From Actinocorallia herbida (GTDB lineage: Bacteria > Actinomycetota > Actinomycetes > Streptosporangiales > Streptosporangiaceae): a stretch of DNA of 64,000 nt. The notes beneath the pieces are model-generated. The model was given only the letters and a program-made list of their open reading frames with translations. It searched no databases and had not been told where the DNA came from. The position numbers and the translations under genes were made by a program. This document shows, one piece after another, positions 1-64,000 of the stretch (its first letter is position 1; each line of letters starts with the position of its first letter). Location: positions 2,294,001 to 2,358,000 of the forward strand of contig NZ_RJKE01000001.1 of assembly GCF_003751225.1 (NCBI RefSeq), written 5' to 3'.

Positions 1-37
1 ACCACTTGAGAGTTCTCGGTGGTGACGGGGGGACGCG

Positions 38-412
38 GTGCCGGCGATTGAGGATTGCCTGACCTCGGTCATGGCGATCCCTGGCGCACGGTCCGCCGGC
101 CTGCTGGACTTCGCCACCGGGCTCGCCATCGCGTCGGTGGGCCTGGCGCGGGACGCCGCAGAACAGGCGGCGGGAGCGTCCGAACTGGTGCGGGCCGTCG
201 TCACCAGCCCGGTCTTCACCTCGGCGGGCACCGGGGACGAGATCGACGAGATCACCGTCAGCGGGACGGCGGGCCACCACCTCCTCGCGCTGGTCACCAC
301 CGCGACCGACGCCCGGCTGTGCCTGCACCTGGCACTCGACGCCGAACGCGGCAACATCGCCCTCGCCCGACACCGGATGCGCGACGCCCTGCGCGATCTG
401 GCGGTGGGATGA
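38..412 (+). CDS. Roadblock/LC7 domain protein (first of three)
   Basis: Cytoplasmic single-domain protein of 124 residues with the look of Roadblock/LC7 (MglB/CvnB-like) proteins, which in bacteria dimerise and act on small Ras-like GTPases. Support is the compact alpha/beta layout: an N-terminal helix, a strand around 'SAGLLDFATGLAIASVG', a central strand pair near residues 70-95, and an 'RGNIALARHRMRDAL' C-terminal helix that is closely echoed in the third paralogue (RANLALARHHLRRI). It starts at GTG 38 behind a G-rich ribosome site (about 28-33). Its stop overlaps the next ATG as ATGA, so the two are translationally coupled. No GTPase gene is visible; it could lie left of the window. Confidence 0.8.
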   Translation: MPAIEDCLTSVMAIPGARSAGLLDFATGLAIASVGLARDAAEQAAGASELVRAVVTSPVFTSAGTGDEIDEITVSGTAGHHLLALVTTATDARLCLHLALDAERGNIALARHRMRDALRDLAVG

Positions 413-1203
413 GGCAGATCCGCGCCCAGCTCGAGCGCCTCGCCCGGGAACAGGCCACGGGCACGCTCCTCCTAGGTGACGACGGAGCCTTCCACCTCCT
501 CGACGGACAGGTCGTGCACGCCGAGACCGGTCTCGCCCCCAGCCTGCACGACCTGCTGACGGCGTCGGGGCGGCTCAGCGAACAGGGCTGGGAAGGGCTG
601 CGGACGCGGGGCCCCGGGCAAGGCCCCGCGTCCCCGGCCCGACTCACCGGCACCGAGCTCGAGGCGCACGCGCTCATCCAGCTGTTCGACGCGGCGTTCT
701 TCCTGCTCCGCTCGGCGCACGAGCCGGAGTTCCACGGGGGCAAGCGCGCCTACTGGCCGGACTGCCTCGCGGTGGACCCGGTGACGCTCTGCGTGGAGAC
801 GCGCCGCCGCAGGGGCCTCCTGGACGAGGCGTGGCCCTCGCCCCTCGCCGACGACGGCCCGGTCGAGCCGGTGCGCAGGCTGCGCCGTCAGCGCGTCATC
901 CTCACCGGTCTCCAGATGGAGATCCTGCTGAACGCCGACGGCCGCAAGACCCCGTCCGGGCTCGCGCGGGAGCTCGGACGGACCCGTTTCGGGTGCACCC
1001 TCGCCGTGCGCGGCCTCGTCGCCTCGGCGCTCGTCCGCGAACCCGAGCCCGCAGCCGGGGGAGACCCCGCGCCGCGCGGTCGGATCGGGGGTGCGCCCCT
1101 GCGGGACCAGGGGGCACCGCCCTTCGGCGGGCCGACGAAATGGGCCGATGTCGATCTCGCCTTGCTGACACAGCTACATGACGCGCTGAGGGAGCTGGAA
1201 TGA
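409..1203 (+). CDS. DUF4388-like protein
   Basis: 264-residue protein whose N-terminus (residues about 5-60, with 'ATGTLLLGDDGAFHLLDG' followed by VVHAETG) matches the pattern of DUF4388/PatA-like N-terminal domains. Those domains occur in bacterial regulatory proteins of gliding, polarity and two-component systems. The rest (about 130-264) is helical, with a possible winged-helix-like segment 'TPSGLARELGRTRFGCTLAV'. The longer upstream frame is rejected because ATG 409 sits in a coupled ATGA overlap with the Roadblock stop. It is flanked on both sides by Roadblock genes, so it is probably their partner or effector. The molecular role is unknown. Confidence 0.7.
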   Translation: MRQIRAQLERLAREQATGTLLLGDDGAFHLLDGQVVHAETGLAPSLHDLLTASGRLSEQGWEGLRTRGPGQGPASPARLTGTELEAHALIQLFDAAFFLLRSAHEPEFHGGKRAYWPDCLAVDPVTLCVETRRRRGLLDEAWPSPLADDGPVEPVRRLRRQRVILTGLQMEILLNADGRKTPSGLARELGRTRFGCTLAVRGLVASALVREPEPAAGGDPAPRGRIGGAPLRDQGAPPFGGPTKWADVDLALLTQLHDALRELE

Positions 1204-1694
1204 GCGAAGAACGGATCTGGAGAGAGCTGCACGGGCTCCGTCTCAGGGTGCCGGACATGACCGGTTCCCTGGTCGCGACCTGCGACGGGTTCCTCGTCGC
1301 GAGCGACCTGCCCGACCTTGTGGAACCCGACGGGATGGCCGCGATGACCGCGACCGAGCTGTCCCTGTCCGACCGTGTCGCCCGTACCGCGGCCGACGGC
1401 GCCTTCGAGGAGGTCGTCATCCGCAACAGCGGCGGACATGTCGCGATCTACGCCGTGGGCCCGACCGCGGCCCTGGCGATCCTCGCCGGTCCGGGGGTCA
1501 CCCTCGGCCGGCTCCATCTGGAGGCCAGGCCCGTGGCACGGGCCATCGAGGCCTTCTTGCCGGAACCCACCATGGAAAGGACGAGAAATGTCGAACCTGG
1601 ACCAGTCGCTCAAGGAGATGATGTCGATCGATGGCGCCCTCGGCGTGGCGATCGTCGACTACAGCAGTGGCATGGCGCTGGGCGTGCTCGGTAG
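1200..1694 (+). CDS. Roadblock/LC7 domain protein with long out-of-frame tail
   Basis: Second Roadblock/LC7-type protein. ATG 1200 overlaps the previous stop (ATGA). The domain occupies residues about 5-120 ('TGSLVATCDGFLVASDLP', then 'LEARPVARAIEAFL'). The frame does not stop where the domain ends: it runs on for about 40 Arg-rich residues and overlaps the next gene by 107 nt. The tail has shadow-like composition, so the true stop was probably lost by mutation, or the last bases carry an indel. The domain itself looks intact and is likely functional with its two paralogues. Confidence 0.7.
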   Translation: MSEERIWRELHGLRLRVPDMTGSLVATCDGFLVASDLPDLVEPDGMAAMTATELSLSDRVARTAADGAFEEVVIRNSGGHVAIYAVGPTAALAILAGPGVTLGRLHLEARPVARAIEAFLPEPTMERTRNVEPGPVAQGDDVDRWRPRRGDRRLQQWHGAGRAR

Positions 1695-1959
1695 CACCAA
1701 GGCGCTGGACCTGCAGATCGCGGCGGCGGGCAACACCGAGGTCGTCCGCGCGAAGATGCGCACGATCGAGCAGCTCGGGCTGAAGGAGTCCATTGAGGAC
1801 ATCCTGATCACGCTCGACAAGCAGTACCACATCATCCGGCCGCTCACGAGCCGCAACGGGCAGGGCCTGTTCATGTACGCGGCGCTGGACCGGGGCCGCG
1901 CCAACCTGGCCCTCGCCCGGCACCACCTCCGCCGCATCGAGGAGAACGTCGAGGTCTGA
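1588..1959 (+). CDS. Roadblock/LC7 domain protein (third of three)
   Basis: 123-residue Roadblock/LC7 protein, the clearest of the three. It has an N-terminal helix 'LDQSLKEMMSIDGALGVAIVD', a central strand pair and a final 'DRGRANLALARHHLRRIEE' helix as in the MglB family. It starts at ATG 1588 behind GGAAAGGA, inside the tail of the preceding gene. It closes the four-gene unit and is followed by a strong hairpin. A cytoplasmic GTPase-regulating or scaffold role is inferred from the family only. Confidence 0.85.
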   Translation: MSNLDQSLKEMMSIDGALGVAIVDYSSGMALGVLGSTKALDLQIAAAGNTEVVRAKMRTIEQLGLKESIEDILITLDKQYHIIRPLTSRNGQGLFMYAALDRGRANLALARHHLRRIEENVEV

Positions 1960-1995
1960 CTCCGCCGCGTCGGGTCCTCCGGGCTGACCCGTGCC

Positions 1996-2029
1996 GCCCC
2001 GCCCCCCTCTCGACCCCGGGGGGCGGGGC
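1996..2029. terminator. Hairpin terminator
   Basis: Perfect 12-bp G+C stem (arm GCCCCGCCCCCC) with a 10-nt loop, between the Roadblock operon and the convergent TauE gene. There is no long T run, which is normal for high-GC actinomycetes. It probably serves both strands. Confidence 0.75.
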
Positions 2030-2060
2030 CCTTCGCCTTCGGAGGCCCGGCCCGCGCCGT

Positions 2061-2846
2061 TCAGCGGAGGGCGTCGGTGAGGTAGAGGACGGCGAGGCCG
2101 CAGGCGAGGACGCCGAGCAGCAGGCGGAGCGCCCGTTCCGGCATCCGCGGCTGGAGGTGGGCGCCGACGTACCCGCCGACGAGTCCGCCGAGGCCGCAGG
2201 CGATGCCGAGGGTCCAGTGCGGGGCGATGTCGCCGGCCGTGAAGAACGACAGCACGAGGTAGGTGAGGGCGCCGACGATCGAGGTGACGAACGTCGAGGC
2301 GAGTGCGGCGGGCGCGACCCGGGCCATGGGGATGCCGCGCCCGGCGAGGATCGGCCCGAGGATCGAGCCGCCGCCGATCCCGTAGATCCCGCCGATGACG
2401 CCGACGCCCAGGGCGAGCCCGGACACGGTCCGCGGCGACGGCTCGGGGAGGGCCGGGGCCGTCCCGTCAGGAGCCGGGCGGAGCGTCCGGCGCACCAGCC
2501 AGAGCCCGAGCGGCAGCAGGAAGGCCCCGACCAGGAGCTTGAAGACCTGCGGTCCGGGCAGGGCGAAGACCCGGATGAGCGCCCCGGCGACGACGCCGGG
2601 CAGGGTGCCGAGGACCAGCAGCCGGACCAGGGGGCCGCCGAGCTGCCCGCGCCGCAGGTACCGGACCAGCGCCCCGGGCCCGGACACGACGTTGTAGAGC
2701 AGGTTGGTCGGGGTCACCGCGGGGTTCGGCACGTGCAGCACGCTGAGCTGTACCGGGAGCAGGAACACCGCGCCGGAGACGCCCACCGGGGCGGTGACGA
2801 CCGCGATGAGCGCCCCGGCGAGGAATCCGAGCAGGTGATGCTCCAC
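2061..2846 (-). CDS. TauE/SafE family membrane permease
   Basis: 261-residue integral membrane protein with about eight hydrophobic segments. It has the two-repeat glycine-rich layout of TauE/SafE permeases ('GVSGAVFLLPVQLSVL' near the N-terminus and 'GGIYGIGGGSILGPILA' at mid-protein). The family exports sulfite, sulfoacetate or other organic anions. It starts at GTG 2846 with GGGAG about 8 nt upstream. It is the last gene of the unit M20 hydrolase - MFS - TauE, 38 nt after the MFS stop. The substrate is unknown and may relate to the acylated compound handled by the hydrolase. Confidence 0.88.
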   Translation of the reverse strand: MEHHLLGFLAGALIAVVTAPVGVSGAVFLLPVQLSVLHVPNPAVTPTNLLYNVVSGPGALVRYLRRGQLGGPLVRLLVLGTLPGVVAGALIRVFALPGPQVFKLLVGAFLLPLGLWLVRRTLRPAPDGTAPALPEPSPRTVSGLALGVGVIGGIYGIGGGSILGPILAGRGIPMARVAPAALASTFVTSIVGALTYLVLSFFTAGDIAPHWTLGIACGLGGLVGGYVGAHLQPRMPERALRLLLGVLACGLAVLYLTDALR

Positions 2847-2884
2847 CGATGCGCTCCCTATTTCCGGTCTTTTCTACCGGGAAA

Positions 2885-4318
2885 CTACCGCACCGGGGCG
2901 GTCTCCGTTCTCCTGGCGAAGCGGACGGCGACCGCGGCCGCCGCCGCGCAGACCGCGCACAGCAGCCATACGGCGACATAGGCGCCCTCGGTCGGGGTGT
3001 CGCCGAGCGCCATGGTGGCCAGGATCGAGGCGATCACGCCGCCCGCGACCGCGCCGCCGAGCGTCTTCACGTTGTTGTAGAGCGCGGTGAGGACGCCGGT
3101 GCGGCTCGGCTCGGCGGCCTCGACGATCACCGTGGGCATGGCGCCGAGGGCGAGGCCCGCGCCGAAGCCCAGGCACATCTTGGCGACGATCAGCTGCCAC
3201 AGCGCGTCGTGCAGCACGACCTGGAACAGGATGCCGCCCGCGATGAGGCCGAACGACAGCATCAGCGCGCGCCGGTAGCCCATGCCCCCCGCGATCCGGG
3301 CGGTGAACGCCGAGCCGACGACGGCGAGGACCGTCGCGGGCAGCGCCATGAGCGACAGGTTCAGCGCGGTCAGGCCGAAGCCGTAGCCGTCGACCTCCGG
3401 GTCGGCCGCGAGGAAGGTGGTGTCGGGGGTCTGGATGCCGAAGAAGACGACGCCGAAGAGGAAGGACACCACGAAGAAGGGCGCGATCCGCCGGTCGGCC
3501 ATCGCCCGCAGGTCCACCAGCGGGTCGGCGGTGCCGAGCTCGTAGCGCGCCCACCCCGCGAGCACGGCGAAGCCGAGGAGCAGCGGCGCGAGCGTCCAGC
3601 CGGAGATCCAGCCGTCCGTCTCGGCCCGTGAGACGCCGAAGAGGATCGCGATCATCGAGAAGCCGAGCAGCACGATGCCGGGCCAGTCGGCGCGGCCGGT
3701 CGCGCGCGGCACGCTCTCGGGCACCTTGAGGTAGGAGATCGGGATGCACAGCAGGGTGAGCAGCGCGGGCAGCAGCAGCGCGACCCGGACGTCGCCGACC
3801 GCGTCGTGCACCACGCCCATGATCACCGCGCCGAGCAGGCCGCCGAAGGTGAGCGAGCCGACGAGCCGGGCGATGGCCTGGCGGGCCTTGTCCTCGGGCA
3901 GCCGGTCCTTGACCAGGGCGACCTCCAGCGGCAGCAGCGCCGCGAGTGAGCCCTGGAGGACCCGGCCGAGCAGCAGCACCTGGAGGTTCGGCGCGATCGC
4001 GACGAGCACGGTGCCCGCCGCGAGCATGACCAGCGCGATCCGCAGCATCCGCCGGTGCCCGTGCAGGTCGCCGAGCCGCCCGAAGGTCGGGACGCACACG
4101 GCGGCGGCGAGGAGCTGGAGCGACTGCACCCAGTTGAGGCTGGAGTCGGCGATGTGGTGGTGCTCGCCCAGGTCGGGGAGCAGCGGGGTGAGGCCGCCCT
4201 GGAGGAAGCCGCTGGTGAGCTCGAAGAAGACGAGGATGCCGACGACCGCGCCGACCGACGCCTCCTTGAGGCCGCCGCCCGGCTCATCGGCGCCCGACGG
4301 GACCGTCCCGGCCGTCAC
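2885..4318 (-). CDS. MFS transporter (DHA2/EmrB-like)
   Basis: 477-residue major facilitator, about 14 hydrophobic helices. Motif A-like 'GRLGDLHGHRRML' follows helix 2, and motif C-like Gly/Ala-rich helix 5 carries 'VGSLTFGGLLGAVIMG'. Its length and N-terminus fit drug/metabolite exporters of the DHA2 type. GTG 4318 overlaps the M20 stop by 4 nt (GTGA), so translation is coupled. It probably moves a substrate or product of the hydrolase across the membrane; the substrate is not readable from sequence. Confidence 0.9.
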   Translation of the reverse strand: MTAGTVPSGADEPGGGLKEASVGAVVGILVFFELTSGFLQGGLTPLLPDLGEHHHIADSSLNWVQSLQLLAAAVCVPTFGRLGDLHGHRRMLRIALVMLAAGTVLVAIAPNLQVLLLGRVLQGSLAALLPLEVALVKDRLPEDKARQAIARLVGSLTFGGLLGAVIMGVVHDAVGDVRVALLLPALLTLLCIPISYLKVPESVPRATGRADWPGIVLLGFSMIAILFGVSRAETDGWISGWTLAPLLLGFAVLAGWARYELGTADPLVDLRAMADRRIAPFFVVSFLFGVVFFGIQTPDTTFLAADPEVDGYGFGLTALNLSLMALPATVLAVVGSAFTARIAGGMGYRRALMLSFGLIAGGILFQVVLHDALWQLIVAKMCLGFGAGLALGAMPTVIVEAAEPSRTGVLTALYNNVKTLGGAVAGGVIASILATMALGDTPTEGAYVAVWLLCAVCAAAAAVAVRFARRTETAPVR

Positions 4319-5529
4319 GCGCCGCCCGCCTTGGCCAGTCTGCGGGTGGCGAGGGTGGCGAGCAGGAGCGCGGCGTCGGGCAGCACGACGTCGTCGAACG
4401 CGGCCTGCGGGGCGTGGTTCATGGGCGCGGTGGCGGGGTCGCGGTCGGCCGGGCAGGCGCTCATGCCGAGCATGGCGCCGCCGACCTCGTTGAGGACGAA
4501 GGAGAAGTCCTCGGATCCGGCGAGCGGCTGGGGCGCCTCGAACGCGCGCATCTCACCGAAGAGGTCGACCGCGGTCTCCAGGGCGAAGGCCGCCTCTGTC
4601 GCGGTGTTGTCGGTCACCGGGTAGACGAACCTGTAGTCGAGGTCGACCTCGACCCGGTGCGCCTTGGCGATGCCCTCGATCGTCTCGATGACGATCTCGC
4701 GGACGTCGTGCCTGGTCTGCTCCGAGAACGTCCGGACGGTGCCCTGGAGCTGCGCGGTCTCGGGGATGACGTTGCGGGCGCTGCCCGCGTGCGCGGAGCC
4801 GACGGTGACGACCGCGGGGTCCAGGACGTTGATCGCGCGGGCGACCCGCGTCTGGAGCGCCAGGATCATCTCGGCCATGGCCGGGATGGGGTCACGGGTG
4901 ACGTGCGGGGACGAGCCGTGCCCGCCCGCGCCCCGGATCGTCACGTCGAAGGAGTCGCTGGCGGCCAGCAGGGTGCCGGGCCGGGTCCCGATGATGCCGG
5001 CGGGCATCATGGTCGAGAACACGTGCAGGGCGTACGCGGCGATGGGCCGGGAGCCCGCGGCGTCCAGGACGCCCTCCTCGATCATGATGGGGGCACCGCC
5101 GTAGCCCTCCTCGCCCGGCTGGAACATGAAGACCACGTCCCCCGCGAGGTCGTGGCGCCGGTCGGCGAGCAGACGGGCCGCGCCGACCAGGCCCGCGACG
5201 TGCAGGTCGTGGCCGCAGGCGTGCATGGCTCCGGCGACCTGCGAAGAGTAGTCGACGCCCGTGTCCTCCTGGACCGGCAGCGCGTCCATGTCGGCGCGCA
5301 GCAGGACGGACGGGCCGGGGCGGCCGCCGCGCAGCACGGCGGTGACGGAGCTGAGGCGCTCACCCGTGGCGACCTCCAGGGGGAGGCCGTCGAGCGCGGT
5401 GAGGATCCGGTCCCGGGTCCGGGGGAGGTCGAGCCCGATCTCGGGCCGGCGGTGCAGATCGCGGCGCAGACGCTGCAGTTCGGGGGCCAACTCGGCCGCG
5501 TCATCCAAGGTGAACATGCCGCGTATCAT
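4315..5529 (-). CDS. M20 family amidohydrolase (N-acyl amino acid / hippurate hydrolase type)
   Basis: About 404-residue metallohydrolase of the M20 peptidase family. Metal-site motifs are 'MHACGHDLHVAG' (His and Asp ligands) and 'FQPGEEGYGGA' (catalytic and bridging Glu). A dimerisation lid follows, then 'GSEDFSF' with a further ligand. Such enzymes cleave N-acyl amino acids, hippurate or IAA conjugates in the cytoplasm. I chose ATG 5529 because GGGGTG lies 7 nt upstream; ATG 5547 and ATG 5517 are alternatives. It is first in the unit with the MFS and TauE genes, and is divergent from an Lrp-type regulator only about 47 nt away. Confidence 0.88.
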   Translation of the reverse strand: MIRGMFTLDDAAELAPELQRLRRDLHRRPEIGLDLPRTRDRILTALDGLPLEVATGERLSSVTAVLRGGRPGPSVLLRADMDALPVQEDTGVDYSSQVAGAMHACGHDLHVAGLVGAARLLADRRHDLAGDVVFMFQPGEEGYGGAPIMIEEGVLDAAGSRPIAAYALHVFSTMMPAGIIGTRPGTLLAASDSFDVTIRGAGGHGSSPHVTRDPIPAMAEMILALQTRVARAINVLDPAVVTVGSAHAGSARNVIPETAQLQGTVRTFSEQTRHDVREIVIETIEGIAKAHRVEVDLDYRFVYPVTDNTATEAAFALETAVDLFGEMRAFEAPQPLAGSEDFSFVLNEVGGAMLGMSACPADRDPATAPMNHAPQAAFDDVVLPDAALLLATLATRRLAKAGGA

Positions 5530-5576
5530 GACGAAACACCCCGCCATTGCTCCGAAAACGCCGGGATTGACCGCTT

Positions 5577-6638
5577 ATGCCCGATCCACTACCGGAATCC
5601 ACCGCGGAACTCGACGAGCTCGACTTCCTCCTCGTCGCCGCCCTCCAGCGCGATCCCCGTGCCGACTGGGTGACGATCGGCGCCGCGCTGGACGTCGACG
5701 CCTCCACCGCGGCCCGCCGCTGGTCCCGGTTGAGCAACGCGGGCATCGCCTGGCTGACGTGCTATCCGACGTCCCTGCCCGGCGCCCGTCCGATCGTCGC
5801 CATGATCGAGATCGACTGCGTGCGCGGCAGGATGCACGAGGTGGCGGCCGAGCTGGCCGAGGACCCCCACCTGTTCACCATCGAGCACCTGACCGGCGGC
5901 CGGGACCTCATGCTCACCGCGATCTTCGGCGGGCAGGCCGAGCTGGCCCGCTACACCGGCTTCCGGCTCGGCGCGATGCCGGGGGTCGCCGCGACCCGCA
6001 CCCAGCTCGCCACCACCCTGCACGCCGAGGGCAGCCGCTGGCGGCTCGACCGGCACGGGCAGGGCCCCGGCGCGATCCCCGGCCGCGGCGCGCTCACCGC
6101 CGGTGACCTCGACTTCATCCGGGTGCTGAGCGACGACGTCAGGCAGAGCGCCGCGTCCCTCGCCGCGAGGACGGGCCTCAGCCCGACGACGGTGCGGCGC
6201 CGGCTGGCCCGGATGGAGCGGGAAGGCTCGATCGCCTACCGGTGCGAGGTCGCCCACTCCCGGTCGGGCTGGCCCGTCAGCGTGACGTTCTGGGGCGCCG
6301 TCCCGGCCCGCCGGGTCGGCGAGGTCACCGCACGGCTCGCCGGGCTGCGCGAGACCCGCATGTGCGTGTCCCTCTCGGGGGAGTACAATCTCCTGTTCAC
6401 GGCGTGGCTGCGCTCGGTGGACGCCATCCCGGCCTTCGAGGCCTCGCTCGCCGAGCACAGCCCCGAACTCGTCGTCACCGACCGGGCGATCGCCCTGTGG
6501 AAGCTCAAGTTCGCCGGGCACCTCCTGGATCCCCAGGGCCGCCACCTGCGCTCGGTCCCCCTGGCGCCCTGGGCCGCCGGCGAGTCCGCCGAAGCCGAGG
6601 CCCGCCTGCTGCGCGCGCTCGCGCTCGGCCCCGGCTGA
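5577..6638 (+). CDS. Lrp/AsnC family regulator with duplicated domains
   Basis: 353-residue regulator, twice the usual 150 or so residues of Lrp/AsnC proteins. It has an N-terminal HTH (residues about 10-55), a RAM-like ligand domain (about 65-140), a second HTH (about 178-222, 'SLAARTGLSPTTVRRRLARM') and a second RAM domain (about 230-310). It therefore resembles a fused Lrp dimer. It is divergent from the M20-MFS-TauE unit across a very short gap, which suggests it controls that unit in response to an amino acid or acyl amino acid. ATG 5577 is the only good start. Confidence 0.88.
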   Translation: MPDPLPESTAELDELDFLLVAALQRDPRADWVTIGAALDVDASTAARRWSRLSNAGIAWLTCYPTSLPGARPIVAMIEIDCVRGRMHEVAAELAEDPHLFTIEHLTGGRDLMLTAIFGGQAELARYTGFRLGAMPGVAATRTQLATTLHAEGSRWRLDRHGQGPGAIPGRGALTAGDLDFIRVLSDDVRQSAASLAARTGLSPTTVRRRLARMEREGSIAYRCEVAHSRSGWPVSVTFWGAVPARRVGEVTARLAGLRETRMCVSLSGEYNLLFTAWLRSVDAIPAFEASLAEHSPELVVTDRAIALWKLKFAGHLLDPQGRHLRSVPLAPWAAGESAEAEARLLRALALGPG

Positions 6639-6735
6639 CCCCGCCCGGCCCGCCCGGACGACCGCGGCGGTTCCACGCGGTCTCGCCGCGCTCGGCCCCG
6701 GAGCCTGGACGACCGGGTCCAGAGGGTTGCGGGTC

Positions 6736-7611
6736 TCAGGACTCGGCGGGGATCCGCTTCCATCGGTCCTCGTCGGCGGAGAGGGCGGGGAGGCCGAGGA
6801 GCGTGGTGAAGTCGGTCCAGGTGAAGGGGGGCTCGGGGGCGGCGCCGGTGGCGAGGATCGAGCGGTAGGCGTCGCGCATCGCGGCGGCGGCCGCCAAGGC
6901 GGCGGCGACGGGGAAGATGGCGATGCGGCAGCCCGCGCGGCCGAGGTCGGCGAGGGGGGCGGGGGTCTGGCCCGCCGCGGAGAAGTTGACGAGGACGGGG
7001 AGGCCGCCCGAGACGTCGTGTGCCTCGGCGACGGTCGCGGCGTCGATCGCGCCCTCCACGAAGACCGCGTCCGCGCCCGCGGCGGCGAAGGCGGCGATCC
7101 GGCGCATGGCCTCCGCGCGGCCCGCGGCGCGCAGCGCGTCGGTGCGGGCGATGAGCACGAGCCGTTCGCGGGTCTCGGCGGCGGCGCGCAGGCGGCCGAC
7201 GGCCTCCTCCAGCGGAGCCAGGCGGGTGCCCTCCATGTGGCCGCAGCGCTTGGGCATCACCTGGTCCTCCAGGTGCAGCGCGGCGGCGCCCGCCCGCTCG
7301 TACCGGCGGACGGTCGCGGCGACCTGGAGCGGGTCGCCGTAGCCGGTGTCGGCGTCGGCGATGATCGGCAGGTCGGTGCCGGAGGTGACCCGGCCGAGCG
7401 CGTCGAGCATGTCCGACGCGCCGACATAGCCCAGGTCGGGCAGGCCGAGCGTGACGGCGCTGACGAGCGCGCCCGACAGGTGGATCGCCTCGAATCCGGC
7501 CTCGGTGGCCAGCCGGGCCGAGAGGGCGTCGTGCGCGCCCGCGGCCATCAGGGGGGTGTCCGCGGCGAGGCGGGCGCGGAGTCGGTCGGCGGGGTGCGCG
7601 GTGCGGGTCAT
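6736..7611 (-). CDS. Isocitrate lyase/PEP mutase superfamily protein
   Basis: 291-residue TIM-barrel enzyme. It carries the family loop 'KRCGHMEG' with the catalytic Cys, the Mg-binding 'DADTGYGDP' and 'HLEDQ' motifs, and 'LIARTDAL'. Members cleave or rearrange C-C or C-P bonds (2-methylisocitrate lyase, oxaloacetate decarboxylase, phosphonopyruvate enzymes). The KRCGH form favours a lyase over PEP mutase. It is a single gene; the neighbouring P450 is divergent and gives no pathway hint. ATG 7611 is used. The exact substrate is not assigned. Confidence 0.85.
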   Translation of the reverse strand: MTRTAHPADRLRARLAADTPLMAAGAHDALSARLATEAGFEAIHLSGALVSAVTLGLPDLGYVGASDMLDALGRVTSGTDLPIIADADTGYGDPLQVAATVRRYERAGAAALHLEDQVMPKRCGHMEGTRLAPLEEAVGRLRAAAETRERLVLIARTDALRAAGRAEAMRRIAAFAAAGADAVFVEGAIDAATVAEAHDVSGGLPVLVNFSAAGQTPAPLADLGRAGCRIAIFPVAAALAAAAAMRDAYRSILATGAAPEPPFTWTDFTTLLGLPALSADEDRWKRIPAES

Positions 7612-7771
7612 GGGCCGATCATTCCACGATGGAAGGACTTGCCGGATTCCGGCGTCGCGCGCCGCCCTGGGGGCCCTGTCTTCAGTGGTATGGAACTCTC
7701 ACTCTGGGAGTCTTGATTGAAGGGTGGGTGGCGCTTACTTTCGGGGCGAACCCGGCGAAGGGAACGTCACC

Positions 7772-8953
7772 GTGCACGCTGACACGCCAGAGATGCCCTC
7801 CAAGCGCGAAGATCCCCTGGGCCTGCCCGTCGGGCTCGAGGTGTTCCGGGACGGGCCGCCCGCGAAGGTGCGGATGGCCGACGGGTCCACGACCTGGCTC
7901 GTCGGACGGCACGCCGACGCCCGCAGCGTCCTCGCCGACCCGCGGATCAGCGCCGACGACACCCATCCGGCCTACCCGAAGCTGCTTCCGGTCCCGGCGG
8001 AGAAGGGGGCGCTGTCGTTCCTGCGGTTCGACGACCCCGAGCACGGCAGGATGCGGCGGATGCTCGCGGCGGAGTTCACCGTCCGGCGGACCAACGCGCT
8101 GCGCCCGTCCATCGAGGAGGCCGTCGACCGGCTCCTGGACGACATGCTCGCCAAGGACGGGCCCGCCGACCTCGTCGCGGACTTCGCGCTGCCGCTGCCG
8201 TCCCTGGTGATCTGCGTGCTGCTCGGCGTCCCCTACGCCGACCACGGCTTCTTCCAGCGGGCGAGCCTCGAGTTCCTGAACGTCGAGGCCGACCCCGCGA
8301 TCGCGATCGCCGCCGCGGAACGGCTCCAGGAGTACCTGACCCGGCTCATCGCCGCCAAGGTCGCCGATCCGACCGACGACCTGCTCGGCCGGGTCGCCGC
8401 CGCGCAGGTCGTGCCCGGGCACCTGACCGAGGAGGAACTCGTCCTCATGGCCCGGCTGCTGCTCATCGCCGGGCACGAGACCACCGCCAACATGCTGTCG
8501 CTCGGCACCCTCCTGCTGCTGAAGTCGCCCGACCAGCTCGCCCGGCTCGCCGCCGACGCCCCGGCCGTCACCGAAGAGTTGCTGCGCCACCTGTCGATCG
8601 TGCACTTCGGGCTGCCCAGGACCGCGCGCGAACCCGTCGAGGTCGGGGGCGTCACGATCGGCGCGGGGGAGGGCCTCGTCGTGTCGCTGTCGGCGGCCAA
8701 CCGCGACGGCGCGCACTTCGCGGGCGACCCCGAGGCGTTCGACGCCGCGCGCGAGCCGGGCCACCACGTGGCGTTCGGGTTCGGCGCGCACCAGTGCATC
8801 GGGGCGGCGCTGGCCAGGCTGGAGATGAACATCGCGCTGCCCCGGCTCTTCGCCAGGGCGCCGGGACTGGCCTTGGCGATCCCGCCGGAGGACGTGGTGT
8901 TCCGGCCCGAGCAGTTCGTCTACGGCATCGCGGCCCTGCCCGTCACATGGTGA
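7772..8953 (+). CDS. Cytochrome P450 with partner ferredoxin
   Basis: 393-residue bacterial class I P450. The I-helix oxygen motif 'LLIAGHETTANM', the ExxR motif 'EELLRH' and the heme-binding 'FGFGAHQCIGAALARLE' (Cys342) are all intact. I prefer GTG 7772, with GAAGGGA 9 nt upstream, to the longer frame from 7724. The start of a 3Fe-4S ferredoxin gene overlaps its stop by 7 nt, so P450 and electron donor are made together. A monooxygenase is expected; no neighbouring gene reveals the substrate. Confidence 0.93.
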   Translation: MHADTPEMPSKREDPLGLPVGLEVFRDGPPAKVRMADGSTTWLVGRHADARSVLADPRISADDTHPAYPKLLPVPAEKGALSFLRFDDPEHGRMRRMLAAEFTVRRTNALRPSIEEAVDRLLDDMLAKDGPADLVADFALPLPSLVICVLLGVPYADHGFFQRASLEFLNVEADPAIAIAAAERLQEYLTRLIAAKVADPTDDLLGRVAAAQVVPGHLTEEELVLMARLLLIAGHETTANMLSLGTLLLLKSPDQLARLAADAPAVTEELLRHLSIVHFGLPRTAREPVEVGGVTIGAGEGLVVSLSAANRDGAHFAGDPEAFDAAREPGHHVAFGFGAHQCIGAALARLEMNIALPRLFARAPGLALAIPPEDVVFRPEQFVYGIAALPVTW

Positions 8954-9135
8954 CGGTCCTGGCGGACCGGGCGGCCTGTCGCGGCTCGGGCCTGTGCGTC
9001 TTCACCGCGCCCGAGCTGTTCGACCAGGACGACGCGGAAGGCAGGGTCGTGCTCCTGCCGGTCGAGGCGCCGGACCCGGAGCGCGCGGCCCGCGCCGTGC
9101 GGTCCTGTCCGAACGGCGCGCTCGCGCTGGGGTGA
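8947..9135 (+). CDS. [3Fe-4S]-type ferredoxin
   Basis: 62-residue ferredoxin. Its cluster ligands are in 'CRGSGLC' (the first Cys, a non-Cys at the second site, then the next Cys) and the C-terminal 'CPNGAL'. This is the layout of single [3Fe-4S] ferredoxins that feed actinobacterial P450s. ATG 8947 overlaps the P450 stop. It carries electrons from a reductase encoded elsewhere to the adjacent P450. Confidence 0.9.
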   Translation: MVTVLADRAACRGSGLCVFTAPELFDQDDAEGRVVLLPVEAPDPERAARAVRSCPNGALALG

Positions 9136-9139
9136 CGGG

Positions 9140-9961
9140 TCAGGGGATCCGGGCGACGACGCCGTGCATGCAGATGTCCTCGGGCCGGGCGCGCTCCCGC
9201 TCGGGGACGTTCGGCCGCCAGTGGGGCAGGGAGCTGACGCCGGGTTCGACGAGTTCGAGCCCTTCCATGAACTCCGCGACCTCCGCCGAGGTGCGCACCC
9301 GGAACGGGATGCCGCTCATGTTGTTGACCTTGCGGTGCTCCTCCGGGTCGCCGGCCAGGTCGTCGCTGGTGGCGTGGGAGAACACGATGTAGCTGCCCGG
9401 GGCGAGCCGCTCGCGGAGCGTGCGGAAGATCCGGTGCGCCGCTTCGTCGTCCACCATGAAGTGGAACACCGCGAGCAGCATCAGCGCGACCGGCTTGGAC
9501 AGGTCGATCGTCTCGTGCACCCCGGCCAGGCCGAGGATGTGCTCGGGGTCGTTCAGGTCGGCCTCCAGGTAGGCCGTCCTGCCCTCGGGCGAGCTGTTCA
9601 GCAGCGCGCGGGCGTGCACCAGCACGATCGGGTCGTTGTCGACGTACACGACCCGGCTCTCGGGCGCGATCTCCTGCGCGATCTCGTGGACGTTGCCGGC
9701 CGAGGGGAGGCCCGCGCCGATGTCGAGGAACTGCCGGATGCCCGCTTCCTCGGTCAGGTGGCGGACCGCGCGATGCAGGAAACGGCGGTTCTCGATGGCC
9801 GACATCCGGATCGTCGGAAAGGCCGCGGCGACGAGGCGACCGGATTCGCGGTCGGCCTCGAAGTTGTCCTTGCCGCCGAGCCAGTAGTCGTACCGGCGCG
9901 CGGGATGGGCGCGGGAGGCGTCGATCCCACTCGGTACCTGTTCGATATCCACAAGCGGCAT
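9140..9961 (-). CDS. DUF574 (Methyltransf_19) SAM-dependent methyltransferase
   Basis: About 273-residue protein typical of the actinomycete-specific DUF574 family: N-terminal 'PARRYDYWLGGKDNFEAD', SAM-binding 'FLDIGAGLPSAGN' and the acidic 'VYVDNDPIVL' strand end. Members are thought to be SAM-dependent methyltransferases; most substrates are unknown. ATG 9961 is taken although AGGAGA is very close to it; GTG 9952 is possible. It faces the ferredoxin gene at its 3' end (4-nt gap) and is divergent from the second P450. Confidence 0.88.
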   Translation of the reverse strand: MPLVDIEQVPSGIDASRAHPARRYDYWLGGKDNFEADRESGRLVAAAFPTIRMSAIENRRFLHRAVRHLTEEAGIRQFLDIGAGLPSAGNVHEIAQEIAPESRVVYVDNDPIVLVHARALLNSSPEGRTAYLEADLNDPEHILGLAGVHETIDLSKPVALMLLAVFHFMVDDEAAHRIFRTLRERLAPGSYIVFSHATSDDLAGDPEEHRKVNNMSGIPFRVRTSAEVAEFMEGLELVEPGVSSLPHWRPNVPERERARPEDICMHGVVARIP

Positions 9962-10041
9962 TCTCCTGTAAATCGGCACTGATTGGTACATGATCGTCTA
10001 AGACGCCCGCCCTCCCGTTCTCGTCCTAGAAGGCAGCCGGT

Positions 10042-11226
10042 ATGGACCTGCACTACAGCCCGTTCGACTTCGCGATCCAGAAGGACCCGTACCCCGTCTA
10101 CAAGCGGATGCGGGAGGAGGCGCCGGTCTATCGCAACGAAGAGGACGACTTCTACGCGCTGTCCCGGCACGCCGACGTCGTCGCGGCGCTGAAGGACTCC
10201 GAGCGGTACTCCAGCAAGAACGGTCTCCGTCTTGAGCCGGCGTTCTGGGGCCCGCAGGCCGAGCAGATCTTCTCCTTCGTGGCGCTGGACCCGCCCCGGC
10301 ACACCCGGCTGCGGGCGCTGGTGCAGAGCGCGTTCACCAACAAGCGCGTGCAGGCGCTGGAGCCGCGGATCCGGGAGATCGGAAAGGCCCACCTGGAGCC
10401 GCTGCTGTCGGGTGACACCTTCGACCTCATGCACTTCGCCGGCGGTTTCCCGACCGACGTCATCTCCGAGCTGGTCGGGGTGCCGGAGGCGGACCGCGCG
10501 AAGGTGCGCGACCTGGGCATGGCCATCATGTACCGCGAGCCGGACGGCGGCCCGGTGAAGGACCTGCCGCCGTCGGCCATGGCCGCGGTCGGCGCGCTCG
10601 TCGGCTACTACACCGAGCTGACGATCGACCGGGCCAAGGTCCGGCAGGACGACCTGCTGTCCGGCCTGCTCGACGCGGCGGAGGGCGAGGACAGGCTGAC
10701 GCCCGAGGAGGTCGTGTCCATCCTCATCCTCCTGGTCGGCGCCGGCATCGAGACCACCATGCTGCTGCTCGGCAACGCCTGGCACGCCGCGGCCGCGCAC
10801 CCGGACCAGAAGGCGCTCGCCCTCGGCGGCCGGATCGAGGACTGGGTCGAGGAGACCCTCCGCTACGACCCGCCGTCGCAGACCATCGCGCGCACCACGG
10901 TCGCCGACGTCGAGGTGCACGGGACCGTCATCCCCGCCGAGTCCCGGATCCTGCTCATGACCGGCGCCGCCAACCACGACCCCGCGGTGTTCGAGAACCC
11001 CGACGCGTTCGTGCTCGGCCGCGACACCGCGGGCTCCCTGGCGTTCGGCTACGGCCGACACCACTGCCTCGGCGCCATCCTCGGCCGGCTGGAGGCCCGC
11101 ATCGCCCTCGAGGCGCTCACCGCGCACATCGCCGACTACGAGATCGACGAGGCCAACGCCGTCCGCATCGGCTCGTCCAACAACCGCGGGTTCGCCTCGC
11201 TGCCGACGAGCTTCACCGCGCGCTGA
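10042..11226 (+). CDS. Cytochrome P450
   Basis: 394-residue P450 with an intact I-helix motif 'LLVGAGIETTMLLLG', ExxR 'EETLRY' and heme site 'FGYGRHHCLGAILGRLE' (Cys342). The N-terminal 'DFAIQKDPYPVYKRMREE' is typical of soluble actinobacterial P450s. ATG 10042 follows AGAAGGC. No ferredoxin lies next to it, so it may share the ferredoxin at 8947. It is divergent from the DUF574 methyltransferase, and the two may be co-regulated. Confidence 0.93.
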   Translation: MDLHYSPFDFAIQKDPYPVYKRMREEAPVYRNEEDDFYALSRHADVVAALKDSERYSSKNGLRLEPAFWGPQAEQIFSFVALDPPRHTRLRALVQSAFTNKRVQALEPRIREIGKAHLEPLLSGDTFDLMHFAGGFPTDVISELVGVPEADRAKVRDLGMAIMYREPDGGPVKDLPPSAMAAVGALVGYYTELTIDRAKVRQDDLLSGLLDAAEGEDRLTPEEVVSILILLVGAGIETTMLLLGNAWHAAAAHPDQKALALGGRIEDWVEETLRYDPPSQTIARTTVADVEVHGTVIPAESRILLMTGAANHDPAVFENPDAFVLGRDTAGSLAFGYGRHHCLGAILGRLEARIALEALTAHIADYEIDEANAVRIGSSNNRGFASLPTSFTAR

Positions 11227-11233
11227 CGAACGA

Positions 11234-11263
11234 GAAGGGCCCGGCGAGGACGCCGGGCCCTTC
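11234..11263. terminator. Bidirectional hairpin terminator
   Basis: Perfect 13-bp stem (arm GAAGGGCCCGGCG) with a 4-nt AGGA loop and TTCTCC after it. It lies between the convergent P450 and VOC genes. Confidence 0.85.
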
Positions 11264-11300
11264 TCCGTCGTGCGGGGCCGGTTCCCGTGCGGCCGCGCGG

Positions 11301-12269
11301 TCAGGGCAGGAAGCTGGTGTGGGCGATCTCCACCGAGATGCCCGACGCCCGGTGCAGGGAGACCATCGGGTTCGCCGTGGCGAGCCGCGCCCAGCCCGCC
11401 GCGTCGAGCTGGGTGCCCGCCGCCGGGACGTCACCGGTGAGGAAGACGGGGTAGAACGGCGTGCTCGTCGTCGTGCAGGCGTTGTCCGGCAGGGCGGGCG
11501 CCTGGGTGACGATGCTGACGTACGGGGCGTTCGTGCTGCCGAGTGAGACGGTCTCGTGCACGAACACCGAGGAACCGTTGGAGAGCTGCCACGGCATGTC
11601 GTAGGAGACCTCCGGCGAGAAGGAGATCCCGGACACCGCGGAGACCTGCGTCCGCACCGAGGTGACCGGGCAGGGCAGGATCGACACGTTGCGGACCGCG
11701 CCGAGGTCGATGCCCGGCGGCTGTCCGGCGTCCTGGCCGGTGGGCGCCGCGGAGTTCTCGATGAGCTGGACCAGGACGCCGCCCGCCCCCTTCCAGAACG
11801 CGAAGGCGCCGCTGTCGGCGACCCGCTGGAAGCCCGCGTTCGCCAGCCTGGACGCCGCGTCGTCCACGTCGGTGACGGTGTAGGACAGGAACGGCTTGGC
11901 CTGCGCGGGGGTCGCGGACCAGGGGCCGGGGGCGTCGGACTCGATCAGCTCGAGGTGCGGCGAGCCGCGCAGGGTGCGGGCGCGGCGCATCTCGATGCGG
12001 GAGCTGCCGAAGCCCGCGACGGCGACGACGGGCTGGGTCGTGCGGATCTGGGTGAACCGGTTGCCGGTGCCGATCCGCAGCTGCCGCACCGCGGCGTCGA
12101 TGTCGGCGACGGCGAAGCCGACGTGATCGGGCGCGCCGAGCGGACCGGTTCTCGGCCGCTCGACGCCGTCCTCGGTCATCCCGGCGCCGGGGAAGGCCAG
12201 CGCGAGCACCGGCACCAGCCCCAGCGCGAGGGCGCGCGCGATCTTGGAAAAGTGCACGAATCTCTCCAT
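11301..12269 (-). CDS. Secreted VOC (glyoxalase-like) protein
   Basis: About 322-residue protein. Start Met at 12269 opens a signal peptide (basic 'MERFVHFSKIARA', then a hydrophobic LALGLVPVLALAF stretch). The mature part has a VOC/glyoxalase-fold domain ('PDHVGFAVADIDAAVRQL', later 'YTVTDVDDAASRLANAGFQRV') and a C-terminal half of similar size that could be a second, diverged VOC unit. VOC proteins bind metals or small ligands, and export is rare. A long upstream N-terminal extension in the same frame is rejected because the signal peptide begins at this Met. Confidence 0.7.
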   Translation of the reverse strand: MERFVHFSKIARALALGLVPVLALAFPGAGMTEDGVERPRTGPLGAPDHVGFAVADIDAAVRQLRIGTGNRFTQIRTTQPVVAVAGFGSSRIEMRRARTLRGSPHLELIESDAPGPWSATPAQAKPFLSYTVTDVDDAASRLANAGFQRVADSGAFAFWKGAGGVLVQLIENSAAPTGQDAGQPPGIDLGAVRNVSILPCPVTSVRTQVSAVSGISFSPEVSYDMPWQLSNGSSVFVHETVSLGSTNAPYVSIVTQAPALPDNACTTTSTPFYPVFLTGDVPAAGTQLDAAGWARLATANPMVSLHRASGISVEIAHTSFLP

Positions 12270-12397
12270 ACGTGTCTGCTGACCGTGGTTCCGCGGCCGC
12301 GCGGCGCCCTCCGAGGCGCGCGCGACCACGGGACGGCATCAGGCCGTCGCGGTCAGTGCGGGGGGACCGCCCGTTAATGTCCCGGTCGGCCACGATG

Positions 12398-12415
12398 AGT
12401 GATGATTAAATCACT
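12398..12415. promoter_or_regulatory. Palindrome AGTGAT-N6-ATCACT
   Basis: Perfect 6-bp arms in an A+T-rich patch between the divergent VOC and nucleoside hydrolase genes. It is a candidate operator; no cognate regulator is evident. Confidence 0.35.
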
Positions 12416-12557
12416 TCAAGCAGCCAATGTTGCAGAAACCGCAGGATCAGTCACTCTGTGAGAGTTTCTGGGGCTTCGGCCGGGCAGAAAACCCGTCGCG
12501 CGCCTTTCCGGAGCGGGCTAGGCTCACCGCGTTCCCCGCCGCCTTGAGGAGGCGTGC

Positions 12558-13439
12558 GTGCTGGACGTTCTGCTGGACATCGAGACCCAGGACCCCGACG
12601 ACGTCCTGGCCCTGTGCCTGCTCGCCGGGCATCCCCGGGCGAGGCTGCGCGCGGTGACGGTCACACCGGGATCCGCGGACCAGATCGGGCTCGTCCGCCG
12701 CGTGCTCGCCCTGCTCGGGCGGGCCGACGTACCCGTCGGCGGGCGGGATCCGGGGACGGGGCGGGACCATGTCTCGGGGTTCCACCGGCGCTGGCTCGGG
12801 TCCTGGAGCCCGGCCGATCCGGACGCGCCGGCCGTCGACCTGCTGGCCGGGACGCTGACCGCGCATCCGCGCGCGGTCCTCGTCACGGGAGGGCCGCCGC
12901 ACCACCTGGGCGCGCTGCTGGAGGAGCGGCCGGACGTGCGGCTCGACAGATGGGTCGCGCAGGGCGGTTTCGCCGGCGACCCGCTCGTGCCGCCCGCCGA
13001 CCGGCTGCCGAAGTTCGCCGGGAAGGACGTGTGCCCCACGTTCAACTTCAACGGGGCCCCGCGTGCGGCGCTCCTCGCGCTCTCACCCGAGGCGCCCATC
13101 GGCCGTCGCGAACTCGTCTCGAAGAACGTCACGCACGGGGTCCGCTACGACCGGGCCTTCCATGAGCGGCTCGCCGCGCACAAAGCGGCGTCCCCGTCGC
13201 TCGCGCTCATCCACCGGGGCATGGACCTCTACCTGCGCCGCCGCAGGGACGGCAAGCTGCTGCACGACCCGACGGCGGCCTGCTGCGCGCTCGCCCCCGC
13301 CATCGCGGCCTGGGCCGAGGCCGAGGTGCGCCGCGAGCCCGGCGGCTGGGGCGGCCGCCCCGCCGAGCACACCCGCACCTTCCTCACCACCTCACTCGAC
13401 CACGAGGCGTTCTTCCGGGTCTTCACCGGCCAGGACTGA
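12558..13439 (+). CDS. Nucleoside hydrolase-like protein
   Basis: 293-residue protein similar in layout to inosine-uridine nucleoside hydrolases. The N-terminal 'DIETQDPDDVLALCLL' replaces the classic DxDxxxDDxxAL calcium/active-site motif, so the metal site is partly changed (Glu/Gln for one Asp). 'ILVTGGP'-like and 'KNVTHGV' segments and C-terminal 'DPTAACCAL' correspond to later family motifs. GTG 12558 sits behind a strong GAGGAGG. It could be a ribohydrolase with altered specificity or a related unknown enzyme. Confidence 0.72.
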   Translation: MLDVLLDIETQDPDDVLALCLLAGHPRARLRAVTVTPGSADQIGLVRRVLALLGRADVPVGGRDPGTGRDHVSGFHRRWLGSWSPADPDAPAVDLLAGTLTAHPRAVLVTGGPPHHLGALLEERPDVRLDRWVAQGGFAGDPLVPPADRLPKFAGKDVCPTFNFNGAPRAALLALSPEAPIGRRELVSKNVTHGVRYDRAFHERLAAHKAASPSLALIHRGMDLYLRRRRDGKLLHDPTAACCALAPAIAAWAEAEVRREPGGWGGRPAEHTRTFLTTSLDHEAFFRVFTGQD

Positions 13440-13490
13440 CGCCCCGGAAATGCGCGTGCGGCGCGCGGGAGCATCGGGCAGACTGCCCGG

Positions 13491-14012
13491 ATGCCCACCC
13501 CGCGCGCCGCCCTGCTCCTCCACCAGCTCGACCTCGCCGGAGCGCTCCTGGAGTACCACCTGGACGGGCTGGGGGACGCGGAGTGCCTCTGGGAGCCGTC
13601 GCCGGTGTCGTGGAGCGTCCGGCCGGAAGGCCCCGGATGGGCCGTCGACTGGGCGGACGCCGAGCCCGACCCCGTGCCGACGCCGACGATCGCGTGGCTG
13701 ATGTGGCACATCGGGTACTGGTGGACGACGGCGGCGGGGGAGTGCTTCGGCGGGGGCGCGCCCGCGCGTGCGGAGATCGCCTGGCCAGGGTCGGCGGGGG
13801 CGGCGGCCGGGTGGCTGCGCGGGCTCCTCGCGGCGTGGCGGGCGCGGCTCGCGGAGGTGACGGACGAGGAGCTCGACACGAGGACGGTACGCCTTTTCGG
13901 CCTCGAGCAGCCGCTCGCGCAGGCCGCTGCGTGGGTCAGCGTCGAACTGGTGAAGAACGTCGCGGAGATCGGCTCCCTGCGACTGCTGCACGCGGCGCGC
14001 TCGGCGCGGTGA
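13491..14012 (+). CDS. DinB family protein (putative mycothiol-dependent)
   Basis: 173-residue four-helix-bundle protein. 'WLMWHIGYWWT' supplies one metal His of the DinB/YfiT fold; an N-terminal 'LLHQLD' and a C-terminal 'SVELVKNVAEIGSLR' helix fit the rest. In actinomycetes such proteins are often thiol (mycothiol) S-transferases acting in stress or detoxification. Its 3' end overlaps the convergent DUF72 gene by 77 nt. ATG 13491 is used. Confidence 0.8.
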   Translation: MPTPRAALLLHQLDLAGALLEYHLDGLGDAECLWEPSPVSWSVRPEGPGWAVDWADAEPDPVPTPTIAWLMWHIGYWWTTAAGECFGGGAPARAEIAWPGSAGAAAGWLRGLLAAWRARLAEVTDEELDTRTVRLFGLEQPLAQAAAWVSVELVKNVAEIGSLRLLHAARSAR

Positions 14013-14742
14013 GGCCAGCGGCCGCGGCGAGGTCGCGGAACCGCTCGGCGTCGCGGACCGCCGCGCCGCCGTGGTCGTTGTTGAGGTAGGCGAACGTCCG
14101 GGTGAAGGGGCCGCCTTCGGTGAGGCGGTCCAGCCAGGCGCCCAGCGCGCGGTCGCCGTAGTGCGGACGGGGTGCGGCCGCGCCCTCGTGCAGGCGGAGG
14201 TAGGCCCAGTCGGCGGTCGCCCACAGCGGGCCCTGGGGGCGGCCGAGCCGGTCGGCCCACACCAGGGCCGCGCCGCGCGCCTCCAGGACGCGCCTGACGT
14301 CGCCGGTCCACCAGGACGGGTGCCGGGGCTCCACCGCGACGGGGACGCCCCGGGGGAACGCGCGCAGGCACGCGGCGAGGCGGTCGGGGTCGCCGCGCAG
14401 GGTCGGCGGGAGCTGGAGGAGGACCGGTCCGAGGGCCGTCCCGAGCCCTTCGGCGGCCCGCAGGAGCCGCCGGACGGGTTCGGCGGGGTCGCGCAGCCGT
14501 TTCATATGGGTGAGGTAGCGGCTCGCCTTGACCGCCATGACGAACCCGTCGGGGACGCTCGCCTTCCAGCCCGCGAAGGTGTCCCGTTCGGGCAGCCGGT
14601 AGAAGGCGTTGTTGTTCTCGACGGTGGGGAACCGTGCGCCGTAATACGCCAGCCACCTCTTCTTGGCGACGTCTCCGGGATAGAAGCGGGTCCGCCAGTC
14701 GTCGTACATCCACCCGGACGTCCCCACGAGCAGCTCGTTCAC
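13936..14742 (-). CDS. DUF72 family protein
   Basis: About 268-residue TIM-barrel-like protein of the DUF72 (YecE) family: 'VGTSGWMYDDWRTRFYP' at the start, 'VENNNAFYRLP', 'VAVEPRHPSWW' and 'FAYLNNDHGGAAV' near the end. The biochemical role of the family is unknown. GTG 14742 follows AGGGGTG and puts the start right before the conserved VGTSGW. The last roughly 25 residues are coded opposite the DinB 3' end and look poorly conserved. Confidence 0.85.
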   Translation of the reverse strand: MNELLVGTSGWMYDDWRTRFYPGDVAKKRWLAYYGARFPTVENNNAFYRLPERDTFAGWKASVPDGFVMAVKASRYLTHMKRLRDPAEPVRRLLRAAEGLGTALGPVLLQLPPTLRGDPDRLAACLRAFPRGVPVAVEPRHPSWWTGDVRRVLEARGAALVWADRLGRPQGPLWATADWAYLRLHEGAAAPRPHYGDRALGAWLDRLTEGGPFTRTFAYLNNDHGGAAVRDAERFRDLAAAAGLTAPSAPRAAVAGSRSPRRSSPVRR

Positions 14743-14922
14743 CAGGAACACCCCTGAATACCGGCATTTCCGGATGAAGCGCAATAAAAGCCCACGGGTT
14801 GGTCAGATGCCGCGAACGTCGGCGTCGGCCGATATGCGGGCAAGGTAACGAATACGGTTCGGTTGTGCCGGGTCTGGGGTGATTCGCGATAAGACGGGAG
14901 GACTGCGGCGTGCGGAGGTGTT

Positions 14923-15972
14923 GTGGGACGGACGATGCGGGCCTACCGGCTCGGGGCGTGGCTCGCGGAGCCGGGATTCGCGGAGGTGCCGGTGCCCGAG
15001 CCCGGACCCGGCGAGGTGCTCGTGCGGGTCGCCGGATGCGGGCTCTGCCATTCGGACCTGGCGATGCAGGGGATCACCGCGGACGTCGGCAGGGCGCTCG
15101 GCTGGCGCGCGCCCTTCACCCTCGGGCATGAGACCGCGGGACACGTCGCGGCGACAGGGCGCGGCGTCTACGGGGTGGCGGAAGGCGACGCGGTGGCCGT
15201 CGTCTCGCCCGCCTCCTGCGGCTCCTGCCGGTTCTGCGCGCGCGGCCTCGACAGCGTGTGCACGGAGCGTCCCTACGGGCGCGGGTACGGGCGGGACGGC
15301 GGGCTCGCCGAGTACGTCCTGGTGGACGACGCACGGGCGCTGGTAAGGCTCGCCCCCGGTATGGACCCGGTGACGGCCGGTCCCTACACCGACGCGGGCG
15401 CGACCTCGTATCACGCGGTCAAAAGGGTGCTTCCGCGCGTTCCCGACGGCGGGACGGCGGTCGTCATCGGCGTGGGCGGCCTCGGCGGGTTCGCCGTGCA
15501 GTTCCTGCGGCTGCTCACCGGCGCCAGGGTCGTCGCGGTCGACACCGACCCGGACGCCCTCGCGCGGGCCCGCGACCTCGGCGCCCACGAGACGATCGTC
15601 GGCGGCCGCGGCGTCGCCAGGGCCGTGCGCGCGCTGACCGGCCACGGAGCCGACGCCGTCCTGGACTTCGTCGGCGCGGACGCCACCCTGCGCGCGGGCG
15701 TCGGCTCCGTGGCCCCCGGCGGCGCCTTCGGCCTCGTCGGCGCGGGCGGAGGCACCTATGACCGCCCGTGGTTCGGCGGCCTCCCCAAGGACGCCGAGAT
15801 CTTCACCTTCCAGGGCTCGTCCGTCTCCGACCTCCGCGAAGTCCTCGCACTCGCCGCCTCGGGCGAACTCCGCAATGACGTCGCCCTCTATCCCTTCGCC
15901 GAAACCCCCACCGCCTACGCGGCCCTCCGCACCGGCGCCCTCACCGGCCGCGCCGTCGTCTCGCTCTCCTGA
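14923..15972 (+). CDS. Zinc-dependent alcohol dehydrogenase
   Basis: 349-residue medium-chain dehydrogenase. The catalytic zinc site is 'GCGLCHSDL' with 'GHETAGHV'; the structural zinc loop is 'CGSCRFCARGLDSVC'. The cofactor site 'GVGGLGGFAVQ' followed by an acidic 'VVAVDTD' predicts NAD rather than NADP. It probably oxidises primary or secondary alcohols. GTG 14923 has GGAGG 6 nt upstream; ATG 14935 is the alternative. It stands alone. Confidence 0.92.
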   Translation: MGRTMRAYRLGAWLAEPGFAEVPVPEPGPGEVLVRVAGCGLCHSDLAMQGITADVGRALGWRAPFTLGHETAGHVAATGRGVYGVAEGDAVAVVSPASCGSCRFCARGLDSVCTERPYGRGYGRDGGLAEYVLVDDARALVRLAPGMDPVTAGPYTDAGATSYHAVKRVLPRVPDGGTAVVIGVGGLGGFAVQFLRLLTGARVVAVDTDPDALARARDLGAHETIVGGRGVARAVRALTGHGADAVLDFVGADATLRAGVGSVAPGGAFGLVGAGGGTYDRPWFGGLPKDAEIFTFQGSSVSDLREVLALAASGELRNDVALYPFAETPTAYAALRTGALTGRAVVSLS

Positions 15973-16302
15973 TCCGGCTCCGGCCACCCGACGATCTTCG
16001 CGGCGAGCGCCATGGGAAACGAAAGATCATAGAATTCCGACACCCCGGAAAACCGGTTCTCACCTGCGGATATCGTCCTAGCGAACAACTCCCACTCGGT
16101 CCGGCAAAGCGGATTTCTCGCCTTTCTCGGAGATGGTCCGAGTATCGGGTCGTTCTCTCGGCTAAAGAATTCGCCAAAGGGATGATCATGGATTTCGGCG
16201 GGTGCGCGGGAGGGGAGGAACCGCGCGGGTCCCGCGGTGTCGACTGCGTGCCGCCGGCGGAGGCGGCCCGGCCGCGGGGAAGGTCGAGGAGGGCGAGTGA
16301 GG
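15973..16302. other. Intergenic region with palindrome
   Basis: 330 bases without a convincing gene, clearly richer in A+T than its surroundings, probably the promoter of the secreted protein downstream. A perfect inverted repeat CTCGGA-N5-TCCGAG lies at 16126-16142. The short frames here are Arg- or Gly-rich shadows. Confidence 0.5.
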
Positions 16303-17124
16303 GTGAAGAAGCGGGCGGTGCTGACGATGTGCGGCGCCGTTCTGGCGGGTGTCGCGGGCGCGGGCTCGACCGCGGTCTCCGCGGCGGCTGCGGACCCGGA
16401 GCAGGCGACCACGGTGGCGGCGGAGGACGCGGCGGGGGACCCCTGGGTCTACTCCGATAAATGGGGAGTCATCGGACGGAACACCATCGGGTCGCCCGTC
16501 GCCGAACTGCGGTTCGGCCCCTGGGGCCGCACCACCGCCGCGCCGGCCGCGACGCAGAAGCCGCCGTACGGCCACGGCAGCCTCGGCCTCCTGGTCGCGG
16601 CGGGGCCGAACCCCGCGGTCACCACCGACGACGAGAAGATCGCCTACGGCAACGAGACCGATTTCGCGGGCGTCCGCCTCAGGGACATCAAGACCCTCAG
16701 CTACTCGATCTTCACCGCGATGGACTCGATCGCCCAGGTGGCCCTGCCCGGGATCGCGTTCGAGATCGATCCGAAGCTCAACCCGGGGGTCACCTACTCG
16801 ACGCTCGGTTACCTGCCGAACATCTCGCAGAGCCCGTCGGCGCCGGCGACGCCCACCCAGGGCAGGTGGCAGACCTACGACGCGGCGGCCACCGGCAGCC
16901 GCTGGTTCGCCACGGGCGCGACCGGCCCCGCCATCAACTGCACGCTGGCCAGCCCCTGCACCTTCGCCCAGGCGAAGGCCGCCCTGCCGAACGCGGTCAT
17001 CACCTACTCCGTCGAGTTCCAGAAGGGCCGCGACAACGCCTTCACCGGCGCCGTCGACGGCCTCCGCATCAACGACGACCTGTACGACTTCGAGTTCAAG
17101 GGAGTCCGCAAGCGCCGCATCTGA
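16303..17124 (+). CDS. Secreted protein of unknown function
   Basis: 273-residue protein with a clear signal peptide ('VKKRAVLTMCGAVLAGVAGA' then an Ala-rich cleavage region). The mature part is Thr/Pro/Gly-rich, low in Cys and with regular beta-like stretches ('IAQVALPGIAFEIDPKL', 'ITYSVEFQKGRDNAFTGAVD'), which suggests an extracellular beta-sandwich domain. I do not recognise the family. GTG 16303 is 9 nt after AGGAGGG; GTG 16297 is possible. A long hairpin terminator follows. Confidence 0.75.
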   Translation: MKKRAVLTMCGAVLAGVAGAGSTAVSAAAADPEQATTVAAEDAAGDPWVYSDKWGVIGRNTIGSPVAELRFGPWGRTTAAPAATQKPPYGHGSLGLLVAAGPNPAVTTDDEKIAYGNETDFAGVRLRDIKTLSYSIFTAMDSIAQVALPGIAFEIDPKLNPGVTYSTLGYLPNISQSPSAPATPTQGRWQTYDAAATGSRWFATGATGPAINCTLASPCTFAQAKAALPNAVITYSVEFQKGRDNAFTGAVDGLRINDDLYDFEFKGVRKRRI

Positions 17125-17136
17125 CCGGCGCGGACG

Positions 17137-17174
17137 CGTGCGCCCACCCGCCCCGGAGGGCGGGTGGGCGCACG
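17137..17174. terminator. Bidirectional hairpin terminator
   Basis: Perfect 17-bp stem (arm CGTGCGCCCACCCGCCC) with a CGGA loop, between the convergent secreted-protein and DUF3618 genes. Confidence 0.85.
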
Positions 17175-17184
17175 TCTTGCCGGG

Positions 17185-17697
17185 TCAGGCGTCGGGGGTG
17201 CGGGGGCGGCGGGCGGCTCGGCGGGCGAGGCCCAGAGCCGCCAGCGCGCCCAGCGCGCCGGAGGCGCCTTCCAGGCGAGAGCGGTTCGTCGGGGTCTTCG
17301 CCGTGGCGCGGGCGCGATCCACGGTGGAGAGCACCACGGGATGGGTGAGCGCGGTGCGGCCCTGGGCGAGGGCGCCCTCGCCGAAGGCCCGGGCCGCGCG
17401 GAGCGCGCGGTCCTTGCGGGCGACCGGACGGGTGCGGCGTGACCGGGCCCAGGCCAGCGCGCCGAGTGCGACGGCCCCCGCCGCGAGTGCGACGCCCTTG
17501 CCGCGTTCGGGCCGGCGCGCGGCGTGGCCCGCCTTCTCCCGGGCGGTGCGCAGGCCCTCGCGCGCCGAGGCGTCGGCCTTGTCGGCCAGCAGCGTCACGG
17601 TCTGCCCGAGCGTGCGGCGGGTGCTGTCGATCTCCTGGTGGACGGCCTCGGCCTCGCGTTCCCGCGTCGCCGTGGTCCCCAGGTTCTCGCTGGTCAT
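17185..17697 (-). CDS. DUF3618 domain protein
   Basis: 170-residue protein whose N-terminus ('EREAEAVHQEIDSTRRTLGQTVTLLADKAD') is the DUF3618 pattern: a helical segment where an 'I..TR..L..TV..L..K.D' core is conserved. A short hydrophobic helix ('GVALAAGAVALGALAW') and a second near the C-terminus suggest membrane association. These proteins often accompany phage-holin-like envelope stress genes. ATG 17697 follows AGAAAGG. Composition is Ala/Arg-rich. Confidence 0.78.
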   Translation of the reverse strand: MTSENLGTTATREREAEAVHQEIDSTRRTLGQTVTLLADKADASAREGLRTAREKAGHAARRPERGKGVALAAGAVALGALAWARSRRTRPVARKDRALRAARAFGEGALAQGRTALTHPVVLSTVDRARATAKTPTNRSRLEGASGALGALAALGLARRAARRPRTPDA

Positions 17698-17827
17698 CGT
17701 GTGGCCTTTCTGCCGTCGGACGGGTGGTGGGTCTGCGGTGTCCCGGTGCCGACCGGGACGCCTCAGGTAAAGGATCCCCCGCAATCACGGAAAGATAACC
17801 ACATTTCTTCCGAGATTGTGTCGTGAT

Positions 17828-18034
17828 CTAGTTTCCTGTGGCCGGGACCCACCGCTTCGTGGCGTCATACGTGCCATCCCCGGGGTCGATTTCTTGTACA
17901 CGGAGCGTGTCCGAATGTGATTTGAAAGCCGTCTTGGCGGCCTCCTTCATATGGGCGCTGACCAGTGGTTTCTCGGGAATATCGCGACCTTGTCGCCGCC
18001 GTTCACGCTCAGTGATCCATTGCGTGACGCACAT
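17828..18034 (-). CDS. Small hypothetical protein (68 aa)
   Basis: Charged protein with balanced Lys/Asp/Thr use (for example 'KSHSDTLRVQEIDPGDGTYD'), unlike the Arg-rich shadows of high-GC DNA. It lies in a stretch clearly lower in G+C than its neighbours. AAAGGAG lies immediately before ATG 18034, which is unusually tight spacing for a ribosome site. An in-frame TAA just upstream rules out a longer protein. I do not recognise it; the plus-strand frame over the same bases looks worse. Confidence 0.5.
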   Translation of the reverse strand: MCVTQWITERERRRQGRDIPEKPLVSAHMKEAAKTAFKSHSDTLRVQEIDPGDGTYDATKRWVPATGN

Positions 18035-18113
18035 CTCCTTTGGTTAAAAGATGATTCAATGAATGGTCAAGCGGGCATGTTCCATTGCGACCCCATCTGA
18101 GTTGGAGAGGCAT

Positions 18114-18395
18114 ATGACCGTCGCAGGGATCATCACCGCCATCGTCATCGGCGCGATCGTCGGGATGCTGGGCCGACTGGTGCTGCCGGGCCGCCAGCCG
18201 ATCGGCGTCCTGCTCACCGTGGGCGTCGGCATCCTCGCCGCGCTCCTGGGCACCGCGCTGGCCCAGGAGGTCGGCGTGTCCGTGACCGACGGCGTCGACT
18301 GGATCGAGCTGGCCTTCCAGATCGGCCTGGCGGCCGTCGGAGTCGGGCTCGTGTCCGCCGTGCGCGGCGGCAGGTCGCGCAGCGGTCGCTACTGA
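18114..18395 (+). CDS. GlsB/YeaQ/YmgE family membrane protein
   Basis: 93-residue membrane protein with three hydrophobic helices. The family's first helix 'GIITAIVIGAIVGMLGRLVLPG' leads into 'GVLLTVGVGILAALLGTALA', and a third helix ends near 'VGVGLVSAV'. These transglycosylase-associated proteins are small stress-induced membrane proteins of unclear mechanism. ATG 18114 follows GGAGAGG; an upstream in-frame ATG at 18063 lacks a site. A strong hairpin terminator follows. Confidence 0.88.
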   Translation: MTVAGIITAIVIGAIVGMLGRLVLPGRQPIGVLLTVGVGILAALLGTALAQEVGVSVTDGVDWIELAFQIGLAAVGVGLVSAVRGGRSRSGRY

Positions 18396-18403
18396 CCGCC
18401 CCC

Positions 18404-18441
18404 GATGCGGAGCCGCCTTACGGGGAAGGCGGCTCCGCATC
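18404..18441. terminator. Hairpin terminator
   Basis: Perfect 16-bp stem (arm GATGCGGAGCCGCCTT) with a 6-nt loop just after the GlsB-type gene. Confidence 0.85.
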
Positions 18442-18561
18442 CAGGACGCCGTACCCGGCTCGGTCGGGTGCGGCGTCCTTCGGCGTGCGCGGGGGCCGGC
18501 GGTGCGCGGCGATCGGGGAAAACCCGTTGCGGACGGGGGCCTTCGATGAGATGTTCTCACT

Positions 18562-19371
18562 ATGAGACTAAATCGAAAGGCGATCGCCGAGGAGACCGTG
18601 GCGATCCTTGCCGCGGGCGCCTACCGCGTCGGAGGCAGCACCGTGACGCTCGACGTGCCGCGCGCGGTGGCGGCGGCCCGGCTCGTCCAGCCGCACGGGT
18701 TCGCCGCACCCCGGAAGGGCGCGCACGACACCGTTGTCGAGCTGACCCGGGAGACCACCCTCGAGGCCGCGCGCAGGCTCGGCCCCGGCGTCGCCGCGCT
18801 CAACTTCGCGTCCGCGAAGAACCCCGGCGGCGGCTTCTTGCGCGGTGCGCACGCCCAGGAGGAGGCGCTGGCGCGCGCGTCCGCGCTCCACCCGACGCTG
18901 CACCGGTTCCAGACCGAGTTCTACGACGCGCACCGCGCGGAGGGGGACACCCGCTACTCCGACCGGATGATCTACTCCCCGGGCGTCCCGGTGTTCCGCG
19001 AAGAGTCCGGCGTGTTGCTCGCCGAGCCTTACGAGGTCGCGTTCGTCACTTCACCCGCGCCCAACCGCGGCGCGCTGCCCCCGGACGTCGACGTCTCGCC
19101 GATCCTGCGGCTCCGCGCCGCCAAGGTGCTGTCGCTGGCCGCGTCCGAAGGCCACGACACGCTCGTGCTCGGCGCGTGGGGCTGCGGCGTGTTCCGCAAC
19201 GACCCCGCCGAGGTCGCCGACATCTGGGCCGGGCTCCTCGAAGGCCCCTTCGCGGGCGCGTTCGCGCACGTCACCATGGCGGTCTTCGACCCGGCGGGGA
19301 CCACCCCGCAGTACCGCGCGTTCGCCGGCCGGTTCAAGGAGCGGGCTGGCACCGCGGACACCAGTAGGTGA
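18562..19371 (+). CDS. TIGR02452 family PARG-like poly(ADP-ribose) glycohydrolase
   Basis: 269-residue macrodomain protein. The bacterial PARG signature is intact: 'NFASAKNPGGGFLRGAHAQEEAL' contains the Gly-Gly-Gly loop (residues 89-91) and the catalytic Gln-Glu-Glu (99-101). A second macrodomain segment, 'LVLGAWGCGVFRNDP', lies near 210. Such enzymes remove ADP-ribose from proteins or nucleic acids. ATG 18562 is used. Its 3' end overlaps by 38 nt a convergent DNA glycosylase gene, which is suggestive for DNA-damage work. Confidence 0.9.
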   Translation: MRLNRKAIAEETVAILAAGAYRVGGSTVTLDVPRAVAAARLVQPHGFAAPRKGAHDTVVELTRETTLEAARRLGPGVAALNFASAKNPGGGFLRGAHAQEEALARASALHPTLHRFQTEFYDAHRAEGDTRYSDRMIYSPGVPVFREESGVLLAEPYEVAFVTSPAPNRGALPPDVDVSPILRLRAAKVLSLAASEGHDTLVLGAWGCGVFRNDPAEVADIWAGLLEGPFAGAFAHVTMAVFDPAGTTPQYRAFAGRFKERAGTADTSR

Positions 19372-20089
19372 CGCGGTCGGCCTGCCCCGCGACCCGGATC
19401 GGGGTCCCGCAGCGCAGGCACGGCCGTCGCGCCCGGCCGTACACCCACAGGGGCCGGGCCGGCGAGCCCGTGGTGATCCGGCGCGGACGCTCCCGGTTCA
19501 CCGTGAGCAGCCGGTGCGCGATCTCGACGAGGGCGGGCAGATCGGCCCGTCCCGCGGGGGTCTCCGGATGCGTCCGCCCGGTGAACAGGACCTCGGCCTT
19601 GTAAATGTTGCCTATCCCGGCGAGGTTGCGCTGGTCGAGCAGGGCCTCGCCGATGGCGACGTCGGGGCGCGCGGCGAGGTTGGCGACGGCGACGTCCGCG
19701 GCCCAGTCGGGGCCGAGCAGGTCCGGGCCGAGATGCCCGACGACCTCGCGCTCGTCGGCGACCAGCCGCAACTGGTGCACCCGGTACCCGACGGCCGTGC
19801 CCGCGTCAGTCCGCAACAGCGCCCGGATCTGGTGGAATGGCCCGGAAGGCCGCTTTCCTGGTGGAAAGATCTTCCACGCCCCGTCCATGAGCAGATGGCT
19901 GTGCAGCACCATCCCGTCGAACCGGAAGAGCAGGTGCTTGCCGCGCGGCACGACCTCGCGCACCGTCCGCCCCGTCAGGTCGGCGGTCGCCAGCCGCGGC
20001 ACCCGCAGATCCGCCTCGCGCAGTTCCCGCCCCGCGAGCACCGGCCGCAGATTCCGAGCCACCCGCCACACGCTGTCACCTTCCGGCAC
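19334..20089 (-). CDS. nei: Fpg/Nei family DNA glycosylase (endonuclease VIII type)
   Basis: 251-residue bifunctional glycosylase/AP lyase of base-excision repair. The mature N-terminus is Pro2-Glu3 (start 'VPEGDSVWR'), the catalytic pair. Lys51 in 'PRGKHLLF' is the beta-hairpin Lys. A H2TH region with 'NLAGIGNIYKAE' follows, then a C-terminal Cys4 zinc finger ('CLRCGTPI' and 'CPRC'). PEGDS rather than PELPE marks it as Nei-like, not MutM. GTG 20089 is required to place Pro at position 2; the longer upstream frame is non-coding. Confidence 0.92.
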   Translation of the reverse strand: MPEGDSVWRVARNLRPVLAGRELREADLRVPRLATADLTGRTVREVVPRGKHLLFRFDGMVLHSHLLMDGAWKIFPPGKRPSGPFHQIRALLRTDAGTAVGYRVHQLRLVADEREVVGHLGPDLLGPDWAADVAVANLAARPDVAIGEALLDQRNLAGIGNIYKAEVLFTGRTHPETPAGRADLPALVEIAHRLLTVNRERPRRITTGSPARPLWVYGRARRPCLRCGTPIRVAGQADRVTYWCPRCQPAP

Positions 20090-20313
20090 GTATCCATTGT
20101 GCCGCCTTCGCGCGGACGGCGCCCGGGGGCCGGCGCAGCCCGAAAGCCGGGACCGCCTCCGGGGCGCTCCGGTCGGGTTCGTGGCCCGCCCGAGATTCCG
20201 CGCACCGGGCTGAAGACCTGCGGGTCGGGCAGGGGAGCGTTCCATGGGGTCGGCGTGCTCGGGTTGTGTGCGGTTCGGTGGAAATTTCCGGCTGGTGTTG
20301 TGACGGGCGCACT

Positions 20314-20327
20314 AGCGAGCGCTTGGT
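20314..20327. promoter_or_regulatory. Candidate TetR-type operator (AGCGAGCGCTTGGT)
   Basis: Near-palindrome around AGCGCT matching the AGC-AAGCGCTT-GCT style found before many actinobacterial lipid and steroid genes under TetR regulators. It lies 55 nt upstream of the flavin dehydrogenase start. Confidence 0.5.
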
Positions 20328-20381
20328 CGGGTTGGTTCGCTGTGATCCACGACACTGTGGAACCCAGGCGAAAGGGCTCTC

Positions 20382-22142
20382 ATGGATGCTCCCCTCACTC
20401 GGCGGCAGGCGCTCGCGGGAGGCGCGGTCGCGGCCGCGACGCTCGCCACGGCGGCGCCGGCGCGCGGCGCGGCCCCGACCTCGAACGCCGACGTGATCGT
20501 CGTCGGCGCCGGCCTCGCCGGGCTCGTCGCGACCGCCGAACTCGCCGACGCGGGCCGGCGGGTGATCCTCCTCGACCAGGAACCCGAGACCAACCTCGGC
20601 GGGCAGGCGTTCTGGTCGTTCGGCGGCCTGTTCTTCATCGACTCCGACGAGCAGCGGCTCATGGGCGTCAAGGACTCGCTCGACCTCGCCCGCCAGGACT
20701 GGCTCGGCACCGCGGCCTTCGACCGCGGCGTCGACGACCCCCTCGGCGAGGACTACTGGGGCCGCCGCTGGGCCGAGGCCTACCTGGAGTTCGCCGCCAC
20801 GGAGAAGCGCTCGTGGCTGTACAAGCAGGGCGTCCGGTGGTTCCCCCTCGTCGGCTGGGCCGAGCGCGGCGGCGGCCTCGCCGACGGCCACGGCAACTCC
20901 GTCCCCCGCTTCCACGTGACGTGGGGGACCGGTCCGGCCGTCGTCGAGCCCTTCGCCAAGCGGGTCCGCGCCGCCGTCGCGAAGGGCCTGGTGACGCTGA
21001 AGTTCCGGCACCGGGTCGACGGCCTCACGGTCACCGGGGGAGCCGTCGACGGGGTGCACGGGGCGGTCCTCGAGCCGAGCGACGCCCCGCGCGGGGTCGC
21101 GAGCTCCCGGGTCGTCGTCGGGGACTTCGAGCTGCACGCCGGCGCCGTCATCGTGACGTCGGGCGGGATCGGCGGGAACATCGACCTCGTCAGGCAGAAC
21201 TGGCCGGACTATCTCGGGACCCCGCCCGACACCATGGTCACCGGGGTGCCCGCGCACGTCGACGGCCGGATGCTCGCGATCGCCGAGGCGGCGGGCGGCC
21301 GGATCGTCAACCGGGACCGGATGTGGCACTACACCGAGGGCCTGCGGAACTGGGACCCGATCTGGGCGAACCACGGGATCCGGATCCTGCCCGGCCCGTC
21401 GTCGCTGTGGTTCGACGCCGAGGGCCGCCGCTTCGGCGCGCCCGACCTGCCCGGGTACGACACGATCTCGACACTCAAGCGCATCATCGCGACGGGCTAC
21501 GACTACTCCTGGTTCGTGCTCACCGACGAGATCATCGGCAAGGAGTTCGCGCTGTCGGGCTCCGAGCAGAACCCCGACCTCACCAACAAGAACATTCCGC
21601 TGACGCTGTCGCGGGCCTGGCAGACGCCCGAGCCGATCCGGAACTTCATGGCGCACGGCGAGGACTTCGTCGTCGCCGACACCCTCGAGGACCTCGTCGC
21701 GGGGATGAACCGCCTCACCGGCGCCGGCCTCATCAAGGTGGCCGACCTGCGCCGTCAGATCGAGGCCCGAGACCGGGAGACCGACAACGCCTACACCAAG
21801 GACCTCCAGGTCATGGGCATCCGGAACGCCCTGAAATATCCCGGCGACCAGCTCAGCCGCACCGCGGGCGTGCACAAGATCCTCGACCCGGCCAAGGGCC
21901 CCCTGATCGCCGTCCGCCTCAACATCCTCACCCGCAAGACCCTCGGCGGCCTCCAGACCGACCTCTCCGCCCGCGTCCTCTCCTCCGTCGGCACCCCCGT
22001 CCCCGGCCTCTACGCCGCAGGCGAAGTCGCCGGCTTCGGCGGCGGCGGCGTCCACGGCTACCGCTCCCTCGAAGGCACCTTCCTGGGCGGCTGCCTCTTC
22101 TCCGGCCGAGTGGCCGGCAGGGCGGCCGCTGGATCTGTGTGA
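20382..22142 (+). CDS. Tat-exported FAD-binding dehydrogenase (fumarate reductase/KstD-like)
   Basis: 586-residue flavoprotein. A twin-arginine signal 'LTRRQALAGGAVAAATLA' is followed by the FAD Rossmann motif 'VIVVGAGLAGLVATAELADAG' (split here at about residues 38-58) and the acidic strand end 'LLDQEPE'. The C-terminal FAD-closing motif is 'PGLYAAGEVAGFGGGGVHG'. The fold matches fumarate reductase/3-ketosteroid dehydrogenase flavoproteins; here it would act outside the membrane. The substrate is unknown. A TetR-type site upstream and a TetR-fusion gene downstream suggest local control. Confidence 0.88.
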   Translation: MDAPLTRRQALAGGAVAAATLATAAPARGAAPTSNADVIVVGAGLAGLVATAELADAGRRVILLDQEPETNLGGQAFWSFGGLFFIDSDEQRLMGVKDSLDLARQDWLGTAAFDRGVDDPLGEDYWGRRWAEAYLEFAATEKRSWLYKQGVRWFPLVGWAERGGGLADGHGNSVPRFHVTWGTGPAVVEPFAKRVRAAVAKGLVTLKFRHRVDGLTVTGGAVDGVHGAVLEPSDAPRGVASSRVVVGDFELHAGAVIVTSGGIGGNIDLVRQNWPDYLGTPPDTMVTGVPAHVDGRMLAIAEAAGGRIVNRDRMWHYTEGLRNWDPIWANHGIRILPGPSSLWFDAEGRRFGAPDLPGYDTISTLKRIIATGYDYSWFVLTDEIIGKEFALSGSEQNPDLTNKNIPLTLSRAWQTPEPIRNFMAHGEDFVVADTLEDLVAGMNRLTGAGLIKVADLRRQIEARDRETDNAYTKDLQVMGIRNALKYPGDQLSRTAGVHKILDPAKGPLIAVRLNILTRKTLGGLQTDLSARVLSSVGTPVPGLYAAGEVAGFGGGGVHGYRSLEGTFLGGCLFSGRVAGRAAAGSV

Positions 22143-22184
22143 AGGGCGCCGCGTCGGCGGCGCGGTGATCGGGCTGTGCTTGTT

Positions 22185-22240
22185 CGCCCGCGGCTCCGCC
22201 GCGGGCGGTGATCGGGCGCTGGGGATCCCGGCGCCCGATC
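22185..22240. terminator. Two tandem hairpins
   Basis: Stem 1 is 22185-22207 (9 bp, arm CGCCCGCGG, loop CTCCG). Stem 2 is 22210-22240 (10 bp, arm GATCGGGCGC, 11-nt loop). They lie in the 300-base gap after the flavin dehydrogenase and probably terminate it. Confidence 0.55.
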
Positions 22241-22442
22241 ACACCGGTGCGGTTCCCCATCAAGCCCCGTGGCAGGTGCCGGCCTGGAACCCCTGCCCGG
22301 GGCTCCTCGTCAAGGCGGGTGGCCTGCTGGACGAGGAGTGCTCCTCGTCGTAGGGAGTACCGGGTGGGTTTGTGGGGTGTGGTGCGATGTTCTAGGCAGA
22401 TGGTGGGATCATCTGGTGAGGGCATCGGTGAGGGGAGCGGGC

Positions 22443-23534
22443 GTGGGGGACGGGTCGAGGAGCGAGCAGCAGGGGGAGACGCGGCGGCGGGTGCTGGCGG
22501 CGGCGCGGGCCGAGTTCCTGGCGCTGGGGTTTCGGGGGGCGACGGTAGACGGGATCGCGGAGCGGGCCGGGTCGACTCGGGGGGCCGTGTACTCGGGGTT
22601 TCCGGGGAAGCGGGCGCTGTATTTCGAGGTGCTCGCGGGCGACGCGGAGGCGGCGGGCCTGCGGGAGCCGGTCGAGGAGGAGATCGGTCCGGGCGCGGCG
22701 ACCGATCCCGTCGGGGCGCTGACGGAGTTCGCGCGGGCCTGGGTCGGGCGGCAGCCGCTGGCGATGGACGATCCGGGGGCGGCGGCGCGGCTCGGGCGCG
22801 AGGTGGTCTCAGAGGTCGTGGTGGACGAGTACGCCCGGCAGGCGTACGCCGGGCTGATGGCGCTGGACGCGCTGCTGCTCGGGCTCGCGCTGGAGCGGAT
22901 GGAGCCGAGCCGGACGTTCCGGGGCCGCCGCGTCCGGGTCGCCGAGCACGCCCTCACCCTGCTGCGCGGCGCGGAAACCCTCGCGGCCGCCGCACCCGGC
23001 TTCGGGGAGCCGCTCGACCTCGTCCCGGCCTGCGGCGCGCTCGCCGGGGCGGCGCCCGAGGAGCCCTGGAACCCGCCGCACCTGCCCTACGTGGGCAAGG
23101 CCCGGCCCGTCGACGAGGTGTGGACGCCGCCGAAGGCCGTCGACGCGGTCCGTGGGATGCCCGCCGACCTCGCCGCCGACGGGGTCGTCGCCGTCCTCGG
23201 CATGCGGCACCTCGGCGCGGTCGAGGAGGCGGTCCGGGGCCTGCCCGACGGGATCGTCACGGTGGTCCCGGTCTGCGCCGAGCCCCGGGAGTTCGGGCCG
23301 CTCGCCCGGCTCGTCGTGGCTGAGGCCGCCACCTGCCTGCGCGCGGCCTTCCCGCCGTACGCGCTGCCCCGTCTTCGGGTCGTTCACGACCGGGAGGGCG
23401 CGATCGCCGCCGCGGTCGGGCTCGGCGGCGCGGGCGACGGCACCCAAGCGGCCGTCCAGGTGCGCGGGGGCAGGATCGTCGCGAGGGCCGACGGGTACGG
23501 GGCCTGCCACGCCGCGGCCACCGCCGCGCGCTGA
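22443..23534 (+). CDS. TetR family regulator with C-terminal redoxin-like domain
   Basis: 363-residue protein. Residues about 12-62 are a TetR HTH ('VDGIAERAGSTRGAVYSGFPGK'). TetR proteins usually end near 200. Here an extra part (about 245-363) has a thioredoxin/peroxiredoxin-like pattern ('DGIVTVVPVCAEPREFGPLA', then RLRVVHDREGAIAAAVGLGG and 'QAAVQVRGGRIVARADGYG'), without an obvious CxxC. GTG 22443 follows GGGGAG. It may sense a ligand or redox state and control the flavin dehydrogenase upstream. The redoxin assignment is an inference. Confidence 0.75.
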   Translation: MGDGSRSEQQGETRRRVLAAARAEFLALGFRGATVDGIAERAGSTRGAVYSGFPGKRALYFEVLAGDAEAAGLREPVEEEIGPGAATDPVGALTEFARAWVGRQPLAMDDPGAAARLGREVVSEVVVDEYARQAYAGLMALDALLLGLALERMEPSRTFRGRRVRVAEHALTLLRGAETLAAAAPGFGEPLDLVPACGALAGAAPEEPWNPPHLPYVGKARPVDEVWTPPKAVDAVRGMPADLAADGVVAVLGMRHLGAVEEAVRGLPDGIVTVVPVCAEPREFGPLARLVVAEAATCLRAAFPPYALPRLRVVHDREGAIAAAVGLGGAGDGTQAAVQVRGGRIVARADGYGACHAAATAAR

Positions 23535-23544
23535 CACCTGCGCC

Positions 23545-23694
23545 CTACGGGGACTCTCCTATGCGCGGCGCCGTCGTCTGGCTGAACTGCTGCGGCCGCC
23601 CGGGCTTTCCGGACTCGGCGACGTTCACCTGGTAGGCCCAGAGCAGCACAAGGGCGGCGACGGTGGCGCAGATCCAGAGCGTGACGCGGCGCAT
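23545..23694 (-). CDS. Small membrane protein (49 aa)
   Basis: 49 residues with a single N-terminal hydrophobic helix ('VTLWICATVAALVLLWAYQV') and a polar, Gln/Pro-rich tail ending at TAG. AAGGGAG sits just before ATG 23694. It lies 25 nt after the stop of the ferric-reductase-like gene and so is in its operon. I infer a small membrane subunit or assembly partner; no family is recognised. Confidence 0.65.
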   Translation of the reverse strand: MRRVTLWICATVAALVLLWAYQVNVAESGKPGRPQQFSQTTAPRIGESP

Positions 23695-23719
23695 GCGTCT
23701 CCCTTCTTCGCGAGTTTCC

Positions 23720-25096
23720 TCACCATGCGAAGTCCTCGGTGTGGACCTGGTCGGGGTGGACGCCCGCGCGCCGCACGGCCCGTCGGACCGCGCCGAGCCA
23801 GGCGGGAGGGCCGCAGGCGAACACGTCGCGCTCGGCGATGTCGGGCACGAGGTGCATGAGCGCCTCGGCGTCGTCGTCGTGCGCGGAGCCCGCGGGCAGC
23901 CACGACAGGCCGGATCTGCGGCGGCCCGGCAGGAAGTGCACCTCCACGCCCCGCCGGTCGGCGATCTCGCGGATCTCGTCGGCGAAGACCGCGTGCTCGT
24001 GGTGCGAGTACCGGTAGATGAACGTGGTCTCGCCGGGCGAGAACGGGGTGTCCTCCAGGAGCGCCCGCATCGGCGTCACGCCGATCCCCGCGGCGATCAT
24101 GAGCATTCTCGGGTGCTTCCGGCGCGCGGCCGTCAGCGTTCCGTAGGGGCCCTCGATGAGCACCCGGACGCCCGGGGCCAGGCACGCGGCCCGCGAGCTG
24201 CCGTCGCCCGCGGCCTTGACGGTGATCCGCATCGTGTCGGCCCGGGGCGCCGCCGAGACCGTGTAGGGATTGCCGCGGCTCCAGCCCGGGCCGTCGAGGA
24301 ACCGCCAGATGAAGTACTGGCCGGAGCGGGTGCGCAGGCGGTCGAGGTTGCGGCCGGTCATCGTCACCGAGACGACGCCGGGCGCCTCGATCCGCACGTC
24401 GGTGACGCGCAGCCGGTGGTAGGCCGACCGCCACAGCGGCAGCGCCACCCGGAACAGAAGGACGATGGCCAGGGCGGACCCGAAGAGAGCCCACCAGTAA
24501 GCGCGCGCGACGGGATCGCGGAAGTCGGTGCCGTGGGCGACCATGTGCGGGAAGCTCAGCGCGATGCCGAGGTAGGCGTACAGGTGGAGCAGATGCCATG
24601 ACTCGTAGCGCATCCTCCGCCGGACCGGCCGCAGCGAGGCGAGCACGACGAGTACCAGCAGCCCCGTGCCGACGGTGGCGAACAGCATCCAGTGCCGGTG
24701 GACGTACAGCTCCCACAGCCGCACGTTGACGCCGGGCAGGCCGGGGGAGACCCGGCAGGCCGTCGCCATCGCCAGATGCCCGATCATCAGCCAGAACGCG
24801 GCGAACCCGATCCAGCGGTGCCGCCGGATCAGCCTGTCGTGTCCGAACGCCCGCTCCACCCACGGCACCCGGGCCAGCAGCAGCACCTGGAGCACCATGA
24901 GGTCGGCGGCGAGCAGGCCGGTGAGCAGCCCGAGCGACCACAGCACCGTGTCGGACGAGGCGAGGCTCGGGGGGCCGTGGTAGCGCGTCCACAGCCAGAG
25001 GACCACCACGACGGACGCGATGCCGAGCGCGCCGAGCAGGTCCGCCGGACCGAACCGGTCGGCCGCGACGGGCACGGTCTTCTGGGACGTCGTCAT
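23720..25096 (-). CDS. Ferric reductase-like transmembrane flavoprotein
   Basis: 458-residue protein of the NADPH oxidase/ferric reductase type. N-terminal half: about six membrane helices with paired His (for example 'RRHRWIGFAAFWLMIGH' and 'SWHLLHLYAYLG') for two b-type hemes. C-terminal half: a ferredoxin-reductase-like FAD domain ('SGQYFIWRF', 'NPYTVSAAP') and NAD(P) domain ('IAAGIGVTPMRALL', 'FACGPPAWL'). It moves electrons across the membrane to an outside acceptor. ATG 25096 has GGGAGGAGG before it. A 49-residue membrane protein follows in the operon. Confidence 0.9.
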   Translation of the reverse strand: MTTSQKTVPVAADRFGPADLLGALGIASVVVVLWLWTRYHGPPSLASSDTVLWSLGLLTGLLAADLMVLQVLLLARVPWVERAFGHDRLIRRHRWIGFAAFWLMIGHLAMATACRVSPGLPGVNVRLWELYVHRHWMLFATVGTGLLVLVVLASLRPVRRRMRYESWHLLHLYAYLGIALSFPHMVAHGTDFRDPVARAYWWALFGSALAIVLLFRVALPLWRSAYHRLRVTDVRIEAPGVVSVTMTGRNLDRLRTRSGQYFIWRFLDGPGWSRGNPYTVSAAPRADTMRITVKAAGDGSSRAACLAPGVRVLIEGPYGTLTAARRKHPRMLMIAAGIGVTPMRALLEDTPFSPGETTFIYRYSHHEHAVFADEIREIADRRGVEVHFLPGRRRSGLSWLPAGSAHDDDAEALMHLVPDIAERDVFACGPPAWLGAVRRAVRRAGVHPDQVHTEDFAW

Positions 25097-25187
25097 CGGC
25101 CTCCTCCCGTCGGCGTGCCCGCGTTCCCCTTCAGGCATCACTCCCCGATCGGACGGCCTGTGAAAGCAGTCCTGACCTGCGCCTTAC

Positions 25188-25202
25188 TTAACAGATCATT
25201 AA
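25188..25202. promoter_or_regulatory. Inverted repeat TTAA-N7-TTAA
   Basis: An A+T-rich site about 90 nt upstream of the ferric-reductase-like gene and just downstream of the MarR gene. It is a plausible promoter/MarR operator; that is inference. Confidence 0.35.
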
Positions 25203-25260
25203 CCGCGGCGCGTCTTGACGGAACTCGGGCACGCCGGGGCGCCTGGATCGTCCGGGATTG

Positions 25261-25752
25261 TCAGGCGAACCTGGTGGTGGGGCAGGACCCGTCGGGATCG
25301 AGGGCGCGGGTCACCCGGCGGCCGATCTCGGTGAGCTGGCGGACCTGGGCGCGGGTGAGCGGGTCGAAGACGTAGCGCCGGACCGCGGCGACGTGGCCGG
25401 GGGCGGTGGCCACCACCTTGCCCCATCCCTCCTCGGTGAGGATCGCAAGGGTGTACCTGCCGTCGGCCGGATCGGGGGCGCGGCGCACCCAGCCCTGCTT
25501 CTCCAGCCGGGTCACGGTGTGGGACAGCCGGGACAGGGAGCCGTCGGCCACCTCGGCGAGTTCGCTCATCCGCATCGTGCGCTCGGGGCGCATCGACAGG
25601 CCCGCCAGCACCTGGTACTCGAAGTGGCTGATCCCGGCGTCCTGCTGGAGCTGCGCGTCCAGGGCCGAGGGCAGCCGGATCAGCATGCTGGCCAGCCCGA
25701 GCCACGCCTGCGTCTCCTCCTCGGCCAGCCAGTGCGGCTCCCCCTCGTCCAT
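25261..25752 (-). CDS. MarR family transcriptional regulator
   Basis: 163-residue winged-helix regulator. The recognition region is 'MRMSELAEVADGSLSRLSHTVTRLEKQGWV', then the wing 'RRAPDPADGRYTLAILTEEG'. MarR proteins respond to phenolics, oxidants or other small ligands. Met 25752 is preferred because the conserved fold begins right after it; the ribosome site is weak. It lies upstream of, and in the same direction as, the ferric-reductase-like operon, the likely target along with itself. Confidence 0.85.
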   Translation of the reverse strand: MDEGEPHWLAEEETQAWLGLASMLIRLPSALDAQLQQDAGISHFEYQVLAGLSMRPERTMRMSELAEVADGSLSRLSHTVTRLEKQGWVRRAPDPADGRYTLAILTEEGWGKVVATAPGHVAAVRRYVFDPLTRAQVRQLTEIGRRVTRALDPDGSCPTTRFA

Positions 25753-25893
25753 GCCCTCAAGCCTAACTTGACCGCTCAACGACTCGGCGCGGCCGGCCCA
25801 GCGGCCTGTGAGGGAGATCTCGGGCGAAACCCTGCCGTTCACTTAGGCTTCGCTCTATCGTAAAGAAACTCGATCGTTCACTTAAGGGGGGCC

Positions 25894-26553
25894 GTGATGC
25901 CGGACGGTCCGTGCTCACCGGGCCCGGAACCCGGGCGCCTTGAGAACCCGGCTTCGCCGGGGCGCCCGCCTGCCGGGCGGGAACCGGTGAAGACCCGCAA
26001 GAGCAGGGTCGGGCCCTCGCGGGAGGGCGAGGTCTTCGAGCTCGTGCTGGACCGGCTGCGCGCGGTCGGCTACGAACTGCTCAGCGTCGGCGACATCGCC
26101 GCGGCCGCCCGGATGAGCAAGGCGACCATCTACCGGCAGTGGGGCGGCAAGCCCGAACTCGTCGTCCGGGCGCTGCGGTGGCGCGGCTGCCTGTGCGCCG
26201 AGGACATCGACACGGGCGCCCTGCCCGGCGACCTCAAGCGGTACGTCGCGCTCCTCGCCGAGCGGCGCGACCCCGAGCTGAACCGGGCCATGGCCCAGGC
26301 CGTGCACCGGGACCCCGCGCTGCTGGAGGCGGTCCGGACCGAGCTCCTCGGCCCCGGCGCCCTGGTGACCGATCGGCTGCTCGCCCGGGCGGTCGCCCGC
26401 GGCGAGGTCGCGGCGGACTGTAAGGCCCTGCCGTACGTGCGCAGCGCCCTTCTCGGCGCGTTCATGGGGCAGGGCCTCCTCGGCCAGCCCCTCGACGGAG
26501 ACTTCGTGGACGGCTATGTGGATCACCTGATCGCCCCCGCACTCGGTCTCTGA
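25894..26553 (+). CDS. TetR/AcrR family regulator
   Basis: 219 residues. HTH at about residues 46-93 ('VGDIAAAARMSKATIYRQWGGKPELV') with the typical YRxWxxKxxL end. The C-terminal helical ligand domain is normal in length. AAGGGGGG precedes GTG 25894; ATG 25897 is equivalent. Its upstream region is shared with the MarR gene and holds a CGATCG core (25873-25878) in an A+T-rich patch. The target is unknown. Confidence 0.85.
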   Translation: MMPDGPCSPGPEPGRLENPASPGRPPAGREPVKTRKSRVGPSREGEVFELVLDRLRAVGYELLSVGDIAAAARMSKATIYRQWGGKPELVVRALRWRGCLCAEDIDTGALPGDLKRYVALLAERRDPELNRAMAQAVHRDPALLEAVRTELLGPGALVTDRLLARAVARGEVAADCKALPYVRSALLGAFMGQGLLGQPLDGDFVDGYVDHLIAPALGL

Positions 26554-26689
26554 CCCCCGTGGCTCCCGGTCCCGCCCGATGACTTGGGCGGGTGCTCCCG
26601 CGCGCCCTTTTCACCCCTGTTCCACCCGTTCCGGCCCTCGCCGGGACAGCCGTCTCCCCTGGACGGCTCCGTAAGAAAGGAGGCGGGCC

Positions 26690-27439
26690 TTGAACCCGCC
26701 GCAGCCCACCCCCGCCGTCTCCCGCCCCAGGCTCCTCCGCGAACTCGCGCTGATCACGGTGCTCTACGCCGTCTACCGGTTCGGGCGCCTGCTCGCCAAC
26801 GGGCACGTCGCCGAGGCGTTCACCAACGCGGCGCGGGTCTGGGACTGGGAGCGCTGGCTGCGGCTGCCGTCGGAGACCTCGGCCCAGTCCGTCCTGCTGC
26901 ACGGCGACGCCTGGGCGAAGGCCGCCAACATCTTCTACACCGGGGTCCACTTCCCCGCGACGATCGTCTTCCTGGTGTGGATGTTCCGCAGGCATCCCGT
27001 CCACTACGTGTGGGTACGGAGGGCGCTCACCCTGCTCACCGCCGCGGGTCTCGCCCTGCACCTGGCGTTCCCGCTGGCCCCGCCGCGGATGGTGCCGTCG
27101 TTCGGGCTCATCGACACCGGGCGGCTCGTGGGACCCTCGCCGTACGGGGACGTGGAGACGGGCGGGCTGGCCAACCAGTTCGCCGCGATGCCCTCCCTGC
27201 ACGTCGGGTGGGCGCTGGTCGTGGCGATCGGCCTCATCGCGGTCGGGCGCTCCCGGTGGCGCTGGCTGTGGCTGGCGCACCCCCTGCTCACCGTCTTCGT
27301 CGTGGTGGCGACCGCCAACCACTACTGGCTCGACGGGATCATCGTCACGGTCCTGCTCACCGGGATCCTGCTGCTGCTGCCGTCCCCGGGGCGAGGGAAC
27401 GGGCTGGTGACGGTCGCGCCGGCCGTCCAGAGGTCTTAG
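26690..27439 (+). CDS. PAP2-superfamily membrane protein (inositol phosphorylceramide synthase-like)
   Basis: 249-residue membrane protein, about six helices. PAP2 motifs are visible as 'AMPSLHVGWAL' (motif 2, catalytic His) and 'ATANHYWLDGI' (motif 3, His and Asp). Motif 1 is weak, as in the AUR1/IPC synthase branch. It probably transfers or removes lipid phosphate groups at the membrane surface. The TTG start at 26690 is decided by an excellent ribosome site, AAGAAAGGAGG ending 6 nt upstream. A small hairpin (26648-26668) lies in the leader. Confidence 0.87.
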   Translation: MNPPQPTPAVSRPRLLRELALITVLYAVYRFGRLLANGHVAEAFTNAARVWDWERWLRLPSETSAQSVLLHGDAWAKAANIFYTGVHFPATIVFLVWMFRRHPVHYVWVRRALTLLTAAGLALHLAFPLAPPRMVPSFGLIDTGRLVGPSPYGDVETGGLANQFAAMPSLHVGWALVVAIGLIAVGRSRWRWLWLAHPLLTVFVVVATANHYWLDGIIVTVLLTGILLLLPSPGRGNGLVTVAPAVQRS

Positions 27440-27664
27440 GAGGGATCTACCGGGTTCGGGTGGATTCCTGGTCGGGGGCCCTCGGAGGTCATGGCCGGGT
27501 GGGCGTTCTGCGGGACGGGGTTGGAAGGGATCTATCGCAGAAAGTCCGTTGTGCCTGAGTGGTGACCATTTGGGCGTGATCCTGTGGGCTAATCGCGCAT
27601 GGTGTCGGATTTCGTCGGTATTGATCAGCTTTTGGGGATCTAAGGCAAGATCGCGTAGGGCTTG

Positions 27665-27708
27665 TCACGTTCTGTGAGAGTGTGAGGACTGTCGGTCACA
27701 TTCCGTGA
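27665..27708. promoter_or_regulatory. Two tandem TCAC-N5-GTGA palindromes
   Basis: TCACGTTCTGTGA (27665-27677) and TCACATTCCGTGA (27696-27708), start-to-start 31 nt (about three helical turns), lie just before the His-rich gene. They look like paired operator sites for one dimeric regulator, not identified. Confidence 0.5.
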
Positions 27709-27732
27709 CCTCAGTGACGAGGGGGAATCGAC

Positions 27733-28017
27733 ATGAAGGCGACCTCGATTGCACGGCGCATCGCCGTGGCGGGAGCCATCGTTGGCGCAGCGCTGCTCGG
27801 GGCGTCGCCCGGGGCGTCGGCGGCGGTGCCGACGCAGCACGGGCACGGACACCACCACGGCCATCACGGGGGGCACCACGGGGGCCACCACGGCCACCAC
27901 GGTGGGCACCACGGCCACCACGGCCATGGCCACCACGGGCACCACGGCGGCCACCACGGCCACCACGGTGGGCACCACGGTGGTCACGGCCACCACGGGG
28001 GCCACGGCCACCACTAG
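27733..28017 (+). CDS. Secreted histidine/glycine-rich protein
   Basis: 94-residue protein. A signal peptide (residues 1-30, ending 'GASPGASA') is followed by a mature region of about 63 residues made almost only of His and Gly in HHG/HHGG/HG blocks, with about 34 His. Such tracts bind Zn, Ni or Cu, so an extracellular metal buffer or chelator is likely (inference). ATG 27733 follows GAGGGGGA. The DNA itself is a degenerate CACCACGG-type repeat that could expand or contract. It is the sole gene in its unit. Confidence 0.85.
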   Translation: MKATSIARRIAVAGAIVGAALLGASPGASAAVPTQHGHGHHHGHHGGHHGGHHGHHGGHHGHHGHGHHGHHGGHHGHHGGHHGGHGHHGGHGHH

Positions 28018-28077
28018 GACCAGGGGATTCGCCGCTCGGTGACGTCGCGCTGACGGGACCGGCGGGGTGTGTCCGCG

Positions 28078-28109
28078 GGAAGGGTCTCCTCTTCGGAGGG
28101 GGCCCTTCC
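28078..28109. terminator. Imperfect hairpin between convergent genes
   Basis: GGAAGGG pairs with CCCTTCC, with a further CTCC/GGAG inside and a small bulge. It lies between the His-rich and Lrp genes. Confidence 0.5.
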
Positions 28110-28582
28110 TAGCGTCCGGGGAGGGGGTCGCCGGGCGGCGCGGTGAGGATGCGGCGTGGGAGCGGGCTGGAGTAGACGACGCTCGTGGTGATCGAGCCGA
28201 GCCCGGCGATCCGGCCGGTGGTCTGCTCCAGATGGCGCATCGAGCGGGCGACGACCTTGAGCATGAAGCAGTCCTCGCCGGTGACGTGATGCGCCTCGAT
28301 GATCTCCGGGGTGGTGCCGAGGAGATCGTGGAAAGGCCGGTAGTTGCCTGTCGGGTACTTCAGCCGTACGAACGCGAGGATCGTCAGGCCCAGCCCCTCG
28401 GGGTCGACGGTCGCCGCGTAACCGGTGATCACGCCGCTCTCCTCCAGGCGCCGGACGCGTTCGGTGACGGCGCTCGCCGACATGGAGACCGTCCTGGCGA
28501 GTTCGGCGTAGCTGGCCCGTCCGTCGTTCTGAAGGGCTTCCAGCAGGCGGATGTCGGTGTCGTCCAGGGATTCATCGGGCAT
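28109..28582 (-). CDS. Lrp/AsnC family regulator
   Basis: 157 residues, normal length. N-terminal HTH ('SYAELARTVSMSASAVTERVRRLEESGVI' at about 24-52) and a C-terminal RAM ligand domain (about 65-145). It is divergent from the rhodanese gene 94 nt away, the likely target besides itself. ATG 28582 is used. The family responds to amino acids or similar small effectors. Confidence 0.9.
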   Translation of the reverse strand: MPDESLDDTDIRLLEALQNDGRASYAELARTVSMSASAVTERVRRLEESGVITGYAATVDPEGLGLTILAFVRLKYPTGNYRPFHDLLGTTPEIIEAHHVTGEDCFMLKVVARSMRHLEQTTGRIAGLGSITTSVVYSSPLPRRILTAPPGDPLPGR

Positions 28583-28675
28583 AGCGTGTTTCTACCATGG
28601 GATCCACGGCTGTCCGGGGGGAAGGCAGGGGATCCTCCCTTCCCGAAGGAGCCCGCGCGGGAGAGGATTATGGAC

Positions 28676-29149
28676 ATGTCCACGATCACGGTGTCGTCCG
28701 TCCTCCAGACCCCGCCCGCCCCGCCCGCCGAGGCCGCGGCCCACTTCGCCGCCCGGCTCGCCTTCCAGGCCGACGTCTCCGACGTCCGGGCGTCCCTCAC
28801 CTCGGGAGATCCCGGGTTCGTCCTCCTCGACTCGCGCGGCCTGCCCGCCTGGGACCAGGCGCACATCCCCGACGCCCTGCACCTGCCCACCGGTGAGATC
28901 GCCGCCAAGGCCGCGGACCTGCTCGACCCGTCCGTCCCCGTCGTCACCTATTGCTGGGGACCCGGATGCGACGGCGCCACCCGCGCCGCCCTCGCCCTCG
29001 CGCTGCTCGGCTACCGGGTCAAGGAGATGATCGGCGGCATCGAGTACTGGATCAGAGAGGGCTTCCCCGTCGAGACCGCGGAGGGGGTCCGGCAGACGCC
29101 CGCCGACCCGCTGACCGCGCCCCTCGACGGCCCGTCCTGCGCCTGCTGA
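28676..29149 (+). CDS. Rhodanese-like sulfurtransferase
   Basis: 157-residue single-domain rhodanese. The fold starts at 'FVLLDSRGLPAWDQAHIPDALHLP'; the active-site loop is 'YCWGPGCDGATR' with Cys98 as the likely persulfide carrier and Arg103. It transfers sulfane sulfur to thiols or cyanide. ATG 28676 gives good spacing to GGAGAGG (ATG 28670 is too close). The C-terminal 'SCAC' adds Cys residues. It is divergent from and probably controlled by the adjacent Lrp regulator. Confidence 0.88.
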   Translation: MSTITVSSVLQTPPAPPAEAAAHFAARLAFQADVSDVRASLTSGDPGFVLLDSRGLPAWDQAHIPDALHLPTGEIAAKAADLLDPSVPVVTYCWGPGCDGATRAALALALLGYRVKEMIGGIEYWIREGFPVETAEGVRQTPADPLTAPLDGPSCAC

Positions 29150-29215
29150 CCCGGTCGGCGGCGGTCCCGCCGAGCACGGGCGCGTTCTGTCGGACCGCGA
29201 TGGCATAGTGAGAGC

Positions 29216-32074
29216 GTGTCCGGTGGGGTCAGTTCCGATCTTGTGGGGCGCGTCGCCGAGCTGGGGCTGCTCGCCGACGCGCTGTCCGACGCGCGCCGGG
29301 GCTCCTCCCGCGCGTTCCTTCTCGGCGGCGAGGCGGGGGTCGGCAAGACCCGCCTCGTCCGGGAGTTCACCGCGCGGGCCGAGGCCGAAGGCGCGCGCGT
29401 GCTCGTCGGCGGGTGCCTGGAGCTCGGGGTGGACGGCTTCCCGTTCGCGCCGTTCACCGCGGTGCTGCGCGGGCTCGTCCGCGAGATGGGCGCGGAAGGC
29501 GTCGGAGCGCTCCTCGACGGCCGCACCGACGGCCTGGCCAGGCTGCTTCCCGAGTTCGGCGACGTCGTCACGGGGGAGACCGGCTACCTCCAGGTGCGCC
29601 TGTTCGAACAGGTCCTCACCCTCCTCGACAGGCTCGCCGCCCAAGGCCCCGTCGTGCTCGTCGTGGAGGACGCGCACTGGGCCGACAAGTCCTCCCGGGA
29701 CCTGCTCACCTTCCTCGTCCGCAACCTCGGCGCGGCGGCGTCCCTGCTCATCGTCGTCACCTTCCGCTCCGACGAGCTGCACCGCGCCCACCCGCTGCGC
29801 CCGCTGCTCGCCGGGCTGGAGCGGATCGACCGCGTCAGCCGGTGCGAGCTGGCGCGGCTCACCCGGCGCGAGGTCGGCCGGCTCATGGAGAACCTGCGCG
29901 GGAGCGAGGTCGAGCCACGCAGGGTAGGCCAGTTCTTCGAGCGCAGCGAGGGCAATCCCCTGTTCGTCGAATGGCTGATGGACGCCGACGGGCGGATCGC
30001 GTGCGAACTGCCGGAATCGCTGCGGGATCTCCTCGTCGCGGGCATCCAGCGGCTGCCCGACGACACCCAGGAGCTGCTGCGGATCGCCAGCGCGGGCGGC
30101 GCCCGGATCGAGCACCGGCTGCTCGCCGCCGTCAGCGGGCTCGACGAGCGCGGCCTCACCCGCGATCTGCGGTCGGCCGTGGAAGGCAACGTCCTGGCCG
30201 TCGACGGCGAGGGGTACGCGTTCCGGCACGCCCTCATCCGCGAGGCCCTGCACGACGACCTCCTGCCGGGCGAGCACACCCGGCTGCACACCCGCTACGC
30301 CGAGGCCCTGGAAGACGACGACTCCCTCGTCCCACCGGGGCGCGCCGCGGCGGAACTCGCCTTCCACTGGCATGCCGCGCACAACATCGAGTGGGCGCTG
30401 ATCAGCGCCTGGCGCGCCGCGGGGCAGGCCGAGAAGTCGGCCGCCTACGCCGAGGAACTGCGCCTGCTGGAACGGGTCCTGGAACTGTGGGAGCGGGTGC
30501 CCGGCGCCGCCGAGAAGATCGGCAGGTCCGCCTCGGAGATCACCGAGGCCGCGGCCTGCGCCGCCGACCTGGCAGGGGACAGCGAGCGCGGCATCAAGCA
30601 CGCCACCGCGGTGCTCCGCACCATCGCCGAGGACGACCCGCTGCGCTGCGCGGCCCTGCTGGAGCGGCGCGGCAGGCTCAAGCACCGCGCCGGCCGTGAC
30701 GGCTGGCTCGACGACATGCGCGAGGCGGTCCGCATGGTCGACCGGCTGGAGCCGAGCACGGCCACCGCCCGGATCCTCGCCGGATTCGCCCAGTACATCT
30801 TCATGGGCTGGGCGAGCGAAGAGGCCGCGGAGGCCGCCCGGCACGCCCTGGAGATCGCCCGCCGGGTCGGCGATCCCTTCTCCGAGGCGAGCGCGCTGCT
30901 GACGCTGGCCTGCCTGGACAGCGGGGTCGCCTACGGCCCGGAGGACTCCGCCTCGCTGGAGAACGCCGAGCGGATCGCCCGTGAGCACGGCTTCGCCCAG
31001 CTCGTCCTGCGCTCGGCCGTCAACCGGTCGCACTTCCTCGAAGGCGCGGGAAGGCACGCCGAAGCGGCCGAGGTGGCCGGGGAGGGGATGGATCGGGCGC
31101 GGGAGTGGGGGCTGTTCCGCACCCAGGGGTCGTTCCTGGCCATCAACCGCGCCGAGTCGCTGTTCTCGCTCGGCCGCTGGGACGAGGCGCGCGCCGCCGT
31201 CGAGCAGGGCCTCGCGGTGGACCCGCCGCTCTCCCACCAGGCGTGCCTGCTGGAGCTGGACGCCGAGATCGCGTTCAACCGCGGCCGGGAGCAGGAGGCC
31301 GCCGTGCTGGCCGAGAAGTGCCGGGAGACCCGCGCGTGGGAGATCGACCGGCGGCTCCAGGACTGGGTGCCGCTGCTGCGCGTCGAGGCCGAGCTCGCGG
31401 TCTCCCGCGGCGACAACCTGGGAGCCCTCGAGAACCTGGCCGTGCTGCTGCCCTGGACGGGCCGTCCCGACGACGCCCGCTACGCCTGGCCCGCGCTGAT
31501 CACCGCGGCCCGCGCCGCCGCCACCCCCGAACAGTTGGCGCCCTACCTTGAGCGGGCCGCCAGGACCGCCGTCTACGGCCCCCTCCAGGCGGCGCAGCAG
31601 GCCACTTTCCATGCCGAGGCCGCCCGACTGACCGGCGAACGCCCCGACTGGCGGCCCGTCCTCGACGCCTGGGAGGCCATCGGCCAGCCGCTGGCGCTCG
31701 CCCGCGCCCTGGTGTCCGCCGCGGAGGAGGCCGCCGCCCACGGCGACCGCGCCACCGCCCGCGCCCACGCGGCCCGCGCCGCCGACCTGGCCCGCACCCT
31801 AGGCGCAACCCCCCTGCACACCCGCGCCCGCGACCTCGCCCGCCGCCTGAGCGGTTCCCCCCACCCCGCCCACGGCCTCACCGCCCGCGAACTGGAAGTC
31901 CTCCACCACCTCACCGAAGGCCGCTCCAACAAGGAGATCGCCGAACACCTCTTCATCTCCGCCAAGACCGCCAGCGTCCACGTGAGCAACATCCTCGCCA
32001 AACTGGGCGCCTCCTCCCGCACCGAAGCCGCCGCCACCGCCCGCCGCCTGGGCCTCCCCACCCCCGCCCCCTGA
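29216..32074 (+). CDS. LAL-type LuxR family regulator with AAA ATPase domain
   Basis: 952-residue large ATP-binding LuxR regulator. N-terminal AAA-type ATPase: Walker A 'GGEAGVGKT' at 37-45 and Walker B 'VVLVVEDAHWAD' near 140. A long helical TPR-like middle region runs from about 330 to 860. The C-terminal LuxR HTH is at about 885-945 ('LTARELEVLHHLTEGRSNKEIAEHLF' in two segments). Such proteins activate carbohydrate or secondary-metabolite genes. GTG 29216 is taken; its ribosome site is weak and the mRNA might be nearly leaderless. No target gene is obvious. Confidence 0.92.
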   Translation: MSGGVSSDLVGRVAELGLLADALSDARRGSSRAFLLGGEAGVGKTRLVREFTARAEAEGARVLVGGCLELGVDGFPFAPFTAVLRGLVREMGAEGVGALLDGRTDGLARLLPEFGDVVTGETGYLQVRLFEQVLTLLDRLAAQGPVVLVVEDAHWADKSSRDLLTFLVRNLGAAASLLIVVTFRSDELHRAHPLRPLLAGLERIDRVSRCELARLTRREVGRLMENLRGSEVEPRRVGQFFERSEGNPLFVEWLMDADGRIACELPESLRDLLVAGIQRLPDDTQELLRIASAGGARIEHRLLAAVSGLDERGLTRDLRSAVEGNVLAVDGEGYAFRHALIREALHDDLLPGEHTRLHTRYAEALEDDDSLVPPGRAAAELAFHWHAAHNIEWALISAWRAAGQAEKSAAYAEELRLLERVLELWERVPGAAEKIGRSASEITEAAACAADLAGDSERGIKHATAVLRTIAEDDPLRCAALLERRGRLKHRAGRDGWLDDMREAVRMVDRLEPSTATARILAGFAQYIFMGWASEEAAEAARHALEIARRVGDPFSEASALLTLACLDSGVAYGPEDSASLENAERIAREHGFAQLVLRSAVNRSHFLEGAGRHAEAAEVAGEGMDRAREWGLFRTQGSFLAINRAESLFSLGRWDEARAAVEQGLAVDPPLSHQACLLELDAEIAFNRGREQEAAVLAEKCRETRAWEIDRRLQDWVPLLRVEAELAVSRGDNLGALENLAVLLPWTGRPDDARYAWPALITAARAAATPEQLAPYLERAARTAVYGPLQAAQQATFHAEAARLTGERPDWRPVLDAWEAIGQPLALARALVSAAEEAAAHGDRATARAHAARAADLARTLGATPLHTRARDLARRLSGSPHPAHGLTARELEVLHHLTEGRSNKEIAEHLFISAKTASVHVSNILAKLGASSRTEAAATARRLGLPTPAP

Positions 32075-32086
32075 CCCCCACACCCC

Positions 32087-32203
32087 GGCACCCGGCTCCG
32101 GCACCCGGCTCCGGCACCCGGCTCCGGCACCCGGCTCCGGCACCCGGCTCCGGCACCCGGCTCCGGCACCCGGCTCCGGCACCCGGCTCCGGCACCCGCC
32201 TCC
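32087..32203. repeat. 13-nt tandem repeat (minisatellite), 8 perfect copies plus one variant
   Basis: Unit GGCACCCGGCTCC repeated head to tail without spacers. Eight exact copies span 32087-32190 and a ninth with one change ends at 32203. It starts 13 nt after the LAL regulator stop. Since 13 is not a multiple of 3, frames crossing it give a 13-residue repeat and are not credible genes. Confidence 0.95.
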
Positions 32204-32752
32204 GCAAGCTCCCGTGTCGTTCGTCCCGAGTTCTCCCGTCCCAAGCTCGGGCCCCTCCTCCGGGGGCTGGAATCCGGGCGTGACGTCGGCGTCGTGCACC
32301 TCTGGTCTGCGAGATCTTCTGCCCGGGAGTCGGGCCCGGCCTCGGGCTTGACCCGGGGTCCGCGATTCAGGATTCGCGCGGCCTCCGGCCCGGCAGGTCC
32401 GGCCGCAGGCACCACCGGTCGCGCACCTCGATCGACGCCGCGGGCGACCCCCGCGCCGCCCTCTCCTGAAGCGCCCGCGGCACCTCCCCGACGGGACCCG
32501 CTGAGTGCGTCACCTGCTCATCCTTCCGTTGTCCCGCCCACGTCGGAAGCGCCCGCGGGCGGCCGGTCGGGGCTCGGCGTCGGGTGGGGGCGTCGGGTGT
32601 CAGGCCGGCGGCTTAGGGGCTTAGGGGGGTCGCGGGGTGGCTTAGGGCGGGATGGGGGTGGGGAGATAGGGCAATCGTCCGATGTGGGGGGTGGGGGCTT
32701 AGGGCGAGATTCGAGGTGTTGGAAACCGGATGGAAGAGTGGAGACACCGGAA
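32204..32752. other. Non-coding region with G-tracts and CTTAGGG motifs
   Basis: About 550 bases with no supportable gene. Between 32612 and 32704 the plus strand carries four CTTAGGG-type motifs and several runs of 4-6 G, so a G-quadruplex is possible. The composition is unlike the coding DNA on either side. Confidence 0.5.
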
Positions 32753-32848
32753 ATGCACCCCGATTTCACCAAGCAGGCCGGCAAGGACCATGTAGAGATC
32801 CTCACCAAGGAGTCCGCCCTGATCAGGCTGCTCAAGAAGAAGCTGTGA
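32753..32848 (+). CDS. Small basic peptide ORF (31 aa)
   Basis: ATG 32753 with GGAG about 9 nt upstream encodes a 31-residue peptide: a polar start ('MHPDFTKQAGKDHVE') and an amphipathic, Lys-rich end ('SALIRLLKKKL'). Lys and Ile content is unlike nearby shadow frames. A strong hairpin follows at once, which supports a real short transcript. It has no Cys and no recognised modification genes beside it. Function unknown. Confidence 0.45.
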   Translation: MHPDFTKQAGKDHVEILTKESALIRLLKKKL

Positions 32849-32860
32849 CGCGGTGGCCGG

Positions 32861-32887
32861 GCCACCCGGGAATCGGTCCCGGGTGGC
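32861..32887. terminator. Hairpin terminator
   Basis: 11-bp perfect stem (arm GCCACCCGGGA), extended with one bulge by GGCCGG/CCGG, loop ATCGG, 12 nt after the small ORF. Confidence 0.75.
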
Positions 32888-32972
32888 CGGAGTAGGACGT
32901 GGCGGGCGAGAACCGCCGGTCGGACCGGTCCCGTCTCACCCTTGGGGGCAGGGCAGACGGCTGGGGGGACGG

Positions 32973-33681
32973 ATGGTCGCGGTGGCGGGAGCGGAGGGGG
33001 CCGGGTTCAGGCTCGCGCCGGGCGATCCGGTGGAGCTCGGGGGCTGCGTTGTGGAGGGGGTCATCGCGGTCGGCGCCGGGCCGGGTGGCGCGAACACGGT
33101 GTACCGCGCGGTCGCGCCCGACGGGTCGGCCGTGTCGCTGACGGTGCTGCGGGGCGCGGGATACGCGGGGTGCGCGGCGCAGGTGGAGGCCGCGCGGCGG
33201 TGACCTGCACCGGCCGGCGGTGGGCGTCGCGGTCGCGCTGAACGGGCTGCACGGGCACGGACTCGTCTACGGCCGCCTCAAGCCGAACGACGTCGTCCTC
33301 ACCGGGGCGGGCACCGTGCTGTGCGGGGTCGGCCTTCCCGACCCGCCCGAGCAGGACCAGGTCGATCCGCTGGGCGGGATGGACAAGATGCTGAGCGGGC
33401 CGCCGGAGAGCCTCTACGGGATCGGGTCGCCCTCGCCGGAGGCCGACGTCTACGCCTGGGGCTATCTCGTGGCGTTCGCGGCGGACGGAGGGGCGCATCC
33501 GTACCCGGCGGCGGGCGACCCGGTGGCGAAGTCCGACGCGATCTGGCGTGCCGCGCCGGATCTGACCGTGCTGCCCCCCGCGTTCCGGCGGCTCGTGGGT
33601 GCCGCGATGGCCAAGGACCCGGCGGGCCGGCCCTCGATCGACGCGGTCCTCGCCGGCCTGGCCGGTCTCGTCGGGCCCTAG
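32973..33681 (+). pseudogene. Broken Ser/Thr protein kinase-like gene
   Basis: Two pieces in different frames. Piece 1 (ATG 32973, stop 33203) has a glycine-loop-like start ('VIAVGAGPGGANTVYRAV') but no beta-3 Lys. Piece 2 (33202-33681) resumes at the catalytic-loop region: 'LHGHGLVYGRLKPNDVVL' stands where 'HRDLKPxN' belongs, with the catalytic Asp lost, then a C-lobe end ('DVYAWGYLVAFAADG', 'AMAKDPAGRPSIDAVL'). The segment for helix C to helix D, about 70 residues, is missing. A deletion plus frameshift in a pseudokinase gene is the best reading. Confidence 0.65.
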
Positions 33682-33709
33682 GCGGCGAGGCGCGCGGCGG
33701 CGCGGACCG

Positions 33710-34171
33710 TCACAGGGCGAGGCCGGCCATGACGGCCATGCACCCGGCCATGCCCGTCGCGCACAGGCAGGCGGTGTGGCGGCGGCGGAGGGCGCGTGCG
33801 GCGCGTGAGGCCGTCCAGCCGACGGCGACGGCGAGGGCGACGGGTGCGAGCAGTCCGCCGCCGTGCGCGTGCGCGGCGGGCGGGCCGGAGGGGCCCACCG
33901 CACCCAGGGTGAGTAGGACGGCCATGAGAGCGAAGTCGGCGACATGGTGGCCGTTCTTAGCGCGCTGGGCGGGCGAGCCGCTGCACCAGCCCGCGGCGAG
34001 CAGTCCGATGACCGCGACGGCGAGGCCGGGCGCGCCGCCGAAATGCCCGGCCGCCATGCCGAGCGCCATCGCGAGGTGCGGCCAGCGCAGGCCGGACGGC
34101 GCCGACAGCGCGGGCACGAGCGCGAGGACGCACCCGGCCAGTGCCGCCGCGAGGTGCAGTCCCGCCTGCAT
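33710..34171 (-). CDS. Small integral membrane protein, His/Met-rich helices
   Basis: 153 residues, about four to five hydrophobic helices with unusual His and Met/Cys content ('RWPHLAMALGMAAGHFGG', 'AKNGHHVADFALM', C-terminal 'CLCATGMAGCMAVM'). It resembles DUF5134-type proteins, which sometimes neighbour copper genes; a metal-related role is only a guess. ATG 34171 has no strong ribosome site. A 16-codon ORF with a strong site (34192-34242) ends 20 nt upstream and may couple translation. Confidence 0.6.
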   Translation of the reverse strand: MQAGLHLAAALAGCVLALVPALSAPSGLRWPHLAMALGMAAGHFGGAPGLAVAVIGLLAAGWCSGSPAQRAKNGHHVADFALMAVLLTLGAVGPSGPPAAHAHGGGLLAPVALAVAVGWTASRAARALRRRHTACLCATGMAGCMAVMAGLAL

Positions 34172-34191
34172 GGCGGCCCGCGCCCGTCCGC

Positions 34192-34242
34192 CTAGCCCCG
34201 CCGGTCGTCGGACGCCGCCGCACCTGCCGCACGATGCCTCAT
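34192..34242 (-). other. Possible 16-codon leader ORF
   Basis: ATG 34242 is preceded by GGGGGAGG at good spacing and stops at TAG 20 nt before the membrane-protein start. It could be a leader peptide or a translational coupler. The rest of 34172-34434 shows nothing gene-like. Confidence 0.25.
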
Positions 34243-34434
34243 GGAACCTCCCCCTCGGTCCTCCGCGCGCAGAACCGGGATCCGGGCCGCGCGGATGCGC
34301 CGCGAAAACTCGGCGTCGCGTCCATGCTTCCCGGATCCCGCGCGTTCGCGCGTCCCCCGGACGCCTGAGTTACCTGTCGGAACCCGTGCCCTTCCCTGTC
34401 CCCGACGGCCTCCGCGGCACCGCGCCGGGACGGG

Positions 34435-34479
34435 GAAAGGCCCGGTTCCGCCGAGGAAGGGGCGGAGACCGGGCCTTTC
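34435..34479. terminator. Hairpin terminator of the mhpB unit
   Basis: 12-bp perfect outer stem (arm GAAAGGCCCGGT) enclosing a second stem TCCGCC/GGCGGA. It lies 12 nt beyond the mhpB stop on the minus strand. Confidence 0.8.
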
Positions 34480-34490
34480 AGGGAGGAGAG

Positions 34491-35429
34491 TCAGAGGGTG
34501 CGCGAGGTGGTGACGCCGAAGCCCGCGATCCACTCGGGGACGGCCTCGTAGAAGCGGGAGGTCATCTCGTAGGGGCCGGAGGCGGCCAGGGCGGCGTGGG
34601 CGGCGATCCAGGTGCGGACCTCGTGGGAGGAGCCGCCGCCCTGTTCGCCCATCCACTGGACGGTCCAGGAGTCGAAGGCCGGGAGTTCGTTCTTCTCGAG
34701 GTGGTCGAGGAGCCGGTTGTCCCATTCCGGGTTGATCGGGATCATCCTGGAGGATCCGGCGGCGTAGTCGCGGCCCGCCTGGACGACCCGCTCCTCGCCG
34801 CGCGCCCGCTGCTCGGGCGTCGGCGGGCGCCCCTCGATGAGGGCGTCCGCGACGCGCGGGGGAGCCCCGTCCAGCACCGGCACGGGCGGGTCGTGGGAGA
34901 GCCCGCCGGACCCGAGGAACAGGACGCGCCGGTCGAGGTCGGCGGCGGCCCGGCCGAGGGCGTCGCCCATGGCCCGGATCCGGCTGACGGGCCCGAGCGG
35001 CGTCGCGACCCCGTTGACGAACACGGGGATCACCGGGACCCGGTCGATCCCGTCGAACAGCACCTCGAGCGGCTGCGCGAACCCGTGGTCCACGGTCATC
35101 CGGGCCGAGACCGTCAGGTCGACGCCCCGGTCCAGGACGCCTTGGGCGATCGCGTTCGCGGCGGCCCCGTCCACGGACAGCGGCCCCGCCGACGACCCGA
35201 AGTCCCCGACGGCGTGCGCCTCGGTGGCGAGGCAGAAGGGCGGCATCTCCTTGTAGAAGAAGCCGTTGTAGTGGTCCGGCGCGAACAGCACGACGAGTTC
35301 CGGGTCGAACGCGGCGATGAACGCCCGCGCGTGCGCGACCGCGGCGTCCACCCGGGCCAGCACCTCGGGCGCCGGGTCGTTCTTCCCGATCAGCGGCGAA
35401 TGGGACAGCCCTACGGCGGCGGCCTTCAT
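34491..35429 (-). CDS. mhpB: 2,3-dihydroxyphenylpropionate 1,2-dioxygenase (extradiol, MhpB)
   Basis: 312-residue class III extradiol dioxygenase. It cleaves 2,3-dihydroxyphenylpropionate (or 2,3-dihydroxycinnamate) meta to the hydroxyls using Fe(II). Near-identical motifs to MhpB: 'LFAPDHYNGFFY', 'VDHGFAQPLE' with His115, 'LFLGSGGLSHDPPVP' with His179, and 'IPEWIAGFG'-like 'VPEWIAGFGV' at the end. ATG 35429 follows GGAGA. It follows the oxidoreductase gene in the same direction and is divergent from the dioxygenase operon that supplies its substrate. Confidence 0.94.
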   Translation of the reverse strand: MKAAAVGLSHSPLIGKNDPAPEVLARVDAAVAHARAFIAAFDPELVVLFAPDHYNGFFYKEMPPFCLATEAHAVGDFGSSAGPLSVDGAAANAIAQGVLDRGVDLTVSARMTVDHGFAQPLEVLFDGIDRVPVIPVFVNGVATPLGPVSRIRAMGDALGRAAADLDRRVLFLGSGGLSHDPPVPVLDGAPPRVADALIEGRPPTPEQRARGEERVVQAGRDYAAGSSRMIPINPEWDNRLLDHLEKNELPAFDSWTVQWMGEQGGGSSHEVRTWIAAHAALAASGPYEMTSRFYEAVPEWIAGFGVTTSRTL

Positions 35430-35441
35430 CTGCGGTCTCCT

Positions 35442-36416
35442 CTAGGCGTTGGGGTGGATCACGAGCTTGCCGGTGAGCGCGCCGTCGATCATGAGCCGGA
35501 GGCCCTGGTGGATCTCGGCCAGCGGGAGGGTCCGGTCCACCACGGGGCGGACGCCGGTGGCCTCCATCATCCGGAGCAGCGCGACGAGTTCGGCGCGGGT
35601 GCAGCCGGTCGAGCCGAGCACGCTCTGCTGCTGGTAGAAGACCCGGTTGAGGTCGGCGGGCGGGTTCGCGCCGCTGGTGGCCCCCGCGATCACGACGGTG
35701 CCGCCGGGCTTCAGGCACTTGAGCGAGTGCGCCCAGGTGGCCTCGCCGACGGTCTCGATCACCACGTCGACCTTCTCCGGAAGCCGATCCCCGCTCGGGA
35801 CGGCGGCGCGCGCCCCCCACGTCAGGGACTCGGCGCGCTTGGCCTCGCTCCGGCTCGTCGCGTACACGACGGCGCCCGCGGCGGCGGCGAGCTTGATCGC
35901 GGCCGAGGCGACCCCGCCGCCCGCGCCCTGCACCAGGACCCGGTCCCCGGCGGTGATCCGCGCCCGGGTGAACAGCATCCGGTAGGCGGTCCCCCACGCG
36001 ACGGGCAGGCACGCCGCCTCGTCGAACGACAGCCACGACGGCTTGGGCACCAGATTCCCGGTGGGAACCGTCAGGTACTCCGCGAAGGCCCCGGCGTGCC
36101 GCTCCGACAGGAGCGCCCGGTTCGGATCAAGGGTGACGTCCCCGCCACCCGCCTCCGGATCACCGAGGACCGGATGGACGATCACCTCGTTGCCGTGCTC
36201 GTCGTATCCGGCGGCGTCGCAGCCGAGGATCATCGGGATCCGGTCGGCCGGATGCCCGACCCCCCGCAGGGTCCACACATCGTGCATGTTCAGGGACGAG
36301 GCCATGACCTTGACCAGCGACCAGCCGGGCGCGGGGGCGGGCACCGGGACGTCGCGCAGCTCAAGACCCGACAGCGGGTCCGAGGCGCTCTGGGAGACGG
36401 CGGTAGCAGCGAGCAT
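35442..36416 (-). CDS. Zinc-type (quinone oxidoreductase-like) MDR dehydrogenase
   Basis: 324-residue medium-chain dehydrogenase/reductase. N-terminal GroES-like domain ('SLNMHDVWTLRGVG', 'ILGCDAAGYDEHGNEV') and Rossmann domain ('VLVQGAGGGVASAAIKLA'). The structural-zinc Cys cluster is missing, and the fold is closer to quinone oxidoreductases and crotonyl/enoyl reductases. It may reduce an unsaturated side chain or aldehyde in the aromatic pathway. ATG 36416 starts the minus-strand unit oxidoreductase - mhpB (12-nt gap). Confidence 0.87.
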   Translation of the reverse strand: MLAATAVSQSASDPLSGLELRDVPVPAPAPGWSLVKVMASSLNMHDVWTLRGVGHPADRIPMILGCDAAGYDEHGNEVIVHPVLGDPEAGGGDVTLDPNRALLSERHAGAFAEYLTVPTGNLVPKPSWLSFDEAACLPVAWGTAYRMLFTRARITAGDRVLVQGAGGGVASAAIKLAAAAGAVVYATSRSEAKRAESLTWGARAAVPSGDRLPEKVDVVIETVGEATWAHSLKCLKPGGTVVIAGATSGANPPADLNRVFYQQQSVLGSTGCTRAELVALLRMMEATGVRPVVDRTLPLAEIHQGLRLMIDGALTGKLVIHPNA

Positions 36417-36458
36417 GGTCCGAGCCTGCCGCGCGTGACGGTCCCCTCTACAGTCCGT

Positions 36459-36475
36459 GTGCCGTACAGCGGCAC
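36459..36475. promoter_or_regulatory. Operator candidate GTGCCG-N5-CGGCAC
   Basis: Perfect 6-bp arms in the 101-nt divergent promoter between the oxidoreductase-mhpB unit and the dioxygenase operon. The position suits one regulator controlling both arms of the pathway. The regulator is unidentified; the XRE-cupin gene at 43887 is one candidate. Confidence 0.55.
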
Positions 36476-36517
36476 GCGCGGTTCCGACGCGCGCGGGGCG
36501 CCGGGTTCCATGGTGGC

Positions 36518-37864
36518 ATGAGCTCCTCTTCCGAATCCGCCCCCACGGCGACGCCGCGCGGCGCCCTGCGGCGCCCCGCGGAGCTGTCGAGGTCCGTGGA
36601 CGTCAGCGGGCTGGTCGACGCCGAGGGCGGCCTCCTGGACCGTGCGATCTTCACCGACGAGCAGATCTACCGCCAGGAGATGCGGCGGATCTTCGCGCCG
36701 AGCTGGCTCTTCCTCGCGCACACCGACCAGTTCCACCGTCCGGGTGACTTCTTCACCACCTGGATGGGCGAGGACCCGGTGATCGTGACGATGGACAAGG
36801 GCCGCAAGATCCGCGCCTACCTGAACTCGTGCCGCCACCGCGGCGCGCGGGTCTGCCGGGCGGACTTCGGGACCACGCGGAACTTCACCTGCACCTACCA
36901 CGGTTGGTCGTTCGACCTGGAGGGCGACCTGGTGAGCGTGCCGAACAAGGAGGGCTATCCCGAGAGCTTCGAGACCTCCCAGTGGGGCCTGGTCGAGGTG
37001 CCGCACGTGGAGTCCTACCACGGGTTGATCTTCGGCACCTGGAACCCGTCGCCGGTCTCGCTGCGCGAGTCCCTGGGCGACATGGCCTGGTACATGGACG
37101 CGATGCTCGACCATGACGAGCAGGGCACGGTCGTCGTCGGCGGCGTCCACAAGTGGGTGCTGGAAGGCAACTGGAAGCTCGCGGCCGAGCAGTTCGCGAC
37201 CGACTGGTACCACGTGAACATGAGCCACGCCTCGGCGCTCCAGGTGCTGGCCCCGGCCGGCAAGAAGCCGAAGCAGGAGATCGTGCACCGCTCGGGCCGC
37301 CAGTACGTCGACCCGAACGGGCACGGCGCGGGCTTCCCGGTCCACCCGAGGAACCGGTTCGACGCCAAGACCGTGCACGACTGGTTCGACTACGACGCGC
37401 TGCGCGAGCGCCTGGGCGAGGCCCGGGTGGAGGGCCCGCTGACCAACGGCCACGCGACGGTCTTCCCGAACTTCTCCTACCTGCCCGTCAACGGCTCCAT
37501 CCGGATCTGGCACCCCAAGGGCCCGGACCGCATGGAGGTGTGGGCGTGGACGATCGTCGACAAGTCGATGCCGGAGGAGGTCCGCGAGGCGCAGCGCCTG
37601 TACAACCTGCGCACCTTCGGGCCCAGCGGCGTCTTCGAGCAGGACGACGGCGAGAACTGGAGCGAGGTCCAGGCGATCGCGGGCGGGTTCATCACCAACT
37701 CGGTCGCTCTGAACTACCAGATGGGCATGGGCGGCGAACGCGAGGACGGGCGCCACCCCGGCAGGACCAGCGAGCTGTACAGCGACGCGGCGGGACGGTC
37801 GTTCTACGCCCGCTGGCGCGAGCTCATGAACACCCGCGCTTGGCATGAGGAGGACCGGGCATGA
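36518..37864 (+). CDS. Aromatic ring-hydroxylating dioxygenase, alpha (Rieske) subunit
   Basis: 448 residues. Rieske 2Fe-2S site: Cys105-x-His107 and Cys125-x2-His128 ('CRHRG', 'CTYHGWSF'). Mononuclear iron site: Asp229, His232 and His237 in 'FATDWYHVNMSH'. With its ferredoxin, reductase and beta partner it would add O2 to an aromatic ring to give a cis-dihydrodiol. Neighbours (mhpB, mhpC, hcaB-like) point to 3-phenylpropionate or cinnamate as substrate. ATG 36518 is used; the ribosome site is weak. The stop overlaps the ferredoxin start (ATGA). Confidence 0.93.
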   Translation: MSSSSESAPTATPRGALRRPAELSRSVDVSGLVDAEGGLLDRAIFTDEQIYRQEMRRIFAPSWLFLAHTDQFHRPGDFFTTWMGEDPVIVTMDKGRKIRAYLNSCRHRGARVCRADFGTTRNFTCTYHGWSFDLEGDLVSVPNKEGYPESFETSQWGLVEVPHVESYHGLIFGTWNPSPVSLRESLGDMAWYMDAMLDHDEQGTVVVGGVHKWVLEGNWKLAAEQFATDWYHVNMSHASALQVLAPAGKKPKQEIVHRSGRQYVDPNGHGAGFPVHPRNRFDAKTVHDWFDYDALRERLGEARVEGPLTNGHATVFPNFSYLPVNGSIRIWHPKGPDRMEVWAWTIVDKSMPEEVREAQRLYNLRTFGPSGVFEQDDGENWSEVQAIAGGFITNSVALNYQMGMGGEREDGRHPGRTSELYSDAAGRSFYARWRELMNTRAWHEEDRA

Positions 37865-38196
37865 GCACCGGCATCAGGGTCGCCGCCGTCGAGGACATCC
37901 CCGAGGGCGAGGGCCTCAAGATCGACAAGAGCGTGACGGGCACGGCGGACGACATCGCGCTCCTGCACGACACCGACGGCTCCATCTGGGCGCTGGACGA
38001 CACCTGCCTGCACGGCGACGCGTCCCTCTCGGAGGGCTGGGTCGAGGACGGCTGCGTCGAGTGCCCGCTGCACACCAGCAGGTTCTGCCTGTCCGACGGC
38101 AAGGTCCAGGGACTGCCCGCGACCGAGGATCAGAAGCCGCACCGGGTCGAGGTCCGCGACGGCGAGGTCTACCTCTTTCCGGGAGAGGCGCCCTGA
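37861..38196 (+). CDS. Rieske ferredoxin of the dioxygenase
   Basis: 111-residue Rieske ferredoxin. Cluster ligands lie in 'CLHGDASL' (Cys-x-His) and 'CPLHTSRF' (Cys-x2-His), about 18 residues apart. It passes electrons from the reductase downstream to the alpha subunit. ATG 37861 overlaps the alpha stop, and its own stop is 1 nt from the reductase start, so the three are tightly coupled. Confidence 0.93.
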   Translation: MSTGIRVAAVEDIPEGEGLKIDKSVTGTADDIALLHDTDGSIWALDDTCLHGDASLSEGWVEDGCVECPLHTSRFCLSDGKVQGLPATEDQKPHRVEVRDGEVYLFPGEAP

Positions 38197-38197
38197 C

Positions 38198-39415
38198 ATG
38201 TCCGACATCGCAAGCGTGGTGATCGTCGGCGGGGGGCTGGCCGGGGTCAGCACCGCCGCCGCGCTGCGGTCCGGCGGCTACGTCGGCGAGCTCTACCTCG
38301 TGGACGCCGGCGCGTTCCCCTACGACCGGCCTCCGCTGTCCAAGGACTTCCTTTCGGGGGCCAAGGACCTCGCGCAGCTCGCCCTCCAGCCCGCGGAGTG
38401 GTACGCCGAGCAGGACGTCAGGCTGCTCAACCGCTCGACGGTCACCTCGGTCGACGCGGACTCCGTGGTGCTGTCCGACGGCACCGTGCTGCCCGCCGAC
38501 CGGATCGTGCTCGCCACCGGCGGACGCGCCGCGCTGCCGCCGATCCCGGGCGCGGACGGCCCGCGCGTCCATGTGCTGCGCGACGTCGAGGACGCCGAAC
38601 GGCTCAAGGCCGCGCTCGTGCCCGGCGCGCGGATCCTCGTGGTCGGCGGCGGCCTGATCGGCGCGGAGACCGCGGCGAGCGCGCTCGCGCTCGGCTGCGA
38701 GGTCGTGCTGGCCGAGCCGGGCACCCCGTTGGCCGCCTCGGTCGGCCCGGAGATGGCCGAGTGGCTGCACGCGATGCACCCCGCGCGCGGCATCGACTGC
38801 CTGGCCGCGCGGGTCCTCGCCTTCGAGGACGGCCCGGACGGCGTCCGGGCGAAGTTCGAGGGCGCCGGCGAAGGACAGGAGCTGCGCGAGTTCGACGCGG
38901 TCGTGGTCGGCGTGGGGCTCGCCCCGCGCACCGGCCTCGCCGAGGCCGCCGGGCTCGAAGTCGACGGCGGCGTCATCGTCGACGCTGGACAGACCACCTC
39001 GAACCCGGCGATCCTCGCGGTCGGCGACTCCGCCCGCCGCCGGATCGACGGCGACCTGCGCCCGTGCGCCGGGCACTGGGAGGCCGCCCAGGACGACGGC
39101 AGGCGCGCCGCCGCGACCATCCTCGGCAAGCCGCTTCCCGCCGAAGGCGCGTCCTGGTGGTGGAGCGACCGGCACGGCGTGCACGTCGAGGCCGTCGGGT
39201 CGATGGCCGCCGCCGACACCACGGTCGTGCGCGGCGCGCCCGGTGCGGCGTTCGCGGTCTTCGGACTGCGCGACGGCAGGGTCGTCGCCGCGGTCGCCGT
39301 GGACGACTCGGGCGCGGTCCGGGCGGCCCGCCGGATGATCGACCGGGGCACCGAGGTCGACGCCGCCGCGCTCGCCGACCTGGCCACCGACCTGCGCAGG
39401 CTGCTGCGCCGCTGA
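38198..39415 (+). CDS. Ferredoxin reductase of the dioxygenase system
   Basis: 405-residue FAD/NAD(P) protein of the HcaD/BphA4 type. FAD motif 'VVIVGGGLAGVSTAAALR' at the start, 'YDRPPLSKDFL', NAD motif 'ILVVGGGLIGAETAASAL' near 150, second FAD motif 'ILAVGDSARRR' near 275. It oxidises NADH and reduces the Rieske ferredoxin encoded just upstream. The order alpha - ferredoxin - reductase - beta is unlike hcaEFCBD. Confidence 0.93.
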   Translation: MSDIASVVIVGGGLAGVSTAAALRSGGYVGELYLVDAGAFPYDRPPLSKDFLSGAKDLAQLALQPAEWYAEQDVRLLNRSTVTSVDADSVVLSDGTVLPADRIVLATGGRAALPPIPGADGPRVHVLRDVEDAERLKAALVPGARILVVGGGLIGAETAASALALGCEVVLAEPGTPLAASVGPEMAEWLHAMHPARGIDCLAARVLAFEDGPDGVRAKFEGAGEGQELREFDAVVVGVGLAPRTGLAEAAGLEVDGGVIVDAGQTTSNPAILAVGDSARRRIDGDLRPCAGHWEAAQDDGRRAAATILGKPLPAEGASWWWSDRHGVHVEAVGSMAAADTTVVRGAPGAAFAVFGLRDGRVVAAVAVDDSGAVRAARRMIDRGTEVDAAALADLATDLRRLLRR

Positions 39416-39457
39416 GCATCCGCGGCGCACCTCCGCCGCCCTGGAGAAGGGACAACC

Positions 39458-40033
39458 GTGAGCATCACCACCGAGCACGCCGTCGGCGAGGCCGGGCGTC
39501 CGGCCGACCGCGACACCCACTTCGAGGTCGAGCAGTTCTACTACCGCGAGGCGTTCCTGCTGGACGAGGGCCGCTACGCCGACTGGCTCGACCTGCTCGC
39601 CGAGGACCTCGACTACTGGATGCCGACCCGCACCAACCGGCTGCGCCGGCAGCAGTCGCTGGCGGTCGCCGCGCGCGGCGAGGCGGCGTTCTACGACGAG
39701 ACGAAGGAGTCGCTGGCCTGGCGGATCAGGCGCTTCGACTCCGGGATGGCCTGGTCGGAGGACCCGCCTTCGCGGACCCGGCACCTGGTCACCAACGTGA
39801 TGGCCGAGCGGGTCGACCCGGGCGAGCACGAGGGGTTCACCCCGGCGGACCTGCTGGTCCGGTCGGCGTTCCTGGTCTACCGGAACCGGCTGGAGCGCGA
39901 GGAGAACGTGTTCGCGGGGAGCCGGACGGACGTGCTGCGGCGCGGCGAGGACGGGGGGCTGCTCGTGGCACGGCGGACGATCCTGCTGGACCAGAACGTG
40001 CTCCTGGCGAAGAACATCTCGACGTTCTTCTGA
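39458..40033 (+). CDS. Aromatic ring-hydroxylating dioxygenase, beta subunit
   Basis: 191-residue SnoaL/NTF2-like beta subunit: 'HFEVEQFYYREAFLLDEGRY' N-terminal helix (split), 'DLDYWMPTR' and C-terminal 'DVLRRGEDGGLLVARRTILLDQ'. It packs against the alpha subunit in an alpha3beta3 enzyme. GTG 39458 follows GGAGAAGGGA. It is separated from alpha by the two electron-transfer genes. Confidence 0.92.
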   Translation: MSITTEHAVGEAGRPADRDTHFEVEQFYYREAFLLDEGRYADWLDLLAEDLDYWMPTRTNRLRRQQSLAVAARGEAAFYDETKESLAWRIRRFDSGMAWSEDPPSRTRHLVTNVMAERVDPGEHEGFTPADLLVRSAFLVYRNRLEREENVFAGSRTDVLRRGEDGGLLVARRTILLDQNVLLAKNISTFF

Positions 40034-40066
40034 CCGCGTCCTCGGTGCGCCGTGGGACTTGTAGCG

Positions 40067-40082
40067 GAAATTTTCTGATTTC
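40067..40082. promoter_or_regulatory. Inverted repeat GAAAT-N6-ATTTC in an A+T-rich gap
   Basis: Lies in the only A+T-rich gap (40034-40109) inside the dioxygenase cluster, just before mhpC. It is a candidate internal promoter or operator. Confidence 0.35.
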
Positions 40083-40109
40083 TCTGACTTTGATTTCGAG
40101 GTTGAGCAC

Positions 40110-40979
40110 GTGAGCGTCATCGAGAACGAACTTCCGATCACTCAGCGCGTGGTGCGGACGTCGCTGGGCGACATCAACGTGGCCGAGGTCGGCTCCGGGC
40201 CCGTGCTGGTCATGCTGCACGGCGGCGGGCCCGGCGCGTCCGGCGTGAGCAACTACCACCAGAACCTTCCGGCGCTCGCCGCGCGGTTCCGCGTGGTGCT
40301 GCCCGACCAGCCCGGCTTCGGCGGGAGCTACCGGCCCACCGAGGCCGACCTGGACGCCCGCTCCATCACCGAGATCACCGTCGACGCGCTCTACCAGGCG
40401 CTCGACGCGCTCGGCATCGAGACGTTCCACCTGCTCGGCAACAGCCTCGGCGGCGCCGCCGCGATCGCGATGGCGCAGGCCAGGCCCGAGCGGGTGACCG
40501 GGCTCGTGCTGATGGCGCCCGGCGGCGGCTGGCTCCCGTTCGGCCCGACCCCGACCGAGGGCCAGAAGGAGATGTTCCGTTACTTCAACGGGACCGGGCC
40601 GTCGGAGAAGAAGATGGCCTCCTTCATCCGGACCATGGTCTTCGACCACAGGCAGTTCGGCGCGGACGTCGTGAAGGCGCGCTACGAGGCGTCCCTCGAC
40701 GAGAGCCACATCGCGTTCTACCACCGCTACAACGCCGCGTTCGCCCAGCGGCACGGCATGGACCCGCTGTGGCGCGACCTGCCCGAGATCAAGGCGCCGA
40801 CGCTGCTGCTGTGGGGCCGCGACGACCGCACGATCACCCTCGAGGGCGCGCAGATCATGCTCAAGTACATCCGGAACGTGCAGCTGCACGTCTTCGGCGA
40901 TTGCGGGCACTGGGTCCAGCTGGAGCGCGCCCGCGAGTTCGAGCGGCACGTCGCGGACTTCCTCGGGGACCTGTCATGA
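40110..40979 (+). CDS. mhpC: Meta-cleavage product C-C hydrolase (MhpC/BphD type)
   Basis: 289-residue alpha/beta hydrolase. Oxyanion 'LHGGGPGASGVSNY', nucleophile elbow 'LLGNSLGGAAA' with Ser112, acid Asp in 'GRDDRTI' and His267 in 'GDCGHWVQLE'. It hydrolyses the ring-fission product made by MhpB to succinate or fumarate plus 2-hydroxypenta-2,4-dienoate. GTG 40110 is used. Its stop overlaps the next ATG (ATGA). Confidence 0.92.
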   Translation: MSVIENELPITQRVVRTSLGDINVAEVGSGPVLVMLHGGGPGASGVSNYHQNLPALAARFRVVLPDQPGFGGSYRPTEADLDARSITEITVDALYQALDALGIETFHLLGNSLGGAAAIAMAQARPERVTGLVLMAPGGGWLPFGPTPTEGQKEMFRYFNGTGPSEKKMASFIRTMVFDHRQFGADVVKARYEASLDESHIAFYHRYNAAFAQRHGMDPLWRDLPEIKAPTLLLWGRDDRTITLEGAQIMLKYIRNVQLHVFGDCGHWVQLERAREFERHVADFLGDLS

Positions 40980-41806
40980 GCTGGCTCCCGGGGTACTCGG
41001 TCCTGATCACCGGGGGAGGCTCGGGCATCGGCCGGGCGGTGGCCGACCGGTTCGTCACCGAGGGCGCGTCCGTGGCGATCTTCGGCAACGACGCGGCGCA
41101 GCTCGCCGAGGCCGCCGCCGGGTCCCCTGACCCGTCGCGGGTGCTGACGGTCGAGGGCGACGTGCGCAGCTCGGCGGACCTGCACCGGGCCGTCGCCGCG
41201 ACGGTCACGCGGTTCGGGAGGCTCGACACCCTCGTCGCCAACGCCGGGATCTGGGACTTCCAGCGGCAGCTCACCCGCCTCGACGCGGCGGCCCTGGAGG
41301 CCACCTTCGACGAGCTGTTCTCGGTGAACGTCAAGGGCTACCTGCTCGCGGCCGAGGCGGCCTGGCGAGAGCTGGTGAAGACGCGCGGCAGCATCATCAT
41401 GACGCTGTCGAACGCCTCCTTCCACGTGAACGGCGGCGGACCCGTCTACACCGCCTCCAAGCACGCCGCCCTGGGCCTCATGCGGGAGCTCGCCTACGAG
41501 CTGGCGCCCAAGGTCCGCGTCAACGGCGTCGCCTGCGGCGGCATGAACACCGACCTGCGCGGCCCGGCCTCGCTCGACATGGGCGAGCGCTCGATCGGCG
41601 CGTCCTTCGCCAAGAAGCGGCCCGACGCGCCGCCGCCGGTCATCCCGCTGCACGACTCCAGCACCGACCCGCGCGACTTCACCGGCTCGTACGTGCTGCT
41701 GGCCTCGCGCGAGCAGAGCGGCCCGATCACCGGCCAGGCGATCTCCGTGGACGGCGGCATCGGCGTGCGCGGCTTCGGCAGCCCCGCCGGCGGCGACCAC
41801 CTCTGA
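40976..41806 (+). CDS. hcaB: cis-Dihydrodiol dehydrogenase, SDR family (HcaB-like)
   Basis: 276-residue short-chain dehydrogenase. Cofactor motif 'LITGGGSGIGRAVAD', 'VANAGIWDF', catalytic Ser/Tyr/Lys in 'TLSNASFHV' and 'YTASKHAAL'. It would oxidise the cis-dihydrodiol from the Rieske dioxygenase to the catechol used by MhpB, making NADH. ATG 40976 is coupled to mhpC. The 'WDF' after NAG and length fit the BphB/HcaB branch. Confidence 0.87.
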   Translation: MSWLPGYSVLITGGGSGIGRAVADRFVTEGASVAIFGNDAAQLAEAAAGSPDPSRVLTVEGDVRSSADLHRAVAATVTRFGRLDTLVANAGIWDFQRQLTRLDAAALEATFDELFSVNVKGYLLAAEAAWRELVKTRGSIIMTLSNASFHVNGGGPVYTASKHAALGLMRELAYELAPKVRVNGVACGGMNTDLRGPASLDMGERSIGASFAKKRPDAPPPVIPLHDSSTDPRDFTGSYVLLASREQSGPITGQAISVDGGIGVRGFGSPAGGDHL

Positions 41807-41822
41807 CGAACCAGGAAAGACG

Positions 41823-43388
41823 ATGAGCGACCCGATCGCCGACATCAATCCGGCAGCCGCCGTGCGCCGGAACGCCCTCGTGCGCCCGGACCACCTCGCG
41901 CTCCGGTACGAAGGCGGCGACCTCACCTATGCCGCGCTGGAGGACCGCGCGGCGCGGCTCGCCTCCGTCCTCGCCGCCGACGGCGTGGGCGAAGGCGACC
42001 GGGTGGCCTACCTGGGGTTGAACAGCTCGTCCTTCCTCGTCGTGCTGCTCGCCGCGGCCAGGATCGGCGCGATCTTCGTGCCGATGAACTTTCGGCTCAC
42101 CGGGCTCGAGTCCCGGTACGTCCTGGCGCGCAGCGAGGCCGTCGCGCTGGTGTGCGAGGAGGGGCTGCGGGACGTCGCGGACACCGCCCGCGCGGGGAGC
42201 CCGGTCCGGCTGCTGCTGCTCGTGGACGACGACGCCGCAGACCCCGTCGTCGGCGCGCCGGGCGACTGGGCGCCTTGGAGTGCGGTGCTCGCCCAGGCGG
42301 CGCCGCTCCCGTCGGCCGTCCGGCGCGGGTTCGACGACCCGGCGATCCTCATGTTCACCTCGGGCACGACCGGGCTGCCCAAGGGAGTCCTGCTCACCCA
42401 CGGGAACCTGTGGTGGAACCAGGTCAACGTCGAGACGGTCGTGGACGCGCGGGTCGGGGACGTCACCCACGCCGCCGCGCCGCTCTTCCACATCGGGGCG
42501 CTCAACAGCTTCGTCCTGCGGGCCCTCGTGCGCGGCGGGACCGTCGTCCTGCGCCGCTCGTTCGACGCGGAGGGCACCCTCGATGATTTCGTCCGGTACG
42601 GGGTGAACACCACGTTCCTGGTTCCGGCGATGCTCGCGACGCTGAGCCGGGTTCCCGGGCTCGCCTCGGCCGATCTGTCCGCGCTGCGGTCCGTGATCGT
42701 CGCCGGGGCGCCCGTGCCGCCGTCGCTCATCGAGGGCTACGCCCGGCACGGGGTGCTGCTCCAGCAGGCGTGGGGCCTGACCGAGACGTCCCCGTTCGCC
42801 ACGCATCTGCCCGCCGAGCTGACCCGGGCCAAGCTGGGTTCCGCCGGGCTGCCGATGCCGCACACCGAGGTCCGTGTCGTGGACTCCGCCACCGGCCGCC
42901 CGGTGCCCGCGGGCGTCGCGGGCGAGGTCGTCGTGCGCGGCCCGAACGTCACGCCCGGCTACTGGCGGAACGAGGAGGCGACCCGGGCGGCCTTCGACGC
43001 CGAGGGCTGGTTCCACTCCGGCGACGTCGGCCACTTCGACGCCGACGGCTTCCTCTACATCGTCGACCGGCTCAAGGACCTGATCATCACTGGCGGGGAG
43101 AACGTCTACCCGGCCGAGGTCGAACGGGTGCTGTCCGACATTCCCGGCGTGGTCGACGTGGCCGTCGTGGGGACCCCCGACGAGAAGTGGGGCGAGAAGG
43201 TCGTCGCCGTCGTGACCCTCGAGCCCGGCGCGTCGCTCACCTATGAGGCCGTGCGGGACCACGCCGACGGCCGCCTGGCTCGGTACAAGCTGCCCAAGGA
43301 GTTGAAGATCGTCTCCTCGGTGCCGCGCAACGCGTCCGGCAAACTGGACAAACTCGAGATCCGCCAGCTCGCCGGCAAGGAGGACTGA
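41823..43388 (+). CDS. Acyl-CoA/aryl-CoA ligase (AMP-binding)
   Basis: 521-residue ANL-superfamily ligase. P-loop 'LMFTSGTTGLPKGVLL', 'QAWGLTETSPF', 'YLDGWFHSGD'-like 'EGWFHSGDVGHFDADGF', hinge 'DRLKDLIITGGENVYP' and catalytic Lys in 'RNASGKLDKLE'. It activates a carboxylic acid as the CoA thioester; in this cluster that may be phenylpropionate, cinnamate or a fatty acid. ATG 41823 lies 17 nt after hcaB. The aryl or acyl choice cannot be read with confidence. Confidence 0.9.
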   Translation: MSDPIADINPAAAVRRNALVRPDHLALRYEGGDLTYAALEDRAARLASVLAADGVGEGDRVAYLGLNSSSFLVVLLAAARIGAIFVPMNFRLTGLESRYVLARSEAVALVCEEGLRDVADTARAGSPVRLLLLVDDDAADPVVGAPGDWAPWSAVLAQAAPLPSAVRRGFDDPAILMFTSGTTGLPKGVLLTHGNLWWNQVNVETVVDARVGDVTHAAAPLFHIGALNSFVLRALVRGGTVVLRRSFDAEGTLDDFVRYGVNTTFLVPAMLATLSRVPGLASADLSALRSVIVAGAPVPPSLIEGYARHGVLLQQAWGLTETSPFATHLPAELTRAKLGSAGLPMPHTEVRVVDSATGRPVPAGVAGEVVVRGPNVTPGYWRNEEATRAAFDAEGWFHSGDVGHFDADGFLYIVDRLKDLIITGGENVYPAEVERVLSDIPGVVDVAVVGTPDEKWGEKVVAVVTLEPGASLTYEAVRDHADGRLARYKLPKELKIVSSVPRNASGKLDKLEIRQLAGKED

Positions 43389-43389
43389 C

Positions 43390-43842
43390 ATGACCGTCCC
43401 GTCGCTTCCCGCCCTCACCCCGCGGGCGCCCTGGGCGGCCGAGCCCGGTGCCTGGGGCCGTTCCCGGGGGACGCTCCTGCTGCGCCGCCCGGACGGCGTC
43501 CGGGCCGGGGTCCGCGTCGAGCGCTGCGCCGCAGGCCGCCTCGGCGTCGCCTACCCGGTCGGCGCCCACGACGTCGAGATCGCCGTGACCCTCGCCACGG
43601 GCGGCACCGAGGCCGGTGCCGCGGTGCTCGACGCGGTCGTCGAGGCGCTGTGGGCTGCCGACCCGCGCTGCCGCCGCGTCGTCTTCGCCGCCGCCGAGCC
43701 CGCCGGGGCCGCGACCGCCCGCCGCGCCGGTTTCCGGCCGGCGGCGGAGGTCGATCTCGCCTCCGGCCCGGTCGAACTGCTCGTCCGCGAGCCCGAGTGG
43801 GTCACCGCCGTCGACCTGGACCTGGACCGCGTTCCCACCTGA
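43390..43842 (+). CDS. GNAT-like small protein
   Basis: 150 residues, starting 1 nt after the ligase stop. The C-terminal half ('AAVLDAVVEALWAADPRCRRVVF', 'ATARRAGFRPAAEVDL', 'VELLVREPEW') has the beta-bulge/helix order of GNAT acetyltransferases, with the GF-R motif after the acyl-CoA site. The N-terminal half is poorly conserved. It might acylate a small molecule using the CoA ester made next door, but its role in the cluster is unknown. Confidence 0.6.
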   Translation: MTVPSLPALTPRAPWAAEPGAWGRSRGTLLLRRPDGVRAGVRVERCAAGRLGVAYPVGAHDVEIAVTLATGGTEAGAAVLDAVVEALWAADPRCRRVVFAAAEPAGAATARRAGFRPAAEVDLASGPVELLVREPEWVTAVDLDLDRVPT

Positions 43843-43886
43843 GCCGGGGATACTGGGACGGCTGGGGAAGTATCGGAGGATTCGCG

Positions 43887-44492
43887 GTGTCGGACACCAA
43901 TCAACTCGTCGCGCGCAACGTACGGCGCTATCGCCAGGAACAGGGCCTCTCGCTCGGCGAGGTCGCCCGCCGCTCCGGCCTGTCCAAGCAGACCCTCTCC
44001 AAGATCGAGCAGGGTGTGGGCAACCCCACGGTCGACACCCTCGTCCAGCTCGGCCTCGCCCTGGACGTCTCCCCCCGCCGCCTCCTCACCGAATGGGGCA
44101 CCCCCGTCTTCGTCCAGCGCCAGGCCGAAGGCGCCTGGACCGAGGAGGACGGCCTGTCCGAACGCCTCCTTGGCGAGGTCTACGGCTCCGGCTATGTCCG
44201 CACCATGATCCTCCGGCTGGACCGCTCTTCCACCGACCTGCCCGTCGCCGACGCCCAGGCCACCGGCACCCTCCACCACCTCTACGTCATCACCGGCCGC
44301 CTCCGCACCGGCCCCCTCTCCGACCCGGTCGACCTCGCCGCGGGCGACTTCGTCCGCTTCCCCGCCGACATCCCCCACCGCCACCTCCCCCTGACGGACA
44401 AGGTGGTCGCCCACATGGTGACCACGGTCCCCCAGGTCCGCCAGTTCACCGCGGCCAAGCCCCGCGTCTCCCCGGAGTCGGCGACCCCCTGA
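43887..44492 (+). CDS. XRE-family regulator with cupin domain
   Basis: 201 residues. N-terminal Cro/C1 HTH (about 8-62, 'LSLGEVARRSGLSKQTLSKIEQG') and C-terminal small cupin (about 100-190, 'HHLYVITGRLRTG', 'GDFVRFPADIPHRHLP'). This type often represses catabolic genes and responds to a pathway intermediate. GTG 43887 has CGGAGGA 6 nt upstream. It sits last in the aromatic cluster and opposite the ligase at 44632, so either set could be its target. Confidence 0.88.
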   Translation: MSDTNQLVARNVRRYRQEQGLSLGEVARRSGLSKQTLSKIEQGVGNPTVDTLVQLGLALDVSPRRLLTEWGTPVFVQRQAEGAWTEEDGLSERLLGEVYGSGYVRTMILRLDRSSTDLPVADAQATGTLHHLYVITGRLRTGPLSDPVDLAAGDFVRFPADIPHRHLPLTDKVVAHMVTTVPQVRQFTAAKPRVSPESATP

Positions 44493-44587
44493 CCCGGCCC
44501 TGGGCGCGGCCCGCGTCCCGGCCGGGCGCGCAGCCCGACCGGCTCCCGGCGAGTCCGCCTGGAGCGGCCGCGTCATCGCCTGCCGCC

Positions 44588-44618
44588 CCCGGACCCGCCC
44601 GTCGCGGGCGGGTCCGGG
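44588..44618. terminator. Bidirectional hairpin terminator
   Basis: Perfect 14-bp stem (arm CCCGGACCCGCCCG), loop TCG, between the convergent XRE-cupin and ligase genes. Confidence 0.85.
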
Positions 44619-44631
44619 AGGACGCGCGGGC

Positions 44632-46197
44632 CTAGGTCTGCGCCGGGGTGTAGAGGGCGCGGATCTCGGTGCGGTGGAGCTTGCCGGTTCGGGTGCGGGG
44701 GAGGGACGGGACCACGGTGGCGGTGCGGGGGATCTTGTAGGTGGCGAGGACGCCGCGCAGCGAGGCCAGGACGGTGGCGGTGTCGAGCGCGGTGTCGCGG
44801 GCGGGGACGAGGAGGGCGTGGCCCACCTCGCCCCAGTCAGGGTGGGGGACGCCGATGACGGCGCATTCGGCGACGCCGGGGATGCCGGAGATGACGCGTT
44901 CGACCTCGGCGGGGTAGATGTTCTCGCCGCCGGAGATGATGACCTCCTTGAGGCGGTCCACGATCTGGAAGGCGCCGTCGGGGGAGCGGCGGGCTATGTC
45001 GCCGGTGCGGAGGCCGCCGTCGGAGAGGGCCGCGGCGGTCTCCTCGGGGCGGCCCCAGTAGCCCGCCATGACGTTCGGGCCGGCGGCCAGGAGCTCGCCG
45101 GCGCCGTCGGGGGAGCCCGGCAAGGGGGACAGGCGGACGTCGGTGAAGAAGTGGGGGACCAGGCCCGTGCCCGAGTCCACCAGGACGCCAGGGGACGCCT
45201 CCGTCAGGCCGTAGCCCTCCCGGACGGCCACGCCGCGGGCCTCGTACAGGGCCTTGAGGTCGGGAGGGACGGGGGCGCCGCCGCACAGGAGGGTGCGCAG
45301 GCTCGTCAGGTCCGCACTCCCGAAACTGGGGACGGCGGCCATCCGCGCCAGCATCGTGGGCACGGCGAACATCGAGGTGACGCGGTGGCGGGCGATGAGG
45401 TCGAGGGTGCGGGAGGCGTCGAAGGACTCCGCGAGCAGGCAGGTCCCGCCCTTCAGCAGGACGGGGAGGGCCAGCATGTTCAGCGCCGCGGCGTGGAAGA
45501 GCGGGGCCGTCACCAGGGCGACCTCGGCGCCGGTCAGATCGAGGTCGACCAGCACGTTGAGGCAGTTCCACAGGACGTTGCCGTGAGTGAGGACGGCGCC
45601 CTTGGGGCGTCCCGTCGTGCCCGACGTGTAGAGGATGAGGCACGGGTCGGCGGCCCGCACCGGCTCGGCGAGGTCGGACGGGGACACCGCGGAAAGGGCT
45701 GCCTCGTACTCCGTGCCACCCACCGGATAAATACGGACAGAACTATTCAAAGCAGGCGCAGATATCAGGGCGTCGCACAGCAGAACGCGCGCGCCGCAGT
45801 CCGCGAGCTGATGGTCGATCTCGGGCGCAGACAGCAGTGAGTTGAGCGGAACGAAGACCCCGCCGAGCATCCCGACGGCGACGAGCCCTTCCAGAAAACC
45901 GGGACGATTCAGACCGAGGTAAGCCACCCGGTCGCCCGTTCCGACTCCGTCGGCCCGCAGTAGATGCGCGAGCCGCGTCGCGCGCTCGTGCAACGCCGCG
46001 TAGGTGAGCGTCACCGACGGCGCGCCACCGCGGCCGTCCGTCGCGAAGCCCTGTGCCACGGGCTTGTGGACGATCGCCGGGCGGTTCCCGGAGCGCTCCG
46101 CGCGGCGCCGGATCCAGGACGCGACACCCGTGACGGTGTCGGGTTCGTCCCGGTCGGCGGGCGTGCCGAAGTGCGGGTCGAGCAGGTGGTCGCGCAT
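44632..46197 (-). CDS. Acyl-CoA/aryl-CoA ligase (AMP-binding), divergent from the ammonia-lyase operon
   Basis: 521-residue ANL ligase: 'LILYTSGTTGRPKGAVL' P-loop, 'REGYGLTEASPG', 'GLRTGDIARRSPDGAFQ', hinge 'DRLKEVIISGGENIYP' and catalytic Lys in 'RTRTGKLHR'. All core motifs are intact. It is divergent from the P450-KS-KS'-ammonia-lyase operon (115-nt gap), so activation of p-coumarate or cinnamate to its CoA ester is a reasonable proposal, not shown. ATG 46197 is used. Confidence 0.88.
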   Translation of the reverse strand: MRDHLLDPHFGTPADRDEPDTVTGVASWIRRRAERSGNRPAIVHKPVAQGFATDGRGGAPSVTLTYAALHERATRLAHLLRADGVGTGDRVAYLGLNRPGFLEGLVAVGMLGGVFVPLNSLLSAPEIDHQLADCGARVLLCDALISAPALNSSVRIYPVGGTEYEAALSAVSPSDLAEPVRAADPCLILYTSGTTGRPKGAVLTHGNVLWNCLNVLVDLDLTGAEVALVTAPLFHAAALNMLALPVLLKGGTCLLAESFDASRTLDLIARHRVTSMFAVPTMLARMAAVPSFGSADLTSLRTLLCGGAPVPPDLKALYEARGVAVREGYGLTEASPGVLVDSGTGLVPHFFTDVRLSPLPGSPDGAGELLAAGPNVMAGYWGRPEETAAALSDGGLRTGDIARRSPDGAFQIVDRLKEVIISGGENIYPAEVERVISGIPGVAECAVIGVPHPDWGEVGHALLVPARDTALDTATVLASLRGVLATYKIPRTATVVPSLPRTRTGKLHRTEIRALYTPAQT

Positions 46198-46250
46198 GTC
46201 CGCTCCCGTCGGTAAGTCTCACAAGTGCGCGTTTGGATTGGCGCATCCCG

Positions 46251-46296
46251 GTAATTGCTACGGATGGCAACATCATAGTTACTTGGTGTAATTGCT
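46251..46296. promoter_or_regulatory. Divergent promoter with GTAATTGCT direct repeat
   Basis: GTAATTGCT occurs at 46251-46259 and 46288-46296 in the A+T-rich gap between the ligase and the P450 operon. It is a candidate regulator site. Confidence 0.35.
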
Positions 46297-46312
46297 GGTG
46301 GGAGGGGTGGGC

Positions 46313-47605
46313 ATGGTGGAAGCCGGACCGGGCACCGCGGCGCTGATGGACGCGCGCGTGCGGCACAGCCCGGAGGGCGAGCGCATCGACACCCGGGACG
46401 AGCCTCCGGTCTGGCGGGCGCCGCTGCCCGACGGCACCTTCGTCTGGACGGTCTCGGGGTTCGACGCCGCGCGCAAGGCGCTCGGCGAGCCGACGTTCGC
46501 GCGGTCGTTCAGCGAGCCGGGCGGCGACAGGTGGAAGGAGTACCTCTGGTTCTCCGAGCCGCCCGTCACCGACAGCATCGTGCGCAGCATGTTCAACACC
46601 GACGGCGAGGCGCACCGGAGGCTGCGCGCCCTCGGGGCCGCGGCCATCACCTCCGAGCGGATCGCGCGCGCCGCGCACGACGCGGCCTCGGTCGCGGCCG
46701 AGCGGCTCGCCGCGATCGCCGACCGGGGGGAGGCCGACCTCGTCGCCGACTTCTGCCACCCGTTCGTGCTCGACATCGCCGCCGAGATGTTCGGCTATCC
46801 GGCCGAGATCATCCGCCGGATCCGCGCGCTGCCCCGCTGGGCGCCGGCCCCGCTGTTCGAACCCGAGGGTTCGCCCGAGCGGGTGCGCTACGGCGCCGAA
46901 CGCGAGGAGATGGTGACGCTCCTGTACGACCTCCTCGCCGCGTGCCGCCGCGACCCGGGCCCCGACGGGGTGAGCGCCATGCTCGCCCTCGCCGCCGAGA
47001 CCGGGATGGACGACCAGGAGCTCACCTCGACGGTCTTCGCGACGCTCCTGGCCGTCACCGAGCCCGTCACGGACTTCCTCACCACCGCGCTGTACAGCCT
47101 GTGGTCCCGGCCGGGCCTCGCCGAAGATCCGGACGCGGTCGAGCGGGGGATGGAAGAGTTGCTCAGGTACACCACACCGGTCGCCGCGCCGATGCCGCGC
47201 CTGGTCACCAGGCCGCTCGCGTTCCACGGGGCCTATCTGGAACCCGGGGACGCGGTCGTGGTCCATCTGGGCCTGGCCAACCGCGACCCGAGCCGGTTCG
47301 ACCAGCCGAACCGGCTCGATCTGTCTCGGGAGGTAGGCAACGACCTGGCCTTCGCGCACGGTCCGCACCACTGCCTATCGCCCTCTCTGGGCGAGCACCT
47401 CTGCCGGACCGTACTGATGGCGGTCCTGCGCGGCCTGTCCGACCTCGCCCCGGCCCGTTCCCTGGACGAGCTGCCTTGGCGGCCCGGGTGCACCGGGCCC
47501 TTCACCCGTTTCCACGTCACGTCCGGGCTGGCCGAACTGCCCGTCACGTTCCGGCCCGCGTCCCGAGACGCGGTGGCGGCCCGCGCGGCGACGGGGGTGG
47601 CGTGA
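46313..47605 (+). CDS. Atypical cytochrome P450
   Basis: 430-residue P450-like protein heading the operon. ExxR ('MEELLRY') and the heme Cys354 are present, but the heme motif reads 'FAHGPHHCLSPSLGEHL': Ser replaces the near-invariant Gly two residues after Cys. The I-helix oxygen motif is degenerate ('LLAVTEPVTDFL', Pro where Thr should be). Loss of Thr suggests peroxygenase-like, dehydratase-like or non-oxidative chemistry, or a structural role. ATG 46313 follows GGGAGGGG. Its stop overlaps the ketosynthase start by one base (TGATG). Confidence 0.85.
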   Translation: MVEAGPGTAALMDARVRHSPEGERIDTRDEPPVWRAPLPDGTFVWTVSGFDAARKALGEPTFARSFSEPGGDRWKEYLWFSEPPVTDSIVRSMFNTDGEAHRRLRALGAAAITSERIARAAHDAASVAAERLAAIADRGEADLVADFCHPFVLDIAAEMFGYPAEIIRRIRALPRWAPAPLFEPEGSPERVRYGAEREEMVTLLYDLLAACRRDPGPDGVSAMLALAAETGMDDQELTSTVFATLLAVTEPVTDFLTTALYSLWSRPGLAEDPDAVERGMEELLRYTTPVAAPMPRLVTRPLAFHGAYLEPGDAVVVHLGLANRDPSRFDQPNRLDLSREVGNDLAFAHGPHHCLSPSLGEHLCRTVLMAVLRGLSDLAPARSLDELPWRPGCTGPFTRFHVTSGLAELPVTFRPASRDAVAARAATGVA

Positions 47606-48693
47606 TGGCGCACGTCACCGGCCTTTCCACGCTCACCGCCTACGGCCCCGGGCTCACCGCCCTCTGGGACGGGATCTCTTCGGGCACCCCGGCGGTCTCG
47701 CCCGTCACCAGGTTCGAGACGAGGCACCACCGCGCGCACCACGCCGCGGTGCTGCCCGGCGATCCCGACCTTTTCGAGGCGCTGCGCGGCCTTGTCGAGG
47801 AGGCTTGTACGCAGGCCGGCCTTACGCCCGAGCAGCGCGCGACGACCCCGCTGGTCCTCGCCGTCCACGCGGGCCGCGACACCACGGCCAAGGCCGCCGC
47901 CCTCGCCGAGGCGTGCGGGCTGCGCGGGGTCGCGGCGATCCACACCGCGGCCTGCGCCGCGTCCAACTCGGCGCTCGCCGACGCCGCGGAACTCATCACC
48001 TACCTCGTCGAGGACCGGGTGGTCGTCGCCGGAGGCAGCTTCGTCGACCCGAGCATGTTCGCGGCGTTCGACAGCGCGGGCATCCTCACCGCCGAGGGCG
48101 TCAGCAGGCCGTTCAGCGCGGGCCGCAGCGGTCCGATCCTGGGCGACGGCGCGGCCGCGGCGGTCCTGGAACGCGACGGCTCGCGGCCCGACCTGCCCGG
48201 CGCCTGGCTGCGCGTCACGGGGTGGGGCAACACGTCCGAGGCGCACCACGTGGTCCGGCCGCGCGCCGACGGACGGGGCCCGGCCGAGGCGATCACCAAG
48301 GCGCTGGCCCGCGCGGGAAGCCCCCGCGTCGGATACGTCAACGCGCACGCCACCGCCACGCCGGCGTTCGACGCGGCGGAGGCCGCCGCGATCCTGCGCG
48401 GCCTGGCGGGTCAGCCCGGAGACCCCGGGGGAGCCGCCGACGTCCGGGTCAGCTCCACCAAGGCGCTGCACGGCCACTGCCTGGAAGGGTCGGGGCTCGT
48501 CGAGATGGCCGTGTGCGCGCTCTCGTTCCGCAACGGGCGGCTCCCGGTCAACGCCGGATTCGCCGGCCCGGACGCGGACTGCCCGCTCAACCTCGTGCTG
48601 GACACCGGGCAGGCCCCGGAGACCGGCCACATGCTCAGCCTCAACACCGGTTTCGGCGGTGTCAGCACCGCCCTCGTCCTGGCGGCGCCATGA
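47605..48693 (+). CDS. Ketosynthase (beta-ketoacyl-ACP synthase-like)
   Basis: 362-residue thiolase-fold ketosynthase, about 50 residues shorter than FabF. The active site is complete: Cys117 in 'HTAACAASNSAL', His248 in 'VNAHATATP', Lys286 and His291 in 'SSTKALHGHCLEGSG'. It should condense an acyl starter with a malonyl unit. Translation is coupled to the P450 upstream (1-nt overlap) and the short ketosynthase downstream (ATGA). No acyl carrier protein gene is seen nearby. Confidence 0.87.
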   Translation: MAHVTGLSTLTAYGPGLTALWDGISSGTPAVSPVTRFETRHHRAHHAAVLPGDPDLFEALRGLVEEACTQAGLTPEQRATTPLVLAVHAGRDTTAKAAALAEACGLRGVAAIHTAACAASNSALADAAELITYLVEDRVVVAGGSFVDPSMFAAFDSAGILTAEGVSRPFSAGRSGPILGDGAAAAVLERDGSRPDLPGAWLRVTGWGNTSEAHHVVRPRADGRGPAEAITKALARAGSPRVGYVNAHATATPAFDAAEAAAILRGLAGQPGDPGGAADVRVSSTKALHGHCLEGSGLVEMAVCALSFRNGRLPVNAGFAGPDADCPLNLVLDTGQAPETGHMLSLNTGFGGVSTALVLAAP

Positions 48694-49277
48694 ACACCAC
48701 AACGCAAGCGCACCCGGCCGGAACCCGCGCGAAGGCGGTCCCGACCCCTTCCGACGGCGAGGCCGTCCTGACGGTCCTCGCGGAGGAGCACTGGCCGCCT
48801 TCCGGCGAGGCCGATCCGCGGCTCCCGGACGTCCCGCGCTGGGACGTCTCCTTCTTCGCCCCGCTCCTCATGGCGGCCGCCGAACCCTGCCTCACCCGGC
48901 ATTTCGGCGCGCCGCCGCTGGCGACCGAGGTGGGCGACCGGGTCGCCCTCGTCATGGTGTCGACCCGCGGCGACGCGGTCACCCAGGGCGCGATCGACGA
49001 GGCGACCGCGGAACCAAGGCCGGTGCCCAAGCACCTGCTGTTCCAGAACGTGCCCAGCACCGCGCCCGGCCACCTCGCCGCGCTGTGGGGGCTCTCCGGT
49101 CCCTTCGTCACCCTCCTGGCCGCCGGCGCCCCGCTGGCCGCGGCCCGCGAGCGGGCGGCCCGCCTCATCGCGACGGGCGACGCCGACCATGTCCTGGCCG
49201 TCGCACTGGACCCGGGCGACCACCCGAGCCGTCCCGGCACGGCGCAGGCCCAGTTGCTGGCGGCTTCCGGCCGATAG
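48690..49277 (+). CDS. Short ketosynthase-like / chain-length-factor-like protein
   Basis: 195 residues with the N-terminal ketosynthase half-fold only ('NVPSTAPGHLAALWGLSGPF', 'ARLIATGDADHVLAVALD'). The position of the active-site Cys is occupied by a non-Cys ('GPFVTLLAAGAPL'). This resembles the short 'chain length factor' partners found with aryl polyene and flexirubin ketosynthases. It likely pairs with the preceding ketosynthase. ATG 48690 is coupled by ATGA. The match to that family is inferred from pattern, not from a search. Confidence 0.65.
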   Translation: MNTTTQAHPAGTRAKAVPTPSDGEAVLTVLAEEHWPPSGEADPRLPDVPRWDVSFFAPLLMAAAEPCLTRHFGAPPLATEVGDRVALVMVSTRGDAVTQGAIDEATAEPRPVPKHLLFQNVPSTAPGHLAALWGLSGPFVTLLAAGAPLAAARERAARLIATGDADHVLAVALDPGDHPSRPGTAQAQLLAASGR

Positions 49278-49307
49278 GCCGCCGCCCACACACCACCAGG
49301 AGGAGAC

Positions 49308-50795
49308 ATGTCCGTCGACCAGCTACCCGTGACGGCAACGCTGGTGTTCCCGGCGAGGCTGACCCCGGAGGCGCTCGAACAGGCCGCCGCGCCCGTCGCC
49401 GTGACGCTCGACGAGGGCGCCAGGAACGCCGTCGTGGGCTGCCACGACTTCCTGCACCTGTGCCTGGCCGAAGGCCGCGAGATCTACGGCGCGACGACGG
49501 GGTTCGGCCCGCTCGTCACCTTCGCCGGGCAGAAGGAGGCGGCCGACCAGTGCGAGAACCTGCTGTTCCACCTGGAGGTCGGCCAGGGCGCCGACCTCCC
49601 TCCCGCGATCGCCCGCGCGGCGCTGCTCGCCCGGGTCTGGACGCTCTCGCAGGGCAGATCGGGTGTTTCCCTGGCCGTCATCGACGCGCTGCGGGCCACC
49701 CTGGCGACGTCGTTCGCCCCGGCCATCCCGGAGTTCGGGTCGGTCGGCGCGAGCGGTGACCTCGCCCCGATGGCGCACGCCGTCCGGGCGCTCCAGGGCC
49801 GCGGCCAGGCCTATCTCGGCGAGGTCCGGATGAACGCCGGCGAGGCGCTCACCCGGGCGGGGCTCGTCCCGCTGGAACTGACCGGCCGCGACGCGCTCGC
49901 GCTGGTCAACGGCACGTCCGTCACCTCGGCGGCCGCGGGCCTGGCGCTCACCGCGCTCTCCCGCAGCCTGGCCGCGGCGACCGCGCTGACCGCGCTCATG
50001 GCCGACGTCCTCGGCTGCCGGAGCGACTTCGTCGTGCCGGAGATCTTCGAGGCGCTCGGCCACGACGACACCGCGGGGCAGGCCGCGGTGCTGCGCGCGC
50101 ATCTCGCCGACCACGTCCCGGGCGCGGAACGGCCGCTCCAGGAGCCGTACACGCTGCGCTGCGCGCCGCACCTGCTGGGCGCGTCGGCGACCAGCCTGCG
50201 GCACGCCCGCCAGGTCGTCACCGACGACCTCAACGGGGTCAGCGACAACCCGCTGCTCTTCCCGGAACGCGACGTCATCGCGCACGGAGGCAACTTCTTC
50301 GGCCAGCAGGTCGCGTTCGCCGCCGACCTGATGTCGATCACCGCGACCCAGATGGCCAACCTCGCGGAACGCCAGCTCGACCTGCTCATCGACCCGCACC
50401 GCAACGGCGGCCTCAATCCGGTCCTCGCCGAGGCGCCCGGCCGCGATCACGGCGTCCAGGGCGTCCAGCTGGCCGCCACATCCCTGGTCGCCCGCATGCG
50501 CCGCCGGGCCGTTCCGGCCTCCATGCAGAGCATTCCCACCAACCACCACAACCAAGACATCGTGCCATTCGGCACGCAGGCGGCCCTGACGGCCCACGAG
50601 CAGGCCCAGACCCTGCGTCTGCTCCACGGCTCTCTGGCGGTGGCCCTGGTCCAGGCGGTCCGGGTGGGCGCCCGCCGTCCGACCACGACCGCCGGCGCCC
50701 GCCTCGCGGACGCCCTGGACGCGGCGCTGTCCGCGGACATCCCGTGGGCGACCCGGGTCCGCCGCGCGGCCGACATCCTCGACACCGCGGTCTGA
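49308..50795 (+). CDS. Aromatic amino acid ammonia-lyase, probably tyrosine (TAL-like)
   Basis: 495-residue MIO enzyme of the HAL/PAL/TAL family. The cofactor triad Ala148-Ser149-Gly150 is in 'GSVGASGDLAPMAH'. Tyr60 ('REIYGATTGFGP'), 'LALVNGTS', 'YTLRCAPHLLG', 'SDNPLLF' and 'NHHNQDIVPFGTQ' are conserved. The selectivity pair is His88-Leu89 ('LLFHLEVG'), equal to the His-Leu of tyrosine ammonia-lyase (Phe-Leu in PAL, Ser-His in HAL), so tyrosine to p-coumarate is expected. An aminomutase is possible. It lies 30 nt after the KS' gene. Confidence 0.88.
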   Translation: MSVDQLPVTATLVFPARLTPEALEQAAAPVAVTLDEGARNAVVGCHDFLHLCLAEGREIYGATTGFGPLVTFAGQKEAADQCENLLFHLEVGQGADLPPAIARAALLARVWTLSQGRSGVSLAVIDALRATLATSFAPAIPEFGSVGASGDLAPMAHAVRALQGRGQAYLGEVRMNAGEALTRAGLVPLELTGRDALALVNGTSVTSAAAGLALTALSRSLAAATALTALMADVLGCRSDFVVPEIFEALGHDDTAGQAAVLRAHLADHVPGAERPLQEPYTLRCAPHLLGASATSLRHARQVVTDDLNGVSDNPLLFPERDVIAHGGNFFGQQVAFAADLMSITATQMANLAERQLDLLIDPHRNGGLNPVLAEAPGRDHGVQGVQLAATSLVARMRRRAVPASMQSIPTNHHNQDIVPFGTQAALTAHEQAQTLRLLHGSLAVALVQAVRVGARRPTTTAGARLADALDAALSADIPWATRVRRAADILDTAV

Positions 50796-52262
<1,467 letters not shown>

Positions 52263-52271
52263 GCCCGTGAA

Positions 52272-52305
52272 AAAGCCCGTCCGCGCGTCGGCGCGGACGG
52301 GCTTT
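52272..52305. terminator. Bidirectional hairpin terminator
   Basis: Perfect 15-bp stem (arm AAAGCCCGTCCGCGC), loop GTCG, with T and A runs at the ends; lies between convergent dgdA and TetR genes. Confidence 0.88.
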
Positions 52306-52330
52306 CGCGTGAGAATCCTCACCCGGACGG

Positions 52331-52915
52331 TCAGACGAAGGGGAGCTCCACCTCGTCCAGGGCGGCGGAGATGTGCTTCTGGAGCGGGACGGCGCAGGCG
52401 TCGTCGAACCAGAGGTGGCCGCCGGTGCGGATGGCGGAGAGGAAGGCGGCCGCGACGACGCGGCCGCGCTCGCGGGTACAGTCATCGCGGTCCACGACGC
52501 GCTCGGAGAGGTCGCGTTCCAGATCGGCCTGCCCCGCGAGGAGCCGGGCGAGAAGGCACGGGTGACGACGGGCCAGCCTTGAGCGCTCCGCCCATTCGGG
52601 GTCGGGCAGCCGCATCGGGGCGAGCAGCAGGTCGGTGGCCGCGCGCAGGGCCTCCCAGCCGGACAGCCCGGCGGGCTGGCGGTCGACGGTGACCAGCAGC
52701 ATCCGAAAGAGATCCTCCTCACCGAACATGACGGCCTCGGCCTTGTCGGTGAAGTAGTTGAAGAAGGTGCGGCGGGAGATGTTGGCCGCGTCGGCGATCT
52801 CCTCGACGGTCACCTTGTCGTAGCCGTGCTCGGTCGCCAGGCGGATCGCGGCATGGTGGACGGCCCGCCGGGTGTCGGCCTTCTTCTGCTCGCGCAGGCC
52901 GTGCGTGCTGGTCAT
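52331..52915 (-). CDS. TetR family regulator of the adjacent exporter
   Basis: About 194 residues. HTH at about 10-60 ('VTVEEIADAANISRRTFFNYFTDKAEAV') with a normal C-terminal ligand domain. Met 52915 is preferred (GGGG just upstream), with Met 52924 as alternative. It is divergent from the DHA2 exporter, and a perfect GTGCAA-CT-TTGCAC palindrome sits between them, so repression of that exporter is likely. Confidence 0.88.
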   Translation of the reverse strand: MTSTHGLREQKKADTRRAVHHAAIRLATEHGYDKVTVEEIADAANISRRTFFNYFTDKAEAVMFGEEDLFRMLLVTVDRQPAGLSGWEALRAATDLLLAPMRLPDPEWAERSRLARRHPCLLARLLAGQADLERDLSERVVDRDDCTRERGRVVAAAFLSAIRTGGHLWFDDACAVPLQKHISAALDEVELPFV

Positions 52916-52954
52916 GGACCCCATGGTATGCAGAATTCGAGCTTTCTGCCCAGT

Positions 52955-52968
52955 GTGCAACTTTGCAC
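52955..52968. promoter_or_regulatory. TetR operator candidate GTGCAACTTTGCAC
   Basis: Perfect 6-bp arms with a 2-nt centre, plus a third half-site (TGTGCA, 52971-52976), in the 102-nt region between TetR and the DHA2 exporter. Confidence 0.6.
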
Positions 52969-53017
52969 GATGTGCAGGTAGTCTGAGGAAGTTCAATCGT
53001 TACTTGGGGGACGTCTG

Positions 53018-55528
53018 GTGACAAACACGGCATCTGAGACCAAAAGCCACTCGGAGATCATGAGATCTCTGATCGGCCTGCTCACGGTCATGGGCATCGG
53101 CCTGATGAGCAGCACCATCGTTTCGGTGGCGCTGCCGCAGATCGTCGGTTCACTGGGCGGCTCTCAGTCCCAGTACACGTGGGTCGTCACCGCGACGCTC
53201 CTGACCACCACCGCGACGACCCCCATCTGGGGCAGGCTCGCGGACCTCTTCAACAAGAAGCTGCTGCTCCAGGTGGGCATCGCCATCTTCGTGGTGGCGA
53301 CCATCGCCTGTGGCTTCGCGCAGACCACCAGCCAGCTGATCGCGTTCCGCGCGTTCCAGGGCATCGGCGCGGGCGCGCTCCAGGTCCTGGTGCAGGTGAT
53401 CATCGCCGCGATGATCCCGCCGAAGGAGCGCGGCAAGTACAACGGTTACCTCGGCGGCGTCATGGCGTTCGCCACGGTCGGCGGCCCGCTCGTCGGCGGC
53501 GTGATCTCGGACTCGTTCCTCGGCTGGCGCTGGTGCTTCTTCATCGCGGTGCCGTTCCTCGCGATCGCGGTGACCGTGCTGCAGAAGTTCCTCCACATCA
53601 CGCATGTGCGCAAGGAGGGCGTCAAGATCGACTACTGGGGCGCGACCCTCATCGCGGCCGCCGTCTCCGTGCTCCTGCTCTGGGTCACCTTCGCCGGTGA
53701 CTCCTTCGACTGGCTGTCCTGGCAGACCGGCGCCATGCTCGGCGGGACCATCGTGCTCCTGGTCATCGCGATCTTCGTCGAGCTCCGCCACCCGCAGCCC
53801 GTCGTCCCGATCCGCATCGTCAAGCAGCGCACCCCCGCGCTGGCGATCATCGCCAGCCTCGCGGTCGGCATGGCGATGTTCGGCGGCTCGGTCTTCCTCG
53901 GCCAGTACTTCCAGATCGGCCGCGGCTACTCGCCCACCCAGGCGGGCCTGCTGACCATCCCGATGATGCTCGGGGTGCTGGTCGCCTCGACGATCACCGG
54001 CCGGATCATCAGCAAGACCGGCAGCGTGCGCCCGCACGTGATCTTCGGCCTCGTCGTCCTCATCGTGGGCTTCGGCCTGATGTCCGTGATCGACCACGAG
54101 ACCAGCCTCGTCTACATCGGGGTCGCCATCGCGCTCATCGGCGCCGGCGTCGGCGCGTCGATGCAGAACCTGGTCCTGATCGTGCAGAACGGCGTGCACA
54201 TCCGCGACATGGGCGCGGCGAGCGCCTCGGTCACGTTCTTCCGGTCCCTCGGCGGCACCATCGGCGTCTCGGTGCTGGGCGCCATCCTGGCCACCCGCGT
54301 CGCCGACCTGATCAAGGACGGCTTCGCCAAGATCGGCATCACCCCGACCGGGGGCCAGGGCGGCAACCTCGACGTCGCGTCGCTGCCGGCGCCGCTCGCC
54401 GAGATCGTCCGCTCGGCCTACGGCGACGCCACCGGGCACATCTTCCTGGTCTCGCTCGGGATCGCGGTCGTCGGCCTCGTCGCGGCCCTGTTCCTCAGGC
54501 CGCAGACCCTGCGCGAGAGCCTTGAGCTCCAGGACGAGCCCGTCGTCAAGGCCGCCGAGATGACGACCCCGGACCTCGCCGGCCGCCACGCGGCCCCCGA
54601 GCCCGTCGCCGTCTCGGTGACCAGCGGCGCGAGCGCCTCGGTGACCAGCGGTCCCGTGGCCACGGTCACCACCCTGACCACCGCCGAGCGGGAGTACGAG
54701 CTGCGGGGAGAGGGCCCGGCGGAGACCACCGACGGCTTCCTGATCCCGGCCGGGCTCCGCGAGGAGCACCCCGAGCCGCGGAACCGCGAGCCCGAGGTCG
54801 TCCGGGTCCAGGCGCGCGGTCCGCGCCACCTGCACCCGAGCGGCAGGCGCGAGCGGATCACCAGCAACGCGCTGCTGATCAGCGCGGTCGTGGTCATCGG
54901 CGCCGCGGGCGCCGGGTTCGTCGCCTTCCAGGGCGGCCAGGACCAGACCGACGTGGCCCGCGACGGCGTCACGGTCTCCCAGCAGGCCCAGGCCGCCGAC
55001 CAGTACACCAAGGCGGTCCGCCAGCTCGGCGCGGCCAAGGCCGAGGTGCGCACCGGCGCGGTCTACACGCTGGAGCGGGTCGCCGCCGACTCGCCGCGCG
55101 ACCGCCAGGCGGTCGTGGGCGTCCTCGCCGCATTCGTCCGGGCGCACACCCCGGCCGCGGGCGAGGTCGTCCCGGCGACGCCGCCGACCGACATCGCCGT
55201 CGCGCTGAAGGTCATCGGCCGGCAGCCGCACCAGACCGGGGAGAACGTCGACCTCTCGGCGATCGCCGTCCGCGGCGCGGACCTGTCCGGCGCGGACCTG
55301 CGCGGGGCCAACCTCGCCGGGGCCGACCTGCGGAAGGTCGACCTGACCGGGGCCGACCTGGAAGGCGCGAACCTGACGGGCGCGCGCCTGAAGAACGCGG
55401 TCCTGACGGACGCCAACCTGTCGGGCGCCGACCTGCGGAACGCCAAGGGCGTCACGCCGGCGGAGCTCCAGGCCATGACGACCCGGATGGAGGGCACCGC
55501 CCTGGGCACCGACCCCTCGGTCGGCTAA
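53018..55528 (+). CDS. DHA2 drug exporter fused to a membrane-anchored pentapeptide-repeat domain
   Basis: 836 residues. Residues 1 to about 505 are a 14-helix EmrB/QacA-type exporter ('[14 protein letters not shown]' motif A; '[16 protein letters not shown]' motif C). A Thr/Glu-rich linker follows, then an extra helix at about 616-637 ('[21 protein letters not shown]' split). Next is a helical segment ('[16 protein letters not shown]') typical of pentapeptide proteins and about 13 A(D/N)LxG pentapeptides (about 744-808). Exporters normally end near 500. GTG 53018 is used. The TetR gene is divergent. The pentapeptide part may shield a target such as gyrase, by analogy. Confidence 0.9.
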
Positions 55529-55551
55529 GGCGCGGTACGGCAGGAACCACG

Positions 55552-55584
55552 AAGGACCCCGGCTCTTCACGAGCCGGGGTCCTT
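55552..55584. terminator. Bidirectional hairpin terminator
   Basis: Perfect 14-bp stem (arm AAGGACCCCGGCTC), loop TTCAC. The same core recurs at 60332-60361. Confidence 0.88.
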
Positions 55585-55598
55585 CGGCGTCGCGGCCG

Positions 55599-56516
55599 TC
55601 AGCGGGGGAGCGACGTCTGATGCGCGGCCCGCAGCAGCTGCTCGAAGTCCAGGGCCGCCTCGCCGGTCCACACCAGCGAGCTCGCGGCGAGGGCGAGCGG
55701 CAGGATCCCGGCCCAGGGCAGCAGCGTCCTGCGGTCCGGGGAGAGCAAGGACGTGACGCGCCGGGGAACCGCGCCCGGCCTGGCCAGGTGAAGGCCGAGC
55801 GAGGGGGTCTCCCGGGCGGCGAGGGCGGCCGCCGCGATGGCCTTGGCGACGGTCCTGCGGCTGCCGACCTCGGCCGCGGCTATCTCGTCGGCGTCGCGCT
55901 CGACGAGATAGCCGACCCGCCGCGCGACCCACGCGAGGGCAGGGTGGAGCGCCCCGGCGAGGTCGGCCATGAGGACGAGCCTGTGGTGCCGCCCGTCCAG
56001 GTGGGCCCGCTCGTGCGCCAGCAGCGCCGTGTACTGCGCGTCGGTGAGCGTGGCGCGCATCCCGCTGGTGACGACGATCCGCCCCGGACGGCCGGGGACG
56101 GCGAACGCGTCGGGGGAGTCCTCGGGCACGAGCACGATCCGCTGGTCGTCCGGCAGCGGCGCTAGGGTCCGGGCGACCTCGCGCCCGCGCCGGTGCCGCC
56201 GCCAGACCAGCGCCGCAGAGACGGCGCACCAGGCCAGCAGGGCCGCCGAGGCCCACGACACCCACGGGACATGGGCGGTGTCGGCGAGGACGGTGCCGCG
56301 CGACCAGCCGAAGTAGGCGTCGACGGCGGGCACCTCGGCGAACGCCTTGGCACTGAACAGGGCGAGGTTGGCGACCGCCCCGCAGGCGGCCGCGGCGGCG
56401 GACCAGGCGAGGACCGCGGCCCCCGCGCCGGGCCGCAGCCTTCCGGCGACGACCCGGGCCGCGCCCACCACGAGGACCGGCGCGACCAGCACCGACCAGA
56501 CGAAATGATCGAACAC
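55599..56516 (-). CDS. M56/BlaR1-like membrane metallopeptidase
   Basis: About 305 residues, four to five membrane helices. Zinc site 'LLAHERAHLDGRHH' (HExxH) and downstream 'ERDADEIAAAEVG' with the third ligand Glu. It lacks the penicillin-binding sensor domain of BlaR1, as is usual for actinomycete M56 proteins. It is divergent from a BlaI/MecI repressor and probably inactivates it by proteolysis upon a signal. GTG 56516 places the start at the first helix; ATG 56549 is possible. Confidence 0.87.
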   Translation of the reverse strand: MFDHFVWSVLVAPVLVVGAARVVAGRLRPGAGAAVLAWSAAAAACGAVANLALFSAKAFAEVPAVDAYFGWSRGTVLADTAHVPWVSWASAALLAWCAVSAALVWRRHRRGREVARTLAPLPDDQRIVLVPEDSPDAFAVPGRPGRIVVTSGMRATLTDAQYTALLAHERAHLDGRHHRLVLMADLAGALHPALAWVARRVGYLVERDADEIAAAEVGSRRTVAKAIAAAALAARETPSLGLHLARPGAVPRRVTSLLSPDRRTLLPWAGILPLALAASSLVWTGEAALDFEQLLRAAHQTSLPR

Positions 56517-56564
56517 GCTGCTCAGTGTCCCACCGTGCCGGGGATGCACCGATAGAGTCGAAAG

Positions 56565-56954
56565 GTGAGTACTCCTTCCTCATCCGGCCCCGACAAGGGG
56601 AGCGGACGGCGGAAGTCCGGCCAGCTCGAAGGCCAGATCGTCACCGTGCTCACCGAGGCGGGCCGGGGCCTTACCCCGGGCGAAGTGCGCGACCGCCTTC
56701 CCGAGCTGTCCTACAGCACGGTCGTCACGATCCTCACCCGGCTGTTCGAGAAGGGGGCGGCCACCCGCCGCCGCGACGGCCGCGCCTACCGCTACGAGGC
56801 GGTCTCCGACGCCGCCGCGCTGGTCGCGGGCCGGATGAGCCGCCTGCTGGCCGAGGAGCCCGATCGCACTTCGGTGCTGCGCCACTTCATGAGCACGCTG
56901 GACGAGGGGGACGAGGAGTTCCTGCGCGCCCTGCTCAACGACCCCGAAGACTGA
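56565..56954 (+). CDS. BlaI/MecI/CopY family repressor
   Basis: 129-residue winged-helix repressor: 'LEGQIVTVLTEAGRGLTPGEVRDRL', 'SYSTVVTILTRLFEKGAATRRR' and a dimerisation tail ('LRHFMSTLDEGDEEFLRALL'). GTG 56565 is used. It forms the usual divergent pair with the M56 peptidase (48-nt gap). No beta-lactamase gene is adjacent, so the regulon lies elsewhere. Confidence 0.9.
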   Translation: MSTPSSSGPDKGSGRRKSGQLEGQIVTVLTEAGRGLTPGEVRDRLPELSYSTVVTILTRLFEKGAATRRRDGRAYRYEAVSDAAALVAGRMSRLLAEEPDRTSVLRHFMSTLDEGDEEFLRALLNDPED

Positions 56955-57040
56955 CAGCCCTTCAGGGCACGACGTTCTCGCGTTCTCCGGACATCCCCGC
57001 AGGTCGGTGGACCGGCCCCGGAATTTACACGCTGTAGAAG

Positions 57041-57059
57041 GTAGGTTAGGCTCACCTAT
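57041..57059. promoter_or_regulatory. IdeR/DmdR-type iron box
   Basis: 19-bp site matching the consensus TTAGGTTAGGCTAACCTAA at 16 of 19 positions, 60 nt before efeO. It implies repression by an iron-loaded DtxR-family regulator. Confidence 0.8.
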
Positions 57060-57118
57060 GCCGGGGTGATCCGCTCCGGCGCGCGCCGCGCCAGCACCTC
57101 ACCCCTGCGGAGACCCCC

Positions 57119-58234
57119 ATGCGCTCCCTGCCCCTGCTCGCCCTCACCGGCGCCGTCTGCGTGTCGGCCCTCACCGCCTGCGGCGGGTCGGATCCGGCCG
57201 CCGACCCCGCGGCGCTCACCGTGGTGTCCACCGACACCGCGTGCGAGGTCTCCCAGAAGGATCTGGCGGCCGGATCGCACACCTTCACGCTGGTGAACAA
57301 GGGCTCCAAGGTCACCGAGGTGTACTTCTACGCGCCCGACGGCAAGACCCTGTCGGAGAAGGAGAACATCGGCCCCGGCACCTCCTACGACATCACCGTC
57401 ACGCTGCCCGCCGGCGACCAGCAGATCGGCTGCAAGCCGGGCATGGTCGGCGACGGCATCCGGCAGGACGTCAAGGTCTCCGGCGCGGCCGCCGCGCTCG
57501 ACCCGCGGCTGGTCAAGGCGGTCGCCGACTACCGGCTCTTCATCGACGCCCAGGTGGCCGACACCGTCACCAAGAGCGAGGCGTTCGTCGCCGCGGTGAA
57601 GTCCGGCGACGTCGCCAAGGCCAAGGAGCTTTACGCGGGCTCCCGGTTCGGCTGGGAGAGCGTCGAGCCCGTCGCGGAGTCGTTCGGCGACCTCGACCCG
57701 AAGATCGACGCCCGCGAGGCCGACCTGACGGACGAGGAGAAGGCCGCCTGGACGGGCTGGCACCGCCTGGAGAAGGCCCTGTGGACCGACGGATCGGTCA
57801 AGGGCCAGGAGGAGACCGCCGAGCAGTTGATCACCGACCTCAAGGACCTCCAGAGCCGGGTGCACACCGTCGACATCACCCCGGCGTCCATGGCCAACGG
57901 CGCCAAGGAACTGCTGGACGAGGTCGCCACCGGCAAGATCACCGGCGAGGAGGAGGCGTTCTCGCACACCGACCTCGTGGACTTCAAGGCCAACGTGGAC
58001 GGCGCCTTCAAGGTGTACGAGCTGCTCTCCCCGGTCGTCAAGGAGAAGGACGCCGCGCTCGCGGGCACCCTCGACACCGCCTTCGCCGACGTGTTCACCG
58101 CGCTGAAGAAGCACGAGAAGGGCGACTCCTACGTCTCCTACGACACCGTGGGCGCCGCCGACCGCAAGACGCTGACCGATGTGGTCAACGCGCTCGGCGA
58201 ACCCCTGTCCAAGCTCGCCGCCGCGGTCGCCTGA
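57119..58234 (+). CDS. efeO: Iron uptake lipoprotein EfeO
   Basis: 371 residues. Lipoprotein signal with lipobox 'LTAC' (Cys21). An N-terminal cupredoxin-like domain (about 30-125) is followed by an M75/imelysin domain (about 130-370) with 'FGWESVEPVAESFGD' and 'WHRLEKALW'. It works outside the membrane, delivering Fe(II)/Fe(III) with EfeB to the permease EfeU. First gene of the efeO-efeB-efeU operon behind an iron box. Confidence 0.92.
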   Translation: MRSLPLLALTGAVCVSALTACGGSDPAADPAALTVVSTDTACEVSQKDLAAGSHTFTLVNKGSKVTEVYFYAPDGKTLSEKENIGPGTSYDITVTLPAGDQQIGCKPGMVGDGIRQDVKVSGAAAALDPRLVKAVADYRLFIDAQVADTVTKSEAFVAAVKSGDVAKAKELYAGSRFGWESVEPVAESFGDLDPKIDAREADLTDEEKAAWTGWHRLEKALWTDGSVKGQEETAEQLITDLKDLQSRVHTVDITPASMANGAKELLDEVATGKITGEEEAFSHTDLVDFKANVDGAFKVYELLSPVVKEKDAALAGTLDTAFADVFTALKKHEKGDSYVSYDTVGAADRKTLTDVVNALGEPLSKLAAAVA

Positions 58235-58236
58235 CC

Positions 58237-59454
58237 ATGGCCTCCCGTCCCCGCCTCTCCCGCCGGGCCCTGCTGGGCGCCGGCGGGGCGGGCGTGCTCG
58301 CGGGCGCGGCGGGCCTGCTCGCCGCGCGCGCCGGCGACGAGCCCGCGCACGCCGATCCCGGCGTCGTCGCCTTCCACGGCCCGCACCAGGCCGGGATCGC
58401 CACTCCGGTGCAGGACCGTCTGCACTTCGCCGCGTTCGACCTCACGACCGACGACCCGGCCCGGGTCGCCGCCCTGCTGCGCGCCTGGACCGAGGCCGCC
58501 GCCGCGATGACGCGCGGCGCGCCCGTCGGCGACGGCGCGGTCGACGGCGTCCCGCTGGCCCCGCCGGACGACACCGGCGAGGCCCTCGGCCTGCCGGCCT
58601 CCCGGCTCACCCTCACCGTCGGGTTCGGCCCGTCGCTGTTCACGAAGCTCGGCCTCGAAGACCAGCGGCCGAAGGCTCTGGTCGACCTCCCGCACTTCCC
58701 CGGCGACAACCTGGACACGGCCCGCAGCGGCGGCGACCTGTGCGTCCAGGCCTGCGCGGACGATCCGCAGGTCGCCGTGCACGCCGTGCGCAACCTCGCC
58801 CGCATCGGCTTCGGCACGGTCTCGGTGCGCTGGTCGCAGCTCGGTTTCGGCAAGACCTCCTCCACCACGCCCGACTCCCAGACGCCGCGCAACATGATGG
58901 GCTTCAAGGACGGCACCGCCAACATCCCCGGCACCGACGCCGGGCTGCTCGACGCGCACGTCTGGGTCGCGGCCGGGGACGGCGCGGCGTGGATGGCCGG
59001 AGGCAGCTACCTCGTCGCCCGCCGCATCCGGATGCACATCGAGACCTGGGACCGCACCTCGCTCACCGAGCAGGAGCAGGTCATCGGCAGGTCCAAGGGC
59101 GAGGGCGCCGGGCCCGGCCGCTCCCGCGAGCACGACCCGGTGATCCTGGCGAAGATGGCCCCCGACGCCCATGTCCGCCTCGCCCACCCCGACTCCAACG
59201 CGGGCGCCCGCCTGCTCCGCCGCGGCTACTCCTTCACCGACGGGACCGACGGCCTGGGCCGCCTCGACGCCGGCCTGTTCTTCCTCGCCTACCAGCGCGA
59301 CGTGTCCGAGGGCTTCGTCAAGGTCCAGTCGAACCTGCGCACGGACCGCCTGAACGAGTACATCCAGCACGTCGGCAGCGGTGTCTACGCGATCCCCCCG
59401 GGCGTCCGCGAGGGCGGCTTCTGGGGCGACACCCTCTTCGCCAAGTTCGCCTAG
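58237..59454 (+). CDS. efeB: Dye-decolorizing heme peroxidase EfeB
   Basis: 405 residues. Tat signal 'LSRRALLGAGGAGVLAG'. DyP motif 'MGFKDGTANIPG' (GxxDG with distal Asp); proximal His is probably in 'VRLAHPDSN'. It oxidises ferrous iron or removes iron from heme at the outer face, handing it to EfeO/EfeU. ATG 58237 lies 2 nt after the efeO stop. Confidence 0.92.
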   Translation: MASRPRLSRRALLGAGGAGVLAGAAGLLAARAGDEPAHADPGVVAFHGPHQAGIATPVQDRLHFAAFDLTTDDPARVAALLRAWTEAAAAMTRGAPVGDGAVDGVPLAPPDDTGEALGLPASRLTLTVGFGPSLFTKLGLEDQRPKALVDLPHFPGDNLDTARSGGDLCVQACADDPQVAVHAVRNLARIGFGTVSVRWSQLGFGKTSSTTPDSQTPRNMMGFKDGTANIPGTDAGLLDAHVWVAAGDGAAWMAGGSYLVARRIRMHIETWDRTSLTEQEQVIGRSKGEGAGPGRSREHDPVILAKMAPDAHVRLAHPDSNAGARLLRRGYSFTDGTDGLGRLDAGLFFLAYQRDVSEGFVKVQSNLRTDRLNEYIQHVGSGVYAIPPGVREGGFWGDTLFAKFA

Positions 59455-59473
59455 CCGTCCCCGGAGGCACCCC

Positions 59474-60316
59474 TTGTTCCTCGGCAACTACCTGATCGGC
59501 CTCCGCGAGGGCCTGGAGGCCGCCCTCGTGGTGAGCATCCTCATCGCCTACCTCGTGAAGACCGGCAACCGGCGCGCGCTCGTCCCGGTCTGGACGGGGG
59601 TGGGCGCGGCGATCGCGCTCAGCGTGCTGTTCGCGCTGCTGCTCCAGACCGTCGTCGCGGGGGAGCACCACTTCAAGATCCAGGAGCTGACCGGCGGCCT
59701 GCTGTCGATCGTCGCGGTCGGGCTGGTCACCTGGATGGTGTTCTGGATGCGCAAGGCGGCGCGCGGCATCAAGGCCGAGCTGGAAGGCAGGATCGACGCG
59801 GCCCTCGACACGGGTTCCGCGGCCCTCGCCGTCGTCGCGTTCCTGTCGGTCGGCCGGGAGGGCCTGGAGACCGCGCTCTTCCTGTGGACCAACATCGCCC
59901 ACTCCTATGTGTCGCCCGCCCAGTCCGTCGGCGGGGCGCTCGCGGGGCTGGCCACCGCCGTCGTCCTCGGGTACCTGCTCTACCGGGGCGGGCTGTCGCT
60001 GAACCTCGGGAAGTTCTTCACCTGGACGGGCGGGGCCCTCGTCGTCGTCGCGGCGGGGGTGCTCGGCTACGGCTTCCACGACCTCCAGGAGGCCGACGTC
60101 CTGCCCGGCCTGGACGCGGTCGCCTTCCAGCCGTCCCTGTTCTTCGCCGACTGGGGCCGTCCCGGGGAGTGGCTCCAGACCTTCCTGCACGGGATCTTCA
60201 ACCTGACCCCGACCGTCACCTGGCTCCAGGCGGTCGCCTGGCTCGCCTACGCGGTGCCCGTCCTGTACCTGTTCCTGCGCCCCGCCCGCGTCCAGGCGGC
60301 CCCCGCCGGCGCCTGA
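59474..60316 (+). CDS. efeU: Iron permease EfeU (FTR1 family)
   Basis: 280-residue membrane protein with seven or so helices and two REGLE iron motifs ('GLREGLEAALVVS' and 'SVGREGLETALFLW'). It imports iron oxidised by EfeB. The TTG start at 59474 is supported by GGAGG 7 nt upstream and by conserved sequence beginning immediately ('FLGNYLIGLREG'). It ends the operon before a strong hairpin. Confidence 0.92.
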   Translation: MFLGNYLIGLREGLEAALVVSILIAYLVKTGNRRALVPVWTGVGAAIALSVLFALLLQTVVAGEHHFKIQELTGGLLSIVAVGLVTWMVFWMRKAARGIKAELEGRIDAALDTGSAALAVVAFLSVGREGLETALFLWTNIAHSYVSPAQSVGGALAGLATAVVLGYLLYRGGLSLNLGKFFTWTGGALVVVAAGVLGYGFHDLQEADVLPGLDAVAFQPSLFFADWGRPGEWLQTFLHGIFNLTPTVTWLQAVAWLAYAVPVLYLFLRPARVQAAPAGA

Positions 60317-60331
60317 CCACGGCACGCCACG

Positions 60332-60361
60332 AGGACCCCGGCTCACCTGAGCCGGGGTCCT
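60332..60361. terminator. Bidirectional hairpin terminator
   Basis: Perfect 13-bp stem (arm AGGACCCCGGCTC), loop ACCT, between convergent efeU and cupin genes; arms match the hairpin at 55552. Confidence 0.88.
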
Positions 60362-60378
60362 TCGCGTTCCGCGCGATG

Positions 60379-60789
60379 TCAGTCCTTGCCCATCTGGTCC
60401 TCGGCGGAGAGGTGCTCGACGGTCACGCCGGTCTCGGTGAAGGTCCGGGTGACGTGGCCGGAGCTGTACACCCACAGGATGCGCAGCGGGGTGTCGCCCA
60501 CGTTGCGGAAGAGGTGGGGGATGGGGGAGGGGATGTAGGTGGTGTCGTGCCGGCCGAGCCGGGTGACCTCGCCTTCCACGACGACCTCGGCCTCGCCGTC
60601 GAGGATCGTCACGTGCTCGTCGCAGTTGTGGGAGTGCAAAGGGGCGCCCGAGCCGACCGGGTAGACGCTGATCCCGCTGGTGATCCTGTTCTCGCCCGCC
60701 GCGGAGGTCGTGGTGATCAGCGGGGTGGTCACGACAGCACCGCCCCGGTCGAGCAGTCTGACTTCGGCCACCTTGATGATCGTGGTCAC
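60379..60789 (-). CDS. Cupin domain protein
   Basis: 136-residue single cupin: '[21 protein letters not shown]' (first cupin motif, split) and '[12 protein letters not shown]' (second), with His/Glu metal ligands. GTG 60789 has GGAG about 8 nt upstream. It is divergent from the carboxymuconolactone decarboxylase-like gene, suggesting a shared small-molecule pathway. Enzymatic or sensing role unknown. Confidence 0.88.
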
Positions 60790-60905
60790 GGTGATCTCTC
60801 CTTCACGGCCTCGTAACGTGCCGTTCGAGATTAGAACGGGCGATTGCCCATGAGGGGTGCCAAGACGTGCAGCTTTACGTTGCGCGTGCAGCGGTGTGGG
60901 GCGAC

Positions 60906-60923
60906 CCGTACCGAGTTGTACGG
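60906..60923. promoter_or_regulatory. Palindrome CCGTAC-N6-GTACGG
   Basis: Perfect 6-bp arms in the 189-nt divergent region between the cupin and the CMD-like gene; operator candidate. Confidence 0.45.
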
Positions 60924-60978
60924 TCTTGCAAAACCGGTCCCGAGTGGTCCGCATCACAAGGCAAGGGTTCCCGTACGC

Positions 60979-61551
60979 ATGAGACTTCCCGTCATTGATC
61001 CGGCCGCGATGGACGAGCGGCAGAAAGAGATCGCCGAGCGCATCGCCGGCCGCCGCGGCGCGGTCCGCGGACCGTTCCGCGTCTGGCTGAACAGCCCCGA
61101 GCTGTGCGAGAAGGTCGAGGCGCTGGGCGCGTTCGCCCGCTTCGAGTCGTGCCTTCCGCTCCGGCTGCGGGAGCTGACCCTGCTGCTGGCCGCGCGCAAC
61201 TGGGACGCCCAGTACTCTTGGAACGCCCACGTGGACAAGGCGATCGAGTCGGGTGTCCCGGCCGAGGCCGTCAAGGCCATCGCCGAGCGGCGCGAGCCCG
61301 AGTTCGAGCTGGAAGAGGACCAGGCGTTCTACCGGTTCTGCATCGAGATCCTGCGCGACCACTTCGTCACCGAGGAGACCTTCCGGGCCGCCGAGAAGCA
61401 CTTCGGCGCCCAGGGCCTGGTCGACGCGGTCGGCTCGCTCGGCAACTTCACCATGCTCGGCATGTGCCTGAACGCCTTCCAGGTGGACCTCCAGGCCGAC
61501 CGCGAGCCCCCCTTCCCCGACATCCGCGGGTACGCGCGCGTCTCCGAGTGA
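60979..61551 (+). CDS. Carboxymuconolactone decarboxylase family protein
   Basis: 190-residue all-helical protein. The family core is '[27 protein letters not shown]', here noted in parts, with Tyr-x-Trp-x2-His instead of the AhpD Cys-x2-Cys. This is the form seen in CMD-like proteins of aromatic or sugar-lactone pathways. ATG 60979 is chosen at the start of the conserved part; the ribosome site is weak. It lies 8 nt before the ABC importer genes, so it probably acts on the imported substrate. Confidence 0.83.
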
Positions 61552-61559
61552 GCGGTGCC

Positions 61560-63071
61560 ATGACGACCACCATGATCGATCCCACCCAGGCCGCCGACGC
61601 GATCATCAGAGTCCGCGACGTCACCAAGACCTTCGGCGGAGCCGTCGCCCTGCGCGCCGTCTCCGTCGACATCAGGGCCGGCGAGATCCACGCGTTCATG
61701 GGCATGAACGGCGCGGGCAAGTCGACGCTCGTCAAGGTGCTCGCGGGCATCGAGAATCCCGACTCCGGCCATGTCGAGGTGGCCGGGCGGGTCCAGAAGC
61801 AGCTGACCAGCAGGCTCGCGCGCCGCCTCGGGATCGCCACGGTCCCGCAGCGCCGCGAGCTGGTGCCCGAGCTGACCGTCGCCGAGAACATCATGATCGG
61901 CGGGCTGCCGCACCGCGGCTCGTTCGTGCGGTGGAAGCAGGTCAGGCGCGACGCCCGGGCCGCGCTGCGCGAGCTCGACATCGACATCGACATCGACGCG
62001 CTCGCCGGCGGCCTGACCGTGGCCGAGCAGACCATGGTCGAGGTGGCCCGCGAGGTGTGGCGGGGCGGCCGGGTGCTGATCCTGGACGAGCCCACCGCCT
62101 GCCTCGGCGCGGAGGCCGCCGCCCAGGTCCGCGGTCTGGTGCGCAGGCTCCGCGACAAGGGCGCCGCGATCATCTACATCTCCCACCACATCGACGAGGT
62201 CCTCGACATCGCCGACCGGATCACCGTCATGCGCGACGGCAGGGTGGTGCGCGAACTGCGCGCCGGGGAGACCGACGAGCGCGGCCTCGTCAGGGACATG
62301 GTGGGCCGTGAGGTCGTCTCGACCAAGCCGCAGCGCAGGCCGTGCGCGCCCGAGGTGGGCCTGGCGATCAGCGACCTGTCGCACGGCAGGGCCATCGAAG
62401 GGTTCGGCGTCGAGGTGCGCCGCGGCGAGGTCGTCGCGGTGCTCGGCCCCGCGGGCGACGCCCAGTCGCGGCTGTTCGACCTGCTGTCCGGCCGGCGCCG
62501 CCCCGACCGGGGCGCCCTCGCGGTGAACGGCAGGGCGGTCCCGTTCGGGAAGGTCGCGCTCTCGCTGGCCAGCGGGCTGCGCTGCGTCACCGGCGACCGG
62601 CGGGCGCTCGGCCTGATCCCCGAGCTGTCCATCGACGAGAACCTGCTGCTCGCCCAGGACCGGCTCGACCGGCGCAGGCTGCACCGCTGGGGCGCCCTGA
62701 CGCGCAGGGCGGCCCCGCTCCGCGCGGACTACCGGGTCGTCTCCCTGACCCAGAACCCTCCGGTCGGCAGCCTCTCGGGCGGGAACCAGCAGAAGGTCCT
62801 GCTCGCCAAGTGGCTGGGCACCGAGCCGACCGCCTGCCTGCTGGAGGACCCGACGAACGGGGTCGACGTCGCCGCGATGGCCGACATCCACACGCTGATC
62901 GACACCCTCGTCGACCGGGGCGTGGCGGTGCTCCTGGCGTCTTCGTCGGCCGAAGAGGTGATGCGTCTCGCCGACCGCGTCATCGCCGTCCGCGACGGCC
63001 GCATGATCGGCGAATACCGCACACAGGACATCACGCGCGACGAACTCATCGCCGCCGTGCTTGGAGGATGA
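61560..63071 (+). CDS. RbsA-type sugar ABC importer, ATP-binding protein
   Basis: 503 residues, two ABC domains in tandem as in RbsA/XylG. Domain 1: Walker A '[11 protein letters not shown]', Walker B '[11 protein letters not shown]', 'SHHIDEV'. Domain 2: Walker A is replaced by '[11 protein letters not shown]', signature '[15 protein letters not shown]' is intact, and Walker B reads '[10 protein letters not shown]' with the acidic pair swapped. It powers import of a monosaccharide-like substrate. The stop overlaps the permease start region (ATGA). Confidence 0.92.
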
Positions 63072-63073
63072 CC

Positions 63074-64000
63074 GTGACCGTGAAATCGACCGCAGCACAC
63101 CGCGGTCCCGCAGTGTCGGACGAGGACTCCGCAGCCCTCCGGTTCCTGCGCGGGCTGAGGCACGTGCCGCACCAGGGCCTGCTCGCCGTGCTGGTGCTGA
63201 TCGTGCTGTTCGCCAGCGTCCGCACCGACACGTTCCTGACCTCGGCGAACCTGCTGAACGTGCTCCAGCAGGTCAGCGTCACCGCGGTCATCGCGGGCGG
63301 GCTGACCCTGCTGATGACGGCCGGGGGCATGGACTTCTCCCTCGGCAGCACGGTCTCGGTGGTCACCGCGGTGGCCGCGCAGCTCATCGACGACGGGCAC
63401 GGCACCGGCACCGCCGTCATCGTCTGCCTGCTGCTGTCCGCCGTGATCGGCCTGGTGAACGGCCTCGTCGTCACCTACACCAAGGTCGCCCCGTTCGTCG
63501 TCACCCTCGCGACGGCCACGCTCCTCGACGGCGTCGCGCTGCTCGTGCTGAACGGGATGAGCATCTCCATCGGCGAGCATCTGATGGAGCTCGGCAGCGG
63601 CTCGCTGCTCGGCCTGCCCAACCTCATGATCGTCGCGCTGCTCGTCCTCGCGGTGACCGGCGTCGCCATGCGCTACACCACCTTCGGCCGCGACGCGTTC
63701 GCGATCGGCGGCAACGAGGACGTCGCCCGGCTCAGCGGCATCAACGTGAACCGGCACAAGCTGGTCCTGTACAGCCTCGGCGGCGCCCTGGCGGGCCTCG
63801 CCGGGATCATGCTGCTCGCCCGGCTCGGCGCCAGCAGCCCCGGTACCGGCGGCCTGTCGCTCCAGCTCACCGCGGTGGCGGCGGTCGTCATCGGCGGGAC
63901 GTCCCTGGAGGGCGGGCGCGGCAGCGTCATCGGGACGGCGCTCGGCGTGGTCCTGCTCGGCGTCGTCGCCAATGTGCTGAACCTGCTCCAGATCCCCAGC
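63074..64000 (+). CDS. RbsC-type ABC importer permease (partial, cut by window end)
   Basis: At least 309 residues, multiple helices, with branched/sugar permease motifs 'LMTAGGMDFSLGSTVSVV', 'GRDAFAIGGNEDVARLSGI' and 'VVIGGTSLEGGRGSVIGT'. It forms the channel for the preceding ATPase. GTG 63074 gives 6-nt spacing to GGAGG; ATG 63068 touches that site and is less likely. The substrate-binding protein is not in the window and probably lies to the right. Confidence 0.92.
   Translation, partial: MTVKSTAAHRGPAVSDEDSAALRFLRGLRHVPHQGLLAVLVLIVLFASVRTDTFLTSANLLNVLQQVSVTAVIAGGLTLLMTAGGMDFSLGSTVSVVTAVAAQLIDDGHGTGTAVIVCLLLSAVIGLVNGLVVTYTKVAPFVVTLATATLLDGVALLVLNGMSISIGEHLMELGSGSLLGLPNLMIVALLVLAVTGVAMRYTTFGRDAFAIGGNEDVARLSGINVNRHKLVLYSLGGALAGLAGIMLLARLGASSPGTGGLSLQLTAVAAVVIGGTSLEGGRGSVIGTALGVVLLGVVANVLNLLQIPS

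What the first reader, a model, noticed from the sequence alone, without database searches (positions are those of the whole stretch)
44632..50795. Minimal TAL - ketosynthase - KS' - P450 operon with divergent CoA ligase
P450, KS, short KS' and an MIO ammonia-lyase are locked together (1-nt overlap, 4-nt overlap, 30-nt gap) and end in a perfect palindrome terminator. A CoA ligase is divergent. A tyrosine ammonia-lyase, an aryl-CoA ligase and a KS/CLF pair are the start of aryl polyene and flexirubin pathways. Here there is no ACP, ketoreductase, dehydratase or acyltransferase. The set could make a short p-coumaroyl ketide, with the aberrant P450 acting on it. I do not know a described cluster of this exact make-up.
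Basis: partly seen in the sequence, partly recalled or inferred. Interest (0 to 1): 0.82.

Follow-up and report, generated by a model that had tools for sequence, protein, structure and literature searches.

The report
ACP-less tyrosine-to-aryl-ketide gene set
Five genes that travel together in several soil bacteria look like a compact, undescribed route that turns tyrosine into p-coumaroyl-CoA and extends it with an unusual half-sized ketosynthase pair, without the carrier protein that such enzymes normally have beside them.

Summary
CoA ligase (44632-46197, -), P450, KS, half-length KS' and MIO lyase (46313-50795, +) form a tight operon followed by a 28-nt perfect palindrome. P450-KS-KS'-MIO recurs in order in all 9 loci found (Actinocorallia, Streptomonospora, Streptomyces), the divergent ligase in 8 of 9; flanks differ between genera, so it is a self-contained unit. 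The ligase is closest to feruloyl-CoA synthetase. The KS is neither aryl-polyene nor AmcF: it is a fully supported clade within a KS-KS' family whose other clusters carry an ACP beside the KS (16 of 17) and usually an aromatic-precursor gene (14 of 17). No ACP was found in the 9 operon loci (about 20 kb each, 64 kb for the window). Best reading: Tyr to p-coumaroyl-CoA, then condensation with malonate by the KS-KS' pair, tailored by an odd P450 with Pro for the I-helix Thr. Every reaction, the carrier (CoA or a borrowed ACP) and the product are inferred. Seven open-access full-text searches aimed at it listed no description of the set.

The parts
44632..46197 (-). hydroxycinnamoyl-CoA-type acyl-CoA ligase (divergent)
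   Evidence: Pfam AMP-binding; best solved-structure match feruloyl-CoA synthetase 8wev/8weu, 481 bits, next best 266 bits; beside the operon in 8 of 9 loci
46198..46312 (.). divergent intergenic region with a short inverted repeat, candidate operator or promoter
   Evidence: eight intergenic regions aligned, weak conserved core; no sigma-70 consensus site
46313..47605 (+). cytochrome P450 with the Cys ligand but Glu-Pro in place of the I-helix acid-Thr pair
47605..48693 (+). ketosynthase with Cys-His-Lys-His catalytic residues and a shortened N-terminal part
48690..49277 (+). KS': half-length ketosynthase partner without a Cys at the catalytic position (short chain-length / cyclization-factor type)
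49308..50795 (+). MIO ammonia-lyase with tyrosine-type selectivity residues
50824..50851 (.). 28-nt perfect palindrome after the operon, possible terminator
   Evidence: no T-tract

Best explanation
A minimal aryl-ketide pathway. (1) The MIO enzyme deaminates tyrosine to p-coumaric acid. (2) The divergent ligase makes p-coumaroyl-CoA. (3) The KS-KS' heterodimer loads the p-coumaroyl group on its Cys and condenses it with a malonyl unit, most likely once, giving a p-hydroxycinnamoyl diketide, with CoA thioesters (or a carrier protein borrowed from fatty-acid synthesis) in place of a dedicated ACP. (4) The P450, whose gene overlaps that of the KS, oxidises or cyclises the ketide. Shown by sequence: the gene set, its conservation, residue signatures, KS ancestry, no linked ACP found. 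Inferred: every reaction, the heterodimer, the number of extensions, the carrier and the product. In effect it would do with a ketoacyl-synthase-fold pair what chalcone- or benzalacetone-type (type III) synthases do.
For: Order P450-KS-KS'-MIO in 9 of 9 loci found, divergent ligase in 8 of 9, with different neighbours in each genus; dN/dS 0.20-0.33 for the four operon genes among three Streptomyces. Lyase: ASG triad and His-Leu at the TAL selectivity site in 9 of 9, Gln where histidase has Glu. Ligase: feruloyl-CoA synthetase by a wide margin. KS: catalytic Cys, His, Lys, His in 8 of 8 aligned (L105 not aligned). Ancestry: operon KSs are one clade (100/100) inside a KS-KS' clade (100/100); of 17 other clusters of this kind 14 carry an HPPD-like or PabAB gene and 16 an adenylate-forming ligase presumed to load the ACP; the nearest sister pair L094/L095 has PabAB plus an AurF-type N-oxygenase. 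ACP beside the KS in 16 of those 17, none found in 9 of 9 operon loci.
Against: No metabolite or assay. The best-scoring family models for the lyase are two histidase models (334 and 312 bits), though far below cut-off, and His-Leu also occurs in 18 of 21 homologues outside the operon, so it is not a mark of this operon. AmcF, which uses an ACP, shares with the operon KSs the Gly at a FabF position that is Arg in 13 of 15 ACP-type relatives, so that change is no proof of ACP independence. S. ruber has no ligase beside the operon, only a 57% homologue on another contig. KS' is far below the AmcG cut-off (23.9, 20.0 and no match). An ACP elsewhere in the genome is not excluded. The residues checked do not separate a lyase from an aminomutase.
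Confidence: 0.55

Rival explanations
1. Same pathway, but ACP-dependent in trans: KS-KS' uses the cell's fatty-acid ACP and FabD, as the cispentacin system recruits FabI and presumably FabD.
For: The family is ACP-linked in 16 of 17 other clusters examined; recruitment of FabI is shown and of FabD presumed in the cispentacin pathway (PMC10698177, parts 1-3 of 8 seen).
Against: In 9 of 9 operon loci no ACP was found, and the ligase family that accompanies the ACPs is replaced by a CoA-ligase type.
Confidence: 0.3
2. The KS-KS' pair is an acyltransferase or joins two p-coumaroyl groups (ester, curcuminoid-like), and is not a malonyl-extending synthase.
For: Condensing enzymes do this in other pathways (recalled); a UbiD close to bagremycin/ferroverdin BagN/FevL sits beside the sister cluster L094 (805 bits, cut-off 1000).
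Against: The Cys-His-Lys-His set of a decarboxylating KS is kept in 8 of 8 aligned.
Confidence: 0.15
3. The MIO enzyme is a tyrosine aminomutase and the pathway activates and extends beta-tyrosine.
For: The tyrosine 2,3-aminomutase model matches at 240 bits (cut-off 501); active-site residues overlap.
Against: The ligase is closest to feruloyl-CoA synthetase, a cinnamate-type enzyme. No aminomutase model reaches half its cut-off, but no lyase model reaches its cut-off either.
Confidence: 0.08
4. The operon is part of phenylpropanoid breakdown, together with the hca/mhp-type cluster just upstream in this window.
For: 34491-43388 encodes phenylpropionate/cinnamate dioxygenase-like subunits, a dihydrodiol dehydrogenase and an MhpB-type dioxygenase.
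Against: Six genes of that cluster have no match (E 1e-10) in the roughly 20 kb held of each of the 8 other operon loci; a ketosynthase pair and a tyrosine lyase do not fit catabolism.
Confidence: 0.04

Closest known systems
Cispentacin / coronafacate KS-CYF pair AmcF-AmcG (Hibi 2023, PMC10698177)
   Same: Short KS with an even shorter partner that lacks the functional motifs; a single C2 extension in AmcF-AmcG, expected here
   Different: KS lies in a separate clade, both proteins are below the curated cut-offs, no linked ACP found, and an aryl instead of a 2-oxoglutarate starter gene set
Unnamed KS-KS' clusters with HPPD-like or PabAB genes (L011, L012, L060-L062, L064, L094-L099, L130, L131)
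   Same: KS of the same clade where put in the tree (L130 and L131 were not) and aromatic precursor genes
   Different: An ACP beside the KS in all but L099, and another type of ligase; none has a MIO lyase in the DNA held
Aryl polyene ApeO-ApeC
   Same: Half-sized partner; ApeC 6qsp_B has the highest query TM-score of the 50 rows shown, 0.66, though only rank 47 by E-value; aryl starter
   Different: KS not in the branches of the E. coli KSs taken as aryl-polyene; no DH or ACP found, no KR in the operon
Naringenin pathway of Streptomyces clavuligerus (Tal, Ncs, NcyP; PMC8773403)
   Same: TAL, p-coumaroyl starter, condensing enzyme with an adjacent P450
   Different: The condensing enzyme there is a type III chalcone synthase; here it is a ketoacyl-synthase-family pair and the lyase gene is in the operon

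Membership tests
AmcF-AmcG (KS-CYF) type II PKS | KS above the NCBIfam AmcF cut-off (325 bits) | tested here: not met
   119.5 bits in the window, 125-143 in four other operon KSs; the six KSs over the cut-off in 199 Streptomyces score 486-587
AmcF-AmcG (KS-CYF) type II PKS | partner above the AmcG cut-off (80 bits) | tested here: not met
   23.9, 20.0 and no match for three operon KS'
AmcF-AmcG (KS-CYF) type II PKS | linked ACP (amcB) | tested here: not met
   no ACP found in 9 of 9 loci
AmcF-AmcG (KS-CYF) type II PKS | 2-oxoglutarate-loading ligase (amcH) | tested here: inconclusive
   ligase is nearest to feruloyl-CoA synthetase; AmcH itself was not compared
Aryl polyene KS-CLF | KS groups with aryl polyene KSs | tested here: not met
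   two KSs of E. coli CFT073, taken as aryl-polyene from their neighbours and recalled location, fall outside the KS-KS' clade, on long branches
Aryl polyene KS-CLF | half-length CLF with the N-terminal half of the KS fold | tested here: met
   model pLDDT 85.9; ApeC TMq 0.66, VIA Z 14.9 (rank 33; best KAS Z 17.5)
FabF / KASII | above TIGR03150 cut-off (493.75 bits) | tested here: not met
   172.6 bits
Type III PKS (chalcone synthase) | chalcone/stilbene synthase family | tested here: not met
   Pfam gives ketoacyl-synt families only
Tyrosine ammonia-lyase | MIO Ala-Ser-Gly triad | tested here: met
   9 of 9
Tyrosine ammonia-lyase | His at the Tyr/Phe selectivity site | tested here: met
   9 of 9 operon enzymes, and 18 of 21 homologues outside the operon; Phe in the two Actinocorallia paralogues
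Tyrosine ammonia-lyase | activity on tyrosine | not testable with these tools
   needs an enzyme assay
Histidine ammonia-lyase | above TIGR01225 cut-off (539 bits); Glu in the NQED motif | tested here: not met
   311.9 bits, and 333.9 of 524 for PRK09367, yet these are the best-scoring models; Gln instead of Glu in the alignment to 1gkm
Hydroxycinnamoyl-CoA ligase | nearest solved relative is a feruloyl/coumaroyl-CoA ligase | tested here: met
   8wev 481 bits against 266 for the next
Hydroxycinnamoyl-CoA ligase | activity on p-coumarate | not testable with these tools
   needs an enzyme assay
Cytochrome P450 monooxygenase | heme Cys and ExxR | tested here: met
   Cys, Glu and Arg in 8 of 8 operon P450s aligned (L105 not aligned)
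Cytochrome P450 monooxygenase | I-helix acid-alcohol (Thr) pair for oxygen activation | tested here: not met
   Glu-Pro in 8 of 8 aligned

The most novel reading that the evidence does not exclude
A type II-lineage ketosynthase pair that lost its ACP and works directly on CoA thioesters, so that bacteria evolved a chalcone/benzalacetone-synthase-like step from a KS-KS' heterodimer; the product would be a new family of p-coumaroyl ketides tailored by a P450 that does not use the normal oxygen-activating Thr.
Probability: 0.3. Interest if true: 0.85.

Novelty: new variant of a known kind. Interest (0 to 1): 0.62.

Why it matters
If true, a five-gene, 6-kb set makes phenylpropanoid ketides in bacteria by a route that is neither plant-type (type III) nor carrier-protein-based type II. 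It would make directly testable whether a type II KS can be freed of its ACP, which matters for engineering, and it marks an aryl-associated KS-KS' family, spread over several actinobacterial families, for which I found no description.

Tried and rejected
Routine FabF paralogue: rejected by cut-off and tree. Histidase: rejected on residues and cut-off, although histidase models score best. Member of AmcF/AmcG: rejected by cut-off and tree. Aryl-polyene descent: rejected, with the caveat that the two E. coli KSs are named aryl-polyene by me, not by the record. Class-III aminotransferase 50859-52262 as a pathway gene: rejected, since Actinocorallia sp. API 0066 has under 100 bp between lyase and TetR and no match to it in the 20 kb held. 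TetR/MFS 52331-55528 as core: kept in the second Actinocorallia only; the two Streptomonospora loci have a MarR-like regulator and another MFS. Loss of an ACP-docking Arg as proof of ACP independence: rejected, AmcF lacks it too. Plasmid carriage: one plasmid record at E 1e-40, 46% identical. Promoter and terminator consensus scans gave nothing. The KS-KS' complex was not modelled: the folding tool takes one protein, and both jobs went to KS' and P450. No VIA-align run was made for the P450 model.

Rows left out: of 14 further Streptomyces KSs (L112-L125), seven (L118-L124) were dropped before the trees to thin them; L105, L130 and L131 were not put into the trees; L105 is not in the KS, KS' and P450 alignments; L013-L015 were fetched but not counted, as their KS is only 30-34% identical and no KS' match was found. 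The 17 other KS clusters are the non-operon KS matches at E 1e-50 or better (nine; eight); a KS' match was found in 15 of the 17 (not in L063 and L100). The ten ACP queries from such clusters came from nine of the 17, which match themselves by construction; the precursor queries came from L011, L094 and L095.
Full report
OBSERVATION. Spacings of 1-nt overlap, 4-nt overlap and 30 nt are confirmed. After the lyase stands a 28-nt perfect palindrome (50824-50851), the only perfect palindrome of at least 20 nt in the window; it lacks a loop and a T-run, and the terminator scan found nothing. Pfam gives AMP-binding, p450, ketoacyl-synt N and C (KS), the N part alone (KS'), and Lyase_aromatic.

CONSERVATION. 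P450-KS-KS'-MIO is present in order in 9 of 9; the divergent ligase beside it in 8 of 9. S. ruber is the exception: its closest ligase homologue (57%) is on another contig, beside genes that read like pentose-phosphate enzymes. In one search the P450 frame ends on the first base of the KS in five of six loci as called (in L067 my caller missed the frame). Flanks differ between genera: TetR and an MFS transporter in Actinocorallia; a MarR-like gene and another MFS in Streptomonospora, with a DnaX-like gene on the other side in L054; a DeoR-like regulator, a transporter and sugar-kinase-like genes in three of the Streptomyces (labels outside the window are from reading the translations, not from a family search). 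Frequency: KS matches at E 1e-50 or better in 13 of 341 family genomes, four of them operon carriers at 66% identity or more; the lyase search agrees on the same four among 23 of 341 genomes matched at E 1e-130, all other matches being 53-59% identical; 2 operon carriers in 394 sampled class genomes, ten matches in all; 3 of 392 sampled Streptomyces at E 1e-130; six loci from 54 pattern hits in the genome collection. dN/dS among three Streptomyces is 0.20-0.33 for KS, KS', MIO and P450.

ENZYMES. Lyase: ASG triad, YGxTTGFG loop, and His-Leu at the position that is His in chain 2o6y and Phe in chain 2o78 (that these are Rhodobacter TAL and its His-to-Phe mutant is recalled). All 9 operon enzymes have His-Leu; so do 18 of 21 homologues outside the operon, while the two Actinocorallia paralogues and one other have Phe. 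It has Gln where histidase 1gkm has Glu. Against this, the best-scoring family models are histidase models (334 and 312 bits); it is below every curated cut-off, TAL models included, so it is a branch of its own. Ligase: 481 bits to feruloyl-CoA synthetase 8wev, next best 266; the other ligase in the window, 41823-43388, gives 352 to the same chain. KS: Cys, His, Lys and His in 8 of 8 aligned. KS': model with pLDDT 85.9 and pTM 0.80; Foldseek and VIA-align place it on the N-terminal half of KAS enzymes (best Z 17.5, rmsd 2.8, 170 residues) and on the half-length ApeC (Z 14.9, TMq 0.66); a profile alignment puts no Cys at the catalytic position. [quoted passage not shown] P450: nearest CYP107X1 by profile and fold, model pLDDT 80.9; heme Cys kept in 8 of 8 aligned; the acid-Thr pair reads Glu-Pro in 8 of 8. 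Arg-Pro in CYP152 peroxygenases is a recalled parallel.

ANCESTRY OF THE KS. A 42-row tree with FabF, FabB, two E. coli KSs taken as aryl-polyene KSs (from their gene neighbours and recalled location; the record does not call them so), six AmcFs above cut-off, seven other Streptomyces KSs, two KSs from within related clusters, 15 related KS loci and eight operon KSs puts the operon KSs in one clade (100/100) within a KS-KS' clade (100/100, 23 rows), apart from AmcF (100/100), FabF and the two E. coli rows (without these two). The E. coli rows are long and their exact place is unsure; both outputs warn of long branches. The nearest sister (97/86, 93/84) is L094/L095: PabAB, AurF-type N-oxygenase and SDR by family search in L094, a DAHP-synthase-like frame by reading, and two ACP-like genes. 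Seventeen other clusters of this kind were examined, all the non-operon matches: an ACP beside the KS in 16 (not L099), a homologue of the ligase that accompanies the ACP in 16 (not L101), an HPPD-like gene in 10 and PabAB in 4, together 14 of 17 with an aromatic precursor gene, a KS' match in 15, and a MIO lyase in none. Some of these loci supplied the queries and match themselves by construction (see Tried and rejected). None of the nine operon loci has an ACP: the best hit is E 0.31-0.34 over 25 residues in L105. FabD, FabH and a dehydratase gave no hit there at E 1e-5, and FabG only the catabolic SDR of the window. For all but the window this covers only the 20 kb or so held, and in L055 the operon lies near a contig end.

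READING. There is a KS-KS' family linked to aromatic precursors, in which the operon clade has, in place of the ACP and its ligase, a tyrosine-type ammonia-lyase and a hydroxycinnamoyl-CoA-type ligase. The simplest pathway is Tyr, p-coumarate, p-coumaroyl-CoA, then C2 extension and P450 tailoring. AmcF-AmcG performs a single extension plus cyclisation, with FabI and presumably FabD recruited from fatty-acid synthesis (PMC10698177, parts 1-3 of 8 and a term search seen). The main text of that paper has no hit for ammonia-lyase, coumar, cinnam, P450 or CoA ligase. A functional parallel with a type III synthase is naringenin in S. clavuligerus: Tal, Ncs and the P450 NcyP, all needed for naringenin (PMC8773403, passages seen).

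LIMITS. Nothing here shows a reaction. Whether the carrier is CoA or a borrowed ACP is open; the Arg-to-Gly change at a FabF docking position is shared with AmcF and so proves nothing. Lyase versus aminomutase is undecided by sequence. That the set is undescribed rests on seven searches of an open-access library aimed at it; three further searches were for other points. The papers in these listings other than the three named above were seen as listings only.

On recounting I examined the two remaining KS loci (L130, L131), which raised the counts from 15 to 17 clusters, and tested the catabolic and fatty-acid genes in all nine loci.

Noticed in passing
34491-43388: A 3-phenylpropionate/cinnamate breakdown cluster (HcaE-, HcaF-, HcaD- and HcaB-like proteins, MhpB-type dioxygenase, hydrolase, a second feruloyl-CoA-synthetase-like ligase) lies just upstream of the operon in this strain; six of its genes have no match in the DNA held of the 8 other operon loci.
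   Followed up: partly
53018-55528: An EmrB-type MFS transporter fused to a C-terminal pentapeptide-repeat domain; the same fusion, 70% identical, follows the operon in Actinocorallia sp. API 0066.
   Followed up: partly
50859-52262: Class-III aminotransferase directly after the palindrome, with no match in the 20 kb held of the close relative.
   Followed up: partly
46198-46312: Divergent intergenic region with a short inverted repeat by eye (TTGC-N8-GCAA here, ATTAC-N5-GTAAT in L067 and L069), possibly an operator.
   Followed up: no
L059 (own genome, contig 1, 4745235-4746701): A second MIO lyase, 57% identical, with Phe-Leu instead of His-Leu at the selectivity site, so possibly phenylalanine-type.
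   Followed up: no
L034-L050: A further MIO lyase group (56-58% identical, His-Leu site) in other genomes of the family, in the two loci looked at (L057, L058) beside an FAD-monooxygenase-like frame and a CoA-ligase-like frame.
   Followed up: no
L011, L012, L060-L062, L096-L098, L130, L131: KS-KS' clusters with ACPs, an HPPD-like enzyme and a PhyH-like dioxygenase, most with pyruvate-dehydrogenase-like E1 subunits; product unknown to me.
   Followed up: partly
L094 14103-15575: UbiD decarboxylase close to bagremycin/ferroverdin BagN/FevL (805 bits, cut-off 1000) beside the sister KS-KS' cluster.
   Followed up: no
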